A stretch of 64,000 nucleotides of DNA, from NCBI RefSeq assembly GCF_000422085.1, contig NC_021741.1, forward strand, positions 1,054,001 to 1,118,000, written 5' to 3'. The notes below the pieces were generated by a model, which was given only the letters and a program-made list of their open reading frames with translations, was not told where the DNA came from and searched no databases. Shown here piece after piece: positions 1 to 64,000 of this stretch. The position numbers and the translations under genes were made by a program. How positions within the stretch are numbered: position 1 is the first letter of the stretch; every line of letters begins with the position of its first letter. This DNA comes from Serratia liquefaciens ATCC 27592. Lineage in GTDB: Bacteria; Pseudomonadota; Gammaproteobacteria; Enterobacterales; Enterobacteriaceae.

Positions 1-58
1 TGATGATGATGGCGATTACCCAGGCGAAAATCGGGCGATCTATAAAGAACTTAGCCAT
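1..58 (-). CDS. acrB: AcrB RND efflux pump, N-terminal fragment
   Basis: Only the first 19 codons are inside the window; the gene runs off the left edge. They read MAKFFIDRPIFAWVIAII, the cytoplasmic N-terminus and start of the first membrane helix of AcrB-type RND transporters. The protein is the inner-membrane proton-driven drug pump of the AcrAB-TolC system. The start codon lies 17 bases after the acrA stop, so acrA and acrB form one operon. Confidence 0.9.
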   Translation of the reverse strand, partial: MAKFFIDRPIFAWVIAIII

Positions 59-75
59 GTCTTACCGGCTCCTTT

Positions 76-1263
76 TTATGACTTCTGCGCTTCAGACTGC
101 GGCTGCTTTTGCGCCTGAGTGTCAACTTCCTGCACTTTTACCTGAGCGCCCGGACGGACTTTCATCAAGCCGGTGACAATCACGCGGTCGCCGGCTTTCA
201 AACCGTCGGTAACCAGCCATTTGTCGCCGATAGCCTGATCGGCCTTCAGCGTACGCAATTCAACTTTGTCGTCAGCACCTACCACCAGTGCAGTAGCATC
301 GCCACGTGGGTTACGCGTCACACCCTGCTGCGGTACCAGCAATGCGTCGCTGCGCACACCTTCGTCCAGACGGGCGCGAACGAACATGCCTGGCAACAGC
401 GTATCGTTAGGGTTAGGGAACACCGCACGAATGGTGATGGAACCGGTGGTTTCATCAACGGTGACGTCAGAGAATTCCAGCGTGCCTTCCTGAGCGTATT
501 GCGCGCCGTTTTCCAGCAGCAGTTTCACTTTGGCTTTGCCGTTCTCTTGCTTCAGCGCACCGCTTGCCAGTTCTTGCTTCAGACGCAGGAAGTCGTTGCT
601 CGACTGAGTCACGTCGACGTACATCGGATCAAGCTGCTGCACGGTAGACAGAGCAGTAGCTTGGCCGTTAGTGACCAGTGCCCCTTCGGTCACGGCAGAT
701 TTGCCGATACGGCCGGAGATTGGTGAAGTCACCTTGGTGTAAGCCAGGTTGATGCGCGCGGTTTCCACAGCGGCTTTGGCTGCCACAACAGCGGCTTCCG
801 CCTGCTGCAGGTTGGAGACTGCGGTGTCGTAATCTTGCTTACTGATGTAACTGGTACCCAGCAATGGTTTGTAGCGGTTAACCGTCACGCGTGCGATAGA
901 CGCGCTGGCTTGGGCTTTCGCCAAATCGCCTTTAGCGCTGTCATAGGCCGCCTGATAGGTAGCAGGATCGATTTGATACAGGGAAGTACCTGCCTTGATA
1001 TCGCTGCCTTCTACGAAGTTACGTTTCAGGATAATGCCGCTAACCTGAGGGCGAACTTCGGCGATACGATACGCAGCGGTACGACCAGGAAGATCGGTGG
1101 TGATGTTGAGAGGTTCTGCCTTCAATGTCACTACACCCACTTCGGGAGCCGGTGCCTGGGCGCCTTGCTGTTGGGTTTCTTTATCGTTACATCCTGTTAG
1201 CACTAAGCTGCCTGAAAGCATCAGAACTGCCGCCAGAGGCGTTAACCCTCTGTTTTTGTTCAT
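76..1263 (-). CDS. acrA: AcrA periplasmic adaptor of multidrug efflux pump
   Basis: This 395-residue membrane-fusion protein bridges AcrB and TolC in the AcrAB-TolC drug efflux pump. The N-terminus is a lipoprotein signal with a lipobox ending LTGC, so Cys25 would be lipidated and the protein held to the inner membrane from the periplasmic side. The rest has the usual order of lipoyl half, alpha-helical hairpin (about residues 95-170), second lipoyl half and beta-barrel domains. Length matches E. coli AcrA (397). It is divergent from acrR, and the operator of AcrR lies between them. Confidence 0.97.
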   Translation of the reverse strand: MNKNRGLTPLAAVLMLSGSLVLTGCNDKETQQQGAQAPAPEVGVVTLKAEPLNITTDLPGRTAAYRIAEVRPQVSGIILKRNFVEGSDIKAGTSLYQIDPATYQAAYDSAKGDLAKAQASASIARVTVNRYKPLLGTSYISKQDYDTAVSNLQQAEAAVVAAKAAVETARINLAYTKVTSPISGRIGKSAVTEGALVTNGQATALSTVQQLDPMYVDVTQSSNDFLRLKQELASGALKQENGKAKVKLLLENGAQYAQEGTLEFSDVTVDETTGSITIRAVFPNPNDTLLPGMFVRARLDEGVRSDALLVPQQGVTRNPRGDATALVVGADDKVELRTLKADQAIGDKWLVTDGLKAGDRVIVTGLMKVRPGAQVKVQEVDTQAQKQPQSEAQKS

Positions 1264-1353
1264 AGAAAAACCTCAAGTGTCCGATTTCAAAATGATCAAT
1301 GGATCACAAGCTTTAAAACCCATTGCTGCGTTAATTATTAGTGCGTGCTATGG

Positions 1354-1377
1354 TACATACATACACGAATGTATGTA
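1354..1377. promoter_or_regulatory. AcrR operator, 24-bp imperfect palindrome
   Basis: The arms TACATACAT and ATGTATGTA flank a short centre, giving a 24-bp dyad between divergent acrA and acrR. The arms are the same as the known AcrR operator of E. coli, differing only in the centre. Binding here would repress acrAB and acrR together until a drug ligand releases AcrR. Confidence 0.88.
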
Positions 1378-1405
1378 AATCTCACTTCCCCGAAAAAACA
1401 ACGCC

Positions 1406-2095
1406 ATGGCACGAAAAACCAAACAGCAAGCGCAAGAAACTCGACAGCACATTCTTGACGCTGCGGTGCGAGAATTCTCTGAACGTGGCGTTTCTGCAAC
1501 GTCCCTCACCGATATAGCCACCGCTGCTGGGGTGACGCGTGGCGCAATTTACTGGCACTTCAAGAATAAGGTAGACCTGTTTAACGAAGTTTGGGAGTTA
1601 TCAGAGTCGAAAATAGGCGATCTCGAACTAGAGTATCAGGCAAAGTACCCTGAGAATCCACTGCGTATTTTACGCGAAATTCTAATTTATATTCTGACGG
1701 CTACGGTAGATGACGCACGCAGGCGTGCCCTGATGGAGATCGTTTTCCATAAGTGTGAATTTGTCGGTGAGATGCTCCCGTTGCAAGATGCCCGTAAAGT
1801 CCTCTATCTGGAAGGTTACGACCGTATTGAGTCCGTGCTGCGCAACAGTATGCGCCACGGCCAACTGCCGGCTGATTTACATACCCGCCGCGCTTCTATC
1901 ATTCTGCGCGCCTACATTACCGGCCTGATGGAAAACTGGCTTTTTATGCCGGAAAGCTTTGATCTGAAAGCCGAGGCGGCGGTGTTGATCGACTCATTTA
2001 TCGAAATGGCCCAATTCAGCCCCACCTTGCGGATAAAACCGGAGGAGGGGGAGCTGGCGGCACAGCCGTTGAGTGCAGAACATCATCATTTATAG
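1406..2095 (+). CDS. acrR: AcrR, TetR-family repressor of acrAB
   Basis: The 229-residue protein begins with a TetR helix-turn-helix (about residues 10-55, with the family signature [14 protein letters not shown]) followed by an all-helical ligand-binding and dimer domain. In the family, drug binding to the C-terminal pocket releases the repressor from DNA. Position divergent to acrA with the operator between them fixes the identity. A DsrE-family gene follows within 10 bases and may be co-transcribed. Confidence 0.95.
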
Positions 2096-2105
2096 GAGAA
2101 ACACC

Positions 2106-2459
2106 ATGTCATCCGTTGTCTTGATCGCCAATGGCGCCGCTTATGGTCACGAATCGCTGTTTAACGCGCTGCGTCTGGCGATTGCGCTGAAAGAGCAGCA
2201 GAGCGATCTCAACCTGAAACTGTTTTTGATGTCCGATGCGGTGGTCGCGGGCATTGCCGGGCAGCAGCCGCATGAAGGCTATCACCTGCAGCAAATGCTG
2301 GAAATTCTTACCGCGCAGCAGGTGCCGGTGAAATTGTGTAAAACCTGTGCCGATGCGCGCGGAGTCAGTCGGCTGCCGCTGGCGGACGGGGTGGAAATCG
2401 GAACGCTGGTGGAACTGGCACAGTGGACGTTGGCGGCGGAGAAAGTATTGACCTTCTAA
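2106..2459 (+). CDS. DsrE-family protein, YchN-like
   Basis: This small soluble protein of 117 residues belongs to the DsrE/DsrF-like (YchN) family, whose members form hexamers and in some pathways handle sulfur. The ends VVLIANGAAYG and EIGTLVELAQWT, and the conserved Cys in KLCKTCAD, support the family call. I chose the ATG at 2106 because an AGGAG ribosome site sits about seven bases before it; an in-frame ATG at 2073 would overlap the acrR end. E. coli does not have it at this spot. Function is not established. Confidence 0.8.
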   Translation: MSSVVLIANGAAYGHESLFNALRLAIALKEQQSDLNLKLFLMSDAVVAGIAGQQPHEGYHLQQMLEILTAQQVPVKLCKTCADARGVSRLPLADGVEIGTLVELAQWTLAAEKVLTF

Positions 2460-2559
2460 GCCCGCGGCATTTGTACATCACCCGCAACGCTTTTCTTATT
2501 CTTTGGCTCTCTGCGATCGTGATAATCTTTAGGCTTCTTTATTGATTCGAAGCCAAATC

Positions 2560-5500
2560 ATGCATCGCAGGTTAGCCAAACGCCTTTTTCTGCCGCTCGT
2601 GTCGTTGTTCGGTGTGGAGTTCTCCCGCGCCTTCGCCCTGTTTTTGTTGATCGCTTTCTGTGCGGTTTGCCAACCTGCAGCCTATGCGGCACTCAATGGC
2701 GATGTGCCGTCACGCAGTGAAATACAAAGCCAGCTTGATGCGCTGAATAAGCAAAAGACGCTGACGCCGGTCAATAAACTCACGCAGCAAGACCTTACCC
2801 GAACCCTAGAACTGCTGGATGCCATCGATCGCACCAGGCAGGATGGCGCGCAGCTTAAGCAACAGCTGCAGCTGGCACCGGGCAAATTGCGCCAGGTCAC
2901 CGACGATCTGGCGGCGCTCAAAACGCCGGTCGACAGTGCGGCCGCCCGGGCTGAACTGCTGCAACTTTCCCTGCGCCAATTGGAAACCCGGCTTTACCAG
3001 ACGCTCGATGACCTACAGACGGCGCAGGAAAACCTGTCCACCTATAACAGCCAGCTGGTTTCGCTACAGACTCAACCGGAACGGGTGCAGAGCAGCATGT
3101 ATACCGCGTCTCAGCGGCTGCAGGAAATTCGTAACCAGATCAACGATCAGACGCCGGGACAAAACTCGTTGCGTGACAGCCAACTGGTGATGCTGGCCAC
3201 CGAGCAAACGCTACTCAACGCGCAGATAGATCTGCAACGCAAAAGTCTGGAAGCCAACACTACCCTGCAAGATTTGCTGCAGAAGCAGCGCGATTATACG
3301 ACCGGGCATATCGATGCGCTCGACCACAACGTGCAATTGTTGCAAGAAGTGGTCAACAGCAAGCGTCTGACGCTGTCGGAAAAAACCGCCAAAGAGGCAC
3401 AGAATCCGGAAGACGCTACGGATATCCAGCACGACCAGTTGGTCAGCAAAGAGCTGGACGTTAACCGCCAGCTCAGCCAGCGGCTGATTGCCGCCACGGA
3501 AGAGAGCAACGTACTGTTCCAGCAGAATATTCGGGTGAAGAACTGGCTGGATCGCGGCCTGCAGGCGGAGCGTAATCTCAAAGAGCAGATCCAGGTGCTG
3601 AAAGGCAGTCTGGTGCTGTCGCGCATTCTGTATCAGCAGCAACAAAGCCTGCCGCAGGGCACGTTGGTGGCGGATATGGGTACGCGTATTGCCGATCTGC
3701 GCCTGGAACAGTTTGATATCAACCAGCAGCGCGACGATCTGTTCAAGGGTGACGATTACATCAACAAACTGGTTGCCGACAGCAAAGAAAAAGCCAGCGC
3801 CGACGTGCTGGATGCTCTGAATGAAATCGTCGATATGCGCCGTGAACTGTTGGATCAGTTAAACAAACAGCTCAGCAATCAGTTGGCACAATCGATCAGC
3901 CTGCAGATCAACCAACAGCAGTTAACCAGCGTTAACAGCTCGCTGCGCGATACCCTGACTCAGCAGATTTTCTGGGTAAACAGCAACAAACCGGTCGATC
4001 TGGCATGGCTGAAAGCTTTGCCAGGGGCGGTTAGAGATCAACTGGCTGCGCTCGACTTCAAAGTCGACTTCGGCAAAATACTGCAGGGCGGACTGAATTC
4101 ACTGGTCATGCTGATCCCGCTGCTGTTGCTGATCGGCCTGTTGCGCTGGCGTTACAAGCTGATAGACACCCATTTGCAGAAACTGGCCAATGACGTGGGG
4201 CAATTAAAGCGTGATAGCCAGATGCACACCCCCAGGGCCATTGTGTTGACTCTGCTGAAGGTCCTGCCCGGTTCGGCATTGCTGTTGGGGGTGGGTTTCT
4301 GGTGTTACCGTGCAGAAATCGGTCTCAGTGACTTTCTCTGGGCGTTGTCGCAACAGTTGGCGCTGTTCTGGCTGATATTCGGCTTTACCTACCGCACGCT
4401 GGCACCTGGCGGCATTTGCGAACGGCATTTCAACTTCGCCTCTGAGCTTTGTGCGCATTATCGTCGTCAGACGGTACGCCTCGGACTGGCGCTGCTACCG
4501 CTGATCTTCTGGTCGGTGCTGGGCGAGAAAGCACCACTGCGGTTGGTGGAAGACGTTATCGGCCAGGTGGTGGTGATGTTGACCTTGGCACTGCTGGCGG
4601 TGCTGGTGTTTCCGTTGTGCCGCGACAGCTGGCGTGAAAAGGGCTCGCACGCGGTAAGGCTGATCATTGTCACCGCCATTGCCGCTACGCCGCTGATCCT
4701 GCTGGGGCTGATGTTCGCCGGCTATTTCTATACCACGTTGCGGTTAGCCGGCCGCTGGATCGACAGCCTGTATCTGTTCTTCCTGTGGAATATCGTCTAT
4801 CTGACCGCCATTCGCGGGCTGAGCGTCGCGGCGCGCCGTCTGGCTTACCGCCGTGCGATAGCTCGTCGTCAGAGCCTGGCCAAGGAGAAAGAGGGGGCTG
4901 AAGGGGTTGAACCGGTTGAGGAGCCGCCTTTGGCGCTCGATCAGATCAACCAGCAGTCGCTGCGTCTGACCACCATGGTGCTGTTTATTATCTTCGCCAG
5001 CGCCCTGTATGGCATTTGGTCAGATTTGGTGACGGTCATTTCGTACCTGGACAGCATTACGCTGTGGCATTACACCACCACTGTCGCCGGCAGCAGCGTG
5101 GCGCAGGCGGTGACGCTGGGCAACATGATGGTGGCGATAGCGGCGGTAATTGTCGCCTACGTGATGACGCGCAACCTGCCCGGTCTGCTGGAGGTGGTGG
5201 TGCTGTCGCGGCTGCAACTGCGGCAGGGGACGTCTTACGCCGTCACCACCATACTCACCTACCTGATCACCACTGTGGGCGCGGTCACTGCACTGGGCTC
5301 GCTGGGTGTCTCCTGGGATAAATTGCAGTGGCTGGCCGCCGGGTTGACCGTCGGGTTGGGCTTCGGGCTGCAGGAGATTTTCGCCAACTTTGTGTCCGGC
5401 CTGATCATCCTGTTCGAACGGCCGATTCGTATTGGCGATACCATTACTATTGGCACTTTCTCTGGTTCGGTCAGCAAAATCCGCATTCGCGCCACCACCA

Positions 5501-5955
5501 TCACTGACTTTGACCGCAAAGAGGTGATCATTCCGAATAAGGCATTTGTGACCGAACGGCTGATCAACTGGTCGCTGTCAGACACCATCACCCGCGTTTT
5601 AATCAAGGTAGGGGTGGCCTACGGCTCCGATTTGGATAAGGTGAAAGCGGTGCTGCTCAAGGCGGCGCATGATAACCCACGCGTGATGAGCGATCCGGAG
5701 CCGCAGGTGTTCTTCCTGAATTTCGGTGCCAGTACGCTGGATCATGAACTGCGCCTTTACGTGCGTGAGCTACGCGACCGCAGCTATACCGTTGACGAAC
5801 TGAATCGCTCTATCGAACGCCTGTGTCGCGAAAACGACATCAACATTGCTTTCAACCAGCTCGAGGTCTATTTGCACAATCAGCAGGGCAACGAGGTGCA
5901 GGAAGTAAAACGGACGCTATCGTCGGATAAGGACGGCTCATCGGTAGGGGAGTAG
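2560..5955 (+). CDS. mscK: MscK (KefA) potassium-dependent mechanosensitive channel
   Basis: This very large protein (1131 residues from the ATG; E. coli 1120) has an N-terminal signal-like segment, a long periplasmic coiled-coil rich in Gln and Leu (about residues 60-480), about eleven membrane helices and a C-terminal MscS core. The pore and beta-domain signature is visible in GLGFGLQEIFANFVSG and FERPIRIGDTI. It opens under membrane tension and in the family is modulated by external K+. An in-frame TTG at 2542 is a possible earlier start; neither start has a strong ribosome site. The position after acrR matches E. coli. Confidence 0.95.
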   Translation: MHRRLAKRLFLPLVSLFGVEFSRAFALFLLIAFCAVCQPAAYAALNGDVPSRSEIQSQLDALNKQKTLTPVNKLTQQDLTRTLELLDAIDRTRQDGAQLKQQLQLAPGKLRQVTDDLAALKTPVDSAAARAELLQLSLRQLETRLYQTLDDLQTAQENLSTYNSQLVSLQTQPERVQSSMYTASQRLQEIRNQINDQTPGQNSLRDSQLVMLATEQTLLNAQIDLQRKSLEANTTLQDLLQKQRDYTTGHIDALDHNVQLLQEVVNSKRLTLSEKTAKEAQNPEDATDIQHDQLVSKELDVNRQLSQRLIAATEESNVLFQQNIRVKNWLDRGLQAERNLKEQIQVLKGSLVLSRILYQQQQSLPQGTLVADMGTRIADLRLEQFDINQQRDDLFKGDDYINKLVADSKEKASADVLDALNEIVDMRRELLDQLNKQLSNQLAQSISLQINQQQLTSVNSSLRDTLTQQIFWVNSNKPVDLAWLKALPGAVRDQLAALDFKVDFGKILQGGLNSLVMLIPLLLLIGLLRWRYKLIDTHLQKLANDVGQLKRDSQMHTPRAIVLTLLKVLPGSALLLGVGFWCYRAEIGLSDFLWALSQQLALFWLIFGFTYRTLAPGGICERHFNFASELCAHYRRQTVRLGLALLPLIFWSVLGEKAPLRLVEDVIGQVVVMLTLALLAVLVFPLCRDSWREKGSHAVRLIIVTAIAATPLILLGLMFAGYFYTTLRLAGRWIDSLYLFFLWNIVYLTAIRGLSVAARRLAYRRAIARRQSLAKEKEGAEGVEPVEEPPLALDQINQQSLRLTTMVLFIIFASALYGIWSDLVTVISYLDSITLWHYTTTVAGSSVAQAVTLGNMMVAIAAVIVAYVMTRNLPGLLEVVVLSRLQLRQGTSYAVTTILTYLITTVGAVTALGSLGVSWDKLQWLAAGLTVGLGFGLQEIFANFVSGLIILFERPIRIGDTITIGTFSGSVSKIRIRATTITDFDRKEVIIPNKAFVTERLINWSLSDTITRVLIKVGVAYGSDLDKVKAVLLKAAHDNPRVMSDPEPQVFFLNFGASTLDHELRLYVRELRDRSYTVDELNRSIERLCRENDINIAFNQLEVYLHNQQGNEVQEVKRTLSSDKDGSSVGE

Positions 5956-5967
5956 AACGAGGATCCT

Positions 5968-5993
5968 GGGTTCAGCGCAGGCTGAACCCTTTT
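5968..5993. terminator. Rho-independent terminator after mscK, shared with rsmS
   Basis: A perfect 9-bp stem, GGGTTCAGC and GCTGAACCC with a 4-base loop, is followed by TTTT. It lies between convergent mscK and rsmS and probably ends both. Confidence 0.8.
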
Positions 5994-6172
5994 CACTGCC
6001 CGACAGGCAGATATGGGGAGGTAACGCCGTTGCGCTGCAGCTTTTCCTGGTAGTCCCGTTTGACAATATCCAGCGCCGCCAGCGCGGTGGCGGGATCGAT
6101 CTCATTGCATTCCAGCAGGTAAATCAGATCTACCGCCAGTTGCAATTCTGGTGAGGCATTTTCTAGAGACAT
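5993..6172 (-). CDS. rsmS: RsmS (YbaM) small conserved protein
   Basis: This 59-residue protein, starting [20 protein letters not shown], is close to E. coli YbaM in sequence and position (between mscK and priC). The same family is called RsmS in pectobacteria, where it is linked to regulation of secondary metabolism. A GTG nine bases upstream could extend it by three residues (GTG-GGT-TTT). The mechanism is not known to me. Confidence 0.85.
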
Positions 6173-6273
6173 AAAACCCACGTTTTAATTGAGATGAATG
6201 ATACTTCGTTCGGCTGAGTATAGTGAACAAGCCCGATTGGGGGGAATAATCATTAAAATATTGTGATAAATCT

Positions 6274-6810
6274 TCAAAAACCGTTTTCTTTACGTTCAAT
6301 ACTGCGCTCAATGCGCGTCAGCGCTTGACGGCAACGCGTCAGTCGGCCTTCTAACGCAGCCAGCTCATGTTGAAGCTTTTGCTGTGCCGCCAGTGTCGTC
6401 TGCCTTCCCAGCAGGCTTTCCCGATCCTGAATCATTGCAATGATCCGACGTTCATAATCCTGATGTTCGGCCAGCTTGTGATACAGATCGACCGCTGCCA
6501 CCTCTTTGGGCTGATTCTTACGGCGCAGCGTCTGGGTTGCCAGCTCGCGTTGCAGGGCGGTGAGCTGCGCCAGCAACTTTTCAGCCAGAAAGGCTACCTG
6601 AGTGGTGCGATTGTCGTTGGCCGCCGTCTGTAACTGGGCGAAGTTCTTTTGCACTTCGGCCAGATAATCGCGCAGCCGTGTACCGCGGTTAGAAAACAGC
6701 GCAGTATCGAAGCGTGCCTGAGGGATAGGCGCGTCGCCGCGGGGCGTGATCTCGCTGGCCAATACCTTGATTTGTTGTTCTAACGCTTCTAAAAGACGCT
6801 GGGTGCTCAC
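6274..6810 (-). CDS. priC: PriC primosomal replication restart protein
   Basis: PriC helps load DnaB at stalled forks independently of PriA/PriB. The 178-residue product is helical, rich in Leu, Gln and Arg, with the family's N-terminal LLEALEQQI and basic C-terminal repeats (RLTRCRQALTRIERSIER). Length matches E. coli PriC (175). It is divergent from ybaN, as in E. coli. Confidence 0.92.
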   Translation of the reverse strand: MSTQRLLEALEQQIKVLASEITPRGDAPIPQARFDTALFSNRGTRLRDYLAEVQKNFAQLQTAANDNRTTQVAFLAEKLLAQLTALQRELATQTLRRKNQPKEVAAVDLYHKLAEHQDYERRIIAMIQDRESLLGRQTTLAAQQKLQHELAALEGRLTRCRQALTRIERSIERKENGF

Positions 6811-6959
6811 GTCGGCTCCATTGTGGGGATAGTGGGCTCAGCTTGCCCGCGATCGCGTCGTGAAACAAGCGCCGTGCATAATTCCGCCCGTTGCGGCTGG
6901 TGGCACGGGGGAAGGCGGTGATAAAGTAACGCCAGACAGGTTGATGGACAAGGGCTCGC

Positions 6960-7340
6960 ATGACGCGTTGGTTATTGATTATCCTCGGTTGGTTAGCGGT
7001 GGTGTTGGCGACGTTGGGCGTGGTATTACCACTGCTGCCGACGACGCCGTTTCTGCTGTTGGCCGCCTGGTGCTTCGCCCGTTCGTCACCACGCTTCCAC
7101 AGTTGGCTGTTGTACCGCTCCTGGTTCGGGCCTTATCTGCGTCATTGGCAGCAGCATCGCGCCTTACCGCCAGGGGCTAAATGGAAGGCGGTGGTGGTGA
7201 TTGTGCTGACATTCGCACTTTCGTTGTGGTTGGTGAAAATCTGGTGGGTGCGCGGAGTGCTGTTGCTGATGCTGGCTATTTTGCTGACCTTCATGTTGCG
7301 CTTGCCGGTTGTTGACTTATCGCAACAAAAACAGCGCTGA
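6960..7340 (+). CDS. ybaN: YbaN, DUF454 inner-membrane protein
   Basis: This 126-residue protein has three predicted membrane segments: about residues 4-40 (two close hydrophobic stretches around PLLPTTPFLLL) and about 80-115. The PLLPTTPF motif and the YRSWFGPYLRHW stretch are typical of DUF454. Function is unknown, though the gene is kept next to priC and apt in enterobacteria. Confidence 0.9.
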   Translation: MTRWLLIILGWLAVVLATLGVVLPLLPTTPFLLLAAWCFARSSPRFHSWLLYRSWFGPYLRHWQQHRALPPGAKWKAVVVIVLTFALSLWLVKIWWVRGVLLLMLAILLTFMLRLPVVDLSQQKQR

Positions 7341-7532
7341 TTGTGGCCTATGATATTCAATAGCTTTCAGGCTGCGTTTTGAAAGATGCAGGGGAAAGTT
7401 GCATTTGTCCGTCAGTTTGCATAGATTTGGGCGTTTTCGTGCGCGGGTGGCCTCCCATTCCCTGTTTATGCCGGGATCGGGTTCCAGACGATCGGCGCGC
7501 AAGTCATCAGGCAGTTTTATCAGGCAATAATT

Positions 7533-8084
7533 ATGACCGCTACTGCACAGCAGCTTCAGTTTATTAAAGACAGTATCAAAACCATTCCGGATTACCCTAA
7601 GCCGGGCATACTGTTCCGTGACGTCACCAGCCTGCTGGAAAACCCGCTGGCTTATGCTGCCAGCATCGAATTGCTGGTTGAGCGCTTTCGCGAAGCGGGC
7701 GTGACCAAAGTGGTTGGCACCGAAGCGCGTGGTTTCCTGTTTGGCGCACCGGTGGCATTGGCGCTGGGCGTAGGTTTTGTTCCGGTGCGTAAACCGGGTA
7801 AGCTGCCGCGCGCGACGCTCAGCGAAAGCTATGAGCTGGAATACGGTACTGACCAACTGGAAATACACACCGATGCCATCAGTGCCGGTGATAAAGTGCT
7901 GGTGGTGGACGATCTGCTGGCAACCGGTGGCACCATCGAAGCCACCGCAAAACTGATCCGCCGTCTGGGCGGTGAAGTTAAAGACGCTGCTTTCATCATT
8001 AACCTGCCGGATCTCGGCGGTGAAGCGCGTTTGAACTCACTGGGTATTGAATGCTACTGCCTGGTCAACTTCGCCGGCCACTGA
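7533..8084 (+). CDS. apt: Adenine phosphoribosyltransferase
   Basis: It salvages adenine with PRPP to make AMP in the cytoplasm. The 183-residue protein matches the E. coli length exactly and carries the PRPP-binding signature [13 protein letters not shown] at about residues 122-134. The start is the ATG just after GCAATAATT. A leader of about 190 bases separates it from ybaN with no gene in it. The next gene, dnaX, begins 83 bases downstream. Confidence 0.97.
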
Positions 8085-8167
8085 TCTGCATTACCACAAC
8101 GGCCTCGCGGATCGCCGCGGGGCTGTGTTAGCATGACCCTCCAGATTACTCGACTTTTCCGGTATTA

Positions 8168-10120
8168 ATGAGCTATCAGGTTCTTGCCCGTAAGTGGCGC
8201 CCTCAAACGTTTGCAGATGTTGTCGGACAGGAACATGTCCTGACTGCGCTGGCTAACGGCCTCTCGCTGGGGCGGATTCATCACGCCTATCTGTTCTCGG
8301 GCACGCGCGGCGTGGGTAAAACCACCATTGCGCGCTTGCTGGCCAAAGGCCTGAACTGTGAAACCGGCATCACCGCCACGCCGTGCGGTCAATGCGACAA
8401 CTGCCGCGAGATTGAGCAGGGCCGCTTTGTTGATTTGATCGAGATCGACGCCGCGTCCAGAACCAAGGTGGAAGATACCCGCGATCTGCTGGATAACGTC
8501 CAGTACGCACCCGCCCGCGGCCGCTTCAAGGTTTACCTGATTGACGAAGTGCACATGCTCTCGCGTCACAGCTTCAATGCGCTGTTGAAAACGCTGGAAG
8601 AGCCGCCTTCTCACGTCAAATTCCTGCTGGCGACGACCGATCCGCAAAAGCTGCCGGTCACCATCCTGTCGCGCTGCCTGCAATTCCATCTTAAGGCTCT
8701 GGATGTCGAGCAGATCCGCAACCAGTTGGAAACGGTTCTGCAGGCAGAACAAATCACCAGCGACCAGCGCGCGCTGCAGCTGATAGCACGTGCTGCCGAC
8801 GGCAGTATGCGTGACGCGTTGAGCCTTACCGACCAGGCTATCGCGATGGGGCAAGGGCAGGTGACCACCACCACCGTCAGCCAAATGCTCGGTACGCTGG
8901 ATGACGAACAGCCGCTGGCAATCCTCGAAGCGCTGGTGAGCGCAGATGGCGAAAAGGTGATGGCGCAGGTCGCGCAAGCCGCTTCACGCGGTGTTGACTG
9001 GGAAAACCTGCTGATCGAAACGCTGGCCTTGCTGCACCGGATCGCGATGGTGCAGTTACTGCCATCGGTACTGGACAATCATTACGCCGCCATTGAACAG
9101 CGGTTGCGTGAGCTGGCGCGTACTTTGCCGCCGACGGACGTACAGCTTTATTACCAAACGCTGCTGGTCGGCCGTAAAGAGCTGGCCTTTGCCCCGGATC
9201 GCCGTATGGGGGTTGAGATGACCCTGCTGCGTGCTCTGGCGTTTCACCCGAAAGCGGTGATCCCGGAGCCGGTGGCGATGGTGCAAACCGCACCGGCGCA
9301 GATGGCGCAACCGCAGGCTCAGCAGGTGGCTCAACCACCACAGTTTCAGGACGCGCCACCGCCGTTAGGCCAGGTTGCGCCACAGAATAATCAGCAGGCT
9401 AATTTACCGGATGCCACCGCGCAATTATTAAAGGCGCGCACCCAGCTGTTGCGGCAGGGAGCATCCACACCAAAAAAGAGTGAACCGGCGGCGCCAGGAA
9501 AAGCGCGGCCGGCAAACTCAGCACTGGAGCGGTTGGCTTCCGTGACTGAGCGCAGCCAGCAGCGCCAGGCGGAAAAACTTGTTCAGCAAAAACCGGCCAA
9601 GCCGGAAGCTTATCGCTGGCGTGCACAGACCGAGCCAGAGGCCGAGCCGGAACCGCTGGCGACGCCAAAAGCGCTGCGCACGGCTCTTGAGCATGAAAAA
9701 ACGCCCGAACTGTCAGCCAAGCTGGTGGTGGAGTCGCTGGAACGCGATGCCTGGGCGGCAGAAATCGATAAGCTGAAAATTCCAAAACTGGTGCAGCAAC
9801 TGGCGTTGAACGCGGTTAAAGAAGTGCTGGAACCAGGTAAAATTTGTCTCCATCTGCGGTCGTCGCAGCGCCATCTGAACTCGCCTTCGGCGCAGAAGAT
9901 GTTGACCGATGCACTCACCGAGCTGTACGGCAGTCCGGTTGAACTGACCGTGGTGGAAGACGATAATCCGGCGGAGCGGACTCCGCTGGAGTGGCGCCAA
10001 GCCATTTATGAAGAAAAACTGGCGCAGGCGCGCCAGTCGATCGTTGCGGATACCAATATCCAAACGCTGCGCCGGTTCTTCGACGCAGACCTGGATGAAG
10101 AGAGTATTCGCCCCATTTAA
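8168..10120 (+). CDS. dnaX: DNA polymerase III subunits tau and gamma
   Basis: DnaX is the clamp-loader ATPase of the replisome. The 650-residue tau form has the AAA+ domain first (Walker A GTRGVGKTT near residue 45, a CxxC..CxxC zinc site at CGQCDNC, arginine-finger motif SRC), then the collar domain, a Pro/Gln-rich linker (about 380-510) and the C-terminal tau domains that bind DnaB and the polymerase alpha subunit. A programmed frameshift site makes the shorter gamma form (annotated separately). It heads the conserved dnaX-ybaB-recR cluster. Confidence 0.98.
   Translation: MSYQVLARKWRPQTFADVVGQEHVLTALANGLSLGRIHHAYLFSGTRGVGKTTIARLLAKGLNCETGITATPCGQCDNCREIEQGRFVDLIEIDAASRTKVEDTRDLLDNVQYAPARGRFKVYLIDEVHMLSRHSFNALLKTLEEPPSHVKFLLATTDPQKLPVTILSRCLQFHLKALDVEQIRNQLETVLQAEQITSDQRALQLIARAADGSMRDALSLTDQAIAMGQGQVTTTTVSQMLGTLDDEQPLAILEALVSADGEKVMAQVAQAASRGVDWENLLIETLALLHRIAMVQLLPSVLDNHYAAIEQRLRELARTLPPTDVQLYYQTLLVGRKELAFAPDRRMGVEMTLLRALAFHPKAVIPEPVAMVQTAPAQMAQPQAQQVAQPPQFQDAPPPLGQVAPQNNQQANLPDATAQLLKARTQLLRQGASTPKKSEPAAPGKARPANSALERLASVTERSQQRQAEKLVQQKPAKPEAYRWRAQTEPEAEPEPLATPKALRTALEHEKTPELSAKLVVESLERDAWAAEIDKLKIPKLVQQLALNAVKEVLEPGKICLHLRSSQRHLNSPSAQKMLTDALTELYGSPVELTVVEDDNPAERTPLEWRQAIYEEKLAQARQSIVADTNIQTLRRFFDADLDEESIRPI
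9456..9483 (+). promoter_or_regulatory. Programmed -1 ribosomal frameshift site in dnaX
   Basis: The slippery heptamer A AAA AAG is at 9472-9478, in the phase needed for -1 slippage. An internal Shine-Dalgarno-like AGGGAG sits at 9456-9461, 10 bases upstream, and a GC-rich inverted repeat (CCGGC ... GCCGG) follows. After slippage the next codons are GAG TGA, so gamma would end at residue 438. All elements match the well-studied E. coli dnaX site. Confidence 0.92.
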
Positions 10121-10146
10121 ACGCCGCGTAAAGTGCGCGGCCCTAG

Positions 10147-10490
<344 letters not shown>

Positions 10491-10491
<1 letters not shown>

Positions 10492-11096
10492 TGCAGACCA
10501 GCCCGCTCCTTGAAACACTGATGGAGGCGTTGCGCTGCCTGCCGGGCGTTGGCCCGAAGTCGGCGCAGCGTATGGCGTTCCAGCTGTTGCAGCGCGATCG
10601 CAGTGGTGGGATGCGTCTGGCGCAGGCGCTGACCCGCGCCATGTCAGAGATTGGCCACTGTGCCGATTGCCGTACCTTCACCGAGCAGGACGTTTGCACC
10701 ATCTGCGCCAATCCGCGCCGTCAGCAAAACGGTCAGATCTGCGTGGTGGAAAGTCCGGCGGATATTCACGCCATTGAGCAGACCGGTCAGTTCGCCGGAC
10801 GCTACTTTGTGCTGATGGGCCACCTGTCGCCGATGGACGGCATTGGGCCCGGTGATATCGGTCTGGATCGGCTGGAGCAACGGCTGGAAAAAGAAAGCAT
10901 CACTGAAGTGATCCTGGCCACCAACCCGACGGTGGAAGGTGAGGCAACCGCCAACTATATCGCCGAGATGTGCGGCCAGTATGGCGTGGTCGCCAGCCGC
11001 ATAGCCCACGGCGTGCCGGTGGGCGGTGAACTGGAAATGGTCGACGGCACCACGTTGTCGCATTCATTGGCCGGTCGTCACGTTATCAAGTTTTGA
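10491..11096 (+). CDS. recR: RecR recombination mediator
   Basis: RecR works with RecF and RecO to load RecA at single-strand gaps. The 201-residue protein has the helix-hairpin-helix ([14 protein letters not shown]), a four-cysteine zinc site (CADC ... CTIC, about residues 57-72) and a Toprim domain (about 80-175). Length is the same as in E. coli. The start ATG shares a base with the ybaB stop. A GC-rich hairpin at about 11109-11130 lies just downstream but has no T-run. Confidence 0.97.
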
Positions 11097-11158
11097 TGTT
11101 TTCCTCTGATGGGGCTATTTGGCCCCGTCAGCTATCTGCAAAAATTTCCCGCCAGCCG

Positions 11159-11187
11159 CTTGAAAAACAACGCCCTTGTCCCCACTT
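11159..11187 (+). promoter_or_regulatory. Sigma-32 heat-shock promoter of htpG
   Basis: CTTGAAA at 11159-11165 and CCCCACTT at 11180-11187 are separated by 14 bases. The RpoH consensus is CTTGAAA, 11-16 bases, CCCCATNT, so only one position of the -10 differs. It lies 47 bases before the htpG start and fits heat-shock induction. Confidence 0.85.
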
Positions 11188-11233
11188 AATCCTCATTGTT
11201 CGCTTTTGGTAGCTATTGTCTTTGAGGTAATCA

Positions 11234-13105
11234 ATGAGTATGAAAGGTCAAGAAACCCGTGGTTTCCAGTCTGAAGTAAAACAACTGCTTCATTTGATGA
11301 TTCATTCGCTGTACTCCAATAAAGAAATTTTCCTGCGCGAGCTGATCTCCAACGCCTCGGATGCCGCCGACAAGCTGCGTTTCCGCGCACTGTCGACGCC
11401 TGAGCTATATGAAGGTGACGGCGAGCTGCGTGTGCGCCTTTCTTTCGATAAAGAACAGCGTACGTTGACCATTGCCGACAACGGTATTGGCATGAGCCGT
11501 GAGGAAGTGATTGAAAACCTGGGTACCATCGCCAAGTCAGGTACCAAAGCCTTCCTGGAATCCATCGGTTCCGATCAGGCCAAAGACAGCCAACTGATTG
11601 GTCAGTTCGGCGTGGGTTTCTACTCCGCGTTCATCGTGGCGGATAAAGTCACCGTGCGCACTCGTGCCGCGGGCGCTCCGGCCGATCAAGGCGTGTTCTG
11701 GGAATCTGTCGGCGAAGGCGATTACACCATTGCCGATATCAGCAAAGAAGATCGCGGTACCGAAATTACCCTGCATCTGCGCGAAGGCGAAGATGAGTAT
11801 CTCGATGCCTGGCGTCTGCGTTCCGTGATCGGCAAATACTCCGACCACATTGCACTGCCGGTTGAGATTGAAAGCAAAAACGAAGAAGACGGCACCGTCA
11901 CCTGGGAAAAAATCAACAAGGCGCAGGCCCTGTGGACCCGCAGCAAGGCTGACGTGACCGACGAAGAATACAAAGAGTTCTACAAGCACATCGCGCACGA
12001 CTTTACCGATCCGCTGAGCTGGAGCCACAACCGAGTGGAAGGCAAGCAGGAATACACCAGCCTGCTGTACATTCCTGCCCAGGCGCCATGGGACATGTGG
12101 AACCGCGATCACAAGCACGGGCTGAAGCTGTACGTGCAGCGCGTGTTCATCATGGACGACGCTGAACAGTTCATGCCGAACTACCTGCGTTTCGTGCGTG
12201 GCCTGATCGATTCCAACGATCTGCCGCTGAACGTTTCGCGTGAGATCCTGCAAGACAGCCGTGTGACCCAGAACCTGCGCGGTGCGCTGACCAAGCGTGT
12301 GTTGCAGATGCTGGAGAAACTGGCTAAAGACGATGCGGAAGGCTACCAGAAGTTCTGGCAGCAGTTTGGTCTGGTGTTGAAAGAGGGCCCGGCGGAAGAT
12401 GGTGGCAACAAAGAAGCCATTGCCAAGCTGCTGCGCTTTGCTTCCACCCACAATGACAGCTCGGCGCAAACCGTCTCGCTGGAAGAGTACGTGGGCCGCA
12501 TGGCAGAAGGGCAGGAGAAGATTTATTACATCACCGCCGACAGCTATGCCGCCGCCAAGAGCAGCCCACACCTGGAACTGTTCCGCAAGAAAGGCATCGA
12601 AGTGCTGCTGCTTTCTGACCGCATCGACGAATGGATGATGAGCTACCTGACCGAGTTCGACGGCAAGCCGTTCCAATCCGTCAGCAAGGCAGATGACGCG
12701 TTGGACAAGCTGGCAGACGAAACCGAAGAGCAGAAGGCCGCCGAGAAGCAGCTGGAGCCCTTTGTTGACCGTGTGAAAACCCTGCTGGGCGATCGCGTGA
12801 AGGACGTGCGTCTGACGCACCGTCTGACCGACACGCCGGCTATCGTTATCACCGATGCCGACGAAATGAGCACCCAGATGGCGAAGCTGTTTGCCGCTGC
12901 GGGCCAGGAAGCGCCGGCGGTGAAGTACATTTTCGAACTGAACCCGGAGCATGCGTTGGTCAAACGCGCATCCGATGTGGGCGATAACGAACAATTCGCC
13001 GAATGGATTGATCTGTTATTGGATCAGGCTCTGCTGGCTGAACGCGGCACCCTGGAGGATCCAAATCAGTTTATCCGTCGTATGAATAAACTGTTGTCCG
13101 CATAA
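11234..13105 (+). CDS. htpG: HtpG, Hsp90-family chaperone
   Basis: The 623-residue cytosolic chaperone has the GHKL ATPase domain at the N-terminus ([36 protein letters not shown]), a middle client-binding domain and a C-terminal dimer domain. Length fits E. coli HtpG (624). GAGGTAA lies just before the ATG, and a sigma-32 promoter is upstream. A strong terminator follows. Confidence 0.98.
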
Positions 13106-13115
13106 TTCCGAGTAT

Positions 13116-13153
13116 ATACGCCCAAAATCCGCGAATTTTGGGCGTATTTTTTT
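13116..13153 (+). terminator. Rho-independent terminator after htpG
   Basis: A 13-bp perfect stem beginning ATACGCCCAAAAT and closing ATTTTGGGCGTAT is followed by a T-run. Confidence 0.9.
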
Positions 13154-13281
13154 GTTTTTCCTGCCGATTTTCCGCGCTTTATTCTCTGTTTCCTCCCTTT
13201 GACGCCGCAATCGATTTCCTCGCGTACCTTGAGCCAGCCCCCCCTGAAATGGTATGGTTGAGCGTTTTCGCAATTTTATAA

Positions 13282-13953
<672 letters not shown>

Positions 13954-13977
13954 TCGGTTTTTCATTGCTGTGCATAG

Positions 13978-14009
13978 CGCCAGGCCTCATCCGCCTGGCG
14001 TTTTTTTTA
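13978..14009 (+). terminator. Rho-independent terminator after adk
   Basis: An 8-bp stem (CGCCAGGC and GCCTGGCG) with a 7-base loop is followed by eight T. Confidence 0.92.
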
Positions 14010-14119
14010 TTATTTACCCGCCGAATTGTGATCGCCGTGGCTTGTTGCGCCTGTGCCCTTTAATCCACCGAGAGAAATGGCGTATAACTCCCCCATCTTA
14101 ATCCCCGGGGACAATCCGC

Positions 14120-15253
14120 ATGCTCAGACCAACCCATTTGCTGGCAGAATCCACCGCACGCCAGATCGTGCAGCGGGCGATGAGCATCATCAGCCATTCT
14201 GTCAATGTGATGGACAGCAACGGCGTCATCATCGCTTCCGGCAACCCCTCACGCCTGTTCCAGCGTCATGAAGGCGCTGTTCTGGCGCTGACCGAAAACC
14301 GGGTGGTGGAAATCGATGCGGTGACTGCCGCGCACCTCAAGGGAGTGCGGCCCGGCATCAATTTGCCCTTCAGTTTTCACAGCCAACAGGTAGGGGTGAT
14401 CGGTATTTCCGGTGAACCCGCGCAGGTACGTGCCTATGCCGAACTGGTGAAAATGGCGGCCGAAATGATGGTGGAGCAGGCGGCGTTGCTGGATCAACAT
14501 CAGTGGGAAAAACGCTACCGCGAGGAACTGGCCAATCAGTTGCTGCAACCGCAGCCGGCATCAGGCTCGCTGGAGGCGATGGCCGCCTACCTGGGGTTAG
14601 ATCTGCAACAGCCACGGATTGTCTGGATCGCGGAATTACAGGACACGCAGCCGCACCTGCTGCGTGAATTGCTGACGGAGCTGGAGCAGACTCAGCGCGA
14701 AGCGCTGATCGCCATCACCGGGTTCAACGAAATGATCCTGCTGCGTCCTGCCAGTCTGGTGCAGGGGGAGTGGAATGTGAAGCAGGAGCGCAAACAGGCG
14801 CAGCAGTTACAGAGCCAGCTTCAGTCGCGTTTCAACCTGCGGTTGATTGTCGGTGGTTTCTTTAGCGGCGAAGCAGGGTTGCACCGTTCAAGCCTGACGG
14901 CTCGCGCCACCCAGGCGATGGCGAAACGCCTGAAGTTACGGCACAAGACGCTGTTTTACCAAGATTATCCGCTACCGTCACTGCTGTGCGATCTGGGTGA
15001 AGACTGGCGGGCTCAAGAGCTTTCCCGCCCCTGGCAGGTTTTGGGCGAACAGGATGAAAAAGGGGTATTACGCAGCACGCTGAGGCACTATTTTTCGCGG
15101 AATTGTGATCAGACGCAGACCGCCGCCGAGCTTCATATTCACGTCAATACCTTGCGCTATCGCCTGCAGCGTATTGAAGCCATTACTGAATTAAAAATCA
15201 ATCAGTTAACGGACGCCTTGCAGTTGTATATTGGCATGCTGATGCACGGCTGA
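14120..15253 (+). CDS. CdaR-like sugar diacid regulator
   Basis: The 377-residue protein has an N-terminal putative sugar-diacid recognition domain (about residues 5-135), a central GGDEF-like degenerate region, and a C-terminal PucR/CdaR-type helix-turn-helix (QTAAELHIHVNTLRYRLQRIE, about 330-350). CdaR in E. coli activates glucarate, galactarate and glycerate genes. Here it precedes a GntP-family permease and a glycerate kinase, so it is likely their regulator. E. coli does not have this set between adk and hemH; this may be the cdaR/sdaR gene itself or a paralogue. Confidence 0.82.
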   Translation: MLRPTHLLAESTARQIVQRAMSIISHSVNVMDSNGVIIASGNPSRLFQRHEGAVLALTENRVVEIDAVTAAHLKGVRPGINLPFSFHSQQVGVIGISGEPAQVRAYAELVKMAAEMMVEQAALLDQHQWEKRYREELANQLLQPQPASGSLEAMAAYLGLDLQQPRIVWIAELQDTQPHLLRELLTELEQTQREALIAITGFNEMILLRPASLVQGEWNVKQERKQAQQLQSQLQSRFNLRLIVGGFFSGEAGLHRSSLTARATQAMAKRLKLRHKTLFYQDYPLPSLLCDLGEDWRAQELSRPWQVLGEQDEKGVLRSTLRHYFSRNCDQTQTAAELHIHVNTLRYRLQRIEAITELKINQLTDALQLYIGMLMHG

Positions 15254-15371
15254 GTTGTGTAAAACCACAACTTTCCGCTGTGTGCGCGCGCATGTTTTTG
15301 TGGCTTTCTCTCACGCCAATGTCCGGCGCTCAGGATATGTTTTCCCCACACCAACAACGGGGAAAACAATA

Positions 15372-16637
15372 ATGACAACGGTATCCACGCTTGGGGCGCT
15401 GGTGGCATTGGTCGTCGCTATCGTCCTGATTTTACGCAAGGTCCCGCCTGCCTACGGCATGATTGCCGGTGCGCTGGCGGGCGGATTATGCGGCGGCGCC
15501 GATCTGGTGCAGACCGTGACGCTGATGATCACCGGTGCGCAGGGCATTACCAATGCCGTGATGCGCATTTTGGCGGCGGGGGTGCTGGCCGGGGTGTTGA
15601 TCGAGTCCGGCGCGGCGCACACCATCGCTGAAACCATCGTCCGCAAAGTCGGGGAAACCCGTGCGCTGTTAGCGCTGGCGGTAGCTACACTGATCCTGAC
15701 GGCAGTGGGCGTATTTATCGACGTTGCGGTGATCACCGTGGCGCCGATTGCCCTTTCCATCGCTCAGAAGGCCGGGATCTCGCGTGCGGCGATACTGCTG
15801 GCGATGATCGGCGGCGGCAAGGCCGGTAACGTGATGTCACCAAACCCCAACACCATTGCCGCAGCCGACAACTTCCACGTGCCGCTGACCTCGGTGATGA
15901 TGGCCGGTATCGTGCCAGGATTGTGCGGATTGATCGTGGCCTATCTGCTGGCCCGCCGTTTGAGTGATAAGGGCGATAAGGTGATGGCGGAAGAGCTGAC
16001 GCAGCAAGCCGAAGGCATTCGTCCGGGCTTTGCGGCGGCGATCAGCGCACCCTTGGTTGCCATTGTTCTGCTGTCGCTGCGGCCGATCGCCGGTATTGCC
16101 ATCGATCCGCTGATAGCGCTGCCGCTGGGCGGTCTGGTGGGCGCATTGCTGATGGGCCGCATCCGCCAGTGCAACCAGTTTATGGTTTCCGGCCTGTCCC
16201 GTATGGCGCCGGTGGCGATTATGCTGCTTGGCACCGGTACGCTGGCAGGCATTATCGCCAACTCTTCGCTGAAGGACGTGCTCATCAGCGGGTTGACCAG
16301 CACCGGCATGCCGGCCTGGCTGCTGGCTCCGCTTTCTGGGGCATTAATGTCGATGGCCACCGCTTCGACAACCGCCGGTACCGCCGTGGCATCCGGGGTC
16401 TTCAGCAGCACTCTGCTGGAGCTGGGCGTCAGCGGGCTGGCGGGGGCGGCTATGATCCATGCCGGCGCGACGGTGCTGGATCACCTGCCGCACGGCAGCT
16501 TCTTCCATGCCACCGGCGGCAGCGTCAATATGGCCGTGCATCAACGGTTGAAGCTACTGCCTTATGAAACACTGGTCGGCTTTACCATCGCGGCCGTCTC
16601 GGCGTTGATGTTTGGCGTATTTAATCTGGCGGGATAA
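15372..16637 (+). CDS. GntP-family permease (gluconate or glycerate type)
   Basis: The 421-residue protein is almost wholly hydrophobic with about twelve membrane segments. The conserved GGGKAGNVMSPNPNT and HAGATVLDHLPHGSFFH stretches are GntP-family signatures. I chose the ATG at 15372 because CAACGGGGAAAACAATA precedes it; the longer reading begins with an unlikely cytoplasmic extension. Lying between a CdaR-like regulator and glycerate kinase, it probably imports glycerate or a related acid, but the substrate cannot be read from sequence. Confidence 0.85.
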   Translation: MTTVSTLGALVALVVAIVLILRKVPPAYGMIAGALAGGLCGGADLVQTVTLMITGAQGITNAVMRILAAGVLAGVLIESGAAHTIAETIVRKVGETRALLALAVATLILTAVGVFIDVAVITVAPIALSIAQKAGISRAAILLAMIGGGKAGNVMSPNPNTIAAADNFHVPLTSVMMAGIVPGLCGLIVAYLLARRLSDKGDKVMAEELTQQAEGIRPGFAAAISAPLVAIVLLSLRPIAGIAIDPLIALPLGGLVGALLMGRIRQCNQFMVSGLSRMAPVAIMLLGTGTLAGIIANSSLKDVLISGLTSTGMPAWLLAPLSGALMSMATASTTAGTAVASGVFSSTLLELGVSGLAGAAMIHAGATVLDHLPHGSFFHATGGSVNMAVHQRLKLLPYETLVGFTIAAVSALMFGVFNLAG

Positions 16638-16646
16638 GGAAGAGTA

Positions 16647-17795
16647 ATGAAAACGCTGAAAAAAGTGGTGATTGCGCCGGATTCGTTTAAAGAAAGCCTG
16701 AGTGCGTTGGAGGTGGCGGAAGCCATCGAACGCGGCTTCCGCCAGATCTTCCCGCAGGTACACTATGTGAAGCTACCCATGGCGGACGGCGGCGAAGGCA
16801 CGGTGGATTCGATGGTGGCAGCCACCGGTGGGGAAATCGTTACGGTCGCGGTCACTGGGCCGTTGGGCCAGCCGGTACAGGCCTTCTATGGTTTGCTGGG
16901 AGAGGGAGAAACTGCCGTTATCGAGATGGCGGCGGCTTCCGGGTTGCATCTGGCTCCCAAGGCGCAGCGAGATCCGCGCATGACCACCAGTTATGGCACC
17001 GGTGAGCTGATCCTGGCTGCGCTGGAGCGCGGCGTTAAGACGATTATTCTTGGCATTGGCGGCAGCGCCACCAACGACGGCGGGGCCGGCATGATGCAGG
17101 CGCTGGGGGCCAGACTGCTGGACGAGAATCGACAGGCTTTGCCGCCTGGAGGGGCCGCGCTGGCGCAGTTGGCCTATATCGATCTTTCCGGGGTGGATCC
17201 GCGTCTGCAGCAGGTGAGCATCACGGCGGCCTGCGACGTGGATAATCCTTTGTGTGGTGCTAACGGAGCCTCCGCGGTGTTTGGCCCGCAGAAGGGAGCC
17301 ACGCCGGAAATGGTCACGCAGTTGGATGTGGCGCTGCGCCATTACGGCACATTGCTGGAACAGGCTACCGGTCGTGAGGTTATCAACGCGCCCGGTGCAG
17401 GAGCGGCAGGGGGAATGGGGGCGGCATTGCTTGGCATGCTAAACGCCCGGTTGCGCCCCGGTATTGAGATCGTGATCGAAACCCTTCAATTGGAAGAGGC
17501 GTTGCGCGATGCCGACCTGGTGATCACCGGCGAAGGGCGACTGGACAGTCAGTCTATCCACGGCAAAACGCCGATTGGCGTGGCGCGGGTGGCCAAACGC
17601 TTTGGTTTGCCGGTGATCGGCATTGCCGGCAGCCTGTCGAAAGATTATCAGGTGGTGCACCAGCACGGCATTGACGCCGCTTTTTCGGTGCTCGATCGCG
17701 TTGTCTCTCTGGAGGAAGCGTTGGCGGAAGCGGCCGATAACCTGGAGGTGACGGCGCGTAATGTGGCGGCGGTCTGGCGACTGGCGCAGAGTTAA
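16647..17795 (+). CDS. Glycerate kinase (GlxK/GarK type)
   Basis: The 382-residue enzyme phosphorylates glycerate, probably to 2-phosphoglycerate as in the GarK/GlxK class. Key blocks are IAPDSFKESLSA at the N-terminus, MADGGEGTVD, the glycine-rich GIGGSATNDGGAGM (about residues 135-148) and ITGEGRLDSQS. It starts nine bases after the permease stop with an AAGGAAGAG ribosome site, so the two form an operon. E. coli glxK and garK are similar in length (381); I cannot decide which it is. Confidence 0.92.
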   Translation: MKTLKKVVIAPDSFKESLSALEVAEAIERGFRQIFPQVHYVKLPMADGGEGTVDSMVAATGGEIVTVAVTGPLGQPVQAFYGLLGEGETAVIEMAAASGLHLAPKAQRDPRMTTSYGTGELILAALERGVKTIILGIGGSATNDGGAGMMQALGARLLDENRQALPPGGAALAQLAYIDLSGVDPRLQQVSITAACDVDNPLCGANGASAVFGPQKGATPEMVTQLDVALRHYGTLLEQATGREVINAPGAGAAGGMGAALLGMLNARLRPGIEIVIETLQLEEALRDADLVITGEGRLDSQSIHGKTPIGVARVAKRFGLPVIGIAGSLSKDYQVVHQHGIDAAFSVLDRVVSLEEALAEAADNLEVTARNVAAVWRLAQS

Positions 17796-17886
17796 TGTCA
17801 TTCCCCTTTATCATGGGCAACGCCTGTTGCTGATATCGGTTCCGACGAGGCGCTTTTCCGTTACAATAGGCGCCATTAATCGACGT

Positions 17887-17914
17887 TAACCCCCTGACCC
17901 AGAACAGGGGGTTA
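17887..17914. repeat. 10-bp perfect hairpin upstream of hemH
   Basis: TAACCCCCTG and CAGGGGGTTA flank an 8-base loop, 27 bases before hemH. There is no T-run, so it could be a weak terminator for the glycerate kinase operon or a stem in the hemH leader. Confidence 0.5.
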
Positions 17915-17941
17915 GCTTGCAAGGAATCAAGGGGAACTGAG

Positions 17942-18904
17942 ATGAAGCAAGAGAAACACGGGGTATTGCTGGTGAACCTGGGCACGCCGGATGCTCCGAC
18001 CTCGTCGGCGGTAAAACGCTATCTGAAGGAATTCCTCAGTGACGACCGCGTAGTGGATACAGCCCCATTGATCTGGTGGCCGATCCTCAACGGTGCGATC
18101 CTGCCGATCCGTTCGCCGCGCGTTGCCAAGCTGTATAAGTCGGTATGGATGGACGAAGGCTCACCACTGCTGGTCTACAGCCGCCGTCAGCAGCGCGCAT
18201 TGGCCGCACGTATGCCGAACACGCCGGTTGAATTGGGCATGAGCTACGGTTCACCGAGCCTGGGCGAAGCGATAGACAAGCTGTTGGCACAGGGCGTGAC
18301 CAATCTGGTAGTACTGCCGTTGTACCCGCAATACTCCTGTTCAACCAGTGCAGCCGTGTGGGACGGCGTGGCACGTATATTGAAAGGCTATCGCCGCCTG
18401 CCGTCGATCAGCTTTATCCGCGACTATGCCGAACACCCGGCCTACATCGCCGCATTGCGTCAAAGCGTGGAGCGTTCGTTTGCCGAGCATGGCCAACCGG
18501 ACCGGCTGGTGCTGTCATTCCACGGCATTCCCAAGCGCTATGCACGCCTCGGCGACGATTATCCGCAGCGCTGCGAAGACACGTTACGTGCCTTGACTGA
18601 TACCTTACCGCTGGCGCCGGATCGGGTCATGATGACCTACCAGTCGCGTTTTGGCCGTGAACCCTGGTTGACGCCGTATACCGACGAAACCCTCAAAGGC
18701 CTGCCTGCGCAAGGCGTTAAACATATTCAGCTTATCTGCCCAGGTTTTTCGGCGGACTGTCTGGAAACGCTGGAAGAAATCAAAGAGCAAAACCGCGAAA
18801 TCTTCCTCGAGGCGGGCGGCGAGAAGTTTGAGTACATTTCTGCGCTGAACGACGAACCGGCGCACATTGATATGATGCAGCAACTGGTGGCGCAGCACCT
18901 CTGA
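17942..18904 (+). CDS. hemH: Ferrochelatase
   Basis: It inserts Fe2+ into protoporphyrin IX, the last step of haem synthesis. The 320-residue protein matches the E. coli length. It has the conserved [10 protein letters not shown] with the metal-binding His, and the [11 protein letters not shown] block. GGGGAACTGAG lies before the ATG. Confidence 0.97.
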
Positions 18905-18995
18905 TCCCCAGAGCGCAAAATAGTGACAGTCATCATCAATCGGGCAGGAATGTGCTAACATTCTCTGCCTGTTAACTGCCACTGCCGCCAAATAA

Positions 18996-20300
18996 ATGAA
19001 ATTTCCTGGTAAACGTAAGTCCAAACACTATTTTCCGGTGAACGCCCGCGATCCGCTCTTGCAGCAAGCTCAGCCTGAAAATGAAATCAGCACCTCCTAT
19101 ATCGTCGGTATCGATCAGACGCTGGTGGATATCGAAGCCAAAGTGGACGATGCCTTCGTCCAGCGTTACGGTCTGAGCCTGGGGCACTCCCTGGTGATTG
19201 AGGATGACGTCGCCGAGGCGCTGTATCAGGAACTGATCGACAATAATCTGATCACCCACCAATTTGCTGGCGGCACCATCGGCAATACTCTGCACAACTA
19301 CTCCGTGCTGGCGGACGACCGTTCCGTTCTGCTCGGCGTGATGTGCAGCAATATCAAGATTGGCAGCTACGCCTATCGCTATCTGTGCAACACCTCCAGC
19401 CGTACCGATCTTAACCACCTGCAGGCGGTTGACGGTGCTATTGGCCGCTGCTTTACGCTGATCGGCGAAAGCGGCGAACGGACCTTTGCCATCAGCCCCG
19501 GGCAGATGAATCAACTGCGGCCGGAAAGCGTGAAGGAAGAGGTGATTGCCGGTGCTTCGGCGCTGGTGCTGACGTCATATTTGGTGCGCTGCAAGGAAGG
19601 GGAGCCGATGCCGGCTGCCACCATGCAGGCAATTGAATTTGCCAAAAAGCACGACGTACCGGTGGTACTGACGCTGGGCACCAAGTACGTGATCGCCGAT
19701 AACCCGCAATGGTGGCGCGACTTCCTGCAACAACACGTGTCGATCCTGGCGATGAACGAAGATGAAGCGCTGGAGTTGACCGGGTTGAGCGATCCCTTGA
19801 CTGCCTCTGACATGGCGCTTGAATGGGTGGATCTGGTGCTGTGCACCGCCGGGCCAAACGGTCTGTATATGGCGGGTTATACCGAAGAGTCGAATAAGCG
19901 GGAAACCCAGCATCCGCTGCTGCCGGGGCATATTGCCGAATTCAACCGCTATGAGTTCAGCCGCGCCATGCGCCGTGAAAGCTGTGAAAATCCGTTCCGC
20001 ATCTATTCGCACATCGCGCCTTACATGGGCGGGCCGGAGAAAATCATGAACACCAACGGTGCCGGCGATGGCGCACTGTCGGCGTTGCTGCATGATATCG
20101 CCGCCAACGGTTATCACCGCAATAACGTGCCTAATTCCAGCAAGCACGTTCGCAGCTATCTGACCTATTCCTCGCTGGCGCAGGTGTGTAAATACGCTAA
20201 CCGTGTCAGCTATCAGGTGCTGAATCAGCATTCGCCTCGCCTGACGCGTGGCCTGCCGGAGCGGGAAGACAGTCTGGAAGAGTCTTACTGGGAACGCTAA
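18996..20300 (+). CDS. gsk: Inosine-guanosine kinase
   Basis: This PfkB-family sugar kinase phosphorylates guanosine and inosine for purine salvage. At 434 residues it has the same length as E. coli Gsk. The anion-hole and catalytic-base signature NTNGAGDGALSALLHD is near residue 350. It follows hemH directly (E. coli has aes between). A strong shared terminator lies downstream. Confidence 0.96.
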   Translation: MKFPGKRKSKHYFPVNARDPLLQQAQPENEISTSYIVGIDQTLVDIEAKVDDAFVQRYGLSLGHSLVIEDDVAEALYQELIDNNLITHQFAGGTIGNTLHNYSVLADDRSVLLGVMCSNIKIGSYAYRYLCNTSSRTDLNHLQAVDGAIGRCFTLIGESGERTFAISPGQMNQLRPESVKEEVIAGASALVLTSYLVRCKEGEPMPAATMQAIEFAKKHDVPVVLTLGTKYVIADNPQWWRDFLQQHVSILAMNEDEALELTGLSDPLTASDMALEWVDLVLCTAGPNGLYMAGYTEESNKRETQHPLLPGHIAEFNRYEFSRAMRRESCENPFRIYSHIAPYMGGPEKIMNTNGAGDGALSALLHDIAANGYHRNNVPNSSKHVRSYLTYSSLAQVCKYANRVSYQVLNQHSPRLTRGLPEREDSLEESYWER

Positions 20301-20306
20301 CAAGCA

Positions 20307-20333
20307 AAAGGTCCGGCAAGCCGGACCTTTTTT
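20307..20333. terminator. Bidirectional terminator between gsk and ybaL
   Basis: An 11-bp perfect stem (AAAGGTCCGGC and its complement, AA loop) is followed by T's on the plus strand, with matching A's on the other side. It separates convergent gsk and ybaL. Confidence 0.92.
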
Positions 20334-20348
20334 ATATCGAATCGCCGA

Positions 20349-22040
20349 TCAGATCGGGCAACCGCCCATTTTCTCTTCTTCGCTCAGCGTATCCAGTTTG
20401 AGAATATTCAGCATGCTGTTGGCGATTTCTCGTTCGCCCATCACTACCTGATTCGCCCCGCGATCGGAGATATAAGACACTTCGTCATCGTAGTGCGCAC
20501 GGGCGATGATCTCGATGTTCGGCCGCTTGGTACGTGCCGAAGCCACGATTTCACCGGCCTCGTAACCGTTGGGAATGGTCAGCAACAGCCAGCGTGCACA
20601 GTCGAGTCGCGCCAGATCCATTACTTCAGGATTGGCGGCGTTGCCCAGCACCGTTTTGATGCCTTGTTCACGCAGGGCTTCCACCCGTGGGCGGGAGTTC
20701 TCAATCACCACCAGCGGAATACCGGCTTCGGCCAACTTTGCCCCCAGCAGGCTGCCGACGCGGCCATAGCCGACCACCAGCGCATGGTTGCACATATCGA
20801 CCGGGATCTGCTTTTCTTCTTCCACCGCTTCTTCCATTATCTGGTCTTCCATGGTTTCGGTTTTGGCCAGATAACGCTCAAGCAGCGTGAACAGCAACGG
20901 ATTCAACATAATCGACAAGATAGCCCCGGCCAGCACCAGATTGCGGCCGTGCTCCGACATCATGCCCAGCGTGATCCCAAGGCCGGCCAGAATGAAGGCG
21001 AACTCGCCAATCTGCGCCAGACTGGCAGAAATGGTCAGCGCGGTGCGTTTGGAGTGGCCGAACATTTTCACCAGCAGGAACGCTGCCGCCGATTTCCCGA
21101 ACACGATAATCGCCAGCGTTGCCAGCACCGCCAGCGGCTCGTTGATCAGGATCATCGGATCAAACAGCATGCCGACCGACACAAAGAACAGCACGGCGAA
21201 GGCATCGCGCAACGGTAAGGTATCGTGGGCCGCGCGATGGCTCAGCTCCGACTCGTTCAGCACCATGCCGGCGAAGAAGGCTCCCAGGGCAAAGGAAACG
21301 TCGAACAGCTTCACCGCGCCATAGGCAATGCCGAGCGCCAGTGCCAACACGGCAAGGGTAAACAGCTCGCGCGAGCCGGTGCTGGCGGTTTTCGCCAGGA
21401 TCCACGGCACCAGCCGGCGTCCCACCACAATCATCAGCGCAATAAAGGCGATGACTTTACCAATGGTGATTGCCAGCTCAGTCAGCAACTGGCCGCTGCT
21501 GGCGTTGTCATTGCCCAGCATGTTGCCGAACGCAGGCAGCAATACCAGCGTCAGCACCATCGCCAGGTCTTCAACGATCAGCCAGCCAATGGCGATTTGC
21601 CCGCGCTGGCTGTCGATCAGTTGGCGTTCTTCCAGCGCACGCAGCAGCACCACGGTACTGGCGGTAGAAAGACAGAGACCGAACACCAGGCCGGAAATCA
21701 AATCCCAGCCGAGCAGCTTTGACAGCCCCATACCCAACAGAGTGGCGACGGCAATCTGTGCTACGGCACCGGGAATAGCGATATGTTTAACTGCCAGGAG
21801 GTCTTTAAGCGAGAAATGGAGGCCAACACCGAACATCAACAGGATCACGCCGATTTCCGCCAGTTCCGGTGCCAGCGAGGTGTCGGCAACAAAACCGGGG
21901 GTAAAAGGGCCGGCGAGCACGCCTGCGGCAAGATACCCCACCAGCGGGGAGATGCGCAGGCGATTCGCCAGCATTCCGAGGAGGAAGGCAAGTACTAACC
22001 CTCCGACAATGGTGGTGATTAAGGGTGTTGAATTATGCAT
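20349..22040 (-). CDS. ybaL: YbaL, KefB/KefC-type cation:proton antiporter
   Basis: The 563-residue inner-membrane protein has an N-terminal CPA2 exchanger domain with about twelve membrane segments (residues 1-385) and a cytoplasmic RCK/TrkA-N domain (about 415-530; NAD-binding VVGYGRVGSLLGAKL). It resembles KefC but lacks an adjacent ancillary oxidoreductase (kefF/kefG) here. Transported ion and regulation are unproven. Position after gsk matches E. coli. Confidence 0.93.
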   Translation of the reverse strand: MHNSTPLITTIVGGLVLAFLLGMLANRLRISPLVGYLAAGVLAGPFTPGFVADTSLAPELAEIGVILLMFGVGLHFSLKDLLAVKHIAIPGAVAQIAVATLLGMGLSKLLGWDLISGLVFGLCLSTASTVVLLRALEERQLIDSQRGQIAIGWLIVEDLAMVLTLVLLPAFGNMLGNDNASSGQLLTELAITIGKVIAFIALMIVVGRRLVPWILAKTASTGSRELFTLAVLALALGIAYGAVKLFDVSFALGAFFAGMVLNESELSHRAAHDTLPLRDAFAVLFFVSVGMLFDPMILINEPLAVLATLAIIVFGKSAAAFLLVKMFGHSKRTALTISASLAQIGEFAFILAGLGITLGMMSEHGRNLVLAGAILSIMLNPLLFTLLERYLAKTETMEDQIMEEAVEEEKQIPVDMCNHALVVGYGRVGSLLGAKLAEAGIPLVVIENSRPRVEALREQGIKTVLGNAANPEVMDLARLDCARWLLLTIPNGYEAGEIVASARTKRPNIEIIARAHYDDEVSYISDRGANQVVMGEREIANSMLNILKLDTLSEEEKMGGCPI

Positions 22041-22243
22041 CCAGACTCCTTCTAGCTATGCATGGCAGCAGAGGGGAAACGCAACAAAGTTACGAAAAGA
22101 TACATTTAGTTTATTGCATTTGTTCGCGTCTTGCTTAGCTAAATTGAGCTTTTTTGCGAAAAAGCAGAGGATTCCGCTTTGGGCAGGGCAGTAAGGGGAT
22201 TTAACACTAAATAAGTCAAATAACGTTGGTTTGTTCGGGAGAT

Positions 22244-22277
22244 AACCCGACTGAGCGCAATGATTCAGCCGGGTTTT
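22244..22277. terminator. Hairpin after fsr, possible terminator
   Basis: An 11-bp stem with one mismatch (AACCCGACTGA against TCAGCCGGGTT) lies just past the fsr stop. The T-run is only four bases and is on the plus side, so termination for fsr is plausible rather than clear. The rest of the 22041-22287 gap shows no gene. Confidence 0.5.
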
Positions 22278-22287
22278 ATCAGGGGTA

Positions 22288-23505
22288 TTACGAGTTATGG
22301 TCCATATTAGGCAGTAATGCGGTGATAATGCCGATCAGTGGCAAGAAAGCACAGATTTGGTAGACCAATTCGATACTGGTCAAATCTGCGACATAACCAA
22401 GAACGGCTGCGCCTAATCCCCCCATACCAAAAGCAAAACCGAAGAATAAACCGGAAACCATACCCACTTTCCCCGGGATCAGCTCCTGTGCATAAACCAG
22501 AATGGCCGAAAATGCCGAAGCGAGAATTACCCCGATAATGACGGTTAAAATGCCGGTCCAGTAGAGAGAAGCATAGGGTAAAGCCAGCGTAAATGGTGCA
22601 GCACCCAGTATTGAGCCCCAAATGACATATTTACGCCCTATCTTGTCGCCGAGAGGCCCGCCAATTATGGTTCCTGCTGCTACGGCAAACAGGAATGCAA
22701 ACAGGTGAAACTGCGCATTCTGCACGGAAACGCCGAACTTATGTATCAAATAAAAGGTGTAATAGCTGCTGATACTGGCCAAGTAGAAGTATTTGGAGAA
22801 AATCAGCACCAGCAGGATGCCCAGCGCATAGGTGACAGTACGTTTTGGCAGCGGTTTCACCGTCGAGGACGCTTTTGGCTGACCTTTTGTTGCCCGGTGC
22901 TGATGTTGATACCATTTGCTGACTTGCAACAGCACCACAATAGCCAACAGCGCGGCCAGTGAGAACCAGGCCACGTTACCTTTGCCATAAGGCGCAATAA
23001 TCAGCGCGGCCAGCAGGGGGCCGAGAGAGCTGCCAAAGTTACCGCCGACCTGGAACAACGATTGAGCCAGGCCATGTCGGCCACCGGAGGCCATGCGCGC
23101 AACGCGGGAGGACTCAGGGTGGAATACCGAGGAACCGGTGCCGACCAGCGCCGCTGCCAGCAGCACCAGCGGGAAGGTATTGGCGACGGACAGCAGCAGC
23201 AGCCCACACAGCGTAAAGCCCATGCCGATCGGCAACGAATAGGGCTGCGGGTGTTTATCCGTGTAGTAACCGATTAACGGTTGCAATAAGGAAGCCGTGA
23301 GCTGATAGGTCAGAGTAATCATGCCGATCTGCACGAAGCTGAGGCTGAAGTCAGCCTGCAGGATCGGGTAAATCGCCAGGATCAGCGATTGAATCATGTC
23401 GTTAAGCAGGTGAGAGACGCTGATGGCACCGAGAATCGAGAATGCAGTCCCTTTAACCGCGCTGCCCTTGGCCGGTGGCATGGCAGTATCGCTACGGTCG
23501 GTCAT
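22288..23505 (-). CDS. fsr: Fsr, fosmidomycin-resistance MFS efflux protein
   Basis: This 12-segment major-facilitator exporter matches E. coli Fsr through long stretches such as SHLLNDMIQSLILAIYP and GTGSSVFHPESSRVARM. From the Met at 23505 it is 405 residues, close to E. coli (406). Earlier in-frame Met codons at 23574, 23583 and 23616 would add 23-37 residues without E. coli counterpart, so I prefer 23505, with moderate certainty. It is divergent from ushA. Confidence 0.93.
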   Translation of the reverse strand: MTDRSDTAMPPAKGSAVKGTAFSILGAISVSHLLNDMIQSLILAIYPILQADFSLSFVQIGMITLTYQLTASLLQPLIGYYTDKHPQPYSLPIGMGFTLCGLLLLSVANTFPLVLLAAALVGTGSSVFHPESSRVARMASGGRHGLAQSLFQVGGNFGSSLGPLLAALIIAPYGKGNVAWFSLAALLAIVVLLQVSKWYQHQHRATKGQPKASSTVKPLPKRTVTYALGILLVLIFSKYFYLASISSYYTFYLIHKFGVSVQNAQFHLFAFLFAVAAGTIIGGPLGDKIGRKYVIWGSILGAAPFTLALPYASLYWTGILTVIIGVILASAFSAILVYAQELIPGKVGMVSGLFFGFAFGMGGLGAAVLGYVADLTSIELVYQICAFLPLIGIITALLPNMDHNS

Positions 23506-23685
23506 TTTATTATTAGCCTGGTAAGTTTTAGAGGACAGAGCAGATATCTTAGCAAGTTGTTCAATATTTGCCATATCCGACATAATTTGACGTATATCGC
23601 AAAAATTTGAAATCAAAGGGCTTTGTTTCGCGTTACAATTTCGGTCACCTCAAAAAAGCCGTTAATGATCATATGGAGTTCTGCC

Positions 23686-25338
23686 ATGCGCTTTTCGCTA
23701 AAAACCACCGCATGCGCTCTGGCCGTATCCCTGACTTTCCTGTCGGGAGCCGCCAGCGCCTGGGAAAAGGATAAGACCTACGACATCACCATTTTGCACA
23801 CCAACGATCACCACGGCCATTTCTGGCAGAACGATCATGGCGAATATGGCTTGGGTGCACAGAAAACCTTGGTAGACAGCATCCGTCAGGAAGTCGCGGC
23901 GCAGGGGGGCAGTCTGTTGCTGCTGTCGGGCGGTGATATCAACACCGGCGTGCCGGAATCCGATCTGCAAGATGCTGAACCGGACTTCCGCGGCATGAAT
24001 CTGGTGGGTTACGACGCAATGGCGATCGGCAACCATGAATTCGACAACCCGCTCAGCGTACTGCGTCAGCAGGAGAAATGGGCGACTTTCCCTCTGCTGT
24101 CGGCCAACATTTATCAAAAAAGCACCCAGCAGCGTCTGTTCAAGCCCTATGCCTTATTTGACAAGCAGGGGATCAAGATTGCGGTCATTGGCCTGACGAC
24201 GGATGACACGGCCAAGATTGGCAACCCCGAATATTTTACCGACATCGAGTTCCGTGTTCCTGCACAGGAAGCCAAACAGGTAGTGGAGCAATTGCGTAAG
24301 GACGAAAAGCCGGACGTGATTATCGCCGCAACGCACATGGGCCATTACGATGACGGCAATCATGGCTCCAACGCGCCGGGCGATGTTGAGATGGCGCGCA
24401 GCCTGCCTGCCGGCTATCTGGACATGATCGTTGGTGGTCATTCGCAGGATCCGGTCTGTATGGCGGGCGAGAACCACAAGCAGGTGGATTATGTGCCGGG
24501 CACGCCGTGCGCGCCGGATCGTCAGAACGGCACCTGGATTGTGCAGGCGCATGAGTGGGGCAAGTACGTGGGCCGCGCCGATTTCCAGTTCCGTAACGGT
24601 GAGCTGAAGCTGGTGCATTACCAACTGATCCCGGTCAACCTGAAGAAGAAGGTGGAGAAAGCCGACGGCACCAGTGAGCGCGTGTTTTACACCCAACAGA
24701 TCGCAGAAGATCCTTCCATGATGAAGCTGCTGACGCCGTTCCAGGAAAAAGGTAAGGCGCAGTTGGACGTCAAGATTGGCAGCGTCAACGGCAAGCTGGA
24801 AGGCGACCGCAGCAAAGTGCGCTTTGTACAGACCAACCTGTCACGCGTCTTGTTGGCAGCGCAGATGGAACGTGCCGAGGCTGATTTTGCGGTGATGAGC
24901 GGTGGCGGGGTGCGTGACTCGATTGAAGGCGGCGATATCACCTATAAAAACGTGCTGAAAGTGCAGCCATTCGGCAATACGCTGGTCTACGTCGAGATGA
25001 AAGGCAGCGACGTGGAAAAATACCTGGCTGTAGTCGCCAACATGAAGGTAGATTCCGGGGCCTATGCGCAGTTTGCCAACGTTAGCCTAACGGCGGACGG
25101 TCAGGGCGTCAGCAACGTCAAGATCAAGGGGGAACCGCTGCAGGCGGACAAAACCTACCGTATGGCCACGTTGAACTTCAATGCGTTGGGCGGCGACGGT
25201 TATCCGAAGCTGGATACCCTGCCAAGCTACGTCAACACCGGGTTTATCGATGCCGAAGTCTTGAAGCAATACATCGAGAAGCACTCACCGCTGGACGCAG
25301 CGGCCTATGAGCCTAAAGGCGAGATCGTTTATCAATAA
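23686..25338 (+). CDS. ushA: UshA, periplasmic 5'-nucleotidase/UDP-sugar hydrolase
   Basis: The 550-residue protein (same as E. coli) has a Sec signal peptide (MRFSLKTTACALAVSL, cleavage after GAASA), an N-terminal metallophosphoesterase domain with TILHTNDHHGHFW, GNHEFDNP and GGHSQDP, and a C-terminal 5'-nucleotidase substrate domain. It hydrolyses external nucleotides and UDP-sugars. I chose the ATG at 23686 because TGGAG is in place before it. Confidence 0.97.
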   Translation: MRFSLKTTACALAVSLTFLSGAASAWEKDKTYDITILHTNDHHGHFWQNDHGEYGLGAQKTLVDSIRQEVAAQGGSLLLLSGGDINTGVPESDLQDAEPDFRGMNLVGYDAMAIGNHEFDNPLSVLRQQEKWATFPLLSANIYQKSTQQRLFKPYALFDKQGIKIAVIGLTTDDTAKIGNPEYFTDIEFRVPAQEAKQVVEQLRKDEKPDVIIAATHMGHYDDGNHGSNAPGDVEMARSLPAGYLDMIVGGHSQDPVCMAGENHKQVDYVPGTPCAPDRQNGTWIVQAHEWGKYVGRADFQFRNGELKLVHYQLIPVNLKKKVEKADGTSERVFYTQQIAEDPSMMKLLTPFQEKGKAQLDVKIGSVNGKLEGDRSKVRFVQTNLSRVLLAAQMERAEADFAVMSGGGVRDSIEGGDITYKNVLKVQPFGNTLVYVEMKGSDVEKYLAVVANMKVDSGAYAQFANVSLTADGQGVSNVKIKGEPLQADKTYRMATLNFNALGGDGYPKLDTLPSYVNTGFIDAEVLKQYIEKHSPLDAAAYEPKGEIVYQ

Positions 25339-25344
25339 TATTAT

Positions 25345-25380
25345 GGCGGCTTTTACCGGTTAAAAGCCGCCGTCGATTTT
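25345..25380 (+). terminator. Terminator-like hairpin after ushA
   Basis: A perfect 11-bp stem (GGCGGCTTTTA and TAAAAGCCGCC, 5-base loop) lies seven bases after the ushA stop, followed by GTCGATTTT. The remaining bases to 25574 are markedly AT-rich and show no gene. Confidence 0.75.
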
Positions 25381-25574
25381 CCCTGCATTACCACACTTCT
25401 AGTATAAAAGAATTCTAATATTATTAATTTCAATATTGTTTTCCCTGTCTTGCATAATTGTATTTCTATTTTCTTTGTCTATACCTTTAGGGTTAATGAT
25501 TTTATCTTGCTTAAATCATAATTTTTCCAGGGAATAAAACTCAGCGAAATAATCGTGATTGAAGAGGAAATGAA

Positions 25575-26315
25575 ATGTACAGGGCAGCAGTGCTTTTATA
25601 TGGCGTCGTAGGCTATTTTTTAGGGTTGGTTGGCTTTGTTTTGCTTATTTTATTACTTAACGGCTGGGGGCTGAGAAATATGGTCGCCGTTAGGGAGGAT
25701 AGCGACGTATGGCCCTGGCTGGTGAATATCGTTTTGCTTTTGCTGTTTGGCTTGGTGCATTCCGTTATGGCCCATGAGAGGTTCAAGGCCCGTTTGGCGC
25801 TCTCCCCGGCATTGGAAAGAAGCTCCTATGTGTTAATTGCCGGTGCGTCGTTGGCGCTACTGGCGCTTGCGTGGCAACCACTGCCGGGCGTCTTGTGGCG
25901 GTTACCGCCAGACAGTGTTGCCGCATGGGGGCTTAACGGTATTAGTGCGCTAGGGTGGCTCGTGGTCTTTGCGTCAACCTGCATGATCAGCCACACCGAC
26001 TTATTTGGCTTGCGACAATCCTGGCTGCAATGGAGAGAACGCCAATATACCGATTTGCCTTTTCAGGTAAGAGGATTTTACCGGTTGACGCGGCATCCCA
26101 TGATGACGGGAATGTTACTGGCATTTTGGTTCACGCCAGAGATGACCGCTGGGCGTCTATTATTTAATTCAGGTATGACATTATATATTTTGGTGGGTGT
26201 TTATTTTGAAGAACGTAGCCTGCTTAAAGCTTTAGGGGCGGATTATCAGCGGTATTGCCGACATGTTCCCATGTTGTTGCCGCGAATGGGGATACGGAAT
26301 AAGCCGACGGAGTAA
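25575..26315 (+). CDS. mddA: MddA-like methanethiol S-methyltransferase (NnrU/ICMT fold)
   Basis: The 246-residue membrane protein has about five segments and belongs to the NnrU/isoprenylcysteine methyltransferase-like group. The LVNIVLLLLFGLVHSVMA, ERSSYVLIAGASLALL and WQPLPGV blocks resemble MddA, which methylates methanethiol to dimethyl sulfide with SAM. The C-terminal YRLTRHPMMTGML ... EERSLLKALGADYQRY is the SAM-binding region of this fold. It sits between ushA and ybaK, where E. coli has nothing, behind an AT-rich leader that suggests transfer. The substrate is inferred from family likeness. Confidence 0.75.
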   Translation: MYRAAVLLYGVVGYFLGLVGFVLLILLLNGWGLRNMVAVREDSDVWPWLVNIVLLLLFGLVHSVMAHERFKARLALSPALERSSYVLIAGASLALLALAWQPLPGVLWRLPPDSVAAWGLNGISALGWLVVFASTCMISHTDLFGLRQSWLQWRERQYTDLPFQVRGFYRLTRHPMMTGMLLAFWFTPEMTAGRLLFNSGMTLYILVGVYFEERSLLKALGADYQRYCRHVPMLLPRMGIRNKPTE

Positions 26316-26323
26316 TCAGATCC

Positions 26324-26351
26324 CGCGGCCGACGTTGGGACTGCGGCCGCG
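26324..26351. terminator. Hairpin between mddA-like gene and ybaK
   Basis: An 8-bp GC-only stem (CGCGGCCG and CGGCCGCG) with a 12-base loop lies between the convergent genes. There is no T-run. Confidence 0.4.
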
Positions 26352-26362
26352 TCATCAGGCTT

Positions 26363-26842
26363 CTAGTCGCGCTTGGCGATATCGGCGAAGCTGCCGGCCA
26401 ACAGCCGGCAAAGATCTTGCGCCGCCAGTTCGATGTCCAGCCCGCGTTTACCGCCGGAGACATAAATGGTGGCGAACTGCTGTGCCGGGCTGTCGATCAC
26501 CGTTGGCAGCCGCTTTTTTTGCCCCAGCGGGCTGATGCCGCCGACCAGATAACCCGTCACGCGCTGCGCCAGTAGCGGATCGGCCATCTCTGCCTTTTTG
26601 GCGCCGAGCGCACGAGCGACCTTTTTTAGATCCAACTGTGTAGCTACCGGCGTGACCGCCACTGCCAGATGTTTGGCGTCGCCGTTCAGCGCCACCAGTA
26701 ACGTTTTATAAACGCGGTCTGCATCCAGCCCCAATTTTTTCACTGCTTCATCGCCGAAGTTGGTTTCAGCACTGTCGTGATGATAAGGATGAAGGGTAAA
26801 AGCGACTTTTTGTTTCTCAAGCAGGATCACTGCGGGCGTCAT
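26363..26842 (-). CDS. ybaK: YbaK, Cys-tRNA(Pro) deacylase
   Basis: This 159-residue YbaK/ProX-domain protein removes cysteine misattached to tRNA-Pro by prolyl-tRNA synthetase. Length equals E. coli YbaK. The conserved lysine region ([11 protein letters not shown]) and the [13 protein letters not shown] loop are present. It lies upstream of the mddA-like gene in convergent orientation. Confidence 0.95.
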
Positions 26843-27067
26843 GTGTTTTCCTCTTCCCTGTTAAGCGGGAGGTTGCAAACGGATGCAACAAAATTACAAA
26901 AATATAACGGTAACAGCAACCTGAGTGGCAGGCGCGTAAAGCGGGTTGCCAAGATGTTCACTGGGTTGCTACCCTGTCTGTTGTAACCGTTAACACGGTT
27001 GCTATGCGTATAACTAAAATACAAGAAATTCCTCTTTGACTGGCCAGTAGCGATATTGGCCACTTTT

Positions 27068-27871
27068 TTACTGCGCCTGCAGCATCGCCGGCAGATTATC
27101 CTCGCCATACAGATGCAGTGCGCCTACCGCCACCACGTAATTTCCTGGCGGTAACGCCTCCAGCTTTTGTTGCCAGTCGCGATTTCGTTGGTGCATCAAC
27201 ACGTCATACAGATCGGCGCTGAATGTGGCGGGCAGGGTTTCGAGCATACCGTTGGGTTTTGCGTCTAGCCACCAACTCACCATGGTTTGCAGCAAGCGTG
27301 CGTTGGTGTGCCAGTGCTCCAGCGTGTCGCGCAGCAGCGCTATTCCTCCCTCCGGTAACTGTTCCAGCATACTCATCTGGTGTTCCGCCCCTTCCAGCTC
27401 AATCACCTTTTTATGCTGGTCTCTGGCCGCCTGCAACAGTTGATAATCCACGCCGTATTCGGCGCGTAATCCCAATCGCTGAGCCTGACGGGCTTGCATC
27501 ATTAACGCTACCTGCCAGCCGGGCAGGGTGGAAAAACTGTCGGCGTCGGCACCCAGCTCCTGGCACAGCGTCAGCAATTGCTGAAATTCTGACTCTGAGA
27601 GCCGCTGTTCAAGCTCCGGTTGCTGTTCGATGTGGTCAAAGGGCGAGGCGGAACCGGTGATGTCGGCTTCAACAATCAGGGCATCTGCCTGTTTGAGGCG
27701 AGCTGCCAGCTTGGCCGGCAGCGGCGACATATCCACCGTGCCCATATGGATGCTGCCCACCAGATGGAACTGACGATCGCCGGGCAGTCGAATATCCAGC
27801 GCCGGGTAGGCGTAAGTCATCGGGGATATCAGGCCGAGAAAGGCGGCGATTCGGCGTAACAGTTGACCCAT
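27068..27871 (-). CDS. ybaP: YbaP, TraB/GumN-family protein
   Basis: The 267-residue protein has a short hydrophobic N-terminus (about residues 8-22, LGLISPMTYAYPA) that may be a signal sequence, and the family's HLVGSIHMGT and VVAVGALHLYGEDNLP motifs with paired His residues and Glu typical of the Tiki/TraB metal-protease-like fold. E. coli YbaP is in the same place and is also uncharacterised. Confidence 0.9.
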   Translation of the reverse strand: MGQLLRRIAAFLGLISPMTYAYPALDIRLPGDRQFHLVGSIHMGTVDMSPLPAKLAARLKQADALIVEADITGSASPFDHIEQQPELEQRLSESEFQQLLTLCQELGADADSFSTLPGWQVALMMQARQAQRLGLRAEYGVDYQLLQAARDQHKKVIELEGAEHQMSMLEQLPEGGIALLRDTLEHWHTNARLLQTMVSWWLDAKPNGMLETLPATFSADLYDVLMHQRNRDWQQKLEALPPGNYVVAVGALHLYGEDNLPAMLQAQ

Positions 27872-27982
27872 ACAGCGTGGCTCCTGAATAGCGTGTTCAC
27901 CCTTGGCTTGGCAAGGTGAGGATTCCCCATGCTAAACGCTATCCGCCGGACAAGAAAGCCTGAAGAGTGAAGGAATTATCCC

Positions 27983-28014
27983 AAAGAAAAAGGGGCGCAC
28001 TATTTGCGCCCCTT
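27983..28014 (-). terminator. Rho-independent terminator after copA
   Basis: A perfect 10-bp stem (AAGGGGCGCA and its complement, 5-base loop) follows the copA stop, with TTTTTCTTT on the minus strand. Confidence 0.88.
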
Positions 28015-28020
28015 GAGTAT

Positions 28021-30741
28021 TTAGCGTTTGGGTTTAAAACGCAGCAGTCGGTTGGCGTTACTGACCACGGTAATGGAGGACAGCGCCATAGCCGCGCCCG
28101 CCACCACCGGACTGAGCAGGGTGCCGGTCAACGGATACAGTACCCCGGCGGCAATCGGGATGCCGAGCGTGTTGTAAACAAAGGCTCCCAGCAGGTTCTG
28201 CTTCATATTGCGCAATGTGGCTTTAGACAGCTCAAGCGCATCGGCGACGCCGTTCAGGCTGTGGCGCATTAGGGTGATGGCGGCAGTCTCAATGGCGATA
28301 TCGCTGCCGCCTCCCATGGCGATGCCGACATCGGCCTGCGCCAGCGCCGGCGCGTCGTTGATACCGTCGCCGATCATGGCTACGCGGTGACCCTGCGCCT
28401 GCAGCTGTTTGATCGCTTCGGCTTTGCCCTCCGGCAACACGCCGGCAATCACCCGGTCGATACCGGCCTCTTTGGCAATGGCGTTGGCGGTCACCGGGTT
28501 GTCGCCGGTTAACATCACCAACTGATAGCCCTGACGGTGCAAGCGCTGTAGCGCTTCAACGCTGTCGGCGCGCATCGGATCACGGATGGCGAACAGCGCG
28601 GCCGGCTTACCCTCGACGGCCAGCAGCACCGGCGTAATGCCGCGCTCTGCCTGTTGCTGCATCTGTGTGTCCAGCTCGGCGGTGGCTACCTGATGCTGTT
28701 GTAATAACGCAGCATTGCCCAGCAGCAACTTCATGCCGTCCACTTCGCCGCTAACGCCGGCACCGCGCAGGGTACGGAACTGCTTAACCTGCGGCAGCGC
28801 TTGTCCTTCGGCATGATCAACGATGGCACGGGCCAGCGGGTGGCTGGCGCCCTGTTCCAATGCGGCAGCCCAGCGCAGTGCCTGCTGCTCGCTCACCTGG
28901 TTAAACGTGAGGATTTCTACCACCCGCGGCTGACCTTCGGTCAGGGTGCCGGTTTTATCAAACACCAGGGTGTCGAGTTGGCTTGCCTGCTGCAAGGCAT
29001 CGGCATCACGTACCAACACGCCAAATTCGGCGGCGCGGCCCACTCCGGAGATGATCGACATCGGCGTCGCCAAACCCAGTGCGCAAGGGCAGGCGATGAT
29101 CAAGACCGTGGTGGCAATCACCAGCGTATAAACCAGCTGCGGTTGCGGGCCGAAGAAATACCAGATTGCGGCGCTGAACAGGGCGATAGCCACTACCGTC
29201 GGGACGAATACTGCAGAAATGCGATCCGCCAGCTTACCGATCTCAGGCTTACTGCTCTGCGCCTGACGCACCAGCTTGATGATGCGTGCCAGGGTGGTTT
29301 TGCTGCCGATAGCGCCGGCACGGAATAGCACACTGCCGTCATCGACCACCGTCCCGGCATGTACGGTATCACCCACGCTTTTTTGTTGCGGCACCGCCTC
29401 GCCGGTCAGCATTGCTTCATCCAGCCAGACTTCACCCTGAATTATCTCACCGTCTACCGGAATACGATCGCCGGTCGTCAGCCGCAGCGTCATGCCGAGC
29501 TGCACCTGCGCCAACGGGATGCTTTTCTCGCCATCGTCGGTCACCAGGCGCGCCGTCGGCGGCGTCAGATCCAACAGCCGTTCCAGCGCCTGCGATGAGC
29601 GTTGGCGAGCGCGTTGTTCCAACGCATGGCCCAGGTTTATCAGACCGATGATCATTGCGCTGGCTTCGTAGTACAGATGCCGCGCCGCCATCGGGAAGAA
29701 ATCCGGCCACAGGTTGACGCTGATTGAATACAGCCAGGCGGCACCGGTGCCCAGTGCGACCAGGGTGTCCATGGTGGCGCTGCCGTTCATCAGCGCGCGC
29801 CAGGCATTACGATAGAAATGCCCGCCGGCGAACACCATCACCGCCAGCGTGAGCAGGCCGACCAGTAGCCACGGACGCTGAGTTTCCGGCGTCAGTGACA
29901 TACTGCCACCAAACAGCCCCCAGGCCATCAAGGGGATACCCAGCGCCAGGCCAAGCGCGGCTTGCCAGCGAAAACGCTTCATATTGGCTTGCGCAGTTTG
30001 CTGTTGGCGCTCGCGGCGTTCGGTTTCGTCCTGGATCATTTCTGCGCCGTAACCGGCTTTCTCGACCGCCGCGACCAGCGCTTGTGGATCGGCGCTGCCG
30101 GTGATCAGCGCGCTGCGTTCCGCCAGATTGACGCGCGCCTGATCTACACCGGATACGCTTTGTAGTGCATTTTGCACTTTACTGACGCAGCTGGCGCAGC
30201 TCATGCCACTGAGCAAAAGCTGCACGCTGTCATCATCATCGCCATTAGAGGTTGCCGGAAGGGGAGACGAGGCCGTTGCCTGGGTTTCCGGCAATACAGG
30301 GACTGATTCAGTCAACGGCTCAGTTTTTGGGGAGGTAACGGCTCCGGCAAGGCTCGCGTGATAACCCGCATCTTCAACTGCGGCGATCAACGCCTCGGGA
30401 GCAGCGTCACCGTAAACCTTGGCGCTGTCGATACTGACGTCGGCGGCAATCACCCCCGGCACCGCTTCCAGCGCTTTGCGGGTGCTGGCAGCGCAGTGCA
30501 TGCAGCTCAGACCGTTCAACTGCAGCTCGGTATCCGGCTGTTGCGCCACGGCGGCCTGATAGCCGGCAGCGACTACGCTGTCGATCAGCGCCTGGCTCGG
30601 CGCCTCGCCAGTGACTTTGGCATAGTGGACATTGACCTCTGCCTGTTCGACATCTTCGCGGCTTTCCAGGGCTTTTTTCACCCGCTGCGCGCAGTTCATG
30701 CAGGTCAGCCCCTGCAATGCCAGCACTGTGGTTTGTGACAT
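28021..30741 (-). CDS. copA: CopA, Cu(I)-exporting P-type ATPase with three HMA domains
   Basis: This inner-membrane P1B-type ATPase pumps Cu(I) from the cytoplasm. Of its 906 residues, the N-terminal part has three heavy-metal-associated domains with C14-C17 (CMNC), C80-C83 (CMHC) and C182-C185 (CASC). E. coli CopA has two (834 residues). Then come eight membrane helices, the TGE actuator loop, the CPC metal site (IACPCALG), phosphorylation motif DKTGT and [11 protein letters not shown] candidate -1 frameshift site lies between HMA2 and HMA3 (separate entry). It is divergent from cueR. Confidence 0.97.
30301..30331 (-). promoter_or_regulatory. Candidate programmed -1 frameshift site in copA
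   Basis: On the copA strand the heptamer C CCA AAA (30331-30325) is in the right phase for -1 slippage, and the shifted frame reads AAC TGA at once. A small hairpin (GACTG, AAT, CAGTC) begins 11 bases downstream. The product would be 140 residues with HMA1 and HMA2 only. E. coli copA is known to use a similar C CCA AAG site to make the copper chaperone CopA(Z). Frameshifting here is inferred. Confidence 0.6.
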
Positions 30742-30808
30742 GATTCGATTCCTCGCTCAGGTGCGGTGTTTAAAGGTTGACCGCTTAGCCTATTTTCACT
30801 AAGAATGG

Positions 30809-30839
30809 AGTCTAAACCTTCCAGCAAGGGGAAGGTCAA
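30809..30839 (-). promoter_or_regulatory. CueR-dependent copA promoter and operator
   Basis: On the minus strand TTGACC (-35) and TAGACT (-10) are 19 bases apart, the overlong spacer used by MerR-family activators. Between them lies the dyad ACCTTCC, 7 bases, GGAAGGT (30816-30836), the CueR box. Copper-bound CueR would twist this promoter open. Confidence 0.92.
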
Positions 30840-30848
30840 GGGGGATAA

Positions 30849-31250
30849 ATGAATATCAGCGACGTGGCGAAAAAAACCGGTTTAACCAGCAAGGCAATCC
30901 GCTTCTATGAAGAGAAAGGGCTGGTTACCGCGCCGATCCGCACCGATAACGGCTACCGCAGCTACAGCCCGAAGCACATTGAGGAGCTGACGTTGCTGCG
31001 TCAGGCGCGGCAGGTGGGGTTTAACCTAGACGAATGCGGCGAACTGGTGGCGTTGTTCAACGATCCGGCCCGTCACAGCGCCGATGTGAAAGCACGCACC
31101 CTGCAAAAAGTGGCGGACATTGAAAAGCACATCGCCGAGTTGGGTGAGATGCGCCAGCGTTTACTGGCGCTGGCGGATCAGTGTCCGGGGGATGACGGGG
31201 CAGAGTGCCCGATCATTAATAACCTGGCAGGGTGTTGCCACAACCATTAA
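30849..31250 (+). CDS. cueR: CueR, copper-sensing MerR-family activator
   Basis: The 133-residue regulator has an N-terminal MerR helix-turn-helix ([23 protein letters not shown]), a dimer coiled coil and the metal loop with Cys112 and Cys120 (CPGDDGAEC), the two Cu(I) ligands of CueR. The tail ends CCHNH. It is divergent from its target copA, unlike E. coli where ybaS/ybaT lie between. Confidence 0.96.
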
Positions 31251-31708
31251 CGAATAACGGCGCGGATCACCAGCGTTATGCCTTCGACGGCGATCACTTC
31301 CACCTCGGTGCCCACCGCCAGATCGTCACTGGCCTGCGCCCGCCAACTGCTGTCGCCGATGTTAATGCGCCCCATGCCGTTGTGCATGGGTTCCGTCAGC
31401 GTGGCGCGGGTGCCAATCAGCTGGCGGTTGCGCTGGTTCAGCACCTGAGAGCCGCTGGAGGCCGCTGCCGGACGTTGGCGCAGCCAATACCACCACAGGT
31501 AGGCCACCACCACGGTCAGCACGGCAAAAATCACCCCCTGCCATTCCCAGGCCAACTGCGGCAACAGCCAGACGATCGCGCCGACCACCACTGCGGATAC
31601 GCCGCTCCATAGCAGGTAACCGCTGGCGCCGAGCATTTCGGCCGCCAGCAGCAGCCCGCCAAGGGAGAGCCAGAACCAGTGCGGGTTTGCTGCAATTTGT
31701 TCGAGCAT
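31247..31708 (-). CDS. ybbJ: YbbJ, NfeD-family partner of QmcA
   Basis: The 153-residue protein has two or three N-terminal membrane segments (about residues 10-75) and a C-terminal OB-fold (about 90-150, with [14 protein letters not shown]). NfeD proteins pair with stomatin-like proteins, and this gene starts two bases after the qmcA stop. Its 3' end overlaps the cueR 3' end by four bases in convergent orientation. Confidence 0.9.
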
Positions 31709-31710
31709 GA

Positions 31711-32616
31711 TTATTTGCCTTTGGTGTCTTTCAACAGCTCGGCAATGCCACCAATTGAACCGAGCAGGCTGCTGGCATCCAGCGGCATCATGATGACTTT
31801 ACTGTTATTGGCGGAGCCGATCTTCTGCAGCGCATCGGTGTATTTCTGCGCCACAAAGTAGTTCACCGCCTGGATATTGCCGCTGGCGATAGCATCGGAA
31901 ACCAGTTGAGTCGCACGAGCTTCGGCTTCCGCGGCACGTTCACGGGCTTCCGCCTGCAGGAACGCCGACTGACGCTCACCTTCCGCCTTGAGGATTTGCG
32001 ACTGTTTGTCGCCTTCGGCACGCAGGATAGCGGCCTGGCGCACGCCTTCGGCCTCCAGAATATCCGCACGCTTGGTTCGCTCGGCCTTCATCTGGGCGTT
32101 CATTGCCGAGATTAACTCTGCCGGTGGACGTACGTCGCGGATCTCGATACGGGTGATTTTAATGCCCCAGGGGTTGGTGGCTTCATCGACAATGTGCAGC
32201 AGGCGACTGTTGATGCTGTCACGCTGCGAGAGAATTTCGTCCAGCTCCATTGAGCCGAGCACGGTACGGAAGTTGGTCATGGTCAGGTTGACGATCGCCA
32301 GTTCCAGGTTGCTGACCTCATAAGCGGCACGGGCCGGATCCACCACCTGGATAAAACACACCGCATCGATGGCCACATTGGCGTTATCGCGCGAGATGAT
32401 TTCCTGAGATGGAATATCCAGTACTTGTTCCATCATATTGATTTTTCTGCCGATGCGGTCCATAAAAGGCACCACCAGGTTTAAACCTGGCATCAGCGTT
32501 TTGGTGTAGCGGCCGAAGCGTTCCACCGTCCATTGGAACCCCTGCGGAACAATTTTGACGCCGGCAAATACGATGATTAGCGCGACGACAATCACGATGG
32601 GAATAAGGGTAAACAT
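31711..32616 (-). CDS. qmcA: QmcA, SPFH/stomatin-family membrane protein
   Basis: The 301-residue protein has one N-terminal membrane helix ([19 protein letters not shown]) followed by the SPFH domain and an Ala/Glu-rich coiled coil ([20 protein letters not shown]). QmcA in E. coli is tied to membrane-protein quality control with FtsH-HflKC. I chose the Met at 32616 because AGGAGG precedes it; an in-frame Met upstream adds 18 residues without a ribosome site. ybbJ follows directly. Confidence 0.95.
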
Positions 32617-32858
32617 GGCAAACCTCCTGTCGGACATATGTAAACGAATATTACGCCAGCTACCGTGCAAAGACTAATAAATCAGGGGCGTTGTGCCATT
32701 AACATTCCAAATTGGCATGTTTCCAATAATTTTAATTCATTTCATGACGTTGTCCGCCTTGGCTAGAGTAAAAAGCATTGCCGTTTTTCACTTCAAATAT
32801 TTGTCATTTATATTTGCGACTATGCTTTTTGAAATGACATCTAGCGCCAAGGATTGTT

Positions 32859-34010
32859 ATGGACTCAATCAGTGTTGATGAACTCGCCCCGAAAAAAGAT
32901 CGTTGGTATCGCATTGTGGAGGAATTGTTGTCCTCTGCCGATGTGGCCATCAACGGCAACCGCGCCTGCGATATCAAGGTACATAATCCGGCGTTGTTTA
33001 AACGCATTTTGCAGGAGGGATCGCTCGGGTTCGGCGAAAGCTACATGGATGGCTGGTGGGACTGTGAGCGACTGGATGTGCTATTTACCCGCATTCTGCA
33101 GGCGGGCGTCGATGAGCGCTTGCCTAAAAACCTGAGCGACATTGCGCGCATCGCCTATGCCCGGCTGTTTAACCGTCAGTCGCGTAAACGCGCCTGGCAG
33201 GTGGGTAAGGAGCATTACGATATCGGTAACGATCTGTTCTGTGCGATGCTCGATCCCTATATGCAATATTCCTGCGGCTATTGGAAAGACGCTGACACGC
33301 TGGAGCAGGCGCAGCAGGCCAAGTTGAAAATGATCTGCGAGAAGTTGCAGCTGAAACCCGGTATGTCACTGCTGGACATCGGCTGTGGCTGGGGCGGATT
33401 GGCTCAATATGCGGCAGAAAACTACGGCGTGTCCGTGTATGGCGTGACGATTTCCGCCGAGCAGCAAAAGCTGGCGCAGGAACGCTGTCAGGGATTGGAC
33501 GTAGAGATACAACTGCAGGATTATCGCGATCTTGACCGTCAGTTTGACCGCATTGTCTCCGTCGGCATGTTCGAACACGTGGGGCCGAAGAACTACGACA
33601 CGTATTTCCGCGTGGCGGCGCGCAACCTCAAGCCCGATGGGCTGTTCCTGCTGCACACCATAGGTGCTAACCAAACCAATCTGCACGTCGACGCCTGGAT
33701 AGACAAATACATTTTCCCCAACGGCTGCCTGCCATCGGTACGGCATATTTCCGAGGCCAGCGAAGGACGTTTTGTGATGGAGGATTGGCACAATATCGGC
33801 GCCGATTACGATCGAACGCTGATGGCCTGGTATGAAAATTTCAAACGGGCGTGGCCGCAGCTGGCCGAAGAGTATTCCGAGCGGTTCGAGCGGATGTTCA
33901 CCTATTACCTGAATGCCTGCGCCGGCGCGTTCCGTGCACGGGATATTCAGCTATGGCAGGTGTTGTTCAGCCCGAAGGGGGTGGACGGTGGGGTTCGTGT
34001 TTACCGCTGA
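32859..34010 (+). CDS. cfa: Cyclopropane-fatty-acyl-phospholipid synthase
   Basis: This SAM-dependent enzyme methylenates unsaturated acyl chains in membrane phospholipids. The 383-residue protein is very close to E. coli Cfa (382) over its length, including GEHYDIGNDLF-type and LLDIGCGWGGLAQYAAE motifs and the FEHVGPKNYDTYF block with the active-site region. AAGGA precedes the ATG. In E. coli cfa lies elsewhere on the chromosome; here it is between qmcA and ybbN. Confidence 0.95.
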   Translation: MDSISVDELAPKKDRWYRIVEELLSSADVAINGNRACDIKVHNPALFKRILQEGSLGFGESYMDGWWDCERLDVLFTRILQAGVDERLPKNLSDIARIAYARLFNRQSRKRAWQVGKEHYDIGNDLFCAMLDPYMQYSCGYWKDADTLEQAQQAKLKMICEKLQLKPGMSLLDIGCGWGGLAQYAAENYGVSVYGVTISAEQQKLAQERCQGLDVEIQLQDYRDLDRQFDRIVSVGMFEHVGPKNYDTYFRVAARNLKPDGLFLLHTIGANQTNLHVDAWIDKYIFPNGCLPSVRHISEASEGRFVMEDWHNIGADYDRTLMAWYENFKRAWPQLAEEYSERFERMFTYYLNACAGAFRARDIQLWQVLFSPKGVDGGVRVYR

Positions 34011-34029
34011 TATCCCCTTCGTCTTTCCA

Positions 34030-34118
34030 GCCACATCGTTGTTGGCTGCACGCTCGAGCCCTGGTCACTTAGTTATCTAAGCTCCCAGGGCTTCTCGCGT
34101 TTGCCGCCTAGATGTGGC
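34030..34118. repeat. Palindromic intergenic repeat, copy A
   Basis: The ends GCCACATC and GATGTGGC are inverted, and inside is a long hairpin with arms AGCCCTGG and CCAGGGCT. Its reverse complement aligns with the core of copy B (GGCGGCAA ... hairpin ... GCAGCCAAC), so the two are members of one family in opposite orientation. The 34011-34281 gap holds these repeats and no gene. Confidence 0.7.
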
Positions 34119-34157
34119 GGGAAATCCATTGGGGATCTGTCCCAAATAACTAAGGCC

Positions 34158-34282
34158 ATACCCTAAATAATTGGAGTTGCATCACGGCGGCAAGTTTGTA
34201 AGTCCCCAGGAGCTTACTTAAGTAAGTGACTGGGGTGAGCAAACGCAGCCAACACAGATGCAGCTTCAAGTATGACGGGTAT
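34158..34282. repeat. Palindromic intergenic repeat, copy B
   Basis: The 125-bp unit starts ATACCC and ends GGGTAT, with imperfect terminal inverted repeats of about 26 bp (common block GAAGCTGCATC or GGAGTTGCATC). The centre is a near-perfect palindrome around CTTACTTAAGTAAG flanked by CCCCAG and CTGGGG. It resembles the MITE-like repeats frequent in Serratia and Yersinia intergenic DNA. Its last base is the first base of the ybbN stop codon region. Confidence 0.75.
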
Positions 34283-35136
34283 TAATACAGTAATGAATAC
34301 AACTGACGGCGGTACTTAGCTGCTAATGCGTCGCCGGTGCCCAGCGCGGCCAGAATATCCATCAGCGTCTTGCGCGCGTTGCCATTGGCGGCGGCGAGAT
34401 CTTTCTTCAGATGCCCCATTAGCAGCTCCAGCGCTTCTTCATTGCGCCCGACCTGATGCAGTTGCAGCGCCAGCTGCACGGCTAAATCGACGTTCTCCGG
34501 TTGCTGTTCCACCTGCTGTTGCAACTGTTGAATTTCCGGCGTGTCGGCAGCCTGCTTCAGCAGCTCAATCTGCGCCACCAGACCCTGATAGCGGGTATCA
34601 CGATCCTGCAGCGGAATGGTCGCCAGCACGGTTTCGGCATCTTCAGTGCGGTTCAGCGCTATCTGGGTTTCTGCCAGTGTCAGGCCAATATCGCTGCGTT
34701 GCTGGCTGGCTTGCCAGGCGTCTTTCAACAGCGGTAACGCCTCAGTGGCATTGCCTTCGGCCAGCAATTCAGTCGCCTGCGCCAGCTTCAAATCTTCTTC
34801 TTTGGGCAGGAAACGCTGCAGGAATTCGCGGATCATCTCTTCCGGCTGCGGGCCCTGGAATCCGTCGACCGGCTGGCCGTCTTTGAACAGGTACACCGTC
34901 GGCAAAGAACGCAGGCCAAACTGGGCCGCGATGGCCTGTTCGGCGTCGCAATCCACTTTTGCCAGCACGAACTGACCGGCATATTCCGCCGCCAGTTTGT
35001 CCAGTATCGGGGTGAGCTGCAGACAGTGTTGGCTGCGATCCGACCAGAAGTAGAACACCACCGGCAGGGACATTGACTGTTCCAGCGTCTGGTGCAGGTT
35101 AGTTTCGTTAATATCAACAACAGCTTGAGCTAGCAT
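34282..35136 (-). CDS. ybbN: YbbN (CnoX), thioredoxin-like co-chaperone
   Basis: The 284-residue protein joins a thioredoxin fold (residues 1-110) to TPR-type repeats (about 115-284). The active-site motif is SQHC, not CxxC, as in E. coli CnoX, so it lacks disulfide reductase activity by design. CnoX guards proteins under chlorine stress and works with GroEL and DnaK in E. coli. Confidence 0.95.
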
Positions 35137-35214
35137 GTATTTTCTCTCTGATCTTGCGGAGCCATTGGCTTTTAAATGGGGGCGGAGTGGCGTTCTTCAA
35201 CCCCGCCGACCCAA

Positions 35215-35991
35215 TTAACCGTTGCTGCGCAGCAGCCAGTCCAGGCAGCGGCCCGGCAGGATGCGACGCAATACGCTGAGCGCGTGCGCCAGCAGGGTCA
35301 CCGGGTAACGCAGTTTAGCCCTTGGACTTTCCAGCGCGTGGCGCAATTTGGGCAAAATGGCTTCCGGCGGCAGCGTCAGGCGCTTGGCAATACCGGGGTT
35401 ATGCACCGGTTTGTCGCTCTGCGCCTGATTGACGTTCTGGGTAAAGTGGGTGGAGATGGGGCCGGGCTCAATCAGGCTGACCTGAATGCCGGTACCGTGC
35501 AGCTCCATACGCAGAGCATCGGACCAGGCTTCCAGCGCAAACTTGCTGGCGGCATAGGCACCGCGTCCGGCGCTGGAAACCAGCCCCATCACCGAACTGG
35601 TCTGAATAATGCGCCCCTCGCCGTGCGGCAGCATCGCCGGCAACAGCAACTGGGTTAACTGATGGGTGCCAAACAGGTTGGTGGCGAATTGGCGTTCCAG
35701 CTGCTGGCGCGAAATGCTGCTCAGCGGCCCATAAACGCCAAAGCCGCCGTTGTTGAACAGGCCGTACAGCCGATTGTCGGTCAGTTCGATCACCTGTGCG
35801 GCGGCACGTTCGACGCTGGCGCTGTCGTCCAGATCCAGCTCAATGCCTTCCAGCCCAAGCTGGCGCATGTTTTCCACGTCCTGCGGTTTGCGGCAGGCGG
35901 CCAGCACGCGGTAGCCACGGTTACGCAGATCCTGTGCCGCAATCAATCCAATCCCGCTGGAACAGCCGGTTATCAACACTGCTTTTTGCAT
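35215..35991 (-). CDS. ybbO: YbbO, short-chain dehydrogenase/reductase
   Basis: The 258-residue classical SDR has the cofactor motif TGCSSGIG (residues 7-14), NNGGFGVYGP and the catalytic YAASK with the upstream Ser. E. coli YbbO reduces aldehydes and sits in the same ybbN-ybbO-tesA order. The start is clear at MQKAVLITGC. Confidence 0.93.
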   Translation of the reverse strand: MQKAVLITGCSSGIGLIAAQDLRNRGYRVLAACRKPQDVENMRQLGLEGIELDLDDSASVERAAAQVIELTDNRLYGLFNNGGFGVYGPLSSISRQQLERQFATNLFGTHQLTQLLLPAMLPHGEGRIIQTSSVMGLVSSAGRGAYAASKFALEAWSDALRMELHGTGIQVSLIEPGPISTHFTQNVNQAQSDKPVHNPGIAKRLTLPPEAILPKLRHALESPRAKLRYPVTLLAHALSVLRRILPGRCLDWLLRSNG

Positions 35992-36016
35992 AACTTTACC
36001 TAGTGTACAACGCTAT

Positions 36017-36658
36017 TTAGTTAGACTCATGTTTTACTAGAGGTTCCAGACGTTCCGCCATCCAGGTGGCGATAAACGGTTGGGCATCCTTATTGGGATG
36101 CAATCCGTCATCCTGCATCCATTCCGCTTTTACCACCACCTGTTCCATATAGAACGGCAGCAGCGGAATGTTGAACTGTTTGGCCAACTGAGGGTAAACC
36201 GCGCTGAAGGCCTCGGTATAACGGCGGCCATAGTTGGGCGGGATGCGGATCTGCATCAGCAGCGGCTGTGCGCCGGCCTGCTGTACCAAGGTGATGATTT
36301 GGCCGAGATCGCGCTGCAGGTCCTGTGCCGGGAAACCTCGCAGACCATCGTTGGCGCCCAATTCAATCAGCACCCAGCGCGGCTGGTGCTGTTTTAGCAA
36401 TTCGGGCAGGCGGGCCAGCCCCTGTGCAGCGGTGTCGCCGCTGATACTGGCGTTGACCAGTTGCGGATCGCCCGGCTTTTTCTGCCATTGATCGGCCAAC
36501 AGCGTCGGCCAGGCCTGCGCCACCGGCAAGCGATAACCGGCGCTTAAACTGTCGCCTAAAATCAACAGGGTATCGGCGGCGACAGCGCGTAAACTGAATA
36601 ATCCCAACAGCAAAAGGAAGGGAAGATGCCAGCGGAAAACGTTCTTGAAGTTCATCAT
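36017..36658 (-). CDS. tesA: TesA, acyl-CoA thioesterase I / lysophospholipase L1
   Basis: This periplasmic SGNH hydrolase carries a signal peptide (MMNFKNVFRWHLPFLLLLG, cleavage after AVAA), the catalytic GDSLSAGY block, GANDGLRG and the C-terminal DGLHPN with catalytic Asp and His. From the Met at 36658 it is 213 residues, with the same MMNF start as E. coli. Its 5' end overlaps the divergent ybbA start by 33 bases. Confidence 0.96.
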   Translation of the reverse strand: MMNFKNVFRWHLPFLLLLGLFSLRAVAADTLLILGDSLSAGYRLPVAQAWPTLLADQWQKKPGDPQLVNASISGDTAAQGLARLPELLKQHQPRWVLIELGANDGLRGFPAQDLQRDLGQIITLVQQAGAQPLLMQIRIPPNYGRRYTEAFSAVYPQLAKQFNIPLLPFYMEQVVVKAEWMQDDGLHPNKDAQPFIATWMAERLEPLVKHESN

Positions 36659-37312
36659 CTTAGTAAACACGTTGGTCAGGGTGAGCATCAGCTCTCCATC
36701 CTTACCGGAGTCGAGCTGGTTGTCAAACCCGCGCAGACAATTGCCCTGATTGGCGAGTCCGGTTCGGGCAAGTCAACGCTGCTGGGGATCCTCGCCGGGC
36801 TGGATGACGGCAGCGAAGGGGAGGTGCATTTGTTGGGCGAATCGCTGACCGCGCTGGACGAAGAGGGCCGCGCCGCGCTGCGTGCCAAAAATGTCGGCTT
36901 TGTCTTTCAATCATTTATGCTGGTGCCGACGCTCAATGCGCTGGAAAACGTGCAGTTGCCAGCGCTGCTGCGCGGTGAAAGTGACCGCCAGAGCCGTGAG
37001 CAGGCGGTGCAACTGTTGGAACAGTTGGGTTTGGGCAAGCGCCTTGATCATTTGCCGGCGCAGCTCTCCGGTGGCGAACAGCAGCGGGTGGCGCTGGCGC
37101 GGGCGTTTAGCGGGCGGCCACGGGTGCTGTTCGCCGATGAGCCGACCGGCAATCTCGATCGCCAGACCGGCGAGCGCATCGCCGATTTACTGTTTTCACT
37201 CAACCGCGATTTCTCCACCACCTTAATCCTGGTCACCCATGATGAAACCCTGGCGGCGCGCTGCCAGCGGCGGCTGCGCCTGCGCGAAGGCAAGCTGTGG
37301 GAGGAAGCATGA
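36626..37312 (+). CDS. ybbA: YbbA, ABC transporter ATP-binding protein
   Basis: The 228-residue ATPase of the LolD/MacB type has Walker A GESGSGKST, signature LSGGEQQRVALARAF, Walker B VLFADEPTGNLD and the H-loop. It pairs with the permease ybbP, whose ATG overlaps its stop (ATGA). The start MPAENV matches E. coli YbbA and lies within antisense tesA. Confidence 0.95.
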   Translation: MPAENVLEVHHLSKHVGQGEHQLSILTGVELVVKPAQTIALIGESGSGKSTLLGILAGLDDGSEGEVHLLGESLTALDEEGRAALRAKNVGFVFQSFMLVPTLNALENVQLPALLRGESDRQSREQAVQLLEQLGLGKRLDHLPAQLSGGEQQRVALARAFSGRPRVLFADEPTGNLDRQTGERIADLLFSLNRDFSTTLILVTHDETLAARCQRRLRLREGKLWEEA

Positions 37313-39741
37313 TCTGGCGCTGGTTCTGGCGCGAGTGGCGCTCGCCGTCGCTGCTGATCGTTTGGCTGGCGCTGACGCTGTCGATGGCCTGCGTACTGGC
37401 ATTGGGCAGCATCAGCGATCGTATGGACAAGGGCCTGAGTCAGCAGAGCCGCGATTTTATCGCCGGTGATCGTGTGCTGCGCAGCGCCCGGCCGGTACCG
37501 GAAGGCTGGCTGCTGGATGCGCAGCAGCAGGGGCTGAAGGTCAGCCGGCAACTGTCGTTCACCACCATGACCTACGCCGGAGACCGGCCGCAGTTGGCGG
37601 ACGTGAAGGCCACCGATCTGGCCTATCCGCTGTACGGCAAGCTGGAGACCCGTCCGGCTAATGCCAAGCTGACGCCGGGCAGCGTATTGGTCGCACCGCG
37701 TTTGCTGGCGCTGTTGAACGTAAAGGTGGGTGATACGTTGGACGTGGGCGACACCCAACTGCGGATTGCCGGTGAAATCATTCAGGAGCCGGATTCCGGC
37801 TTTAACCCGTTCCAGACCGCGCCGCGTATCATGATCAATCTGGCGGATGTGGATAAAACCGGGGCTGTGCAGCCAGGCAGTCGCCTGACCTACCGTTATA
37901 TGTTTGCCGGAGCTGCGCAGGATATTCAGCGTTATGAAGATCGCCTGACGCCGCAGCTCGGCCCGGATCAGCGCTGGTTCGGACTGCAGGAATCCGGCAG
38001 CGCATTAGGCAAATCGCTGCAGCGTTCGCAGCAGTTCTTGCTGTTGTCCGCATTGCTGACTTTGCTGCTGTCGATTGCCGCCGTAGCGGTGGCGATGAGC
38101 CACTATTGCCGCAGTCGTTACGATCTGATCGCGGTGCTGAAAACGCTGGGTGCCGGTCGTAGTGCGTTGCGTAAGCTGATTGTCGGCCAGTGGCTGGCGG
38201 TGATCCTGCTGGCTGCGGTATGCGGGGGGATTATCGGGTTGGGATTTGAGGCGGTGTTGATCCGCCTGCTGGCTCCGGTGTTGCCGGGGGAGCTGCCTGC
38301 CGCCGGGACCTGGCCGTGGCTGTGGGCGATCGGCGCGTTGCTGATGATTTCGCTGCTGGTGGGGCTGCGGCCATACCGGCAGCTGTTGGCGACTCAGCCG
38401 CTGCGGGTGCTACGCCGCGATGTGGTGGCTAACGTCTGGCGGCTGCGCTACTTCCTGCCGGTGACGGCGGTGATTGTGGTAGCGTTGCTGATCGCGCTGA
38501 TGGGCGCCAGCACGCTGCTGTGGTCGATCCTGGCCGGTATTCTGGTGCTGGCCTTGCTGTTGGGCGCTATCGGTTGGGGCAGCCTGCTGCTGCTGCGCCG
38601 TATTACGCTTAAAAACCTGGCACTGCGTCTGGCGGTTAACCGTCTGTTGCATCAGCCTTGGGTGACGGTGAGCCAACTGGCGGCCTTTTCGCTGTCGTTT
38701 ATGCTGTTGGCGTTATTGCTGGTGTTGCGTGGCGATCTGCTCGAACGCTGGCAACAACAACTGCCGCCGGACAGCCCAAACTACTTCCTGTTGAACCTGA
38801 CCGAAGCGCAGGTGCCGCAGGTGAAGACTTTCCTGCAACAGCATCAAATTGCACCTGAGACCTACTATCCGATTGTCCGTGTTCGCCTGACCGAGATTAA
38901 CCAGCAGGTGGCGACCGAACGGGTGCATGAGGACGATCCGGGCGGTGAAGCGGTGAATCGCGAACTGAACCTGACCTGGCTGGCGGATTTGCCGGCGCAC
39001 AATCCTTTGCTGGCGGGCAGTTGGCCGCCTAAGACCGGCGAAGTGTCGATGGATCAGGGTATTGCCGGGCGGCTCAAGATCAAGCTGGGCGATACGCTGA
39101 CCTTCAGTGGCGATACCCAGTCGTTCAGCGCCAAGGTGACCAGCCTGCGGCAGGTGGATTGGGAAAGTCTGAAGCCGAACTTTTACTTTATCTTCCCGCC
39201 GGGTGCGCTGGACGGTCAGCCGCAAACCTGGCTCACCAGTTTCCGCTATGACGGGGATGGCCAGATGTTAACCCAGCTCAACCGTCAGTTCCCGACGCTC
39301 AGCCTGCTGGATATCGGCTCGATCCTCAAACAGGTGGGCGGCGTGCTGCAGCAGGTCAGCCGCGCACTGGAAGTGATGGTGGTGCTGGTGGTGTTGTGTG
39401 GCGGCCTGTTGCTGATGGCCCAGGTGCAGGTGGGGATGCGTCAGCGACGTCAGGAGTTGGTGGTGTATCGCACGCTGGGCGCAGGCAAGCGTCTGTTGCG
39501 CAGTACGCTGTGGTGTGAATTTGCCCTGCTGGGGCTGGTGGCGGGCATCGCCGCTGCGGTGGGCGCTGAGGCGGCACTGTGGCTGTTGCAAAGCCAGGTG
39601 TTTGACTTCCCGTGGGCACCGACACCGGTGCTGTGGTGGGCACTGCCGTTGCTCAGCGCGCTGTTGCTGTCGCTGTGTGGCGGTTGGCTGGGCGTGCGTT
39701 TGCTACGTGGTCAGGCGCTGTTCCGCAGCTACGACGGCTAG
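37309..39741 (+). CDS. ybbP: YbbP, FtsX/MacB-type ABC permease
   Basis: The 810-residue permease has an N-terminal membrane helix (MIWRWFWREWRSPSLLIVW), a periplasmic domain, two FtsX-like core modules (about residues 250-460 and 690-800), about ten membrane segments in all, and a second large soluble domain between them. It works with YbbA; the system probably acts on an envelope lipid or lipoprotein, substrate unproven. The start overlaps the ybbA stop. Confidence 0.94.
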   Translation: MIWRWFWREWRSPSLLIVWLALTLSMACVLALGSISDRMDKGLSQQSRDFIAGDRVLRSARPVPEGWLLDAQQQGLKVSRQLSFTTMTYAGDRPQLADVKATDLAYPLYGKLETRPANAKLTPGSVLVAPRLLALLNVKVGDTLDVGDTQLRIAGEIIQEPDSGFNPFQTAPRIMINLADVDKTGAVQPGSRLTYRYMFAGAAQDIQRYEDRLTPQLGPDQRWFGLQESGSALGKSLQRSQQFLLLSALLTLLLSIAAVAVAMSHYCRSRYDLIAVLKTLGAGRSALRKLIVGQWLAVILLAAVCGGIIGLGFEAVLIRLLAPVLPGELPAAGTWPWLWAIGALLMISLLVGLRPYRQLLATQPLRVLRRDVVANVWRLRYFLPVTAVIVVALLIALMGASTLLWSILAGILVLALLLGAIGWGSLLLLRRITLKNLALRLAVNRLLHQPWVTVSQLAAFSLSFMLLALLLVLRGDLLERWQQQLPPDSPNYFLLNLTEAQVPQVKTFLQQHQIAPETYYPIVRVRLTEINQQVATERVHEDDPGGEAVNRELNLTWLADLPAHNPLLAGSWPPKTGEVSMDQGIAGRLKIKLGDTLTFSGDTQSFSAKVTSLRQVDWESLKPNFYFIFPPGALDGQPQTWLTSFRYDGDGQMLTQLNRQFPTLSLLDIGSILKQVGGVLQQVSRALEVMVVLVVLCGGLLLMAQVQVGMRQRRQELVVYRTLGAGKRLLRSTLWCEFALLGLVAGIAAAVGAEAALWLLQSQVFDFPWAPTPVLWWALPLLSALLLSLCGGWLGVRLLRGQALFRSYDG

Positions 39742-39754
39742 TTCATTCAGGTTA

Positions 39755-39784
39755 TCGACCGGCCCATTGTCAGGGGCCGGTCGA
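39755..39784. terminator. Strong hairpin after ybbP
   Basis: An 11-bp perfect stem (TCGACCGGCCC and GGGCCGGTCGA, 8-base loop) lies 14 bases after ybbP. It has no T-run. The rest of the 39742-40147 gap holds only the galP control sites. Confidence 0.55.
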
Positions 39785-40049
39785 CATTACTCTCCGCACG
39801 ACCCGTTTCTCGTTAACACTACCGCTTTCAATCCCTGCCTCTATCTGTCGGCCATTCTCTTGGCCGAATCCTGTGTGAAATCGGTTACACTTTGACTTCG
39901 AGTTACTCAATTTATTGGAAGCGGCCAAGGTAAAATGATATTGCTGTCACCGCCATATTAGGGCATGAATGCTTATGTTTAGCCTTTAAAATCAGTGGTG
40001 AGTGTTGGTTTTAAGGTTGTGTTTCTGTTTTTATCTAAACAAATAATAA

Positions 40050-40065
40050 ATGTAATCGTTTCCAC
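40050..40065. promoter_or_regulatory. GalR/GalS operator upstream of galP
   Basis: ATGTAATCGTTTCCAC fits the GalR/GalS consensus GTGNAANCGNTTNCAC at all specified positions except the first. It is 82 bases before the galP start and fits galactose-induced control. Confidence 0.8.
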
Positions 40066-40068
40066 TAA

Positions 40069-40084
40069 TGTGATCACACTCACT
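40069..40084. promoter_or_regulatory. CRP-cAMP site upstream of galP
   Basis: TGTGA, six bases, TCACT: nine of ten positions fit TGTGA-N6-TCACA. It lies three bases past the GalR site, so repression and catabolite activation act on the same promoter. Confidence 0.8.
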
Positions 40085-40147
40085 TCTCTCTGGCGAATTG
40101 CCTCCTATCATACGGGCAACTTAAGCACGTTATCGTTTGGAGGCTGT

Positions 40148-41554
40148 ATGAGTACTACCGTCAAAGTGTCGGCGGCTGAAAAGAGCCAGAGCAATGCAGG
40201 GATGACTTTTTTCGTCTGTTTTCTGGCCGCACTGGCTGGGTTGCTATTCGGTCTGGATATCGGGGTTATTGCGGGTGCTCTGCCGTTTATCACCGACTCG
40301 TTTAACATCACCAGCTCCCAGCAGGAGTGGGTGGTCAGCTCAATGATGTTTGGGGCGGCGGTTGGCGCCGTGGGGAGTGGCTGGATGAACTTCCGTATCG
40401 GGCGTAAATACAGCCTGATGATTGGCGCCGTGTTGTTTGTCGTTGGTTCACTGTGCTCAGCTGCGGCTCCCAACGTGGAAATCTTGCTGATTTCTCGCGT
40501 GCTGCTTGGGCTGGCGGTGGGGGTGGCTTCTTATACCGCGCCGATTTATCTGTCTGAAATTGCCCCGGAGAAAATTCGCGGCAGCATGATCTCGATGTAT
40601 CAGTTGATGATTACCATCGGCATTCTGGCGGCCTACCTGTCGGATACCGCATTCAGCTATACCGGCGCCTGGCGCTGGATGCTGGGCGTGATCACCATCC
40701 CTGCGGTATTGCTGTTGATCGGCGTGTTCTTCTTGCCGGATAGCCCGCGCTGGCTGGCTTCGCGCAATCGCCATGAGCAGGCGCGCCAGGTATTGGAAAA
40801 GCTGCGTGACACCAGCGCTCAGGCGCAGCACGAACTGAATGAAATTCGCGAAAGCCTTAAGCTGAAACAGAGCGGCTGGGCGCTGTTTAAAGACAATAAA
40901 AACTTCCGCCGTGCCGTGTTCCTTGGCGTCCTGCTGCAGGTGATGCAACAGTTCACCGGAATGAACGTCATCATGTACTACGCACCGAAAATTTTTGGCC
41001 TGGCGGGCTTTGCCAGTACCGCACAGCAGATGTGGGGGACGGTGATTGTCGGCCTGGTTAACGTGCTGGCGACCTTTATTGCCATCGGGTTGGTTGACCG
41101 CTGGGGGCGCAAACCGACGCTGACGCTGGGCTTTGTCGTCATGGCGGTGGGCATGGGCGCGCTGGGGACCATGATGAATGTGGGCATGACCTCGCCGGCC
41201 GAGCAATACTTTGCCATCATTATGCTGCTGATGTTTATTGTCGGTTTTGCCATGAGCGCCGGCCCGCTGATTTGGGTGCTGTGTTCAGAGATCCAGCCGC
41301 TGAAAGGCCGCGATTTTGGCATAACCTGTTCTACCGCCACCAACTGGATTGCCAACATGATCGTCGGGGCGACGTTCCTGACCATGCTCAATTCGCTGGG
41401 TAGCGCGCACACTTTCTGGGTGTACGCAGCGCTTAACCTGGTATTTATCTTCATCACGCTGGCGTTGATTCCGGAAACCAAAAATATCTCGCTGGAGCAT
41501 ATCGAACGCAATCTGATGGCCGGTAAACCGTTACGCAACATTGGTTCGCGCTAG
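40148..41554 (+). CDS. galP: GalP galactose:proton symporter
   Basis: This 12-segment sugar-porter MFS protein is very close to E. coli GalP (464), for example [19 protein letters not shown] and [17 protein letters not shown]. From the ATG at 40148 (TTTGGAGGCTGT before it) it is 468 residues; the longer upstream reading has no ribosome site. [16 protein letters not shown] is kept at the C-terminus. A GalR and a CRP site upstream agree with the galactose call. galE follows 74 bases on. Confidence 0.93.
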
Positions 41555-41585
41555 CCGACAGGCTGGGCATAGGATATTCGTTCAG

Positions 41586-41609
41586 GCATCTGGCGTTAAC
41601 GCCAGATGC
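41586..41609. repeat. 24-bp perfect palindrome between galP and galE
   Basis: GCATCTGGCGTT is followed at once by its full complement, so the two arms meet with no loop. It ends 18 bases before the galE ATG and has no T-run, so it could be a processing or attenuating hairpin rather than a normal terminator. Confidence 0.75.
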
Positions 41610-41627
41610 TGACGACAGGAGGATATT

Positions 41628-42644
41628 ATGGCGATTTTGGTGACCGGCGGTGCCGGATACATTGGTTCGCACACCGTATTGGCGCTGCTGGAACGGGGTG
41701 AAGATGTGGTGGTGCTGGACAATTTGGTCAATGCGTCTGAAGAGTCCTTGCGACGCGTAGCCCAGCTGACGGGCAAAGCCGCAAAGTTCTATCGGGGTGA
41801 TATACAGGACGCAGGCTGCTTGCAGCGGATCTTTAACGAGCAGCAGATTGCTTCGGTGATCCACTTCGCCGGTCTGAAGGCGGTAGGGGAGTCGACCCAG
41901 AAGCCCCTGGAGTATTATCAAAACAACGTGACGGGCACGTTGGTCCTGCTGGAAGCGATGCGTCAGGCCGGCGTTCACCGGTTTATCTTTAGCTCCTCCG
42001 CCACGGTGTACGGTGAAAATGCGCCGGTGCCTTATCGCGAGGATATGCCGATTGGCGGCACTACCAGCCCTTACGGTACCTCAAAATGGATGGTGGAGCA
42101 GATCCTGCAAGATTTTGCCAAGGCCGAACCGACATTTTCGATTATCGCGCTACGCTACTTCAACCCGGTAGGCGCCCATGAGTCGGGGCTGATTGGTGAA
42201 GATCCCAGCGGCATTCCCAATAACCTGCTGCCGTATATCGCGCAGGTCGCTATTGGCCAGCGTGAAAGCCTGAGCGTGTTCGGCGGCGATTACCCGACCA
42301 AAGACGGCACCGGCGTGCGTGATTACATTCACGTGATGGATGTTGCTCAGGGTCACCTGGCGGCGATGGACCACTTAAAACAGATCGCCGGTTTCAAAGC
42401 CTATAATTTGGGCTCGGGGGTAGGGTATTCGGTGTTGGAAATGGTGCAGGCGTTTGAGAAAGCCTCGGGGGTAACCATTCCCTACCAGATTTTACCGCGC
42501 CGTGCGGGCGATCTGCCTGCCTTCTGGGCCGATGCCAGCCTGGCGAAACAGGAGCTGGGCTGGCAAGTGCAACGCGGCCTTGATCTGATGATGCGTGATA
42601 CCTGGAACTGGCAAAGTAAAAACCCGCAGGGCTACCGCCAATAG
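41628..42644 (+). CDS. galE: UDP-glucose 4-epimerase
   Basis: It interconverts UDP-galactose and UDP-glucose. The 338-residue enzyme (same as E. coli GalE) has the NAD motif [10 protein letters not shown], catalytic YGTSK (YxxxK) and the RYFNPVGAH block. ACAGGAGGA precedes the ATG. It is next to galP and not in a galETKM operon in this window, so it may be a second galE-type gene or a rearranged gal set. Confidence 0.94.
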
Positions 42645-42662
42645 TTTTTCATCGACAGTAAA

Positions 42663-42694
42663 AAAGGGTTCAGCTTGCTGAACCCTTTGTTTTT
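42663..42694. terminator. Bidirectional terminator between galE and purK
   Basis: A 12-bp stem (AAAGGGTTCAGC, TT loop, GCTGAACCCTTT) is followed by GTTTTT, with A's upstream for the minus strand. It has the same 9-bp core as the mscK terminator. Confidence 0.9.
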
Positions 42695-42709
42695 AGTGCG
42701 GCGTAACGC

Positions 42710-43777
42710 TTAAGCCAGCTTTTGTTGCGCCCAGGCCAAACCGCTTTGGTATTCGGCCGGTAACAGCGGCGCCAAAGCCTGCAATGCCTGTTGCAACGCA
42801 CCGGCGTCGGGATCGTTCAGGTTGAGATGCCCAACCTTGCGGCCCTCGCGCACCTCTTTCTCGTACCAGTGCAGATGCACCAGCGGTAACGCCAGCCACT
42901 GCTGATTTACCGCGGTACCGATCAGGTTGACCATCACCGACGGGGTGCTCACGACCGGCTTCGGCAGCGGCAGGGCGAGAATGGCACGCAGGTGCAGTTC
43001 GAACTGGCTGATAGACGCGCCGTTTTGCGTCCAGTGGCCGCTGTTGTGGACCCGAGGCGCCAGTTCGTTAATCAGCAGACGATCGCCAACGATAAAACAC
43101 TCCATCGCCATGACGCCGACGTAGTTCAGTTCATCAAGGATCGCCGTCAGCATCTGTTCAGCTTGCTGTTGCAGCGCAGGATTGGGCTGCGGCAACGCCA
43201 CGCTGGTGCGCAGAATGCCTTCTTCATGCAGGTTATGGGTCAGCGGATAGAACACCGATTTACCGTCGTGTCCGCGTGCGCCGACCAATGAGACCTCGCC
43301 GGAGAAGTTAATCCCCTGTTCGACGATGCATTCGCCATAGGCATCGGCCGGCAGTTCGGCTTCCTGACCTGGGCGCAGGCGCCACTGGCCCCGGCCGTCG
43401 TAACCGCCGACGCGACGTTTAACGATAGCCAGTTCGCCCAGGGTCGCGAAAACCTGCGGCCACTCGGCGACGTCGGTCAGCAACTGCCAGGGGGCAGTGG
43501 CCAGGCCGAGCTGATCGAGTAACTGTTTTTGCGTCAGGCGGTCCGCCAGACGGGGGAAAATATCGCGGTTAACGAAGCTGTTGTGGGTCGCCAGCTCACG
43601 CGTCAGCGCGGTTTCCGGCCAACGCTCGATTTCGGCGGTGATCACGCTGTTTTGATAAGGTACCGCTTCCGGCTCAGCGTCGAGGCCAACCGGATAGACG
43701 GCGATCCCCAGCGGCTCACCGGCCTGACGCAGCATACGCCCCAATTGACCGTTACCCAGTACGCAAACCGGCTTCAT
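42710..43777 (-). CDS. purK: PurK, N5-carboxyaminoimidazole ribonucleotide synthase
   Basis: This ATP-grasp enzyme carboxylates AIR in de novo purine synthesis. The 355-residue protein (same as E. coli) starts [17 protein letters not shown], has the [14 protein letters not shown] nucleotide loop and [14 protein letters not shown]. Its ATG overlaps the purE stop, so purE-purK form one operon. Confidence 0.97.
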
Positions 43778-44298
43778 GCTTCCTCCCGCGGGTCCGGGTT
43801 ATTCAGCACCTCGTCAGTCTGCGCCTGACGCCAATCGGCCAGGCGTTGCGCCAACTCAGCGTCATGCAACGCCAGAATTTGCGCTGCCAGCAGTGCAGCA
43901 TTGGCGGCGCCGGCCTTGCCGATCGCCAGGGTGCCTACCGGAATACCGCGCGGCATTTGCACGATGGAATACAGGCTGTCCACGCCGCTCAAGGCAGCGC
44001 TTTGCACCGGCACACCCAGCACCGGCACCAGGGTTTTCGCCGCCAGCATACCCGGCAGGTGCGCAGCACCGCCCGCACCGGCAATGATCACGTCGATACC
44101 CTTGGCGCTTGCCTGTTCGGCAAAGCTGAACAGCTTGTCTGGCGTGCGATGAGCGGAAACGACTTCGACATGGAACGGGACGTCGAGTGAGGTCAGGACT
44201 TCGGCCGCAAACTGCATGGTGGCCCAGTCACTTTTCGATCCCATTACAATTGCGATTTTAACCTCAGCGTGAGTGGCTGAAGCGGCGTTGGCTCCCAT
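43774..44298 (-). CDS. purE: PurE, N5-CAIR mutase
   Basis: It moves the carboxyl group made by PurK to give CAIR. From the Met at 44298 it is 174 residues (E. coli 169), with [22 protein letters not shown] and [12 protein letters not shown] ribosome site (AGGAG on the minus strand) precedes this Met; an in-frame Met further upstream is unlikely. The operon is led by a PurR box. Confidence 0.95.
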
Positions 44299-44391
44299 GG
44301 GTGTAAGGCTCCTGTAATTGTACAAACGACGGCCGATTGCCTGCGGCGGGAGGCCGAATGAGGGCGTAGAGCATACCATGAGCGAACGGCA

Positions 44392-44407
44392 AGGAAAACG
44401 GTTGCGT
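44392..44407 (-). promoter_or_regulatory. PurR operator of purEK
   Basis: On the minus strand ACGCAACCGTTTTCCT matches the PurR consensus ACGCAAACGTTTTCGT at 14 of 16 positions. It is 94 bases before purE. Confidence 0.82.
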
Positions 44408-44464
44408 CGCCGGTTTTGATCGTCAAAAGCGCGAATTTTTATACCCGCGCGTTAAGTCAGAAGC

Positions 44465-45187
44465 TTAGAAAGGGAATTGGATCAGTTCGACGGCGTCGGC
44501 GCTGACTTTGATCATCGAGCCTTCTTCATGCCAGGCACCCAGCACTAAACGGTGAGCTTTACCGTTGCTCAGCGTCAGCTCATGCACGGCCGGACGATGC
44601 GTGTGGCCATGGATCATCCAGTGAACCTGGTGGTTCAGCATGGTTTGCTCAACCGCCTGCGGGTTGACGTCCATGATGGCGTCCGATTTGTATTGGTTGC
44701 TTTGCCGGCTGCGGGCACGCATTTTAGCGGCGATCTTAAGGCGCCAGCGTAAAGGCATTGCCAGGAACAATTTTTGAATCAGTGGGTTGTGTACTTTTCG
44801 GCGGAACTGTTGGTAGGCCCGATCGTCGGTACACAGCGTGTCACCGTGCAGGATCAGGATTTTGCGGCCATACAGGTCCAGCACCTTTTCTTCCGGCAGC
44901 AGTTGCATGCCGCTGGCACGGGCAAAGCGCTTGCCCACCAGAAAATCACGGTTGCCGTGGATAAAGTAGCAGGGCACGCCTGCCTGTTGCAGCGTTTTCA
45001 GCGCCGCAGCGATTTCAGCATGCAGCGGTTCGGGATCGTCATCGCCGATCCAGGCTTCGAACAGATCGCCGAGTATGTACAGGGCTTCGGCGTGTATGGC
45101 ATCTTGCCGCAAAAAACGCAGAAAACCGGCAGTAATTGCCGGTTCCTGTGCGCTTAAATGCAGATCTGCAATGAACAGCGTGTTCAT
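44465..45187 (-). CDS. lpxH: LpxH, UDP-2,3-diacylglucosamine hydrolase
   Basis: This membrane-associated metallophosphoesterase makes lipid X in lipid A synthesis. The 240-residue protein (same as E. coli) has [32 protein letters not shown] and HGHTHRP metal motifs. It starts ten bases after the ppiB stop, so ppiB-lpxH are co-transcribed. Confidence 0.97.
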
Positions 45188-45197
45188 TCAGCTGCGA

Positions 45198-45692
45198 TTA
45201 CTCGCTGACGGTAACGCTGGTGACGATCACGTCTTCTACCGGTACGTCCTGGTGCATGCCGCTGCGGCCAGTTTTCACGGCTTTGATCTTGTTAACCACG
45301 TCCATGCCTTCAACCACTTCAGCAAATACGCAGTAGCCCCAACCCTGGGCGTTTTCGCCGCGGAAGTTCAGGAAGTCGTTGTCTGCAACGTTGATGAAGA
45401 ACTGTGCGGTCGCGGAGTGTGGATCGTTGGTACGCGCCATTGCCAGGGTACCGATGGTGTTTTTCAGACCGTTGTTGGCTTCGTTCTTGATGGTGGCTTT
45501 GGTGTCTTTCTGGCTCATACCTGGCTCAAAACCGCCGCCCTGAATCATGAAGCCATTGATAACACGGTGGAAAATGGTGTTGTTGTAGAAACCGTCACGG
45601 CAGTAGTTCAGGAAGTTTTCAACGGTAACCGGTGCTTTGTCCGCGAAGGTGTTGATAACGATGTCGCCGTGATTAGTGTGGAAAGTAACCAT
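45198..45692 (-). CDS. ppiB: PpiB, cytoplasmic peptidyl-prolyl isomerase
   Basis: This cyclophilin of 164 residues (same as E. coli PpiB) has no signal peptide, so it is cytoplasmic. It keeps [13 protein letters not shown] and the Gln, Phe and Trp of the cyclophilin pocket. It is divergent from cysS across a 309-base gap that carries a Zur-like palindrome. Confidence 0.96.
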
Positions 45693-45823
45693 AGTTTTAG
45701 TCCTAACAAGATGAAGTGAGATGTCACATGGAGCGAGTGAACTATCAGACCGCCGTTATAACATATCTCCTGTAATGAGTCAGCAGCGGCTAAACCGCGC
45801 TCAGGCTGTGGTAAATGGCAATT

Positions 45824-45838
45824 TGTTATATTATAACA
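45824..45838. promoter_or_regulatory. Zur-like palindrome between ppiB and cysS
   Basis: TGTTATATTATAACA is a perfect 15-bp dyad (odd centre) matching the core of the Zur box known upstream of znuABC in enterobacteria. It is 132 bases before ppiB and 164 before cysS. A partial second element, GTTATAACAT, is at about 45754-45763. No zinc-uptake gene is here, so the target is unclear. Confidence 0.5.
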
Positions 45839-46001
45839 TCTGTGGCAATCGCTGATTTATCACCGTTTTCCACCTCTGAGCTCAGCAAAGCGCGGCCTTA
45901 ACCTTGCATTAGATCAGGCTTCGGGTTTCAATACGCTGCTGGGTGAACAACCTTAACCCTGGTTATCATTTTTGTTATCACGCACACCACGGAATGTCCC
46001 G

Positions 46002-47387
46002 ATGCTAAAGATTTTTAATACCCTGAGTCGTCAAAAAGAGGAATTTAAACCCATTCATGCCGGTAAAGTGGGCATGTACGTGTGCGGGGTAACCATCTAT
46101 GACCTGTGTCATATCGGACATGGGCGTACCTTCGTTGCTTTCGATGTGGTGGCACGTTATCTGCGCTATCTCGGCTACTCGCTGAACTATGTGCGTAACG
46201 TCACCGACGTTGACGACAAAATTATCCGCCGCGCGACTGAAAATGGCGAAAGCTGCGATCAACTGACCGCACGCATGCTGGCGGAGATGCACGCCGACTT
46301 CGATTCTCTGCTGATCGAACGACCGGACATTGAACCGCGTGCGACCCAGCATATCGCCGAGATTATTGAGATCACCCAGCGCCTGATCGATCGCGATCAC
46401 GCGTATGTGGCCAGCAACGGCGACGTGATGTTCTCCATCGACAGCGATCCGCAATACGGTTTGCTGTCACGCCAGGATCTGGATCAGCTGCAGGCCGGTG
46501 CGCGCGTAGAAATCGACGACGTGAAACGCAACCCGATGGACTTCGTGCTGTGGAAGATGTCCAAGCCGGGCGAACCGAGCTGGGCGTCGCCTTGGGGCGC
46601 AGGGCGTCCGGGTTGGCACATTGAATGTTCTGCCATGAACTGCAAGCAGCTTGGCACCCATTTTGATATCCACGGTGGCGGTTCCGATCTGATGTTCCCG
46701 CACCACGAGAACGAAATTGCCCAGTCGAGCTGCGCCCACGACGGCCCGTACGTCAATTACTGGATGCACTCCGGCATGGTAATGATCGACAAAGAAAAAA
46801 TGTCGAAATCCCTGGATAACTTCTTCACTATTCGCGACGTGCTGGGTTACTACGACGCTGAAACCGTGCGTTACTTCCTGATGTCCGGCCACTATCGCAG
46901 CCAGTTGAACTACAGCGAAGAGAATCTGAAGCAGGCCCGTACCGCTCTGGAACGCCTGTACACTGCGCTGCGTGGCACTGATGCCAACGCCCAACCGGCC
47001 GGCGGCGACGTGTTTGAAGCCCGTTTCCGTGAAGCCATGGACGACGACTTCAACACGCCGGAAGCTTACTCGGCGCTGTTTGATTTGGCGCGTGAGGTTA
47101 ACCGTCTGAAAGCTGAAGACATGACGGCGGCGAACGGCATGGCTGCAGAGCTGCGCAAGCTGGCGAAGGTGCTCGGTCTGCTGCAGCAGGAACCTGAACA
47201 GTTCCTGCAGAGCGGCGCACAGGTCGATGATAGTGAAGTGGCGGAGATCGAAGCCTTGATCAAGCAGCGTAACGATGCGCGTAAAGCCAAAGATTGGGCG
47301 TTGGCGGATGCCGCGCGCGATCGCTTGAATGAGATGAACATCGTGCTGGAAGATGGCCCGCAGGGAACCACCTGGCGCCGTAAGTAA
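46002..47387 (+). CDS. cysS: Cysteinyl-tRNA synthetase
   Basis: The 461-residue class Ia synthetase (same as E. coli) has the Zn-binding Cys in YVCGVTIYD, the HIGHGRT signature, KMSKS at EKMSKSLDN and [10 protein letters not shown] chose the ATG at 46002, giving MLKIFNTLS as in E. coli; an upstream in-frame ATG adds ten unlikely residues. Confidence 0.97.
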
Positions 47388-47408
47388 TCCGCTTTAGGCT
47401 ACAAACAA

Positions 47409-47441
47409 AAAAGGCGCTGAGTTAATCTTCAGCGCCTTTTC
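47409..47441 (+). terminator. Rho-independent terminator after cysS
   Basis: A 12-bp stem (AAAAGGCGCTGA and TCAGCGCCTTTT) with a loop of about eight bases lies between convergent cysS and ybcJ. It is symmetrical enough to serve both strands. Confidence 0.88.
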
Positions 47442-47454
47442 TATGGAGCGGGGT

Positions 47455-47667
47455 TTACGGCTTAACTACAACCTTACCGCCGTTAAACTCCACGACCTGA
47501 TCGGCAACGATTTTGCAGCGTTTGCGCGTTTCGACTTTGCCGTTCACTTTCACCTGCCCATCGGCGATGACTTCTTTGGCGGCACCGCCGCTTTCACACC
47601 AGCCCTGGAATTTGAGCAGGTCGCACAGTTCGACGTGCGGGTGATTATCCAGATTAAAAGTTTCCAT
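47455..47667 (-). CDS. ybcJ: YbcJ, small S4-like RNA-binding protein
   Basis: The 70-residue protein has one S4/Hsp15-type RNA-binding fold: FNLDNHPHVELCDLLK, GGAAKEVIADGQVKVNG, ETRKRCKI. E. coli YbcJ is the same size and in the same place. It is followed ten bases upstream by folD on the same strand. Confidence 0.93.
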   Translation of the reverse strand: METFNLDNHPHVELCDLLKFQGWCESGGAAKEVIADGQVKVNGKVETRKRCKIVADQVVEFNGGKVVVKP

Positions 47668-47677
47668 ACTGCCTTAC

Positions 47678-48544
47678 TTATTTAGGTTGAACGTCGTGAT
47701 ATTCCTCGCAGGCCTGCAAGGTATTTTGGATCAGTGTAGCAACGGTCATTGGACCCACGCCACCCGGAACCGGAGTTATGTAGGCGGCGCGTTCGCTTGC
47801 GGCGTCAAAATCCACGTCGCCGACCACTTTACCACTTTCCAGACGGTTAATGCCGACGTCCACCACGATAGCGCCAGGTTTTATCCAGTCGCCCGGAATA
47901 AAGCCTGGTTTGCCGACCGCGACGACCAGCAGATCGGCGTTTTCAACGTGGTGGCGCAGGTTCTTGGTGAAACGGTGGGTTACGGTGGTGGTGCACCCGG
48001 CCAGCAGCAGCTCCATGCTCATTGGGCGGCCGACGATGTTGGACGCGCCAACCACTACGGCATTCAGGCCATAGGTATCGATGTTGTAACGCTCAAGCAG
48101 GGTGACGATACCGCGTGGGGTGCAAGGCCGCAGTTTTGGCGCACGTTGGCACAGGCGACCAACGTTGTACGGATGGAAACCGTCGACGTCTTTATCCGGA
48201 TGAATACGCTCCAGCACTTTGACGTTGTCGATACCGGCCGGCAGCGGTAGCTGCACTAAAATGCCGTCGATCTCACCGTCGGCGTTCAGCCGATCGATCA
48301 GCGCCAGCAGTTCAGCCTCACTGGTGGTGGCAGGCAGATCGTAAGAGCGGGAGAGGAAGCCCACTTCATCACAGGCGCGGCGCTTGCTGGCGACGTAAAT
48401 CTGTGAGGCGGGGTTCTCGCCAACCAATACGACAGCCAGGCCCGGAGCGCGTTTTCCGGCGGCCAGACGTTGTTTAACTTGCTCAGCCACTTCGTTTCTA
48501 ACCTGCTGCGCAATCGTTTTACCATCAATAATCTTTGCTGACAT
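47678..48544 (-). CDS. folD: FolD, methylene-THF dehydrogenase/cyclohydrolase
   Basis: This bifunctional enzyme interconverts methylene-, methenyl- and formyl-tetrahydrofolate. The 288-residue protein (same as E. coli) has the active-site [13 protein letters not shown] (YxxxK), QLPLPAG, the NADP site [13 protein letters not shown] and [10 protein letters not shown]. The ybcJ gene follows. Confidence 0.97.
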
Positions 48545-48752
48545 CAGTGAGGAAATCCATCAATTAAGAAAAGCGGGGGATGACGCTATTTTGTCAGAAG
48601 CGGAGCGCGCTGTCAGGCGCTGAATCGCGATCGGCGGTGTTTGCCAGGTGTGATTTACGCTTTTTTTATGCCAACGACAGGATCCTCTACGCCTTTTTTA
48701 CCGCTCGCTGCGTAAGCTGTGGCTATTCACACTGAGGACGGGAGTCAAAATC

Positions 48753-48962
48753 ATGATGCTCATTACCCGGTTGCACTTTTTACACCTGCCTGTTGATAGC
48801 CAGGCATGCCAACCAAGACACGTGGGGGAAACGGTATTCGATTCGTCCTTGCATCCGGCTGACGTTGCGCAGCTGATTGCCCTGCATCAGCTTGCCGCAC
48901 ACAAAACGCCGCCTTCATGGAGAACGCGCCTGGGCGCATTGTGCCGGAGGTTGCGTGCATGA
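48753..48962 (+). CDS. Small hypothetical protein, 69 residues
   Basis: The frame starts ATGATG after GACGGGAG, a good ribosome site, and ends with an Arg-rich tail (WRTRLGALCRRLRA). I do not recognise it. Its stop overlaps the next start (ATGA), so the two are likely translated together. Both lie between folD and argU, where E. coli has fimbrial genes. There is no long competing frame in the region. Confidence 0.55.
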   Translation: MMLITRLHFLHLPVDSQACQPRHVGETVFDSSLHPADVAQLIALHQLAAHKTPPSWRTRLGALCRRLRA

Positions 48963-49255
48963 GAAACATCAAAGGGATGGGTTTTATGCTGCTGGTATGG
49001 GGGCCAATGGCGCAGGCTTCGTTAAATGCCGCACCGGTTAGCGCAGCCTTACTGCAGCCGTTATCGGCGGCTTGCAACCTGTTGGCGGCTCAGCATGCCG
49101 ATTGGGGAAACATCAACGCGATGGTGCGCTCGGCTCGAGTTTGCCTGCAGCGTCCGGCAGAACAGCAACAGTCGGATCGTATGCCAGAACAGGCTGATGC
49201 CGGCCTGGTACAGCGTAACAGCAGCCTGTTACCGGACTTAACCCAAGGGAAATGA
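48959..49255 (+). CDS. Small hypothetical exported protein
   Basis: From the ATG overlapping the previous stop the product is 98 residues. The N-terminus MRNIKGMGFMLLVWGPMAQA resembles a Sec signal peptide, with likely cleavage after AQA, so it may be periplasmic. It has two Cys (CNLLAAQ and RVCLQRP) that could pair. No family is recognised. Confidence 0.5.
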   Translation: MRNIKGMGFMLLVWGPMAQASLNAAPVSAALLQPLSAACNLLAAQHADWGNINAMVRSARVCLQRPAEQQQSDRMPEQADAGLVQRNSSLLPDLTQGK

Positions 49256-49339
49256 CGCGGTTAACTCAATGCGGGGCGGCGGTAATGACTGAAAATTCAT
49301 CATAAAGCACGGCTGCTGACGTAACGTCATGAAAAGGCA

Positions 49340-49367
49340 TTGACTCAATGATCTCTGACCGTATAAT
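49340..49367 (+). promoter_or_regulatory. argU promoter
   Basis: TTGACT (-35, 49340-49345) and a perfect TATAAT (-10, 49362-49367) are 16 bases apart, with a GC-rich discriminator after. It lies 33 bases before the tRNA and fits a strong stable-RNA promoter. Confidence 0.85.
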
Positions 49368-49400
49368 CCAACCCGCAACTCCCGGTTGCCGCATCCCAAT

Positions 49401-49477
49401 GCGCCCTTAGCTCAGTTGGATAGAGCAACGGCCTTCTAAGCCGTAGGTCACAGGTTCGAGCCCTGTAGGGCGTACCA
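49401..49477 (+). tRNA. argU: tRNA-Arg (anticodon TCT), argU-like
   Basis: The 77-base gene folds as a full cloverleaf: acceptor GCGCCCT with AGGGCGT (one G-U end pair), D-arm GCTCAGTTGGATAGAGC, anticodon stem ACGGC/GCCGT with loop CTTCTAA (anticodon TCT at 49435-49437), T-arm CAGGTTCGAGCCCTG, discriminator A and encoded CCA. Place after folD matches E. coli argU, the DLP12 integration site. The intact tRNA 3' end would be one attachment site of the element that follows. Confidence 0.96.
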
Positions 49478-49498
49478 TTTAAAATCAATCACTTACGC

Positions 49499-50659
49499 TT
49501 ATTCTCCAATAGCTACATTTTCCCAAAGTGCCAGATTAGTGACATTGCCCGCCAAGACTTCGTCAATTTTTCTCGCATGTTCGGTTAAATGGGAAGGGGA
49601 AAGGTGAGCGTAACGCTGTACCATCTCTATGCTCTCCCAACCCCCCATTTCTTGTAGTGCTGAAAGTGGTACCCCTGCCTGAACTAACCAGCTTGCCCAG
49701 GTATGCCTCAAGTCATGGAAACGGAAATCAGTAATGCCTGCACGTCTTTTTCCTGTGTTCCACGCTGAGTTATCGTCAACGCGCATTTTTCTGACAGCTG
49801 GTGTCATACCTCCGTCAGGACGTTTGCGTGCCGTCGTATGCACAAACACATATCGGGGGTGACGACCGATCTGATCCCTTAGCGTTTTGCATGCGGTATC
49901 ATTTAGAGCAACACCTATGGCTTTACCGGCTTTGGCGTTCTCTGGGTGTATCCAGGCAACCTTTCTTTGCATATCAACTTGCGACCACTCCAGATCAATG
50001 ATGTTAGAGCGACGAAGCCCTGTTGCCAGTGCGAACACGACAACAGGACGGAATTGCTCAGGCATGCATTTGAGCAGGGTGGCCGCTTCATCCTTGGTGA
50101 GCCACCTCACACGTTTACTTGTTGGCTTTCTGACTTTGATGACCGGGGCCTGGCGTAACCACTTCCATTCATCCGCGGCAATCTTCATCAGACCGCGCAT
50201 AAATGATAGGTGCTGGCTACGAGTTGCTGCTGATACTGGTTTGGGCTCATAGGCCGGTACAGGTTTCCCTCGAAGTTCCGCTGCGGCTTTCCTTAACTCC
50301 CAACGCTGCTGGTGCTTCCTGTTCGGCATTTTGGCGACCGCTGCCATAATCCTATCTTCCGTGATCCATGAGAGATTTTTCCCAGCGAAATACTGAAGGA
50401 AAAACTCTATTTTCGTGCGGTCATCGTCCAAAGAGCGTTTTTCTTCTTTCTCTGTAAGCCAGCGTAGGCAGGCTTCATCAAAAGTATGCTCCGCAATTTC
50501 CCCTAACTTGTTAACCCGCCAGGCTTCGGCTCTTAACTGATCGTAGAGTTCTTGCGCTTGTTTCCTGTCTGCCGTATTAAGGCAGCGTCTAATTCTTTTG
50601 CAACTGCCCGGTTCGACATAGTCGCAGTACCAATTGCCGTAACGTTGTTTAAGGGCCAT
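49499..50659 (-). CDS. IntD-like tyrosine integrase at argU
   Basis: The 386-residue phage integrase closely resembles the DLP12 integrase IntD, which also uses argU. It has an Arg-rich N-terminal arm-binding part, core-binding helices (about 60-170) and a catalytic domain with ATGLRRSNIIDLEW (first Arg), [10 protein letters not shown] (HxxR) and the nucleophile Tyr in QRYAHLSP, so all catalytic residues are present. AAGGT precedes the ATG. It points toward argU, with its stop 21 bases from the tRNA end. Confidence 0.95.
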   Translation of the reverse strand: MALKQRYGNWYCDYVEPGSCKRIRRCLNTADRKQAQELYDQLRAEAWRVNKLGEIAEHTFDEACLRWLTEKEEKRSLDDDRTKIEFFLQYFAGKNLSWITEDRIMAAVAKMPNRKHQQRWELRKAAAELRGKPVPAYEPKPVSAATRSQHLSFMRGLMKIAADEWKWLRQAPVIKVRKPTSKRVRWLTKDEAATLLKCMPEQFRPVVVFALATGLRRSNIIDLEWSQVDMQRKVAWIHPENAKAGKAIGVALNDTACKTLRDQIGRHPRYVFVHTTARKRPDGGMTPAVRKMRVDDNSAWNTGKRRAGITDFRFHDLRHTWASWLVQAGVPLSALQEMGGWESIEMVQRYAHLSPSHLTEHARKIDEVLAGNVTNLALWENVAIGE

Positions 50660-50901
50660 CCGTTGTTACCTTTTTGTTGATGGCCGTCTGCATTCACGGC
50701 CTGATTCTGTGTCTCCCTGCCGTAATAGGCAAGGCATTCTGATTTGAGAATTTCATAACGTCCCTTTCCATGTGGGCCACTTTTGTTTGCGGTTAGCAGT
50801 CCAGACTTGATTAGGGTTCTTACAGTTCGCGGTGACTTTTTCAGGAAGGCAGATGCCTCCGGTAAGGTGAATGGCACATCATCAATGTTTATCTCTGCCA
50901 T
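50533..50901 (-). CDS. Excisionase-like HTH protein
   Basis: The 122-residue frame begins with a winged-HTH like that of Xis/AlpA proteins: LPEASAFLKKSPRTVRTLIKSGLL, then GKGRYEILKSECLAYY. The C-terminal half looks disordered and overlaps the integrase start by 127 bases. Place just upstream of int on the same strand fits a recombination directionality factor. The functional C-terminus could be shorter than the full frame. Confidence 0.65.
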   Translation of the reverse strand: MAEINIDDVPFTLPEASAFLKKSPRTVRTLIKSGLLTANKSGPHGKGRYEILKSECLAYYGRETQNQAVNADGHQQKGNNGWPLNNVTAIGTATMSNRAVAKELDAALIRQTGNKRKNSTIS

Positions 50902-50910
50902 GGTGGGTCT

Positions 50911-51283
50911 CTACTTTTTATTCGTATCAATCCGCATACAGGCGCAACTTAGACGCATCCAGGCTGGCGGTTTGGCCGGCCAATACGGCGCGATCTTTGC
51001 TGCGTGTTTGTCGAGGATCTCACGGTAGGAAAATTTATTGGTGGGGGAGCGGTATTCGGTCAGGGCTTCTACGGCGGTGCTGCGTAGTAGGTCATCTCTG
51101 AGCGCCACGGTACTCACCCAGCAAGCGGTCAAACAATTGACGCCGTAGGATGGCGTTTATGGTTTCCTGATGCTCCCCATTGAGGTAAGTCCATCTTGGT
51201 TTGGTTGTCTCTTTTCCAAAACCTGCCGCAGATTTAGAGTAATTGGCGAATTTTGGTGAGACGGATACGACCTTGATCCCCAT
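50911..51283 (-). pseudogene. Unrecognised gene remnant, frameshifted
   Basis: Reading from an ATG at 51283 on the minus strand gives VVSVSPKFANYSKSAAGFG and so on for about 60 residues, ending in TGA near 51092. A second frame then continues with DDLLRSTAVEALTEYR and FSYREILDKHAAKIAPYWP to a stop at 50911. The two together look like one gene of about 120 codons broken near 51095. I do not recognise the product. It lies just upstream of the Xis-like gene. Confidence 0.4.
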
Positions 51284-51802
51284 ATGGATTACTGCCGTAG
51301 CGCAGCCAGTGAGGTGTCCTGCGACGCGTGTAACGATGGCTTCATTGATGCCGAGGTATTCACGAACAAAGTTCACACGCCATTCCCAGCCAAAGAAATT
51401 GTTAAAGCTTCGCGGCAGTGGGGCGTAGAAGGATTTAGACCGTCTGAGTATGAAGTTCATCGTGAATTGAGAGAGCGGGTGAGGGTGCTTTGCCCGAAAT
51501 GCAACGGCAAGCGAGTAATCAAGACGTCGTGCAATGACTGTCGTGGCCGGTGCGAGGTAATTGATAGAGAAGAGTCAGAGCGGCAGGGCGTGCCTGTGAA
51601 GAGGCCGTGCAAGCGTTGCTCTGGTCGGGGTTATGAGCGTATCCCATCAACTGATGCTTTCAGAGCGATAGGCGGCATTACCGAAAGCATATCGTTGGAT
51701 ACTTGGAAGAAATCTGTGAAGCCGTTCTATGACGAATTGATAATCCATTTGGAAGTGGAAGAGTCGATAGCTGATGCAGCGCTAAGGATGACAACTGAAT
51801 AG
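51284..51802 (+). pseudogene. Phage late antiterminator Q, 5'-truncated
   Basis: The frame matches the C-terminal two-thirds of phage-82-type Q proteins: YCRSAASEVSC, then DnaJ-like zinc motifs CDAC, CPKC, CNDC and CKRC, then GVPVKRPCKRCSGRGYERIPS and the KPFYDELI tail. Q proteins let RNA polymerase pass late terminators. The frame upstream of 51284 is closed by a TGA at 51257, so the N-terminal part is missing and replaced by minus-strand sequence. Late genes nearby are also broken. Confidence 0.75.
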
Positions 51803-51904
51803 TGCGCTAAAAAATAGTGAGCAATTTTATCGCAAGCTATTTACTTTTCCCGAAACTGTGGTAGTTTTCTTCTAACGATGGGTGTTGTGTGCCTGACGTT
51901 GATT

Positions 51905-51929
51905 AGCCCGCCGATGTGCGGGCTTTTTC
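51905..51929 (+). terminator. Terminator after Q, possibly tR'-like
   Basis: AGCCCGC, six bases, GCGGGCT is followed by TTTTT. It lies 103 bases after Q, where lambdoid phages have the terminator that Q overcomes. Confidence 0.75.
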
Positions 51930-51966
51930 ACATCTAATGGTTGCGTTATGAGCTGATTCAGTTATC

Positions 51967-51980
51967 TTGTACATGTACAA
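51967..51980. promoter_or_regulatory. Operator-like palindrome before phd
   Basis: TTGTACATGTACAA is a perfect 14-bp palindrome ending 13 bases before the antitoxin start. Phd-type antitoxins repress their own operon through such sites, so autoregulation is likely. Confidence 0.65.
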
Positions 51981-51993
51981 GTGAGAGGTCATT

Positions 51994-52266
51994 ATGAAAA
52001 CTATTAGCTACACAAAAATGAGAGAAGAACTTGCCGATATTCTGGATGCGCTCCGTAACGGAGAGAGCATCACTGTTACTCAGCGCGGACGTCCTGATAT
52101 TACAATAGCTGCCGCACAAGAGCCGCGCCGCTACATGGGCAAGGAAAGTAAAAGCCTAATTAGCATGGTGTTCAAATCTAACAGTAAACGTGTCAGTTTT
52201 GATGAGGCCAAGGAAAAGACTAAAAAGAAACACGCTGGCATCATCAAAGCGCTGGAGGATAAGTGA
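51994..52266 (+). CDS. Phd/YefM-family antitoxin
   Basis: The 90-residue protein has the N-terminal Phd/YefM DNA-binding fold (ISYTKMREELADILDALRNGESITVTQRGRPDITI) and a Lys/Glu-rich, likely disordered C-terminus that would cover the toxin. GAGAGG is the ribosome site. Its stop overlaps the doc ATG. Together they are a type II addiction module that helps keep the element in the cell. Confidence 0.88.
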   Translation: MKTISYTKMREELADILDALRNGESITVTQRGRPDITIAAAQEPRRYMGKESKSLISMVFKSNSKRVSFDEAKEKTKKKHAGIIKALEDK

Positions 52267-52673
52267 TGGCGATTGACTTTCTTACCACGGAGCAGGTTAT
52301 TGAGATTCAGTCGTCTACCTTACCTAACAGTGGCCCACCTAATATGGACCTCCTGGAAGGTGCGTTGAATCGCATTCATACATTGCATCAATATGAAGAG
52401 TGCGACGATGTTTTTATGTTGGCGGCTATGTACTTGGTTGCTATCGCTAAGGCTCACGCATTTAACGATGCAAACAAGCGTACAGCGTTTCAGGCTGCTT
52501 CTATCTTTTTAATGATGAATGGTTTTGAGCTAGGAACATCGTTTAGGTTAGTTAAGCTTACAGTTATGGCTGCAATGGATAATGCAAACATGCGTGACGT
52601 TGCGTTTTCCTTAATGCTTCTTTCTGACTATGAAGATCATCTGATGGCTGATTATCCGGAAGAATATATCTAG
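52266..52673 (+). CDS. Doc-family toxin (Fic fold)
   Basis: The 135-residue protein has the Doc variant of the Fic motif, HAFNDANKRTAF, with His64; the P1 Doc motif is HIFNDANKRTA. P1 Doc phosphorylates elongation factor EF-Tu and stops translation. I chose the ATG in TGATG, overlapping the antitoxin stop; a GTG three bases earlier is an alternative. All motif residues are intact, so the toxin is probably active and held by its antitoxin. Confidence 0.88.
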   Translation: MAIDFLTTEQVIEIQSSTLPNSGPPNMDLLEGALNRIHTLHQYEECDDVFMLAAMYLVAIAKAHAFNDANKRTAFQAASIFLMMNGFELGTSFRLVKLTVMAAMDNANMRDVAFSLMLLSDYEDHLMADYPEEYI

Positions 52674-52789
52674 TACGAACAGCAGAAGGGCGCATTTAGT
52701 TTTGATACGCACTATCGAACCCTTTGGTGGGGGCTAAGAGCGTCCCTCGATGTGAAGTGACGATAGGGCAAGACCTGTAACCATTCGAA

Positions 52790-52816
52790 CCCTGGCCTAA
52801 TCGCCGGGGTTTTTTA
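52790..52816 (+). terminator. Terminator after the phd-doc module
   Basis: CCCTGGC, six bases, GCCGGGG (one T-G pair) is followed by seven T. It isolates phd-doc from the next operon. Confidence 0.75.
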
Positions 52817-52857
52817 CTGATAGGTAAAACCTTCTTGCTAGCTGAATATCACAGGTG

Positions 52858-52877
52858 TACTGTATGTTTATACAGCT
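52858..52877. promoter_or_regulatory. LexA box 1
   Basis: TACTGTATGTTTATACAGCT matches the SOS consensus at 16 of 20 positions and has the obligatory CTG, ten bases, CAG (52860-52875). It lies 89 bases before the preferred start of the nucleoid-associated-like gene. Confidence 0.82.
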
Positions 52878-52883
52878 ATATTG

Positions 52884-52903
52884 AGTTGTATATAAATCCA
52901 GTA
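52884..52903. promoter_or_regulatory. LexA box 2
   Basis: AGTTGTATATAAATCCAGTA matches the consensus at 15 of 20 positions, with TTG, ten bases, CAG. It starts 26 bases after box 1. A TATAAA inside it could be the -10 of the operon promoter, so LexA would block RNA polymerase. Tandem boxes are typical of tightly held SOS genes such as colicins. Confidence 0.68.
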
Positions 52904-52965
52904 CGCAGAGTGTGTGTTTTTTTATTATCATCCTCTGACATTGATAAGAAATCATGAAGGTTGAT

Positions 52966-54156
52966 ATGGAAAGCAAAACTGTAAAATGCGTAGGATGCGG
53001 GCGAGAAAATGATTCAGCTGATGATGCATGCGTATGTGGGTATGATGAGTCCCTAGAGCAAGAGGAGATCGTCTATAAACCGCATAATGCTATAACAGCG
53101 AGGTTAGACCTAGTCCCTGGCGCTGCAGGTACAGAATTCAAGGCGACGACTGGTGAAATCTGGGGATTGGACGCGGAGGATGTTAAATCTTTCATACTGC
53201 AGGCTGAGAGAAAATTCAGATTAAAGCGGAAAAATCATGGATTTATTACAAAAAATGACCTGCCAAACAGCACTGCATCAGCGTTACGAAGATATATCAA
53301 TGGAACCATAGATTTTAAGTCATTTGTAAATGCATTTATGCAGAATATAAAAATTGAAGCGGCTCTTAATAAGCGACGCCCTGCTGGTGGCTCGATAATT
53401 TTCATACATTATCACACAGACAATGAAGTTGAAAGTTTAGGTCGACTTTTTATTATTATGGTTGATAATAGTAGTGTGTTTAAATTTAATGAGCAGTTGG
53501 TACCAGAAGTATTACCTTCTATAGATATGGATGCTCTACGCCAAGCAGTATTAACTGATTTGACCCTTTTTGATTCTATATACTCAGAAAATAATGGGGA
53601 ACCATATCTGCAGTTTATAGCTGGGAAGTCAAGTAGCAATTTTTTCAAGAAAGCTATAGGATGCGAGGAAGACCTAGATAATAACCGCAGTGTTGAAGAG
53701 GCTGATAGGGCTGTTAAAGATTTCATTGTGCATATGAAATTAAAAACAGTTGAGAAAATGAAGGTCTTAGATGCAGTCAAACAATTAATGCATGAAAAGC
53801 TTAAAAGTAAAACAAATAATAAAATATCAACATTAGACATCGAAGCGACTATTGATAAGGTTTTAGATGAGCAGTCTCCTGCCAAGGGTAAGTTCGCAAA
53901 ATTTGCAGCTATTGGTGAATATAAAATTAATGAGTATTTTGAACCAAGCATAAACTCTGAAAAAAAATTCGGAAAGGTTGCTCTTGCTGATGAAGAAAAT
54001 GACTATACTTGTAGTATTTCTGTAAATGCTATAAGTACTGATGATACAACTAAAGCTAAAGCTATTTATAAAAAAGGCGATGGGTTATTAGTCATTAGAT
54101 TATCTGAACCAGATATTGTTAAAATGGATCAAATATTCCAAGACGAGAAAAAATAA
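52966..54156 (+). CDS. YejK/NdpA-like nucleoid-associated protein with zinc ribbon
   Basis: The 396-residue product resembles the 37-kDa nucleoid-associated family (YejK/NdpA, NA37). Blocks that align in order are RLFIIMVDNSSVFKFNEQL, then DMDALRQAVLTDLTLF, then YLQFIAGKSSSNFFKKAIGC, then DRAVKDFI. YejK binds nucleoid DNA. Before this core comes a four-cysteine cluster, CVGCG and CVCGY, not in E. coli YejK, which looks like a zinc ribbon. I chose the ATG at 52966 since GAAGG lies five bases before it; an ATG at 52954 has a weaker site. The gene is AT-rich and heads the LexA-boxed operon. Confidence 0.7.
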   Translation: MESKTVKCVGCGRENDSADDACVCGYDESLEQEEIVYKPHNAITARLDLVPGAAGTEFKATTGEIWGLDAEDVKSFILQAERKFRLKRKNHGFITKNDLPNSTASALRRYINGTIDFKSFVNAFMQNIKIEAALNKRRPAGGSIIFIHYHTDNEVESLGRLFIIMVDNSSVFKFNEQLVPEVLPSIDMDALRQAVLTDLTLFDSIYSENNGEPYLQFIAGKSSSNFFKKAIGCEEDLDNNRSVEEADRAVKDFIVHMKLKTVEKMKVLDAVKQLMHEKLKSKTNNKISTLDIEATIDKVLDEQSPAKGKFAKFAAIGEYKINEYFEPSINSEKKFGKVALADEENDYTCSISVNAISTDDTTKAKAIYKKGDGLLVIRLSEPDIVKMDQIFQDEKK

Positions 54157-54170
54157 CTTGAGGAGGGAGA

Positions 54171-55310
54171 GTGGATACTAACAATGAATTTGACAGTTTT
54201 GTTGCAACATTTCTCTCCTCAACTGTTGTGATAAAGGATGGCTATGCTTGTATTGAAATTAATGATGACGTTGCACCAGACATTTTTTTAAGTTGGTTGA
54301 GAAAATTTGGTATAAGTGCCGATACAGATATAAATGTGAATGAGAAAGAGTTTGCTTTTTCTATTGGCGTATCTAGTTTTCGTGATAATTCCTTCATATA
54401 TCCATCAATGAATTCTTTGTGGCGAGAGTCTTGCGCATTATTAAAAGTACCAACTAGCTTTCTTGTCTTAAAGGAGCAGGTTTCATCGCTGTTTGAATGT
54501 GAAGAAATTAGCTCCATCAGACAGTTTGTTACATGGCGGGCTGTTTTAAAAGAAATTCAAAGCTATGAGTTTAGCAATAAAATAATATGGTATCTTCCAG
54601 GTGATGATGGTGGGAAAGAAATCGTTGTTGGTGTACATGAAAACTATGCTCGGGCTAAAGATATTGCCTTCAGTCAAAGTTCATTAAGTAGTGCCAATAA
54701 ACTATTAAGCGTGATGGAGTTGAAGGATGCTCAAGAGGGGGAAAGAAAGTTAATTCTAAAAAAAGCTGTTAGTGATTTTGTTGGTGACAATGGTTCAATT
54801 GATGATGTTATCTCTGCTGGAGAGAGAGTATACAATCGTTATAATGACCTGCTTGACTTATACACTAAGCGGTTTTCAGTAAATAAAATTCTTTCTGAAA
54901 TAGAATCGAAAAATCTTGAATATACAACAAAAATAAATGATTTTATTTCATCAAGTCAAAGTAAAGCGTTCACGATCCCTGGTGCTCTAATTGCTGTTGG
55001 AGCACTGGCAAAAACTAGTGGCTTTTGGGAGGGAACATTGGTACTGATTGGTTTGTGGATGATTCATTACATAACAAGAACTTCAAATGATGTTCATAGG
55101 GAATCATATGAAAATCTTAAGCTAGGTCTTGGTGAAGCCTTTGATAGATATAATCAGTTTGATGAAGGGGCTGAGGTTAGAAAAGCCGCAAAGAGAACAC
55201 TTAAATCCTTAAACTCAAAAATTGATACGGCTGGTACCAGGTTAAATAATATTGATAACCTTGGCAGGGCAATGATAGTTATAGGTCTGTTGTATCTTGT
55301 TTTAAAATAA
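54171..55310 (+). CDS. Unrecognised membrane-anchored partner protein
   Basis: The 379-residue protein starts with GTG after AGGAGGGAGA, 14 bases past the previous stop, so the two genes are one operon. Residues 1-180 look soluble, 180-265 mostly helical and possibly coiled coil, and the end is hydrophobic: about 267-281 (TIPGALIAVGALA), 286-302 (GTLVLIGLWMIHYI) and 364-378 (GRAMIVIGLLYLVL). So the protein is probably tied to the inner membrane by its C-terminus, with a helical hairpin between the segments. I recognise no family. The base composition is AT-rich like its partner. Confidence 0.75.
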   Translation: MDTNNEFDSFVATFLSSTVVIKDGYACIEINDDVAPDIFLSWLRKFGISADTDINVNEKEFAFSIGVSSFRDNSFIYPSMNSLWRESCALLKVPTSFLVLKEQVSSLFECEEISSIRQFVTWRAVLKEIQSYEFSNKIIWYLPGDDGGKEIVVGVHENYARAKDIAFSQSSLSSANKLLSVMELKDAQEGERKLILKKAVSDFVGDNGSIDDVISAGERVYNRYNDLLDLYTKRFSVNKILSEIESKNLEYTTKINDFISSSQSKAFTIPGALIAVGALAKTSGFWEGTLVLIGLWMIHYITRTSNDVHRESYENLKLGLGEAFDRYNQFDEGAEVRKAAKRTLKSLNSKIDTAGTRLNNIDNLGRAMIVIGLLYLVLK

Positions 55311-55402
55311 CATTATTTATGTTTAAGTGTTTTATTTCTTATTTGTTTAATGTTTTGCATTGAATATTACTTTAATCGAATAATCTTAATTTAAATTTTA
55401 GA

Positions 55403-55427
55403 GCTGCGCTTATGCGCGGCTTTTTTT
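55403..55427 (+). terminator. Terminator after the two-gene operon
   Basis: GCTGCGC, TTAT, GCGCGGC (one T-G pair) is followed by seven T, ending the operon. Confidence 0.85.
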
Positions 55428-55476
55428 ATGTCTCACGCCCGGCGTTCGCTGAGCGAAGCGAGCAAAGGAGCAAAAA

Positions 55477-55548
55477 ATGACTGAGCCGGTAGGGACTGGT
55501 GCAGCGACAGCCACATTAACTAGTGTGACTGTGGCGGGGCTGCTATGA
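55477..55548 (+). pseudogene. Phage holin, truncated at 23 codons
   Basis: The frame MTEPVGTGAATATLTSVT ends VAGLL then TGA. It matches the N-terminus of a holin type common in enterobacterial prophages, where the sequence goes on through two or three membrane segments. AGGAG precedes the ATG. Here the rest is missing, so lysis is lost. Confidence 0.6.
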
Positions 55549-55851
55549 GTCACGTTCTGGGGTAAAGCTTCAGTATGTTGGCTTTGACGGCCACAAAATC
55601 CCGATCACAGAGGATGAGGCTGAGCTATTCGCGGCCCGGTTGGATAAATACGTGGAAGAGACTGGCGCTTATTTCGGCTTCATTGAGCAAGGGTTTATCC
55701 TGGGAAGCTTTTACGACGAAACAAAACCTCCGCCAGCATTCGTTACTTTCAGAAGGGAACCGCGCATCTGATATTCAAACGTCTGGATCTGGTGGAGAAG
55801 ATGAACGACATCATCGCAAAGCACTATCCGGGGATGTTGGCAGCGCGGTAG
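55549..55851 (+). pseudogene. Phage gene remnants, DUF4942-like C-terminus
   Basis: One frame reads YVGFDGHKIPITEDEAELFAARL to a TGA at about 55770. A second, one base out, reads FQKGTAHLIFKRLDLVEKMN and ends IIAKHYPGMLAAR at 55851. The second part resembles the end of DUF4942 proteins found in prophages and islands. Either one gene is frameshifted or two are fused by a deletion. Confidence 0.5.
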
Positions 55852-55982
55852 TTCATCGTTACAATCACCGGGCTCGAAATCGCTGATGTTTTCAGCGAAG
55901 TACGATTGGGGGCCTAATTGGGGGCTCCGGTGTTTTTCGAACAGAGAAAAGTTCTGTAATAACAAGGGTTGTGTGGTCTGTA

Positions 55983-56004
55983 TTCGAATCCTGTAGGGAC
56001 CATT
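55983..56004 (+). repeat. Degenerate second attachment site (tRNA-Arg 3' end)
   Basis: TTCGAATCCTGTAGGG matches the argU T-arm and acceptor TTCGAGCCCTGTAGGG at 14 of 16 positions and is followed by ACCATT (argU: CGTACCATTT). Both copies are followed by similar bases and then the 3' end of an integrase gene on the minus strand. It is likely an att site of the same integration system, now decayed. Confidence 0.7.
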
Positions 56005-56026
56005 AAGAAACAATGACTTACAGCCA

Positions 56027-56450
56027 TCACCCAAGCTTCTCAATTTCAATATGGGACAGTTTTGGGACTAAGCCTCCAAAAATCGCATCGATCTGCCTCA
56101 CATGTTCAGTTAAATGATTGAGTGCCAAATGCGCGTTACGCTGAACCATTTCTATGCTCTCCCAACCCCCCATTTCTTGTAGCGCTGAGAGTGGTACCCC
56201 TGCCTGAACTAACCAGCTTGCCCATGTATGGCGAAGGTCATGAAATCGAAAATCAGTTATTCCAGTCCGCTGCTTACCTGTATTCCATGCTGAGTTATCG
56301 TCAACGCGCATTTGCTGGTGCCATACCTCCGTCAGGACGTTTGCGTGCTGTAATATGTACAAAAACATACCCCTAGTAGCGACCAATCTGATCCCGCACG
56401 TTTGTAAGCAGTATCATTAGGAGCTGTACCAATGGTTTTCATCGACTCGT
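56027..56450 (-). pseudogene. Second IntD-like integrase, 5'-truncated and inactive
   Basis: The C-terminal part is very close to the intact integrase: [33 protein letters not shown] and [11 protein letters not shown]. The catalytic Tyr is replaced by Asn (QRNAHLALN), so this copy cannot cut DNA. Upstream of about 56330 the homology goes on in other frames, with frameshifts, then stops near 56450. It sits beside the second att-like sequence just as the first integrase sits beside argU. Confidence 0.85.
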
Positions 56451-56620
56451 TTACGTCTGGGGCGGAACCCTATTGTCATGGCATTATGATCTTGTTTTTG
56501 TATCAGAGAGGGCACAACTCAACTAAATGGTAGGAAGACTAGGGTTTGTTTAACTTAAAAATGCAAGTTAACAATGAATTATCAAACATAGTTTATTAAC
56601 TAATCCTAGTGAGGCTCAAC

Positions 56621-56779
56621 ATGAATAATATCTTTTCTGGCTTTGACGCTAAAATCTTGGCCGAGGCATTTGGTGTAAGCCGCGAAACAGCAGTGAAACT
56701 CCAACTGGAAAGCACCAAGCAAGGTAATTTGCTGACAGTTGTGCAGGCGTTGGTTCTTCAGAATCCGATTGGGCTGTAA
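56621..56779 (+). pseudogene. Cupin fragment (legumin-like block)
   Basis: The 52-residue frame MNNIFSGFDAKILAEAFGVS then RETAVKLQ resembles the inter-domain block of two-domain cupins, which include plant 11S seed proteins and bacterial relatives. Neither barrel is present, so this is probably a relic. There is no clear ribosome site. Confidence 0.4.
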
Positions 56780-56847
56780 GCAACCAAGAGTCAGGGGGCT
56801 GCGTGCAAATGAAGGAAGAATGCATAAAATTTCCCAAAACATAATTC

Positions 56848-56870
56848 AAGGCCGCATAAGCGGCCTTTTT
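56848..56870 (+). terminator. Terminator-like hairpin
   Basis: AAGGCCGC, ATAA, GCGGCCTT followed by TTT. A perfect 8-bp stem within the decayed island. Confidence 0.75.
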
Positions 56871-56916
56871 CATTTCTATCACCCTGCATCGGGGCAGAGT
56901 CCCGGGAGGGGAAGTT

Positions 56917-57135
56917 ATGGAAATGCCAAATGGTCACCATAGCTGGGATGACATCAGTGACATTCTCGCAGCTTTCTCACCGGCGGGAACTGGCTTGGTA
57001 ACAAAACGCCGAGCAGGGAAATATGCTTGTGCAGCAGTCAGGACCGATCACCATCTTGCACACGGAAGACACCCGAAATTGCGCAATCATGGCAAAACAT
57101 CAGCAGAGAGAGCAGCCATTACATCAGGAGAGTGA
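56917..57135 (+). CDS. Unrecognised short frame, 72 residues
   Basis: GGGAGGGGAAGTT is an excellent ribosome site before the ATG. The first half (MEMPNGHHSWDDISDILAAF) looks coding; the later half is rich in Arg, His and Ala and may be out of frame with a lost original. No family is recognised. Confidence 0.35.
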   Translation: MEMPNGHHSWDDISDILAAFSPAGTGLVTKRRAGKYACAAVRTDHHLAHGRHPKLRNHGKTSAERAAITSGE

Positions 57136-57156
57136 AATCTATCAGCGGAAATCAGG

Positions 57157-57297
57157 ATGCGATCAAAAACAATAAATGCGCTGCTGAGCGCATCCCTGAT
57201 GAATGAGTGGAACGGATATAAACGTCGCCAGCGCCAATCGTCTTTCTGCTCCCTGAATTACTATTCAGCCTTACGAACAATCAGCGTTGCAAGGTGA
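57157..57297 (+). CDS. Unrecognised short frame, 46 residues
   Basis: The frame MRSKTINALLSASLMNEWNG continues to ALRTISVAR. TCAGG just before the ATG is too close for a standard ribosome site. It may be a phage gene remnant; I do not recognise it. Confidence 0.25.
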   Translation: MRSKTINALLSASLMNEWNGYKRRQRQSSFCSLNYYSALRTISVAR

Positions 57298-57498
57298 TAT
57301 CAGGGTAATATCGGCAGTTATACGTTGGAATTGATACCAGCTTTATAAATCTCACCAACCCAGTATCCAGTCTGATCCAATGGTGTGAGAATCGCACACA
57401 TTGAAAAGAGCGTTCTATTAAATTGCAATATGATTTCTCTGCACTTGCCAATATGAATTATACGAATATGAATAATTAGCTTCTGTAAGGAGGGGGTC

Positions 57499-57720
57499 GT
57501 GGGATGCATTGTTTGTGAACTAAAGAGCTCAAATAACTATGAAGTGAAAACAGAAGAGGATTATAGGTTAGCTCTATCTCTTGCATCGGCAGGGTTGATC
57601 ACTCTTTCATTTGGTGGGGAAGGGGCTTCGTGTTTAAAAATAAAAAATAAGCTCATCCCTGTATATATTTGTTCGGCGACTTATAAGTTAAAGATGATTT
57701 TGGGAAAAGACTTGATTTAG
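57499..57720 (+). CDS. Hypothetical protein, 73 residues, GTG start
   Basis: AAGGAGGGGGTC is a strong ribosome site before GTG. The product has CIVC near the start, a helical middle (EEDYRLALSLASAGLITLSF) and a short C-terminal strand region. It is AT-rich like foreign DNA. No homologue comes to mind; the bases before it (57298-57498) show no convincing gene. Confidence 0.45.
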   Translation: MGCIVCELKSSNNYEVKTEEDYRLALSLASAGLITLSFGGEGASCLKIKNKLIPVYICSATYKLKMILGKDLI

Positions 57721-57888
57721 CGTTTAAATTTAGCATAAACAATTACTTGCATTTGGACGACGTTCTGCGATTAGCCTGATGGTATTGCAGGGGCATTCAG
57801 TGCGTGTCATCGACAATGCTGACGTATAATCCTCCTCAATAGTAGGATCCTATGTCATACAATCTCGGAAATTAACCAAAAGAAGAAT

Positions 57889-58035
57889 ATGGACAAGGTG
57901 AACCTGGATCTTACGGCGCCAGGTTTAGCGAACAAAGAGCGTATTAACCAGCCAGTGATAGCTATTAGGTGGAGAGAGCAGCCTAGAGATCTGCATGAAT
58001 ACTTTCTTGAGCGTGTGGCACATTGGACTACCTAG
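57889..58035 (+). pseudogene. Phage-like gene remnant, frameshifted
   Basis: The frame [20 protein letters not shown] continues to [15 protein letters not shown] and then a stop at 58033. One frame over, GEYKAINRIRADLSENGRSQP continues to a double stop near 58107, followed by a terminator. The two parts read as one small gene broken by a frameshift. The product is not recognised. Confidence 0.4.
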
Positions 58036-58112
58036 AGGTGAGTATAAGGCTATCAATAGGATCCGAGCCGATTTATCAGAAAATGGCAGAAGCCAACCAT
58101 AATAAATAACAG

Positions 58113-58133
58113 AACCCGCTACGGCGGGTTTTT
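58113..58133 (+). terminator. Terminator after the broken phage-like gene
   Basis: AACCCGC, TACG, GCGGGTT followed by TTT. Confidence 0.75.
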
Positions 58134-58316
58134 AAATGGGAGCAATTCATGGAAAAAAAGAAAAGGATGAAAGCCATGAAAGGGCCATATCCGCCACTGC
58201 AGTTTATTTAAGGCCATCAGCTTACTCCATATATCGGCCAGATTTCTACGAACAAGGTGCGTGAGTGGGGGCAACGATAATTCTTCAGCGATAGTTGAGC
58301 CGTTGTTCAGTCGTGG

Positions 58317-58517
58317 TTAGTGGTCGGTTACGAACGGAACTGCGTAATACGTTGCTGTATTTTTCACCGGGGCTTTATGTACAAATAACCATATATGATG
58401 ATTGCCAACCTGTCGCCGCAGAATTGCGCGATAGGTGTCGTTGAGAGCGACAACTATCGCGCGGCCAGATTTGCTACCCTCTGAGCACCAGCCTTGGCAG
58501 CATGAACCTTGCTGCAA
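58317..58517 (-). pseudogene. Third IntD-like integrase remnant
   Basis: The stretch [20 protein letters not shown] then [13 protein letters not shown] aligns with the middle of the intact integrase (GKAIGVALNDTACKTLRDQIG and so on). Only this central part, without catalytic HxxR or Tyr, remains. It has the same strand as the other two integrase copies and marks the probable right part of the integration hotspot. Confidence 0.75.
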
Positions 58518-58655
58518 GTGTTCAGTCCCCTAGACTTCTCGCACGAGCGCTAGCCAATACGATCCACAGAAAATGAATCTATAATGGCCCCCTGAGCGGC
58601 TCATGATGTGTTAGTGCATTCAGACGCTTGCCTGCGGTTTGCCGGAGAATACTGA

Positions 58656-59075
58656 CTAAGGGTTTTTTCTATTATCCAGACTAAACCCGCCAGCCCCTAA
58701 GAGAAACAGGGCGATAAAACCACCGGACATCGTGATGTTTTTCATCAGCATCAACTGACTTTGTAGGTCGGGACCACTGTGAAAAATCAGTCCTGAGATG
58801 ATACAGAATCCGAAGAACAGAATGGCGACAATCCTCGTCTGAAAGCCCAGTAAAAGAGCCACACCGCCGCCTAGCTCGGTTAATATCACCAAAGGCAATA
58901 ATATTGCTGGTACGCCCATCGACGCCATATACTCAGCTGTCGCGTTATAAGCCGAAATTTTGCCTATTCCAGCAATAATGAATACAGATGAAAGAAGTAC
59001 TCTCATTAAAACTGACACCAAACCGAAGAATAATTTGTTGTCGATGATATTGTCAATTTTGCCTTTTATAGACAT
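58656..59075 (-). CDS. DoxX-family membrane protein
   Basis: The 139-residue protein has four membrane segments (about 16-36, 53-75, 81-98, 112-130) with the DoxX signature RVLLSSVFIIAGIGKI and LELGGGVALLLG-like ITELGGGVALLLGFQTR. AGGAAG precedes the ATG. DoxX proteins are often found with redox enzymes. It follows an SDR gene on the same strand after a 201-base gap, so it may have its own promoter. Confidence 0.85.
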   Translation of the reverse strand: MSIKGKIDNIIDNKLFFGLVSVLMRVLLSSVFIIAGIGKISAYNATAEYMASMGVPAILLPLVILTELGGGVALLLGFQTRIVAILFFGFCIISGLIFHSGPDLQSQLMLMKNITMSGGFIALFLLGAGGFSLDNRKNP

Positions 59076-59276
59076 TAACGCTTCCTCAAAATATCAAATA
59101 ATATAGAAGTTGAAAATTAACGACCGGTTTGTAATTACACACCGGGCCGCGTATTCAATGGCTCGCTGATGGTGGTGGCTAAACCCTGGGCTGGGGGAGT
59201 AATGGTTGTGGCCTGAATAAAAGTAAAGAGTGCTTAAACAGCAAACTAACGACGTTATTATCCCCCCGCATTACGC

Positions 59277-60140
59277 TCACATCTTCTTATTCTCATTGCC
59301 CGCCTGCTTATTCATGATATCGTGCTCAGCGGGAGGGTTGCCATATAATTGACGTAAGGATTTTGGTATATGCCCATTGTTATCGATTATATTATAATGC
59401 TCACCCACTTCAGCCGTCAGTAATGTACTGCCGGATAAGGCCTTTAAGTTAGGGTCGCTAAATAGCGCCCAAACCACGCGTCCACAGAATTCAGGGCTCT
59501 CAAATCCCAATGTGTCACGGAGAGCGCGCGTTTTCGGGTCGGAGTTGGCAAGCTCAACCATCGTCTCTGTGGCTACGAAACCTGGCCATAGGGATACGGC
59601 GGAAACGTTAAAGGGGGCGAAGTACTCGGCGTAGGAAGCGGCCAATTTATCCAGGCCTGCCTTTGAAGCGTAATAGGCTGGATCATGCACCTTCGCATCG
59701 GCATAGAAAGATACGTTGACGATTAACCCGCGCCCACCGGCAAGCAACAAGCGCGCCGCATGCCAAGTCGCAACATGATGAGAACGTAAGCCAACATCCA
59801 GTATATCGGCAAGATGGATGGTGGCTTCCCAAAAGGGTTTCACTCCCATTTGGCTGTTAAGCGTGGTGGCATTATTGACGAGGATATTGAGATAACCGTG
59901 CTTCTGCTCCACCTGTTTAAATAGGCGTGCTATCTGTGCATCGTCAGACATATCGCAAACAACCGCTACTCCTTGCCCCCCCGCGTGGGTTATTTCACTG
60001 ACCACCTTTTCGACTGACTCCTGGTCACGACCCGTAACATAGACAATCGCACCTTGCCGTCCCAGTTCCTTTGCTATTCCCTTACCTATTCCCTTGCTTG
60101 ATCCTGTAATAACGGCGATGACATCTTTTTCTGTTTGCAT
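59277..60140 (-). CDS. Short-chain dehydrogenase (DHRS1-like)
   Basis: The 287-residue SDR has TGSSKGIGKGIA (NAD(P) motif, residues 12-23), NILVNNA and the catalytic YYASK with upstream Ser in VNVSFY. The length and WPGFVATETM loop resemble DHRS1-type SDRs. AGGAG precedes the ATG. It lies 41 bases after the upstream oxidoreductase stop, so the two are likely co-transcribed. Substrate unknown. Confidence 0.87.
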   Translation of the reverse strand: MQTEKDVIAVITGSSKGIGKGIAKELGRQGAIVYVTGRDQESVEKVVSEITHAGGQGVAVVCDMSDDAQIARLFKQVEQKHGYLNILVNNATTLNSQMGVKPFWEATIHLADILDVGLRSHHVATWHAARLLLAGGRGLIVNVSFYADAKVHDPAYYASKAGLDKLAASYAEYFAPFNVSAVSLWPGFVATETMVELANSDPKTRALRDTLGFESPEFCGRVVWALFSDPNLKALSGSTLLTAEVGEHYNIIDNNGHIPKSLRQLYGNPPAEHDIMNKQAGNENKKM

Positions 60141-60181
60141 TATTTGCTCCTGATGACAAGGGCCAGGGCCTTCATCTTCGC

Positions 60182-61171
60182 TTAAACGGTGACAACAATT
60201 TTGCCTAGCTGGGCGTTCGCTTCTAGATATTGATGTGCCGCAACTATCTGATCAAACACAAAGGATTTCGCTATAACCGGCTTTAATTCGCCACGACTAA
60301 GCGCCGCCAAAATAAAGGTTTTAGCGTTGGCGAGGCGCGCCGCATTTCCTACAATTTCGCTGTAAGCAAATCCCCTGATCGTCAGGCCTTTCGGGATCGC
60401 CAAACTTGCCGGGAAAGGGGTGTTTTCACCGCTCAGATTGCCGTACTCTATCAGCGTGCCTCCGGGCGCCAAGATCTCGCATAGCGTGGGCACACCTTCC
60501 CCCCCAATACAATCGAAGATAACTCGCGGCGGCCTATCGCCGGTGATTTCTTTAACTTCAGCTACGCTTTTCTCACCCTGGGAAGTGACAACCCATGATG
60601 CACCGATATCGAGTAACGCCTGGCGTTTGGATTCGGTTCTTGAGGTTGCTATCACCCGAGCGCCAAGCATGTTGGCAATTTGAATCGCGGCGATACCAAC
60701 GCTACTGGAAGCGGCAGTGACCATGACATAGTCGTCAGAGGTCACTTCTGCAACGTCAACCAGTGCCCCATATGCCGTGATGTACTGCATCCACGCCGAG
60801 GCCGCTTGCTCCCAGGATAAATTTTCCGGATGCTTAACCACGTAACGGGCTGGGTAGTGAATAGTTTCACCATAGGTAGGCCACCGATCCATAGCCAGTG
60901 AAGGGATAACACTCACCGCGTCGCCAGGGATAAGGCCTTGCACTTGTGCACCAACGGCGTCGATAATCCCGGCCGCTTCATACCCCATTCGCTGCGGAAA
61001 TACCGGAGGAAATGCATACTTACCGCGACGCAGTAGCGCCTCCGCCCGATTTAAACCTATAGCTTTCACCTTAATACTGACCTCATCGGCGGCTAAGGCA
61101 GGGAGATCCACGTCCACAATTTTTAATACATCTGGTTCACCGACACGATCAAACTGGATAACCCGCGCCAT
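60182..61171 (-). CDS. Zinc-free MDR / quinone oxidoreductase-like protein
   Basis: From the Met at 61171 (AAGGGG before it) the protein is 329 residues. The MDR fold is clear: GroES-like N-terminus (DEVSIKVKAIGLNRAEALLR), MGYEAAGIIDAVG, and a Rossmann half with VTAASSSVGIAAIQIA and LGARVIATSRTESK. The zinc-ligand Cys residues of alcohol dehydrogenases are missing. It probably reduces quinones or enones with NADPH. An in-frame Met eight codons upstream is unlikely. Confidence 0.85.
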   Translation of the reverse strand: MARVIQFDRVGEPDVLKIVDVDLPALAADEVSIKVKAIGLNRAEALLRRGKYAFPPVFPQRMGYEAAGIIDAVGAQVQGLIPGDAVSVIPSLAMDRWPTYGETIHYPARYVVKHPENLSWEQAASAWMQYITAYGALVDVAEVTSDDYVMVTAASSSVGIAAIQIANMLGARVIATSRTESKRQALLDIGASWVVTSQGEKSVAEVKEITGDRPPRVIFDCIGGEGVPTLCEILAPGGTLIEYGNLSGENTPFPASLAIPKGLTIRGFAYSEIVGNAARLANAKTFILAALSRGELKPVIAKSFVFDQIVAAHQYLEANAQLGKIVVTV

Positions 61172-61263
61172 TTTGTTCCCCTTTATATAAAACACGTAAA
61201 CTAATACGAATTTATGACTGGAGTTTTTGACACAAAAATAAGTGTAATTTTATGCCTGTTCCA

Positions 61264-62199
61264 TTATTTCATGCGTATGACGGTTTTCCCCCGGTATCCT
61301 CCGCTCTTGACGGAGTCCAGCGCTAACGAAGTATCCTTTAAATAAAATACTCGCGGAGGCGTGAAGGGAATCTCACCTTTGGCAATCTCTTTCGCAATAG
61401 AATTCAATTTGGCAGGGTCAAATTTCATTTGAAAAAATGTCCCTTTTCCTGGTTGGCTGTCAGGTGTTTTTTCTGCGATATCAACGGCAACTGAACTTAC
61501 AATTCGGCCGTTTGGTGCCAGAGTGTTCCAGAGTGCTGCCAGGGAGCGTCCACCGACCAAGTCAAGAACGAGGTCAACTCCCTTTATCATCGATAAGGCA
61601 TGAGCGTCGTTATAGTCAACGACATCTGTGGCACCCAATGACTTGACATAATCTCTGTTTTTTTGCGAAGCCGTAGCGATGACCTTTGCCCCTGCGCGAT
61701 GAGCCAAAGGAATAGCCAAAGAGCCTACTCCACCAGCCGCGCCCTGGATCAAAACGGTTTGCCCAGCCGTTAATTCCCCGATATCAAATAACCCCGTCCA
61801 CGCCGTCGAGCCGGCAACCGGCAGGGTTGCTGCGACGGTTTCGTCCAGATCATCGGGGATGGGGATTAACAGATCCGGCTCAATTTCTATCGTTTCGGCA
61901 AATGCCCTGCGGTTCACAGGCTTCCCTATCACGCGATCGCCGACGTTGAAGGTGGTGACGCCAGCCCCCACTTCAACAATCTTTCCTGCGAACTCGCCAC
62001 CCAAAATACAGGGAAAAGTTAATGGGAATATATGCTTAAGCAGGCCATCACGCAGTTTCCAGTCTAATGGATTAACCCCTGCGGCGGCGATCTCCACAAT
62101 GACCTTGCCCGGTGAGACCTGGGGCCTGTTGATGGGCTGAATTTTGATCGTGCCCTCAGCGCCATAACTATACATAACTGCTGCTAATTGCTGATTCAT
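61264..62199 (-). CDS. NADPH:quinone reductase-like protein
   Basis: The 311-residue MDR protein has GVNPLDWKLRDGLL, LGGEFAGKIVEVG, and the nucleotide motif GAAGGVGSLAIPLA, with DLVLDLVGGRS further on. No zinc site is seen. AGGAG lies before the ATG. It heads the minus-strand cluster (QOR, QOR-like, SDR, DoxX) and is divergent from a LysR regulator that likely controls it. Confidence 0.88.
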   Translation of the reverse strand: MNQQLAAVMYSYGAEGTIKIQPINRPQVSPGKVIVEIAAAGVNPLDWKLRDGLLKHIFPLTFPCILGGEFAGKIVEVGAGVTTFNVGDRVIGKPVNRRAFAETIEIEPDLLIPIPDDLDETVAATLPVAGSTAWTGLFDIGELTAGQTVLIQGAAGGVGSLAIPLAHRAGAKVIATASQKNRDYVKSLGATDVVDYNDAHALSMIKGVDLVLDLVGGRSLAALWNTLAPNGRIVSSVAVDIAEKTPDSQPGKGTFFQMKFDPAKLNSIAKEIAKGEIPFTPPRVFYLKDTSLALDSVKSGGYRGKTVIRMK

Positions 62200-62283
62200 G
62201 TTGATCTCCTAAGCTATTTTTTCACTATATCTGTACCAATAATAATTAATAAGATGCTAAATTATGGACGCCGCGGACCAAAA

Positions 62284-63183
62284 ATGAGACAGCTCATGAA
62301 TATGAATGCATTGCAGGACTTCATAAGTGTGATTACACACGGCAGCTTCAGCGCGGCAAGTCGCGCAACGATGACGCCTAAAGCCTCTATTTCACGACGG
62401 ATCCGTCAGTTGGAAGATGAACTGCAAACGCGCTTGTTTGAACGTACGAATACCGGTTTTACCTTGACCGCCGAAGGAACCCTGCTATTCGAGCGAATAA
62501 AGCCTTTGGTTAACGAGCTCAACGACATCAAAACTGACATGATGGAACAGACCGGTAGCCCCTCAGGAAAATTACGGATTAGCGTTCCTCCCGTTATCGC
62601 ATTTGATACCTTGGGTAAACTGGCTGCTCGTTATAGAGCGCTTTACCCATTGGTCGAACTTGAACTTATTGCTGACAGCAGATTGGTTGATCCTATTAGA
62701 GAAGGTTTCGATGCCGTTATTCGTGTAAATCCGATGGCGGATGAAGAGATGATAGGTATAAAAATATTCAAAGAGACATTAATATTTGTTGCGTCACCGC
62801 AATATAGGGAACAACTGGCCTTGGGAGACCCGCTCACGGAACTTCCTTTCATCAGTATTGGAACGCAGTGGAAACCGAATCAAATTAGTACCGTTTTGGA
62901 GGGGGAACCACGACATTTCAATGTGAACACGGAGTTATATATCTCCTCTCCGTTTATCACCCGTTCCACCCTCATTTCGGGAGTCGGTTCCGCACTGCTA
63001 CCGGAAGCTTTGGTCGCCGATGACATCAAAGCCGGCAGGTTGCTTCACCTGGGGGTAAGTGAACAGCCAGAGCTGATTTTATGGTGCCTTTATCCGAGTA
63101 GGCGCTATGTCACCGGAAGATTAAGAGCCTTTATTGATTTATTGAAGGAAACATTTTCACAGGAAAGCAGTATTCATCATTAA
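62284..63183 (+). CDS. LysR-family regulator
   Basis: The protein has an N-terminal winged HTH (FISVITHGSFSAASRATMTPKASISRRIRQLEDELQTRLF) and a LysR substrate domain (about 90-290; ISVPPVIAFDTLG, SPFITRSTLISGVGSALLPEALV). From the Met at 62284 it is 299 residues; in-frame Met codons at 62296 and 62302 are as likely, and the longer reading from 62188 overlaps the divergent gene. It is in the classic place to control the neighbouring oxidoreductases, with an inducer unknown. Confidence 0.88.
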   Translation: MRQLMNMNALQDFISVITHGSFSAASRATMTPKASISRRIRQLEDELQTRLFERTNTGFTLTAEGTLLFERIKPLVNELNDIKTDMMEQTGSPSGKLRISVPPVIAFDTLGKLAARYRALYPLVELELIADSRLVDPIREGFDAVIRVNPMADEEMIGIKIFKETLIFVASPQYREQLALGDPLTELPFISIGTQWKPNQISTVLEGEPRHFNVNTELYISSPFITRSTLISGVGSALLPEALVADDIKAGRLLHLGVSEQPELILWCLYPSRRYVTGRLRAFIDLLKETFSQESSIHH

Positions 63184-63388
63184 CGGTTCGAAAAACAAAA
63201 CCGGCGATCCTGTCGGGTAAGCAGTGAATGATGGCTGCACTTAAGCGTGCAAGCAGCCATTGAACCGCCTGCAACGCTGTCCTCCAGTCCCTGGCTCGAA
63301 AATCCATTTAATTACCCGGCTAACGACTATGTTGGCTGCCGACGCTGTGCTAGTTTCTGTAGCAAATCATCAGAATGCAGGACATAAC

Positions 63389-63715
63389 ATGTTGAGTTTG
63401 TTTGTTTACGGGACGTTAGGGCCAGGGCGGCCAAACGCGCACATCATGGAAAGCATCGGCGGAAGTTGGGAAGAGGGCAGTGTGGGGGGAACGCTGCTGA
63501 ATGCAGGGTGGGGCGCCGAAATGGGCTATCCGGGCATCGTGCTGGATAACAGCGGCAGCCGGGTTCAGGGTTTTCTGTTTCGTTCCGACAATCTTGCCGC
63601 CCACTGGCAAACCCTCGATGAATTTGAGGGAGAAGGTTATGAGCGGGTGGCCGTCAGTGTGACTACGGCAAGTGGCGACGTCGTCGATTCGTTTATCTAC
63701 ATGCTGAAGCAATAA
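63389..63715 (+). CDS. GGCT-fold protein (gamma-glutamylcyclotransferase-like)
   Basis: The 108-residue protein starts LSLFVYGTLGPGRPN, the substrate-binding YGTLxxG motif of the AIG2/GGCT fold, and has LDEFEGEGYERVAV with the conserved acidic residue. Members act on gamma-glutamyl amines or peptides, but the substrate is not readable here. I chose the Met at 63389 for GCAGGA upstream; a longer reading starts in a poor context. Confidence 0.83.
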   Translation: MLSLFVYGTLGPGRPNAHIMESIGGSWEEGSVGGTLLNAGWGAEMGYPGIVLDNSGSRVQGFLFRSDNLAAHWQTLDEFEGEGYERVAVSVTTASGDVVDSFIYMLKQ

Positions 63716-63741
63716 CGCCGCTGCCGTTGCCGGTGTTTAGC

Positions 63742-63767
63742 TCGGGAACGAGCCATCTCGTTCCCGA
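63742..63767. terminator. Hairpin between convergent genes
   Basis: An 11-bp perfect stem (TCGGGAACGAG and CTCGTTCCCGA, CCAT loop) lies between the GGCT-like gene and the convergent amidohydrolase. No T-run on either side. Confidence 0.5.
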
Positions 63768-63777
63768 AATGCGGCGA

Positions 63778-64000
63778 TTACCGGTTCGGCAAACAGAAAA
63801 ACGACTGCGCGTTCTCACCCAAAATCTGACGCTTACTTTTCTCCGGCAAGGCAGAGCTGCTGACCAAATGGCCAATCTGTTGTTCCCCCAGCGGGAAGGG
63901 AGCATCGGAGCCCAGCATGACCCGTTCCGCACCCAGGGTATCCACCAGAAGCTCTAGCGCCCGTGGATCGAACACCGCGGAGTCGACGGAGAAGCGATCC
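63778..64000 (-). CDS. Amidohydrolase (ACMSD-like), C-terminal fragment
   Basis: The gene runs off the right edge; the last 73 codons are present. [20 protein letters not shown] then [10 protein letters not shown] resembles the C-terminal end of amidohydrolase-2 proteins such as aminocarboxymuconate-semialdehyde decarboxylase, where the Asp is a metal ligand. The start and the substrate are outside the window. Confidence 0.8.

Follow-up and report, generated by a model that had tools for sequence, protein, structure and literature searches.

The operon described here, from Serratia liquefaciens ATCC 27592, is an intact copy of the anti-phage system DS-1 that we read, with a probability of roughly 0.6, as belonging to a LexA-repressed branch in which a DNA sensor induced in the SOS response would drive a membrane partner to stop infection. 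The pair is very probably the DS-1 of DefensePredictor (Science 2026), a paper that reduces the novelty, DS-1 itself being known from E. coli prophages; what is new is the LexA-controlled branch. All coordinates are positions in the window, the whole stretch of 64,000 nt that was analysed (NC_021741.1, 1,054,001–1,118,000, forward strand), and the features of the operon are as follows.

52788–52822, + strand: terminator-like hairpin with a T run, between the upstream phd-doc genes and the operon (RNA fold −15.2 kcal/mol, z −3.9)
52858–52877, no strand: LexA box 1, TACTGTATGTTTATACAGCT, with an exact CTGT-N8-ACAG core
52884–52903, no strand: degenerate tandem LexA-like box 2, AGTTGTATATAAATCCAGTA, with 2 core mismatches and 5/20 overall
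52966–54156, + strand: DS-1 gene 1, an N-terminal four-Cys zinc ribbon and an NA37/YejK domain, 396 aa
54161–54166, + strand: Shine-Dalgarno sequence of gene 2, AGGAGG
54171–55310, + strand: DS-1 gene 2, an alpha/beta N-terminal part, long helices and two to three hydrophobic C-terminal segments, 379 aa, GTG start
55400–55423 (hairpin with T run 55395–55435), + strand: intrinsic terminator closing the operon, stem-loop-stem then TTTT (pattern scan; fold z −4.4)

The open reading frame of gene 1 extends over 52954–54156 (+) in its longer form, but a homologue that is 96 % identical (P0001) begins at an internal Met matching the ATG at 52966, which is thus the likelier start. The protein passes the gathering cut-off of Pfam NA37 (PF04245; 75.5 bits, cut-off 24.6) and the curated cut-off of NCBIfam NF053868.1 (DS1_1_antiphage; 441 bits over residues 17–383, cut-off 330), and falls below that of the YejK equivalog NF001557 (67.5 bits vs 341); a separate core YejK is found elsewhere in the host genome (370.7 bits). 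The best structure in a Foldseek search was E. coli YejK (9be2, E 2.6e-14), and a Pfam scan at E up to 1 reported only NA37, the KwaB domain PF16162 being absent. The first-pass annotation, made from the sequence before any search, had likened the protein to YejK/NdpA with an added N-terminal cluster of four Cys residues, and had named a lack of relationship to NA37 as fatal to its reading; by both profile and fold it is a true NA37 protein, and the CxxC...C(x)xCG ribbon is present in all 28 aligned members of the gene 1 family.

Gene 2 had been described as unrecognised, which proved incorrect, as both genes are already named as anti-phage by NCBIfam and are over the cut-offs, gene 2 with 403.9 bits against NF053869.1 (DS1_2_antiphage, curated cut-off 315). 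No Pfam family was above its cut-off for the window's gene 2 protein, and among 69 members of its family none was common to more than seven, all matches being weak. A structure model (pLDDT 84.2) has an alpha/beta part to about residue 165 followed by long helices at 217–279, 285–328 and 334–378 that hold the hydrophobic segments; compared with solved folds it found nothing significant (best E 0.17). In the window's protein one 19-residue segment (360–378) passes a hydropathy threshold of 1.4, and at 1.2 residues 267–285 and the N-terminal residues 10–28, the latter probably not a membrane segment, also pass. At 1.4, at least one segment was found in 68 of the 69 family members, three or four in 11 and none in one. 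Hence, the hydrophobic C-terminal segments noted earlier are there, though the middle one (about 286–305) fails the threshold in the window's protein while its counterpart passes in several relatives, and about three membrane segments are likely, as predicted from hydropathy. CorA-type channels carry a GMN motif between their two membrane helices, and this motif was not seen by eye in the gene 2 translation. A protein identical to the gene 2 product (P0028) represents 10 member sequences on 23 contigs in the protein database.

The identification as DS-1 draws on the NCBIfam names, the domain parts and RefSeq annotation, because 'DS-1' as a whole word is absent from the available part of the DefensePredictor main text (PMC13092281). 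One of the 12 RefSeq rows among the matches listed is annotated as 'anti-phage protein' and 'nucleoid-associated anti-phage protein'. In the DefensePredictor study 94 transcription units were cloned and 42 were validated against a panel of 24 phages; the YejK nucleoid-associated domain is among the domains new to defence, a figure legend uses ZF, TM and CC, and a DS system with a YejK domain lowers phage plating in E. coli (PMC13092281). Section 7 of the same text follows up DS-2, 3, 5, 6, 8, 9 and 11, and so does not give a mechanism for DS-1 in the part available; in that part, DS-1 is validated and its mechanism unexplained. The role in defence against phages that had been proposed from the sequence is in line with both genes matching the NCBI anti-phage models.

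The two genes lie on the same strand, gene 1 first, with a gap of 14 bases, and this spacing and the AGGAGG before gene 2 are as first described. A promoter region and terminator of its own had also been claimed for the operon. Hairpins with T runs do stand on both sides, the downstream one alone being in the list of the terminator pattern scan, but promoter-like sites were no commoner than in shuffled sequences (10 found vs 9.3 expected). Directly upstream, at 51994–52673, is a toxin–antitoxin pair of the Phd/Doc type (PF02604 and PF02661; TIGR01550, 64.4 bits).

The operon was first placed in a prophage. Many of its relatives are prophage-borne, but here the setting is a prophage-derived island with phage leftovers and no recognised virion genes. 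folD and a tRNA-Arg(tct) occupy 47678–49477 and an integrase gene follows from 49499. In six of 21 genomes (20 relatives and the window's own) the right flank, from 63395 onward, follows some 130–140 bases after the tRNA, representing the empty site, which is backed by BLAST alignments for three of the six, and in the other 14 relatives the left flank is present and the right flank unmatched. As the right flank follows the tRNA in the six genomes, the island extends over about 49480–63394 (~13.9 kb). It includes the integrase, an HTH gene, antiterminator Q, phd-doc, the DS-1 pair, a second integrase remnant and metabolic genes, with DoxX, short-chain and zinc dehydrogenases and a LysR regulator in the right part, and no virion protein was found among the 14 larger island proteins scanned. 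The integrase remnant, at 56027–56386, is 83–86 % identical in DNA sequence to the integrase gene at 49499–50659, a sign that elements have been stacked at the tRNA.

The two genes are constantly paired. A search with the gene 2 profile found 69 loci (seven in genomes and 62 on viral contigs, with some loci represented by more than one copy), and gene 1, or a piece of it, is directly upstream of gene 2 in all 64 that have at least 750 bases upstream; the other five contigs end too soon. The spacing in the 64 ranges from a 74-base overlap to an 86-base gap, the larger gap, in L083, coming from a gene 1 in pieces. The reverse search with gene 1 found 18 viral loci, 17 with gene 2 adjoining and one that ends at the contig edge, and adds a single new case (L123), because the gene 2 search had already turned up 17 of the 18 contigs. 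A survey of gene neighbourhoods had been suggested as a check, and the pair does travel together. Among 65 pairs, 55 have both full frames, two are cut by contig ends and eight have a gene in pieces (L056, L066, L074, L082, L083, L091, L095 and L096; in L095 gene 1 additionally runs into the end of the contig); hence, the pair has been lost in some prophages. In 17 of 22 gene comparisons among relatives dN/dS was 0.05–0.27, and dS was saturated in the remaining five, including all four with the window's own genes, so that selection is seen for the relatives only. The concern that the genes might be decaying in close relatives is largely answered by the full pairs and low dN/dS, though not for the eight pairs in pieces or for the saturated genes of the window.

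DS-1 is sparse, as gene 1 passes the DS1_1 cut-off in two of 99 genomes (the window's own and relatives), one being the window's own. A relative with 76 % identity is found in Serratia nevei, and at least 80 % of an E. coli-type query is present in 105 of 5426 E. coli genomes. In annotated plasmids of E. coli and Klebsiella (two records), antiterminator Q and holin genes flank the pair, which is on the opposite strand. Three remote pairs from the same genus (L149, 4158–6489; L150, 4008–6382; L151, 4198–6669) are without the zinc ribbon or a LexA site. Their gene 1 products score 214.7, 129.5 and 109.7 bits, respectively, against DS1_1, all under the cut-off, and their gene 2 products 104, 43 and 32 bits against the profile built here, with those of L149 and L150 under the NCBIfam DS1_2 cut-off. 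Hence, the kind is wider than the named DS-1 family. A PDC-M07A gene is close to the pair in L150, and in L149 the pair is followed by a gene for 221 aa (6641–7306) with, by eye, an apparent N-terminal membrane segment, a possible third component.

The LexA box upstream of DS-1 is conserved with the module in one clade. Box 1 is the sole exact CTGT-N8-ACAG core in the 64 kb window, lies 88 bases before the ATG at 52966 and has 4/20 mismatches to the LexA consensus. When the host genome (5.28 Mb) was searched on both strands with the pattern TACTGTATNNNNATACAG at up to one mismatch, 23 matches were obtained, representing 16 distinct places of which six are perfect, and a reversed control pattern gave one match. 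The perfect places include box 1; others belong to genes that we take, by eye, to be recA and umuD, and a place with one mismatch precedes what is presumably dinI, again named by eye. Two LexA-type boxes had been reported here. The first stands and is conserved in the clade, but the second would be weak alone because of its mismatches; the five closest loci (L040–L044) also have a degenerate second box, 25–29 bases after the first.

For the relatives, the 300 bases that precede the gene 1 frame were searched (in two of the 70 loci only some 200 were available), and a site was accepted with at most one core mismatch and at most 5/20 mismatches overall. Loci were clustered at 85 % identity, a cluster being positive if any member has a site, and equal-length windows elsewhere in one locus per cluster formed the background (n=746). 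Of the 70 loci, 23 have a site upstream of the pair, as do 11 of the 27 clusters, vs two of the 746 background windows; because the clusters are related, this contrast is not a probability. On the tree, 10 of the 11 site-bearing rows fall into one clade of 11 rows (support 100/99), in which L045 is without a site. The eleventh is from Pseudomonas, lies outside the clade and has a site with one core mismatch. The genes near pairs of the LexA clade vary: tape-measure genes occur in L040, where there is also an NlpC/JAB gene, and in L050, L046 has a tail-tube-like gene (23.3 bits, narrowly missing the cut-off of 23.8), and methylase and ATPase genes are found in L033. With such different surroundings, the site goes with the module itself. 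In L039, the Pseudomonas locus, the pair is preceded at 48–3500 by a gene for a 1150-aa protein with no Pfam or PADLOC match at E 0.001, a possible defence gene.

If the LexA-like sites had arisen by chance or belonged to neighbouring phage genes, the pair would be an ordinary constitutive DS-1. The weakness of box 2 and the 16 of 27 clusters in which no site was found are in keeping with this, but it is very improbable given the excess over background windows and because the best site is at 96–148 bases upstream of gene 1 (193 in L039) though the neighbours differ. That these 16 clusters, among them the E. coli branch, are without boxes makes SOS control an added layer outside the core mechanism.

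In the LexA-repressed reading, LexA would repress transcription of this branch of DS-1, as the conservation of the box suggests. When an SOS response starts, because a phage damages DNA or a prophage is being induced, LexA would leave the tandem boxes and both proteins would be made in quantity. The zinc-ribbon YejK-like protein would bind phage DNA, recognising most likely a sign of replication (altered topology or nucleoprotein), and would signal to the membrane-bound gene 2 product via the cytosolic domain and coiled coil of this partner. The latter would then change the inner membrane, as a channel or by depolarisation, which would halt the infection, protect neighbouring cells and keep competing phages out. 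We infer the trigger, the binding of one protein to the other and the effect on the membrane, and the logic would resemble that proposed for RexA–RexB and Kiwa. RexA binds DNA and acts together with the inner-membrane protein RexB (PMC11077077), and Kiwa joins membrane sensing to DNA binding (PMC12904381). E. coli YejK inhibits gyrase and topoisomerase IV (cited in PMC10053502). The first-pass annotation had proposed that the pair senses DNA or damage and acts on the membrane, and this logic is largely upheld, as a proposed mechanism. SOS control fits both DNA-damaging phages and the moment of prophage induction. Tentatively, and at somewhat under even odds, the clade may represent a damage-inducible defence, off under LexA and on in the SOS response, including prophage induction, by which a lysogen that is induced or damaged would exclude its competitors among phages.

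The pair might instead be the prophage's own SOS effector, made at induction mainly to tune the resident lytic switch or to kill the damaged cell, with the anti-phage activity as a side effect. The LexA boxes of the one clade would suit such a role, and lambda RexA biases the CI–Cro switch to lysis independently of RexB (PMC11077077). However, the pair is also retained in the branch that has no LexA sites, the NCBI models for anti-phage proteins recognise both genes, and the neighbours vary by locus, including a DNA methylase or PDC-M07A gene in L033 and L150, and we regard the effector reading as distinctly improbable. Less improbable, though still unlikely, is a Kiwa-like arrangement in which the membrane protein detects injection at the envelope and places the YejK-like protein where it can clamp the incoming phage DNA, blocking replication or late transcription with no membrane damage or cell death. 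The parts list is the same as that given for Kiwa (PMC12904381), and the large N-terminal part of gene 2, which is without clear membrane segments, suits docking. Against this, no sequence link to KwaB was found (hhalign probability 0.4 % against one KwaB), PADLOC gives no match to the pair, and SOS control would act late, after injection.

Should the damage-inducible reading be true, the SOS regulon would directly include a phage-defence system whose sensor derives from a nucleoid protein linked to DNA topology, and some prophage defence genes would answer to DNA damage and not to infection alone. It would also link phage sensing to a family of nucleoid proteins, one of which, that of E. coli, is reported to act on topoisomerases. 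The LexA branch also offers an experimental handle, in that defence should change between SOS-on and SOS-off states in this branch but not in the one without boxes.

Compared with known systems, gene 1 shares the NA37 family (PF04245) and its best structural match, 9be2, with the host nucleoid-associated protein YejK/NdpA, and differs in the added zinc ribbon, the partner gene for a membrane protein and the score below the equivalog cut-off (67.5 bits vs 341). Kiwa (KwaA–KwaB) likewise combines a membrane protein and a DNA-binding protein, and no sequence similarity to the pair was found with Pfam, PADLOC or hhalign vs one KwaB. RexA–RexB of phage lambda, also carried by a prophage, joins a DNA-binding protein to one of the inner membrane; the Pfam matches of the DS-1 pair at E up to 1 include no Rex family, and the RexA/RdgC fold is not among the gene 1 structure matches listed. 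RexB is about 16 kDa with four predicted segments and is expressed from the repressor-maintenance promoter (PMC11077077). The likeness to RexA–RexB and Kiwa is one of parts list, and homology is not claimed. With DS-1 (NF053868 and NF053869), the pair shares the gene order and the domain parts, and both genes are over the curated cut-offs; the copy in the window differs in lying in the branch with LexA boxes, whereas the E. coli branch has no LexA site within 300 bases in any of 25 loci.
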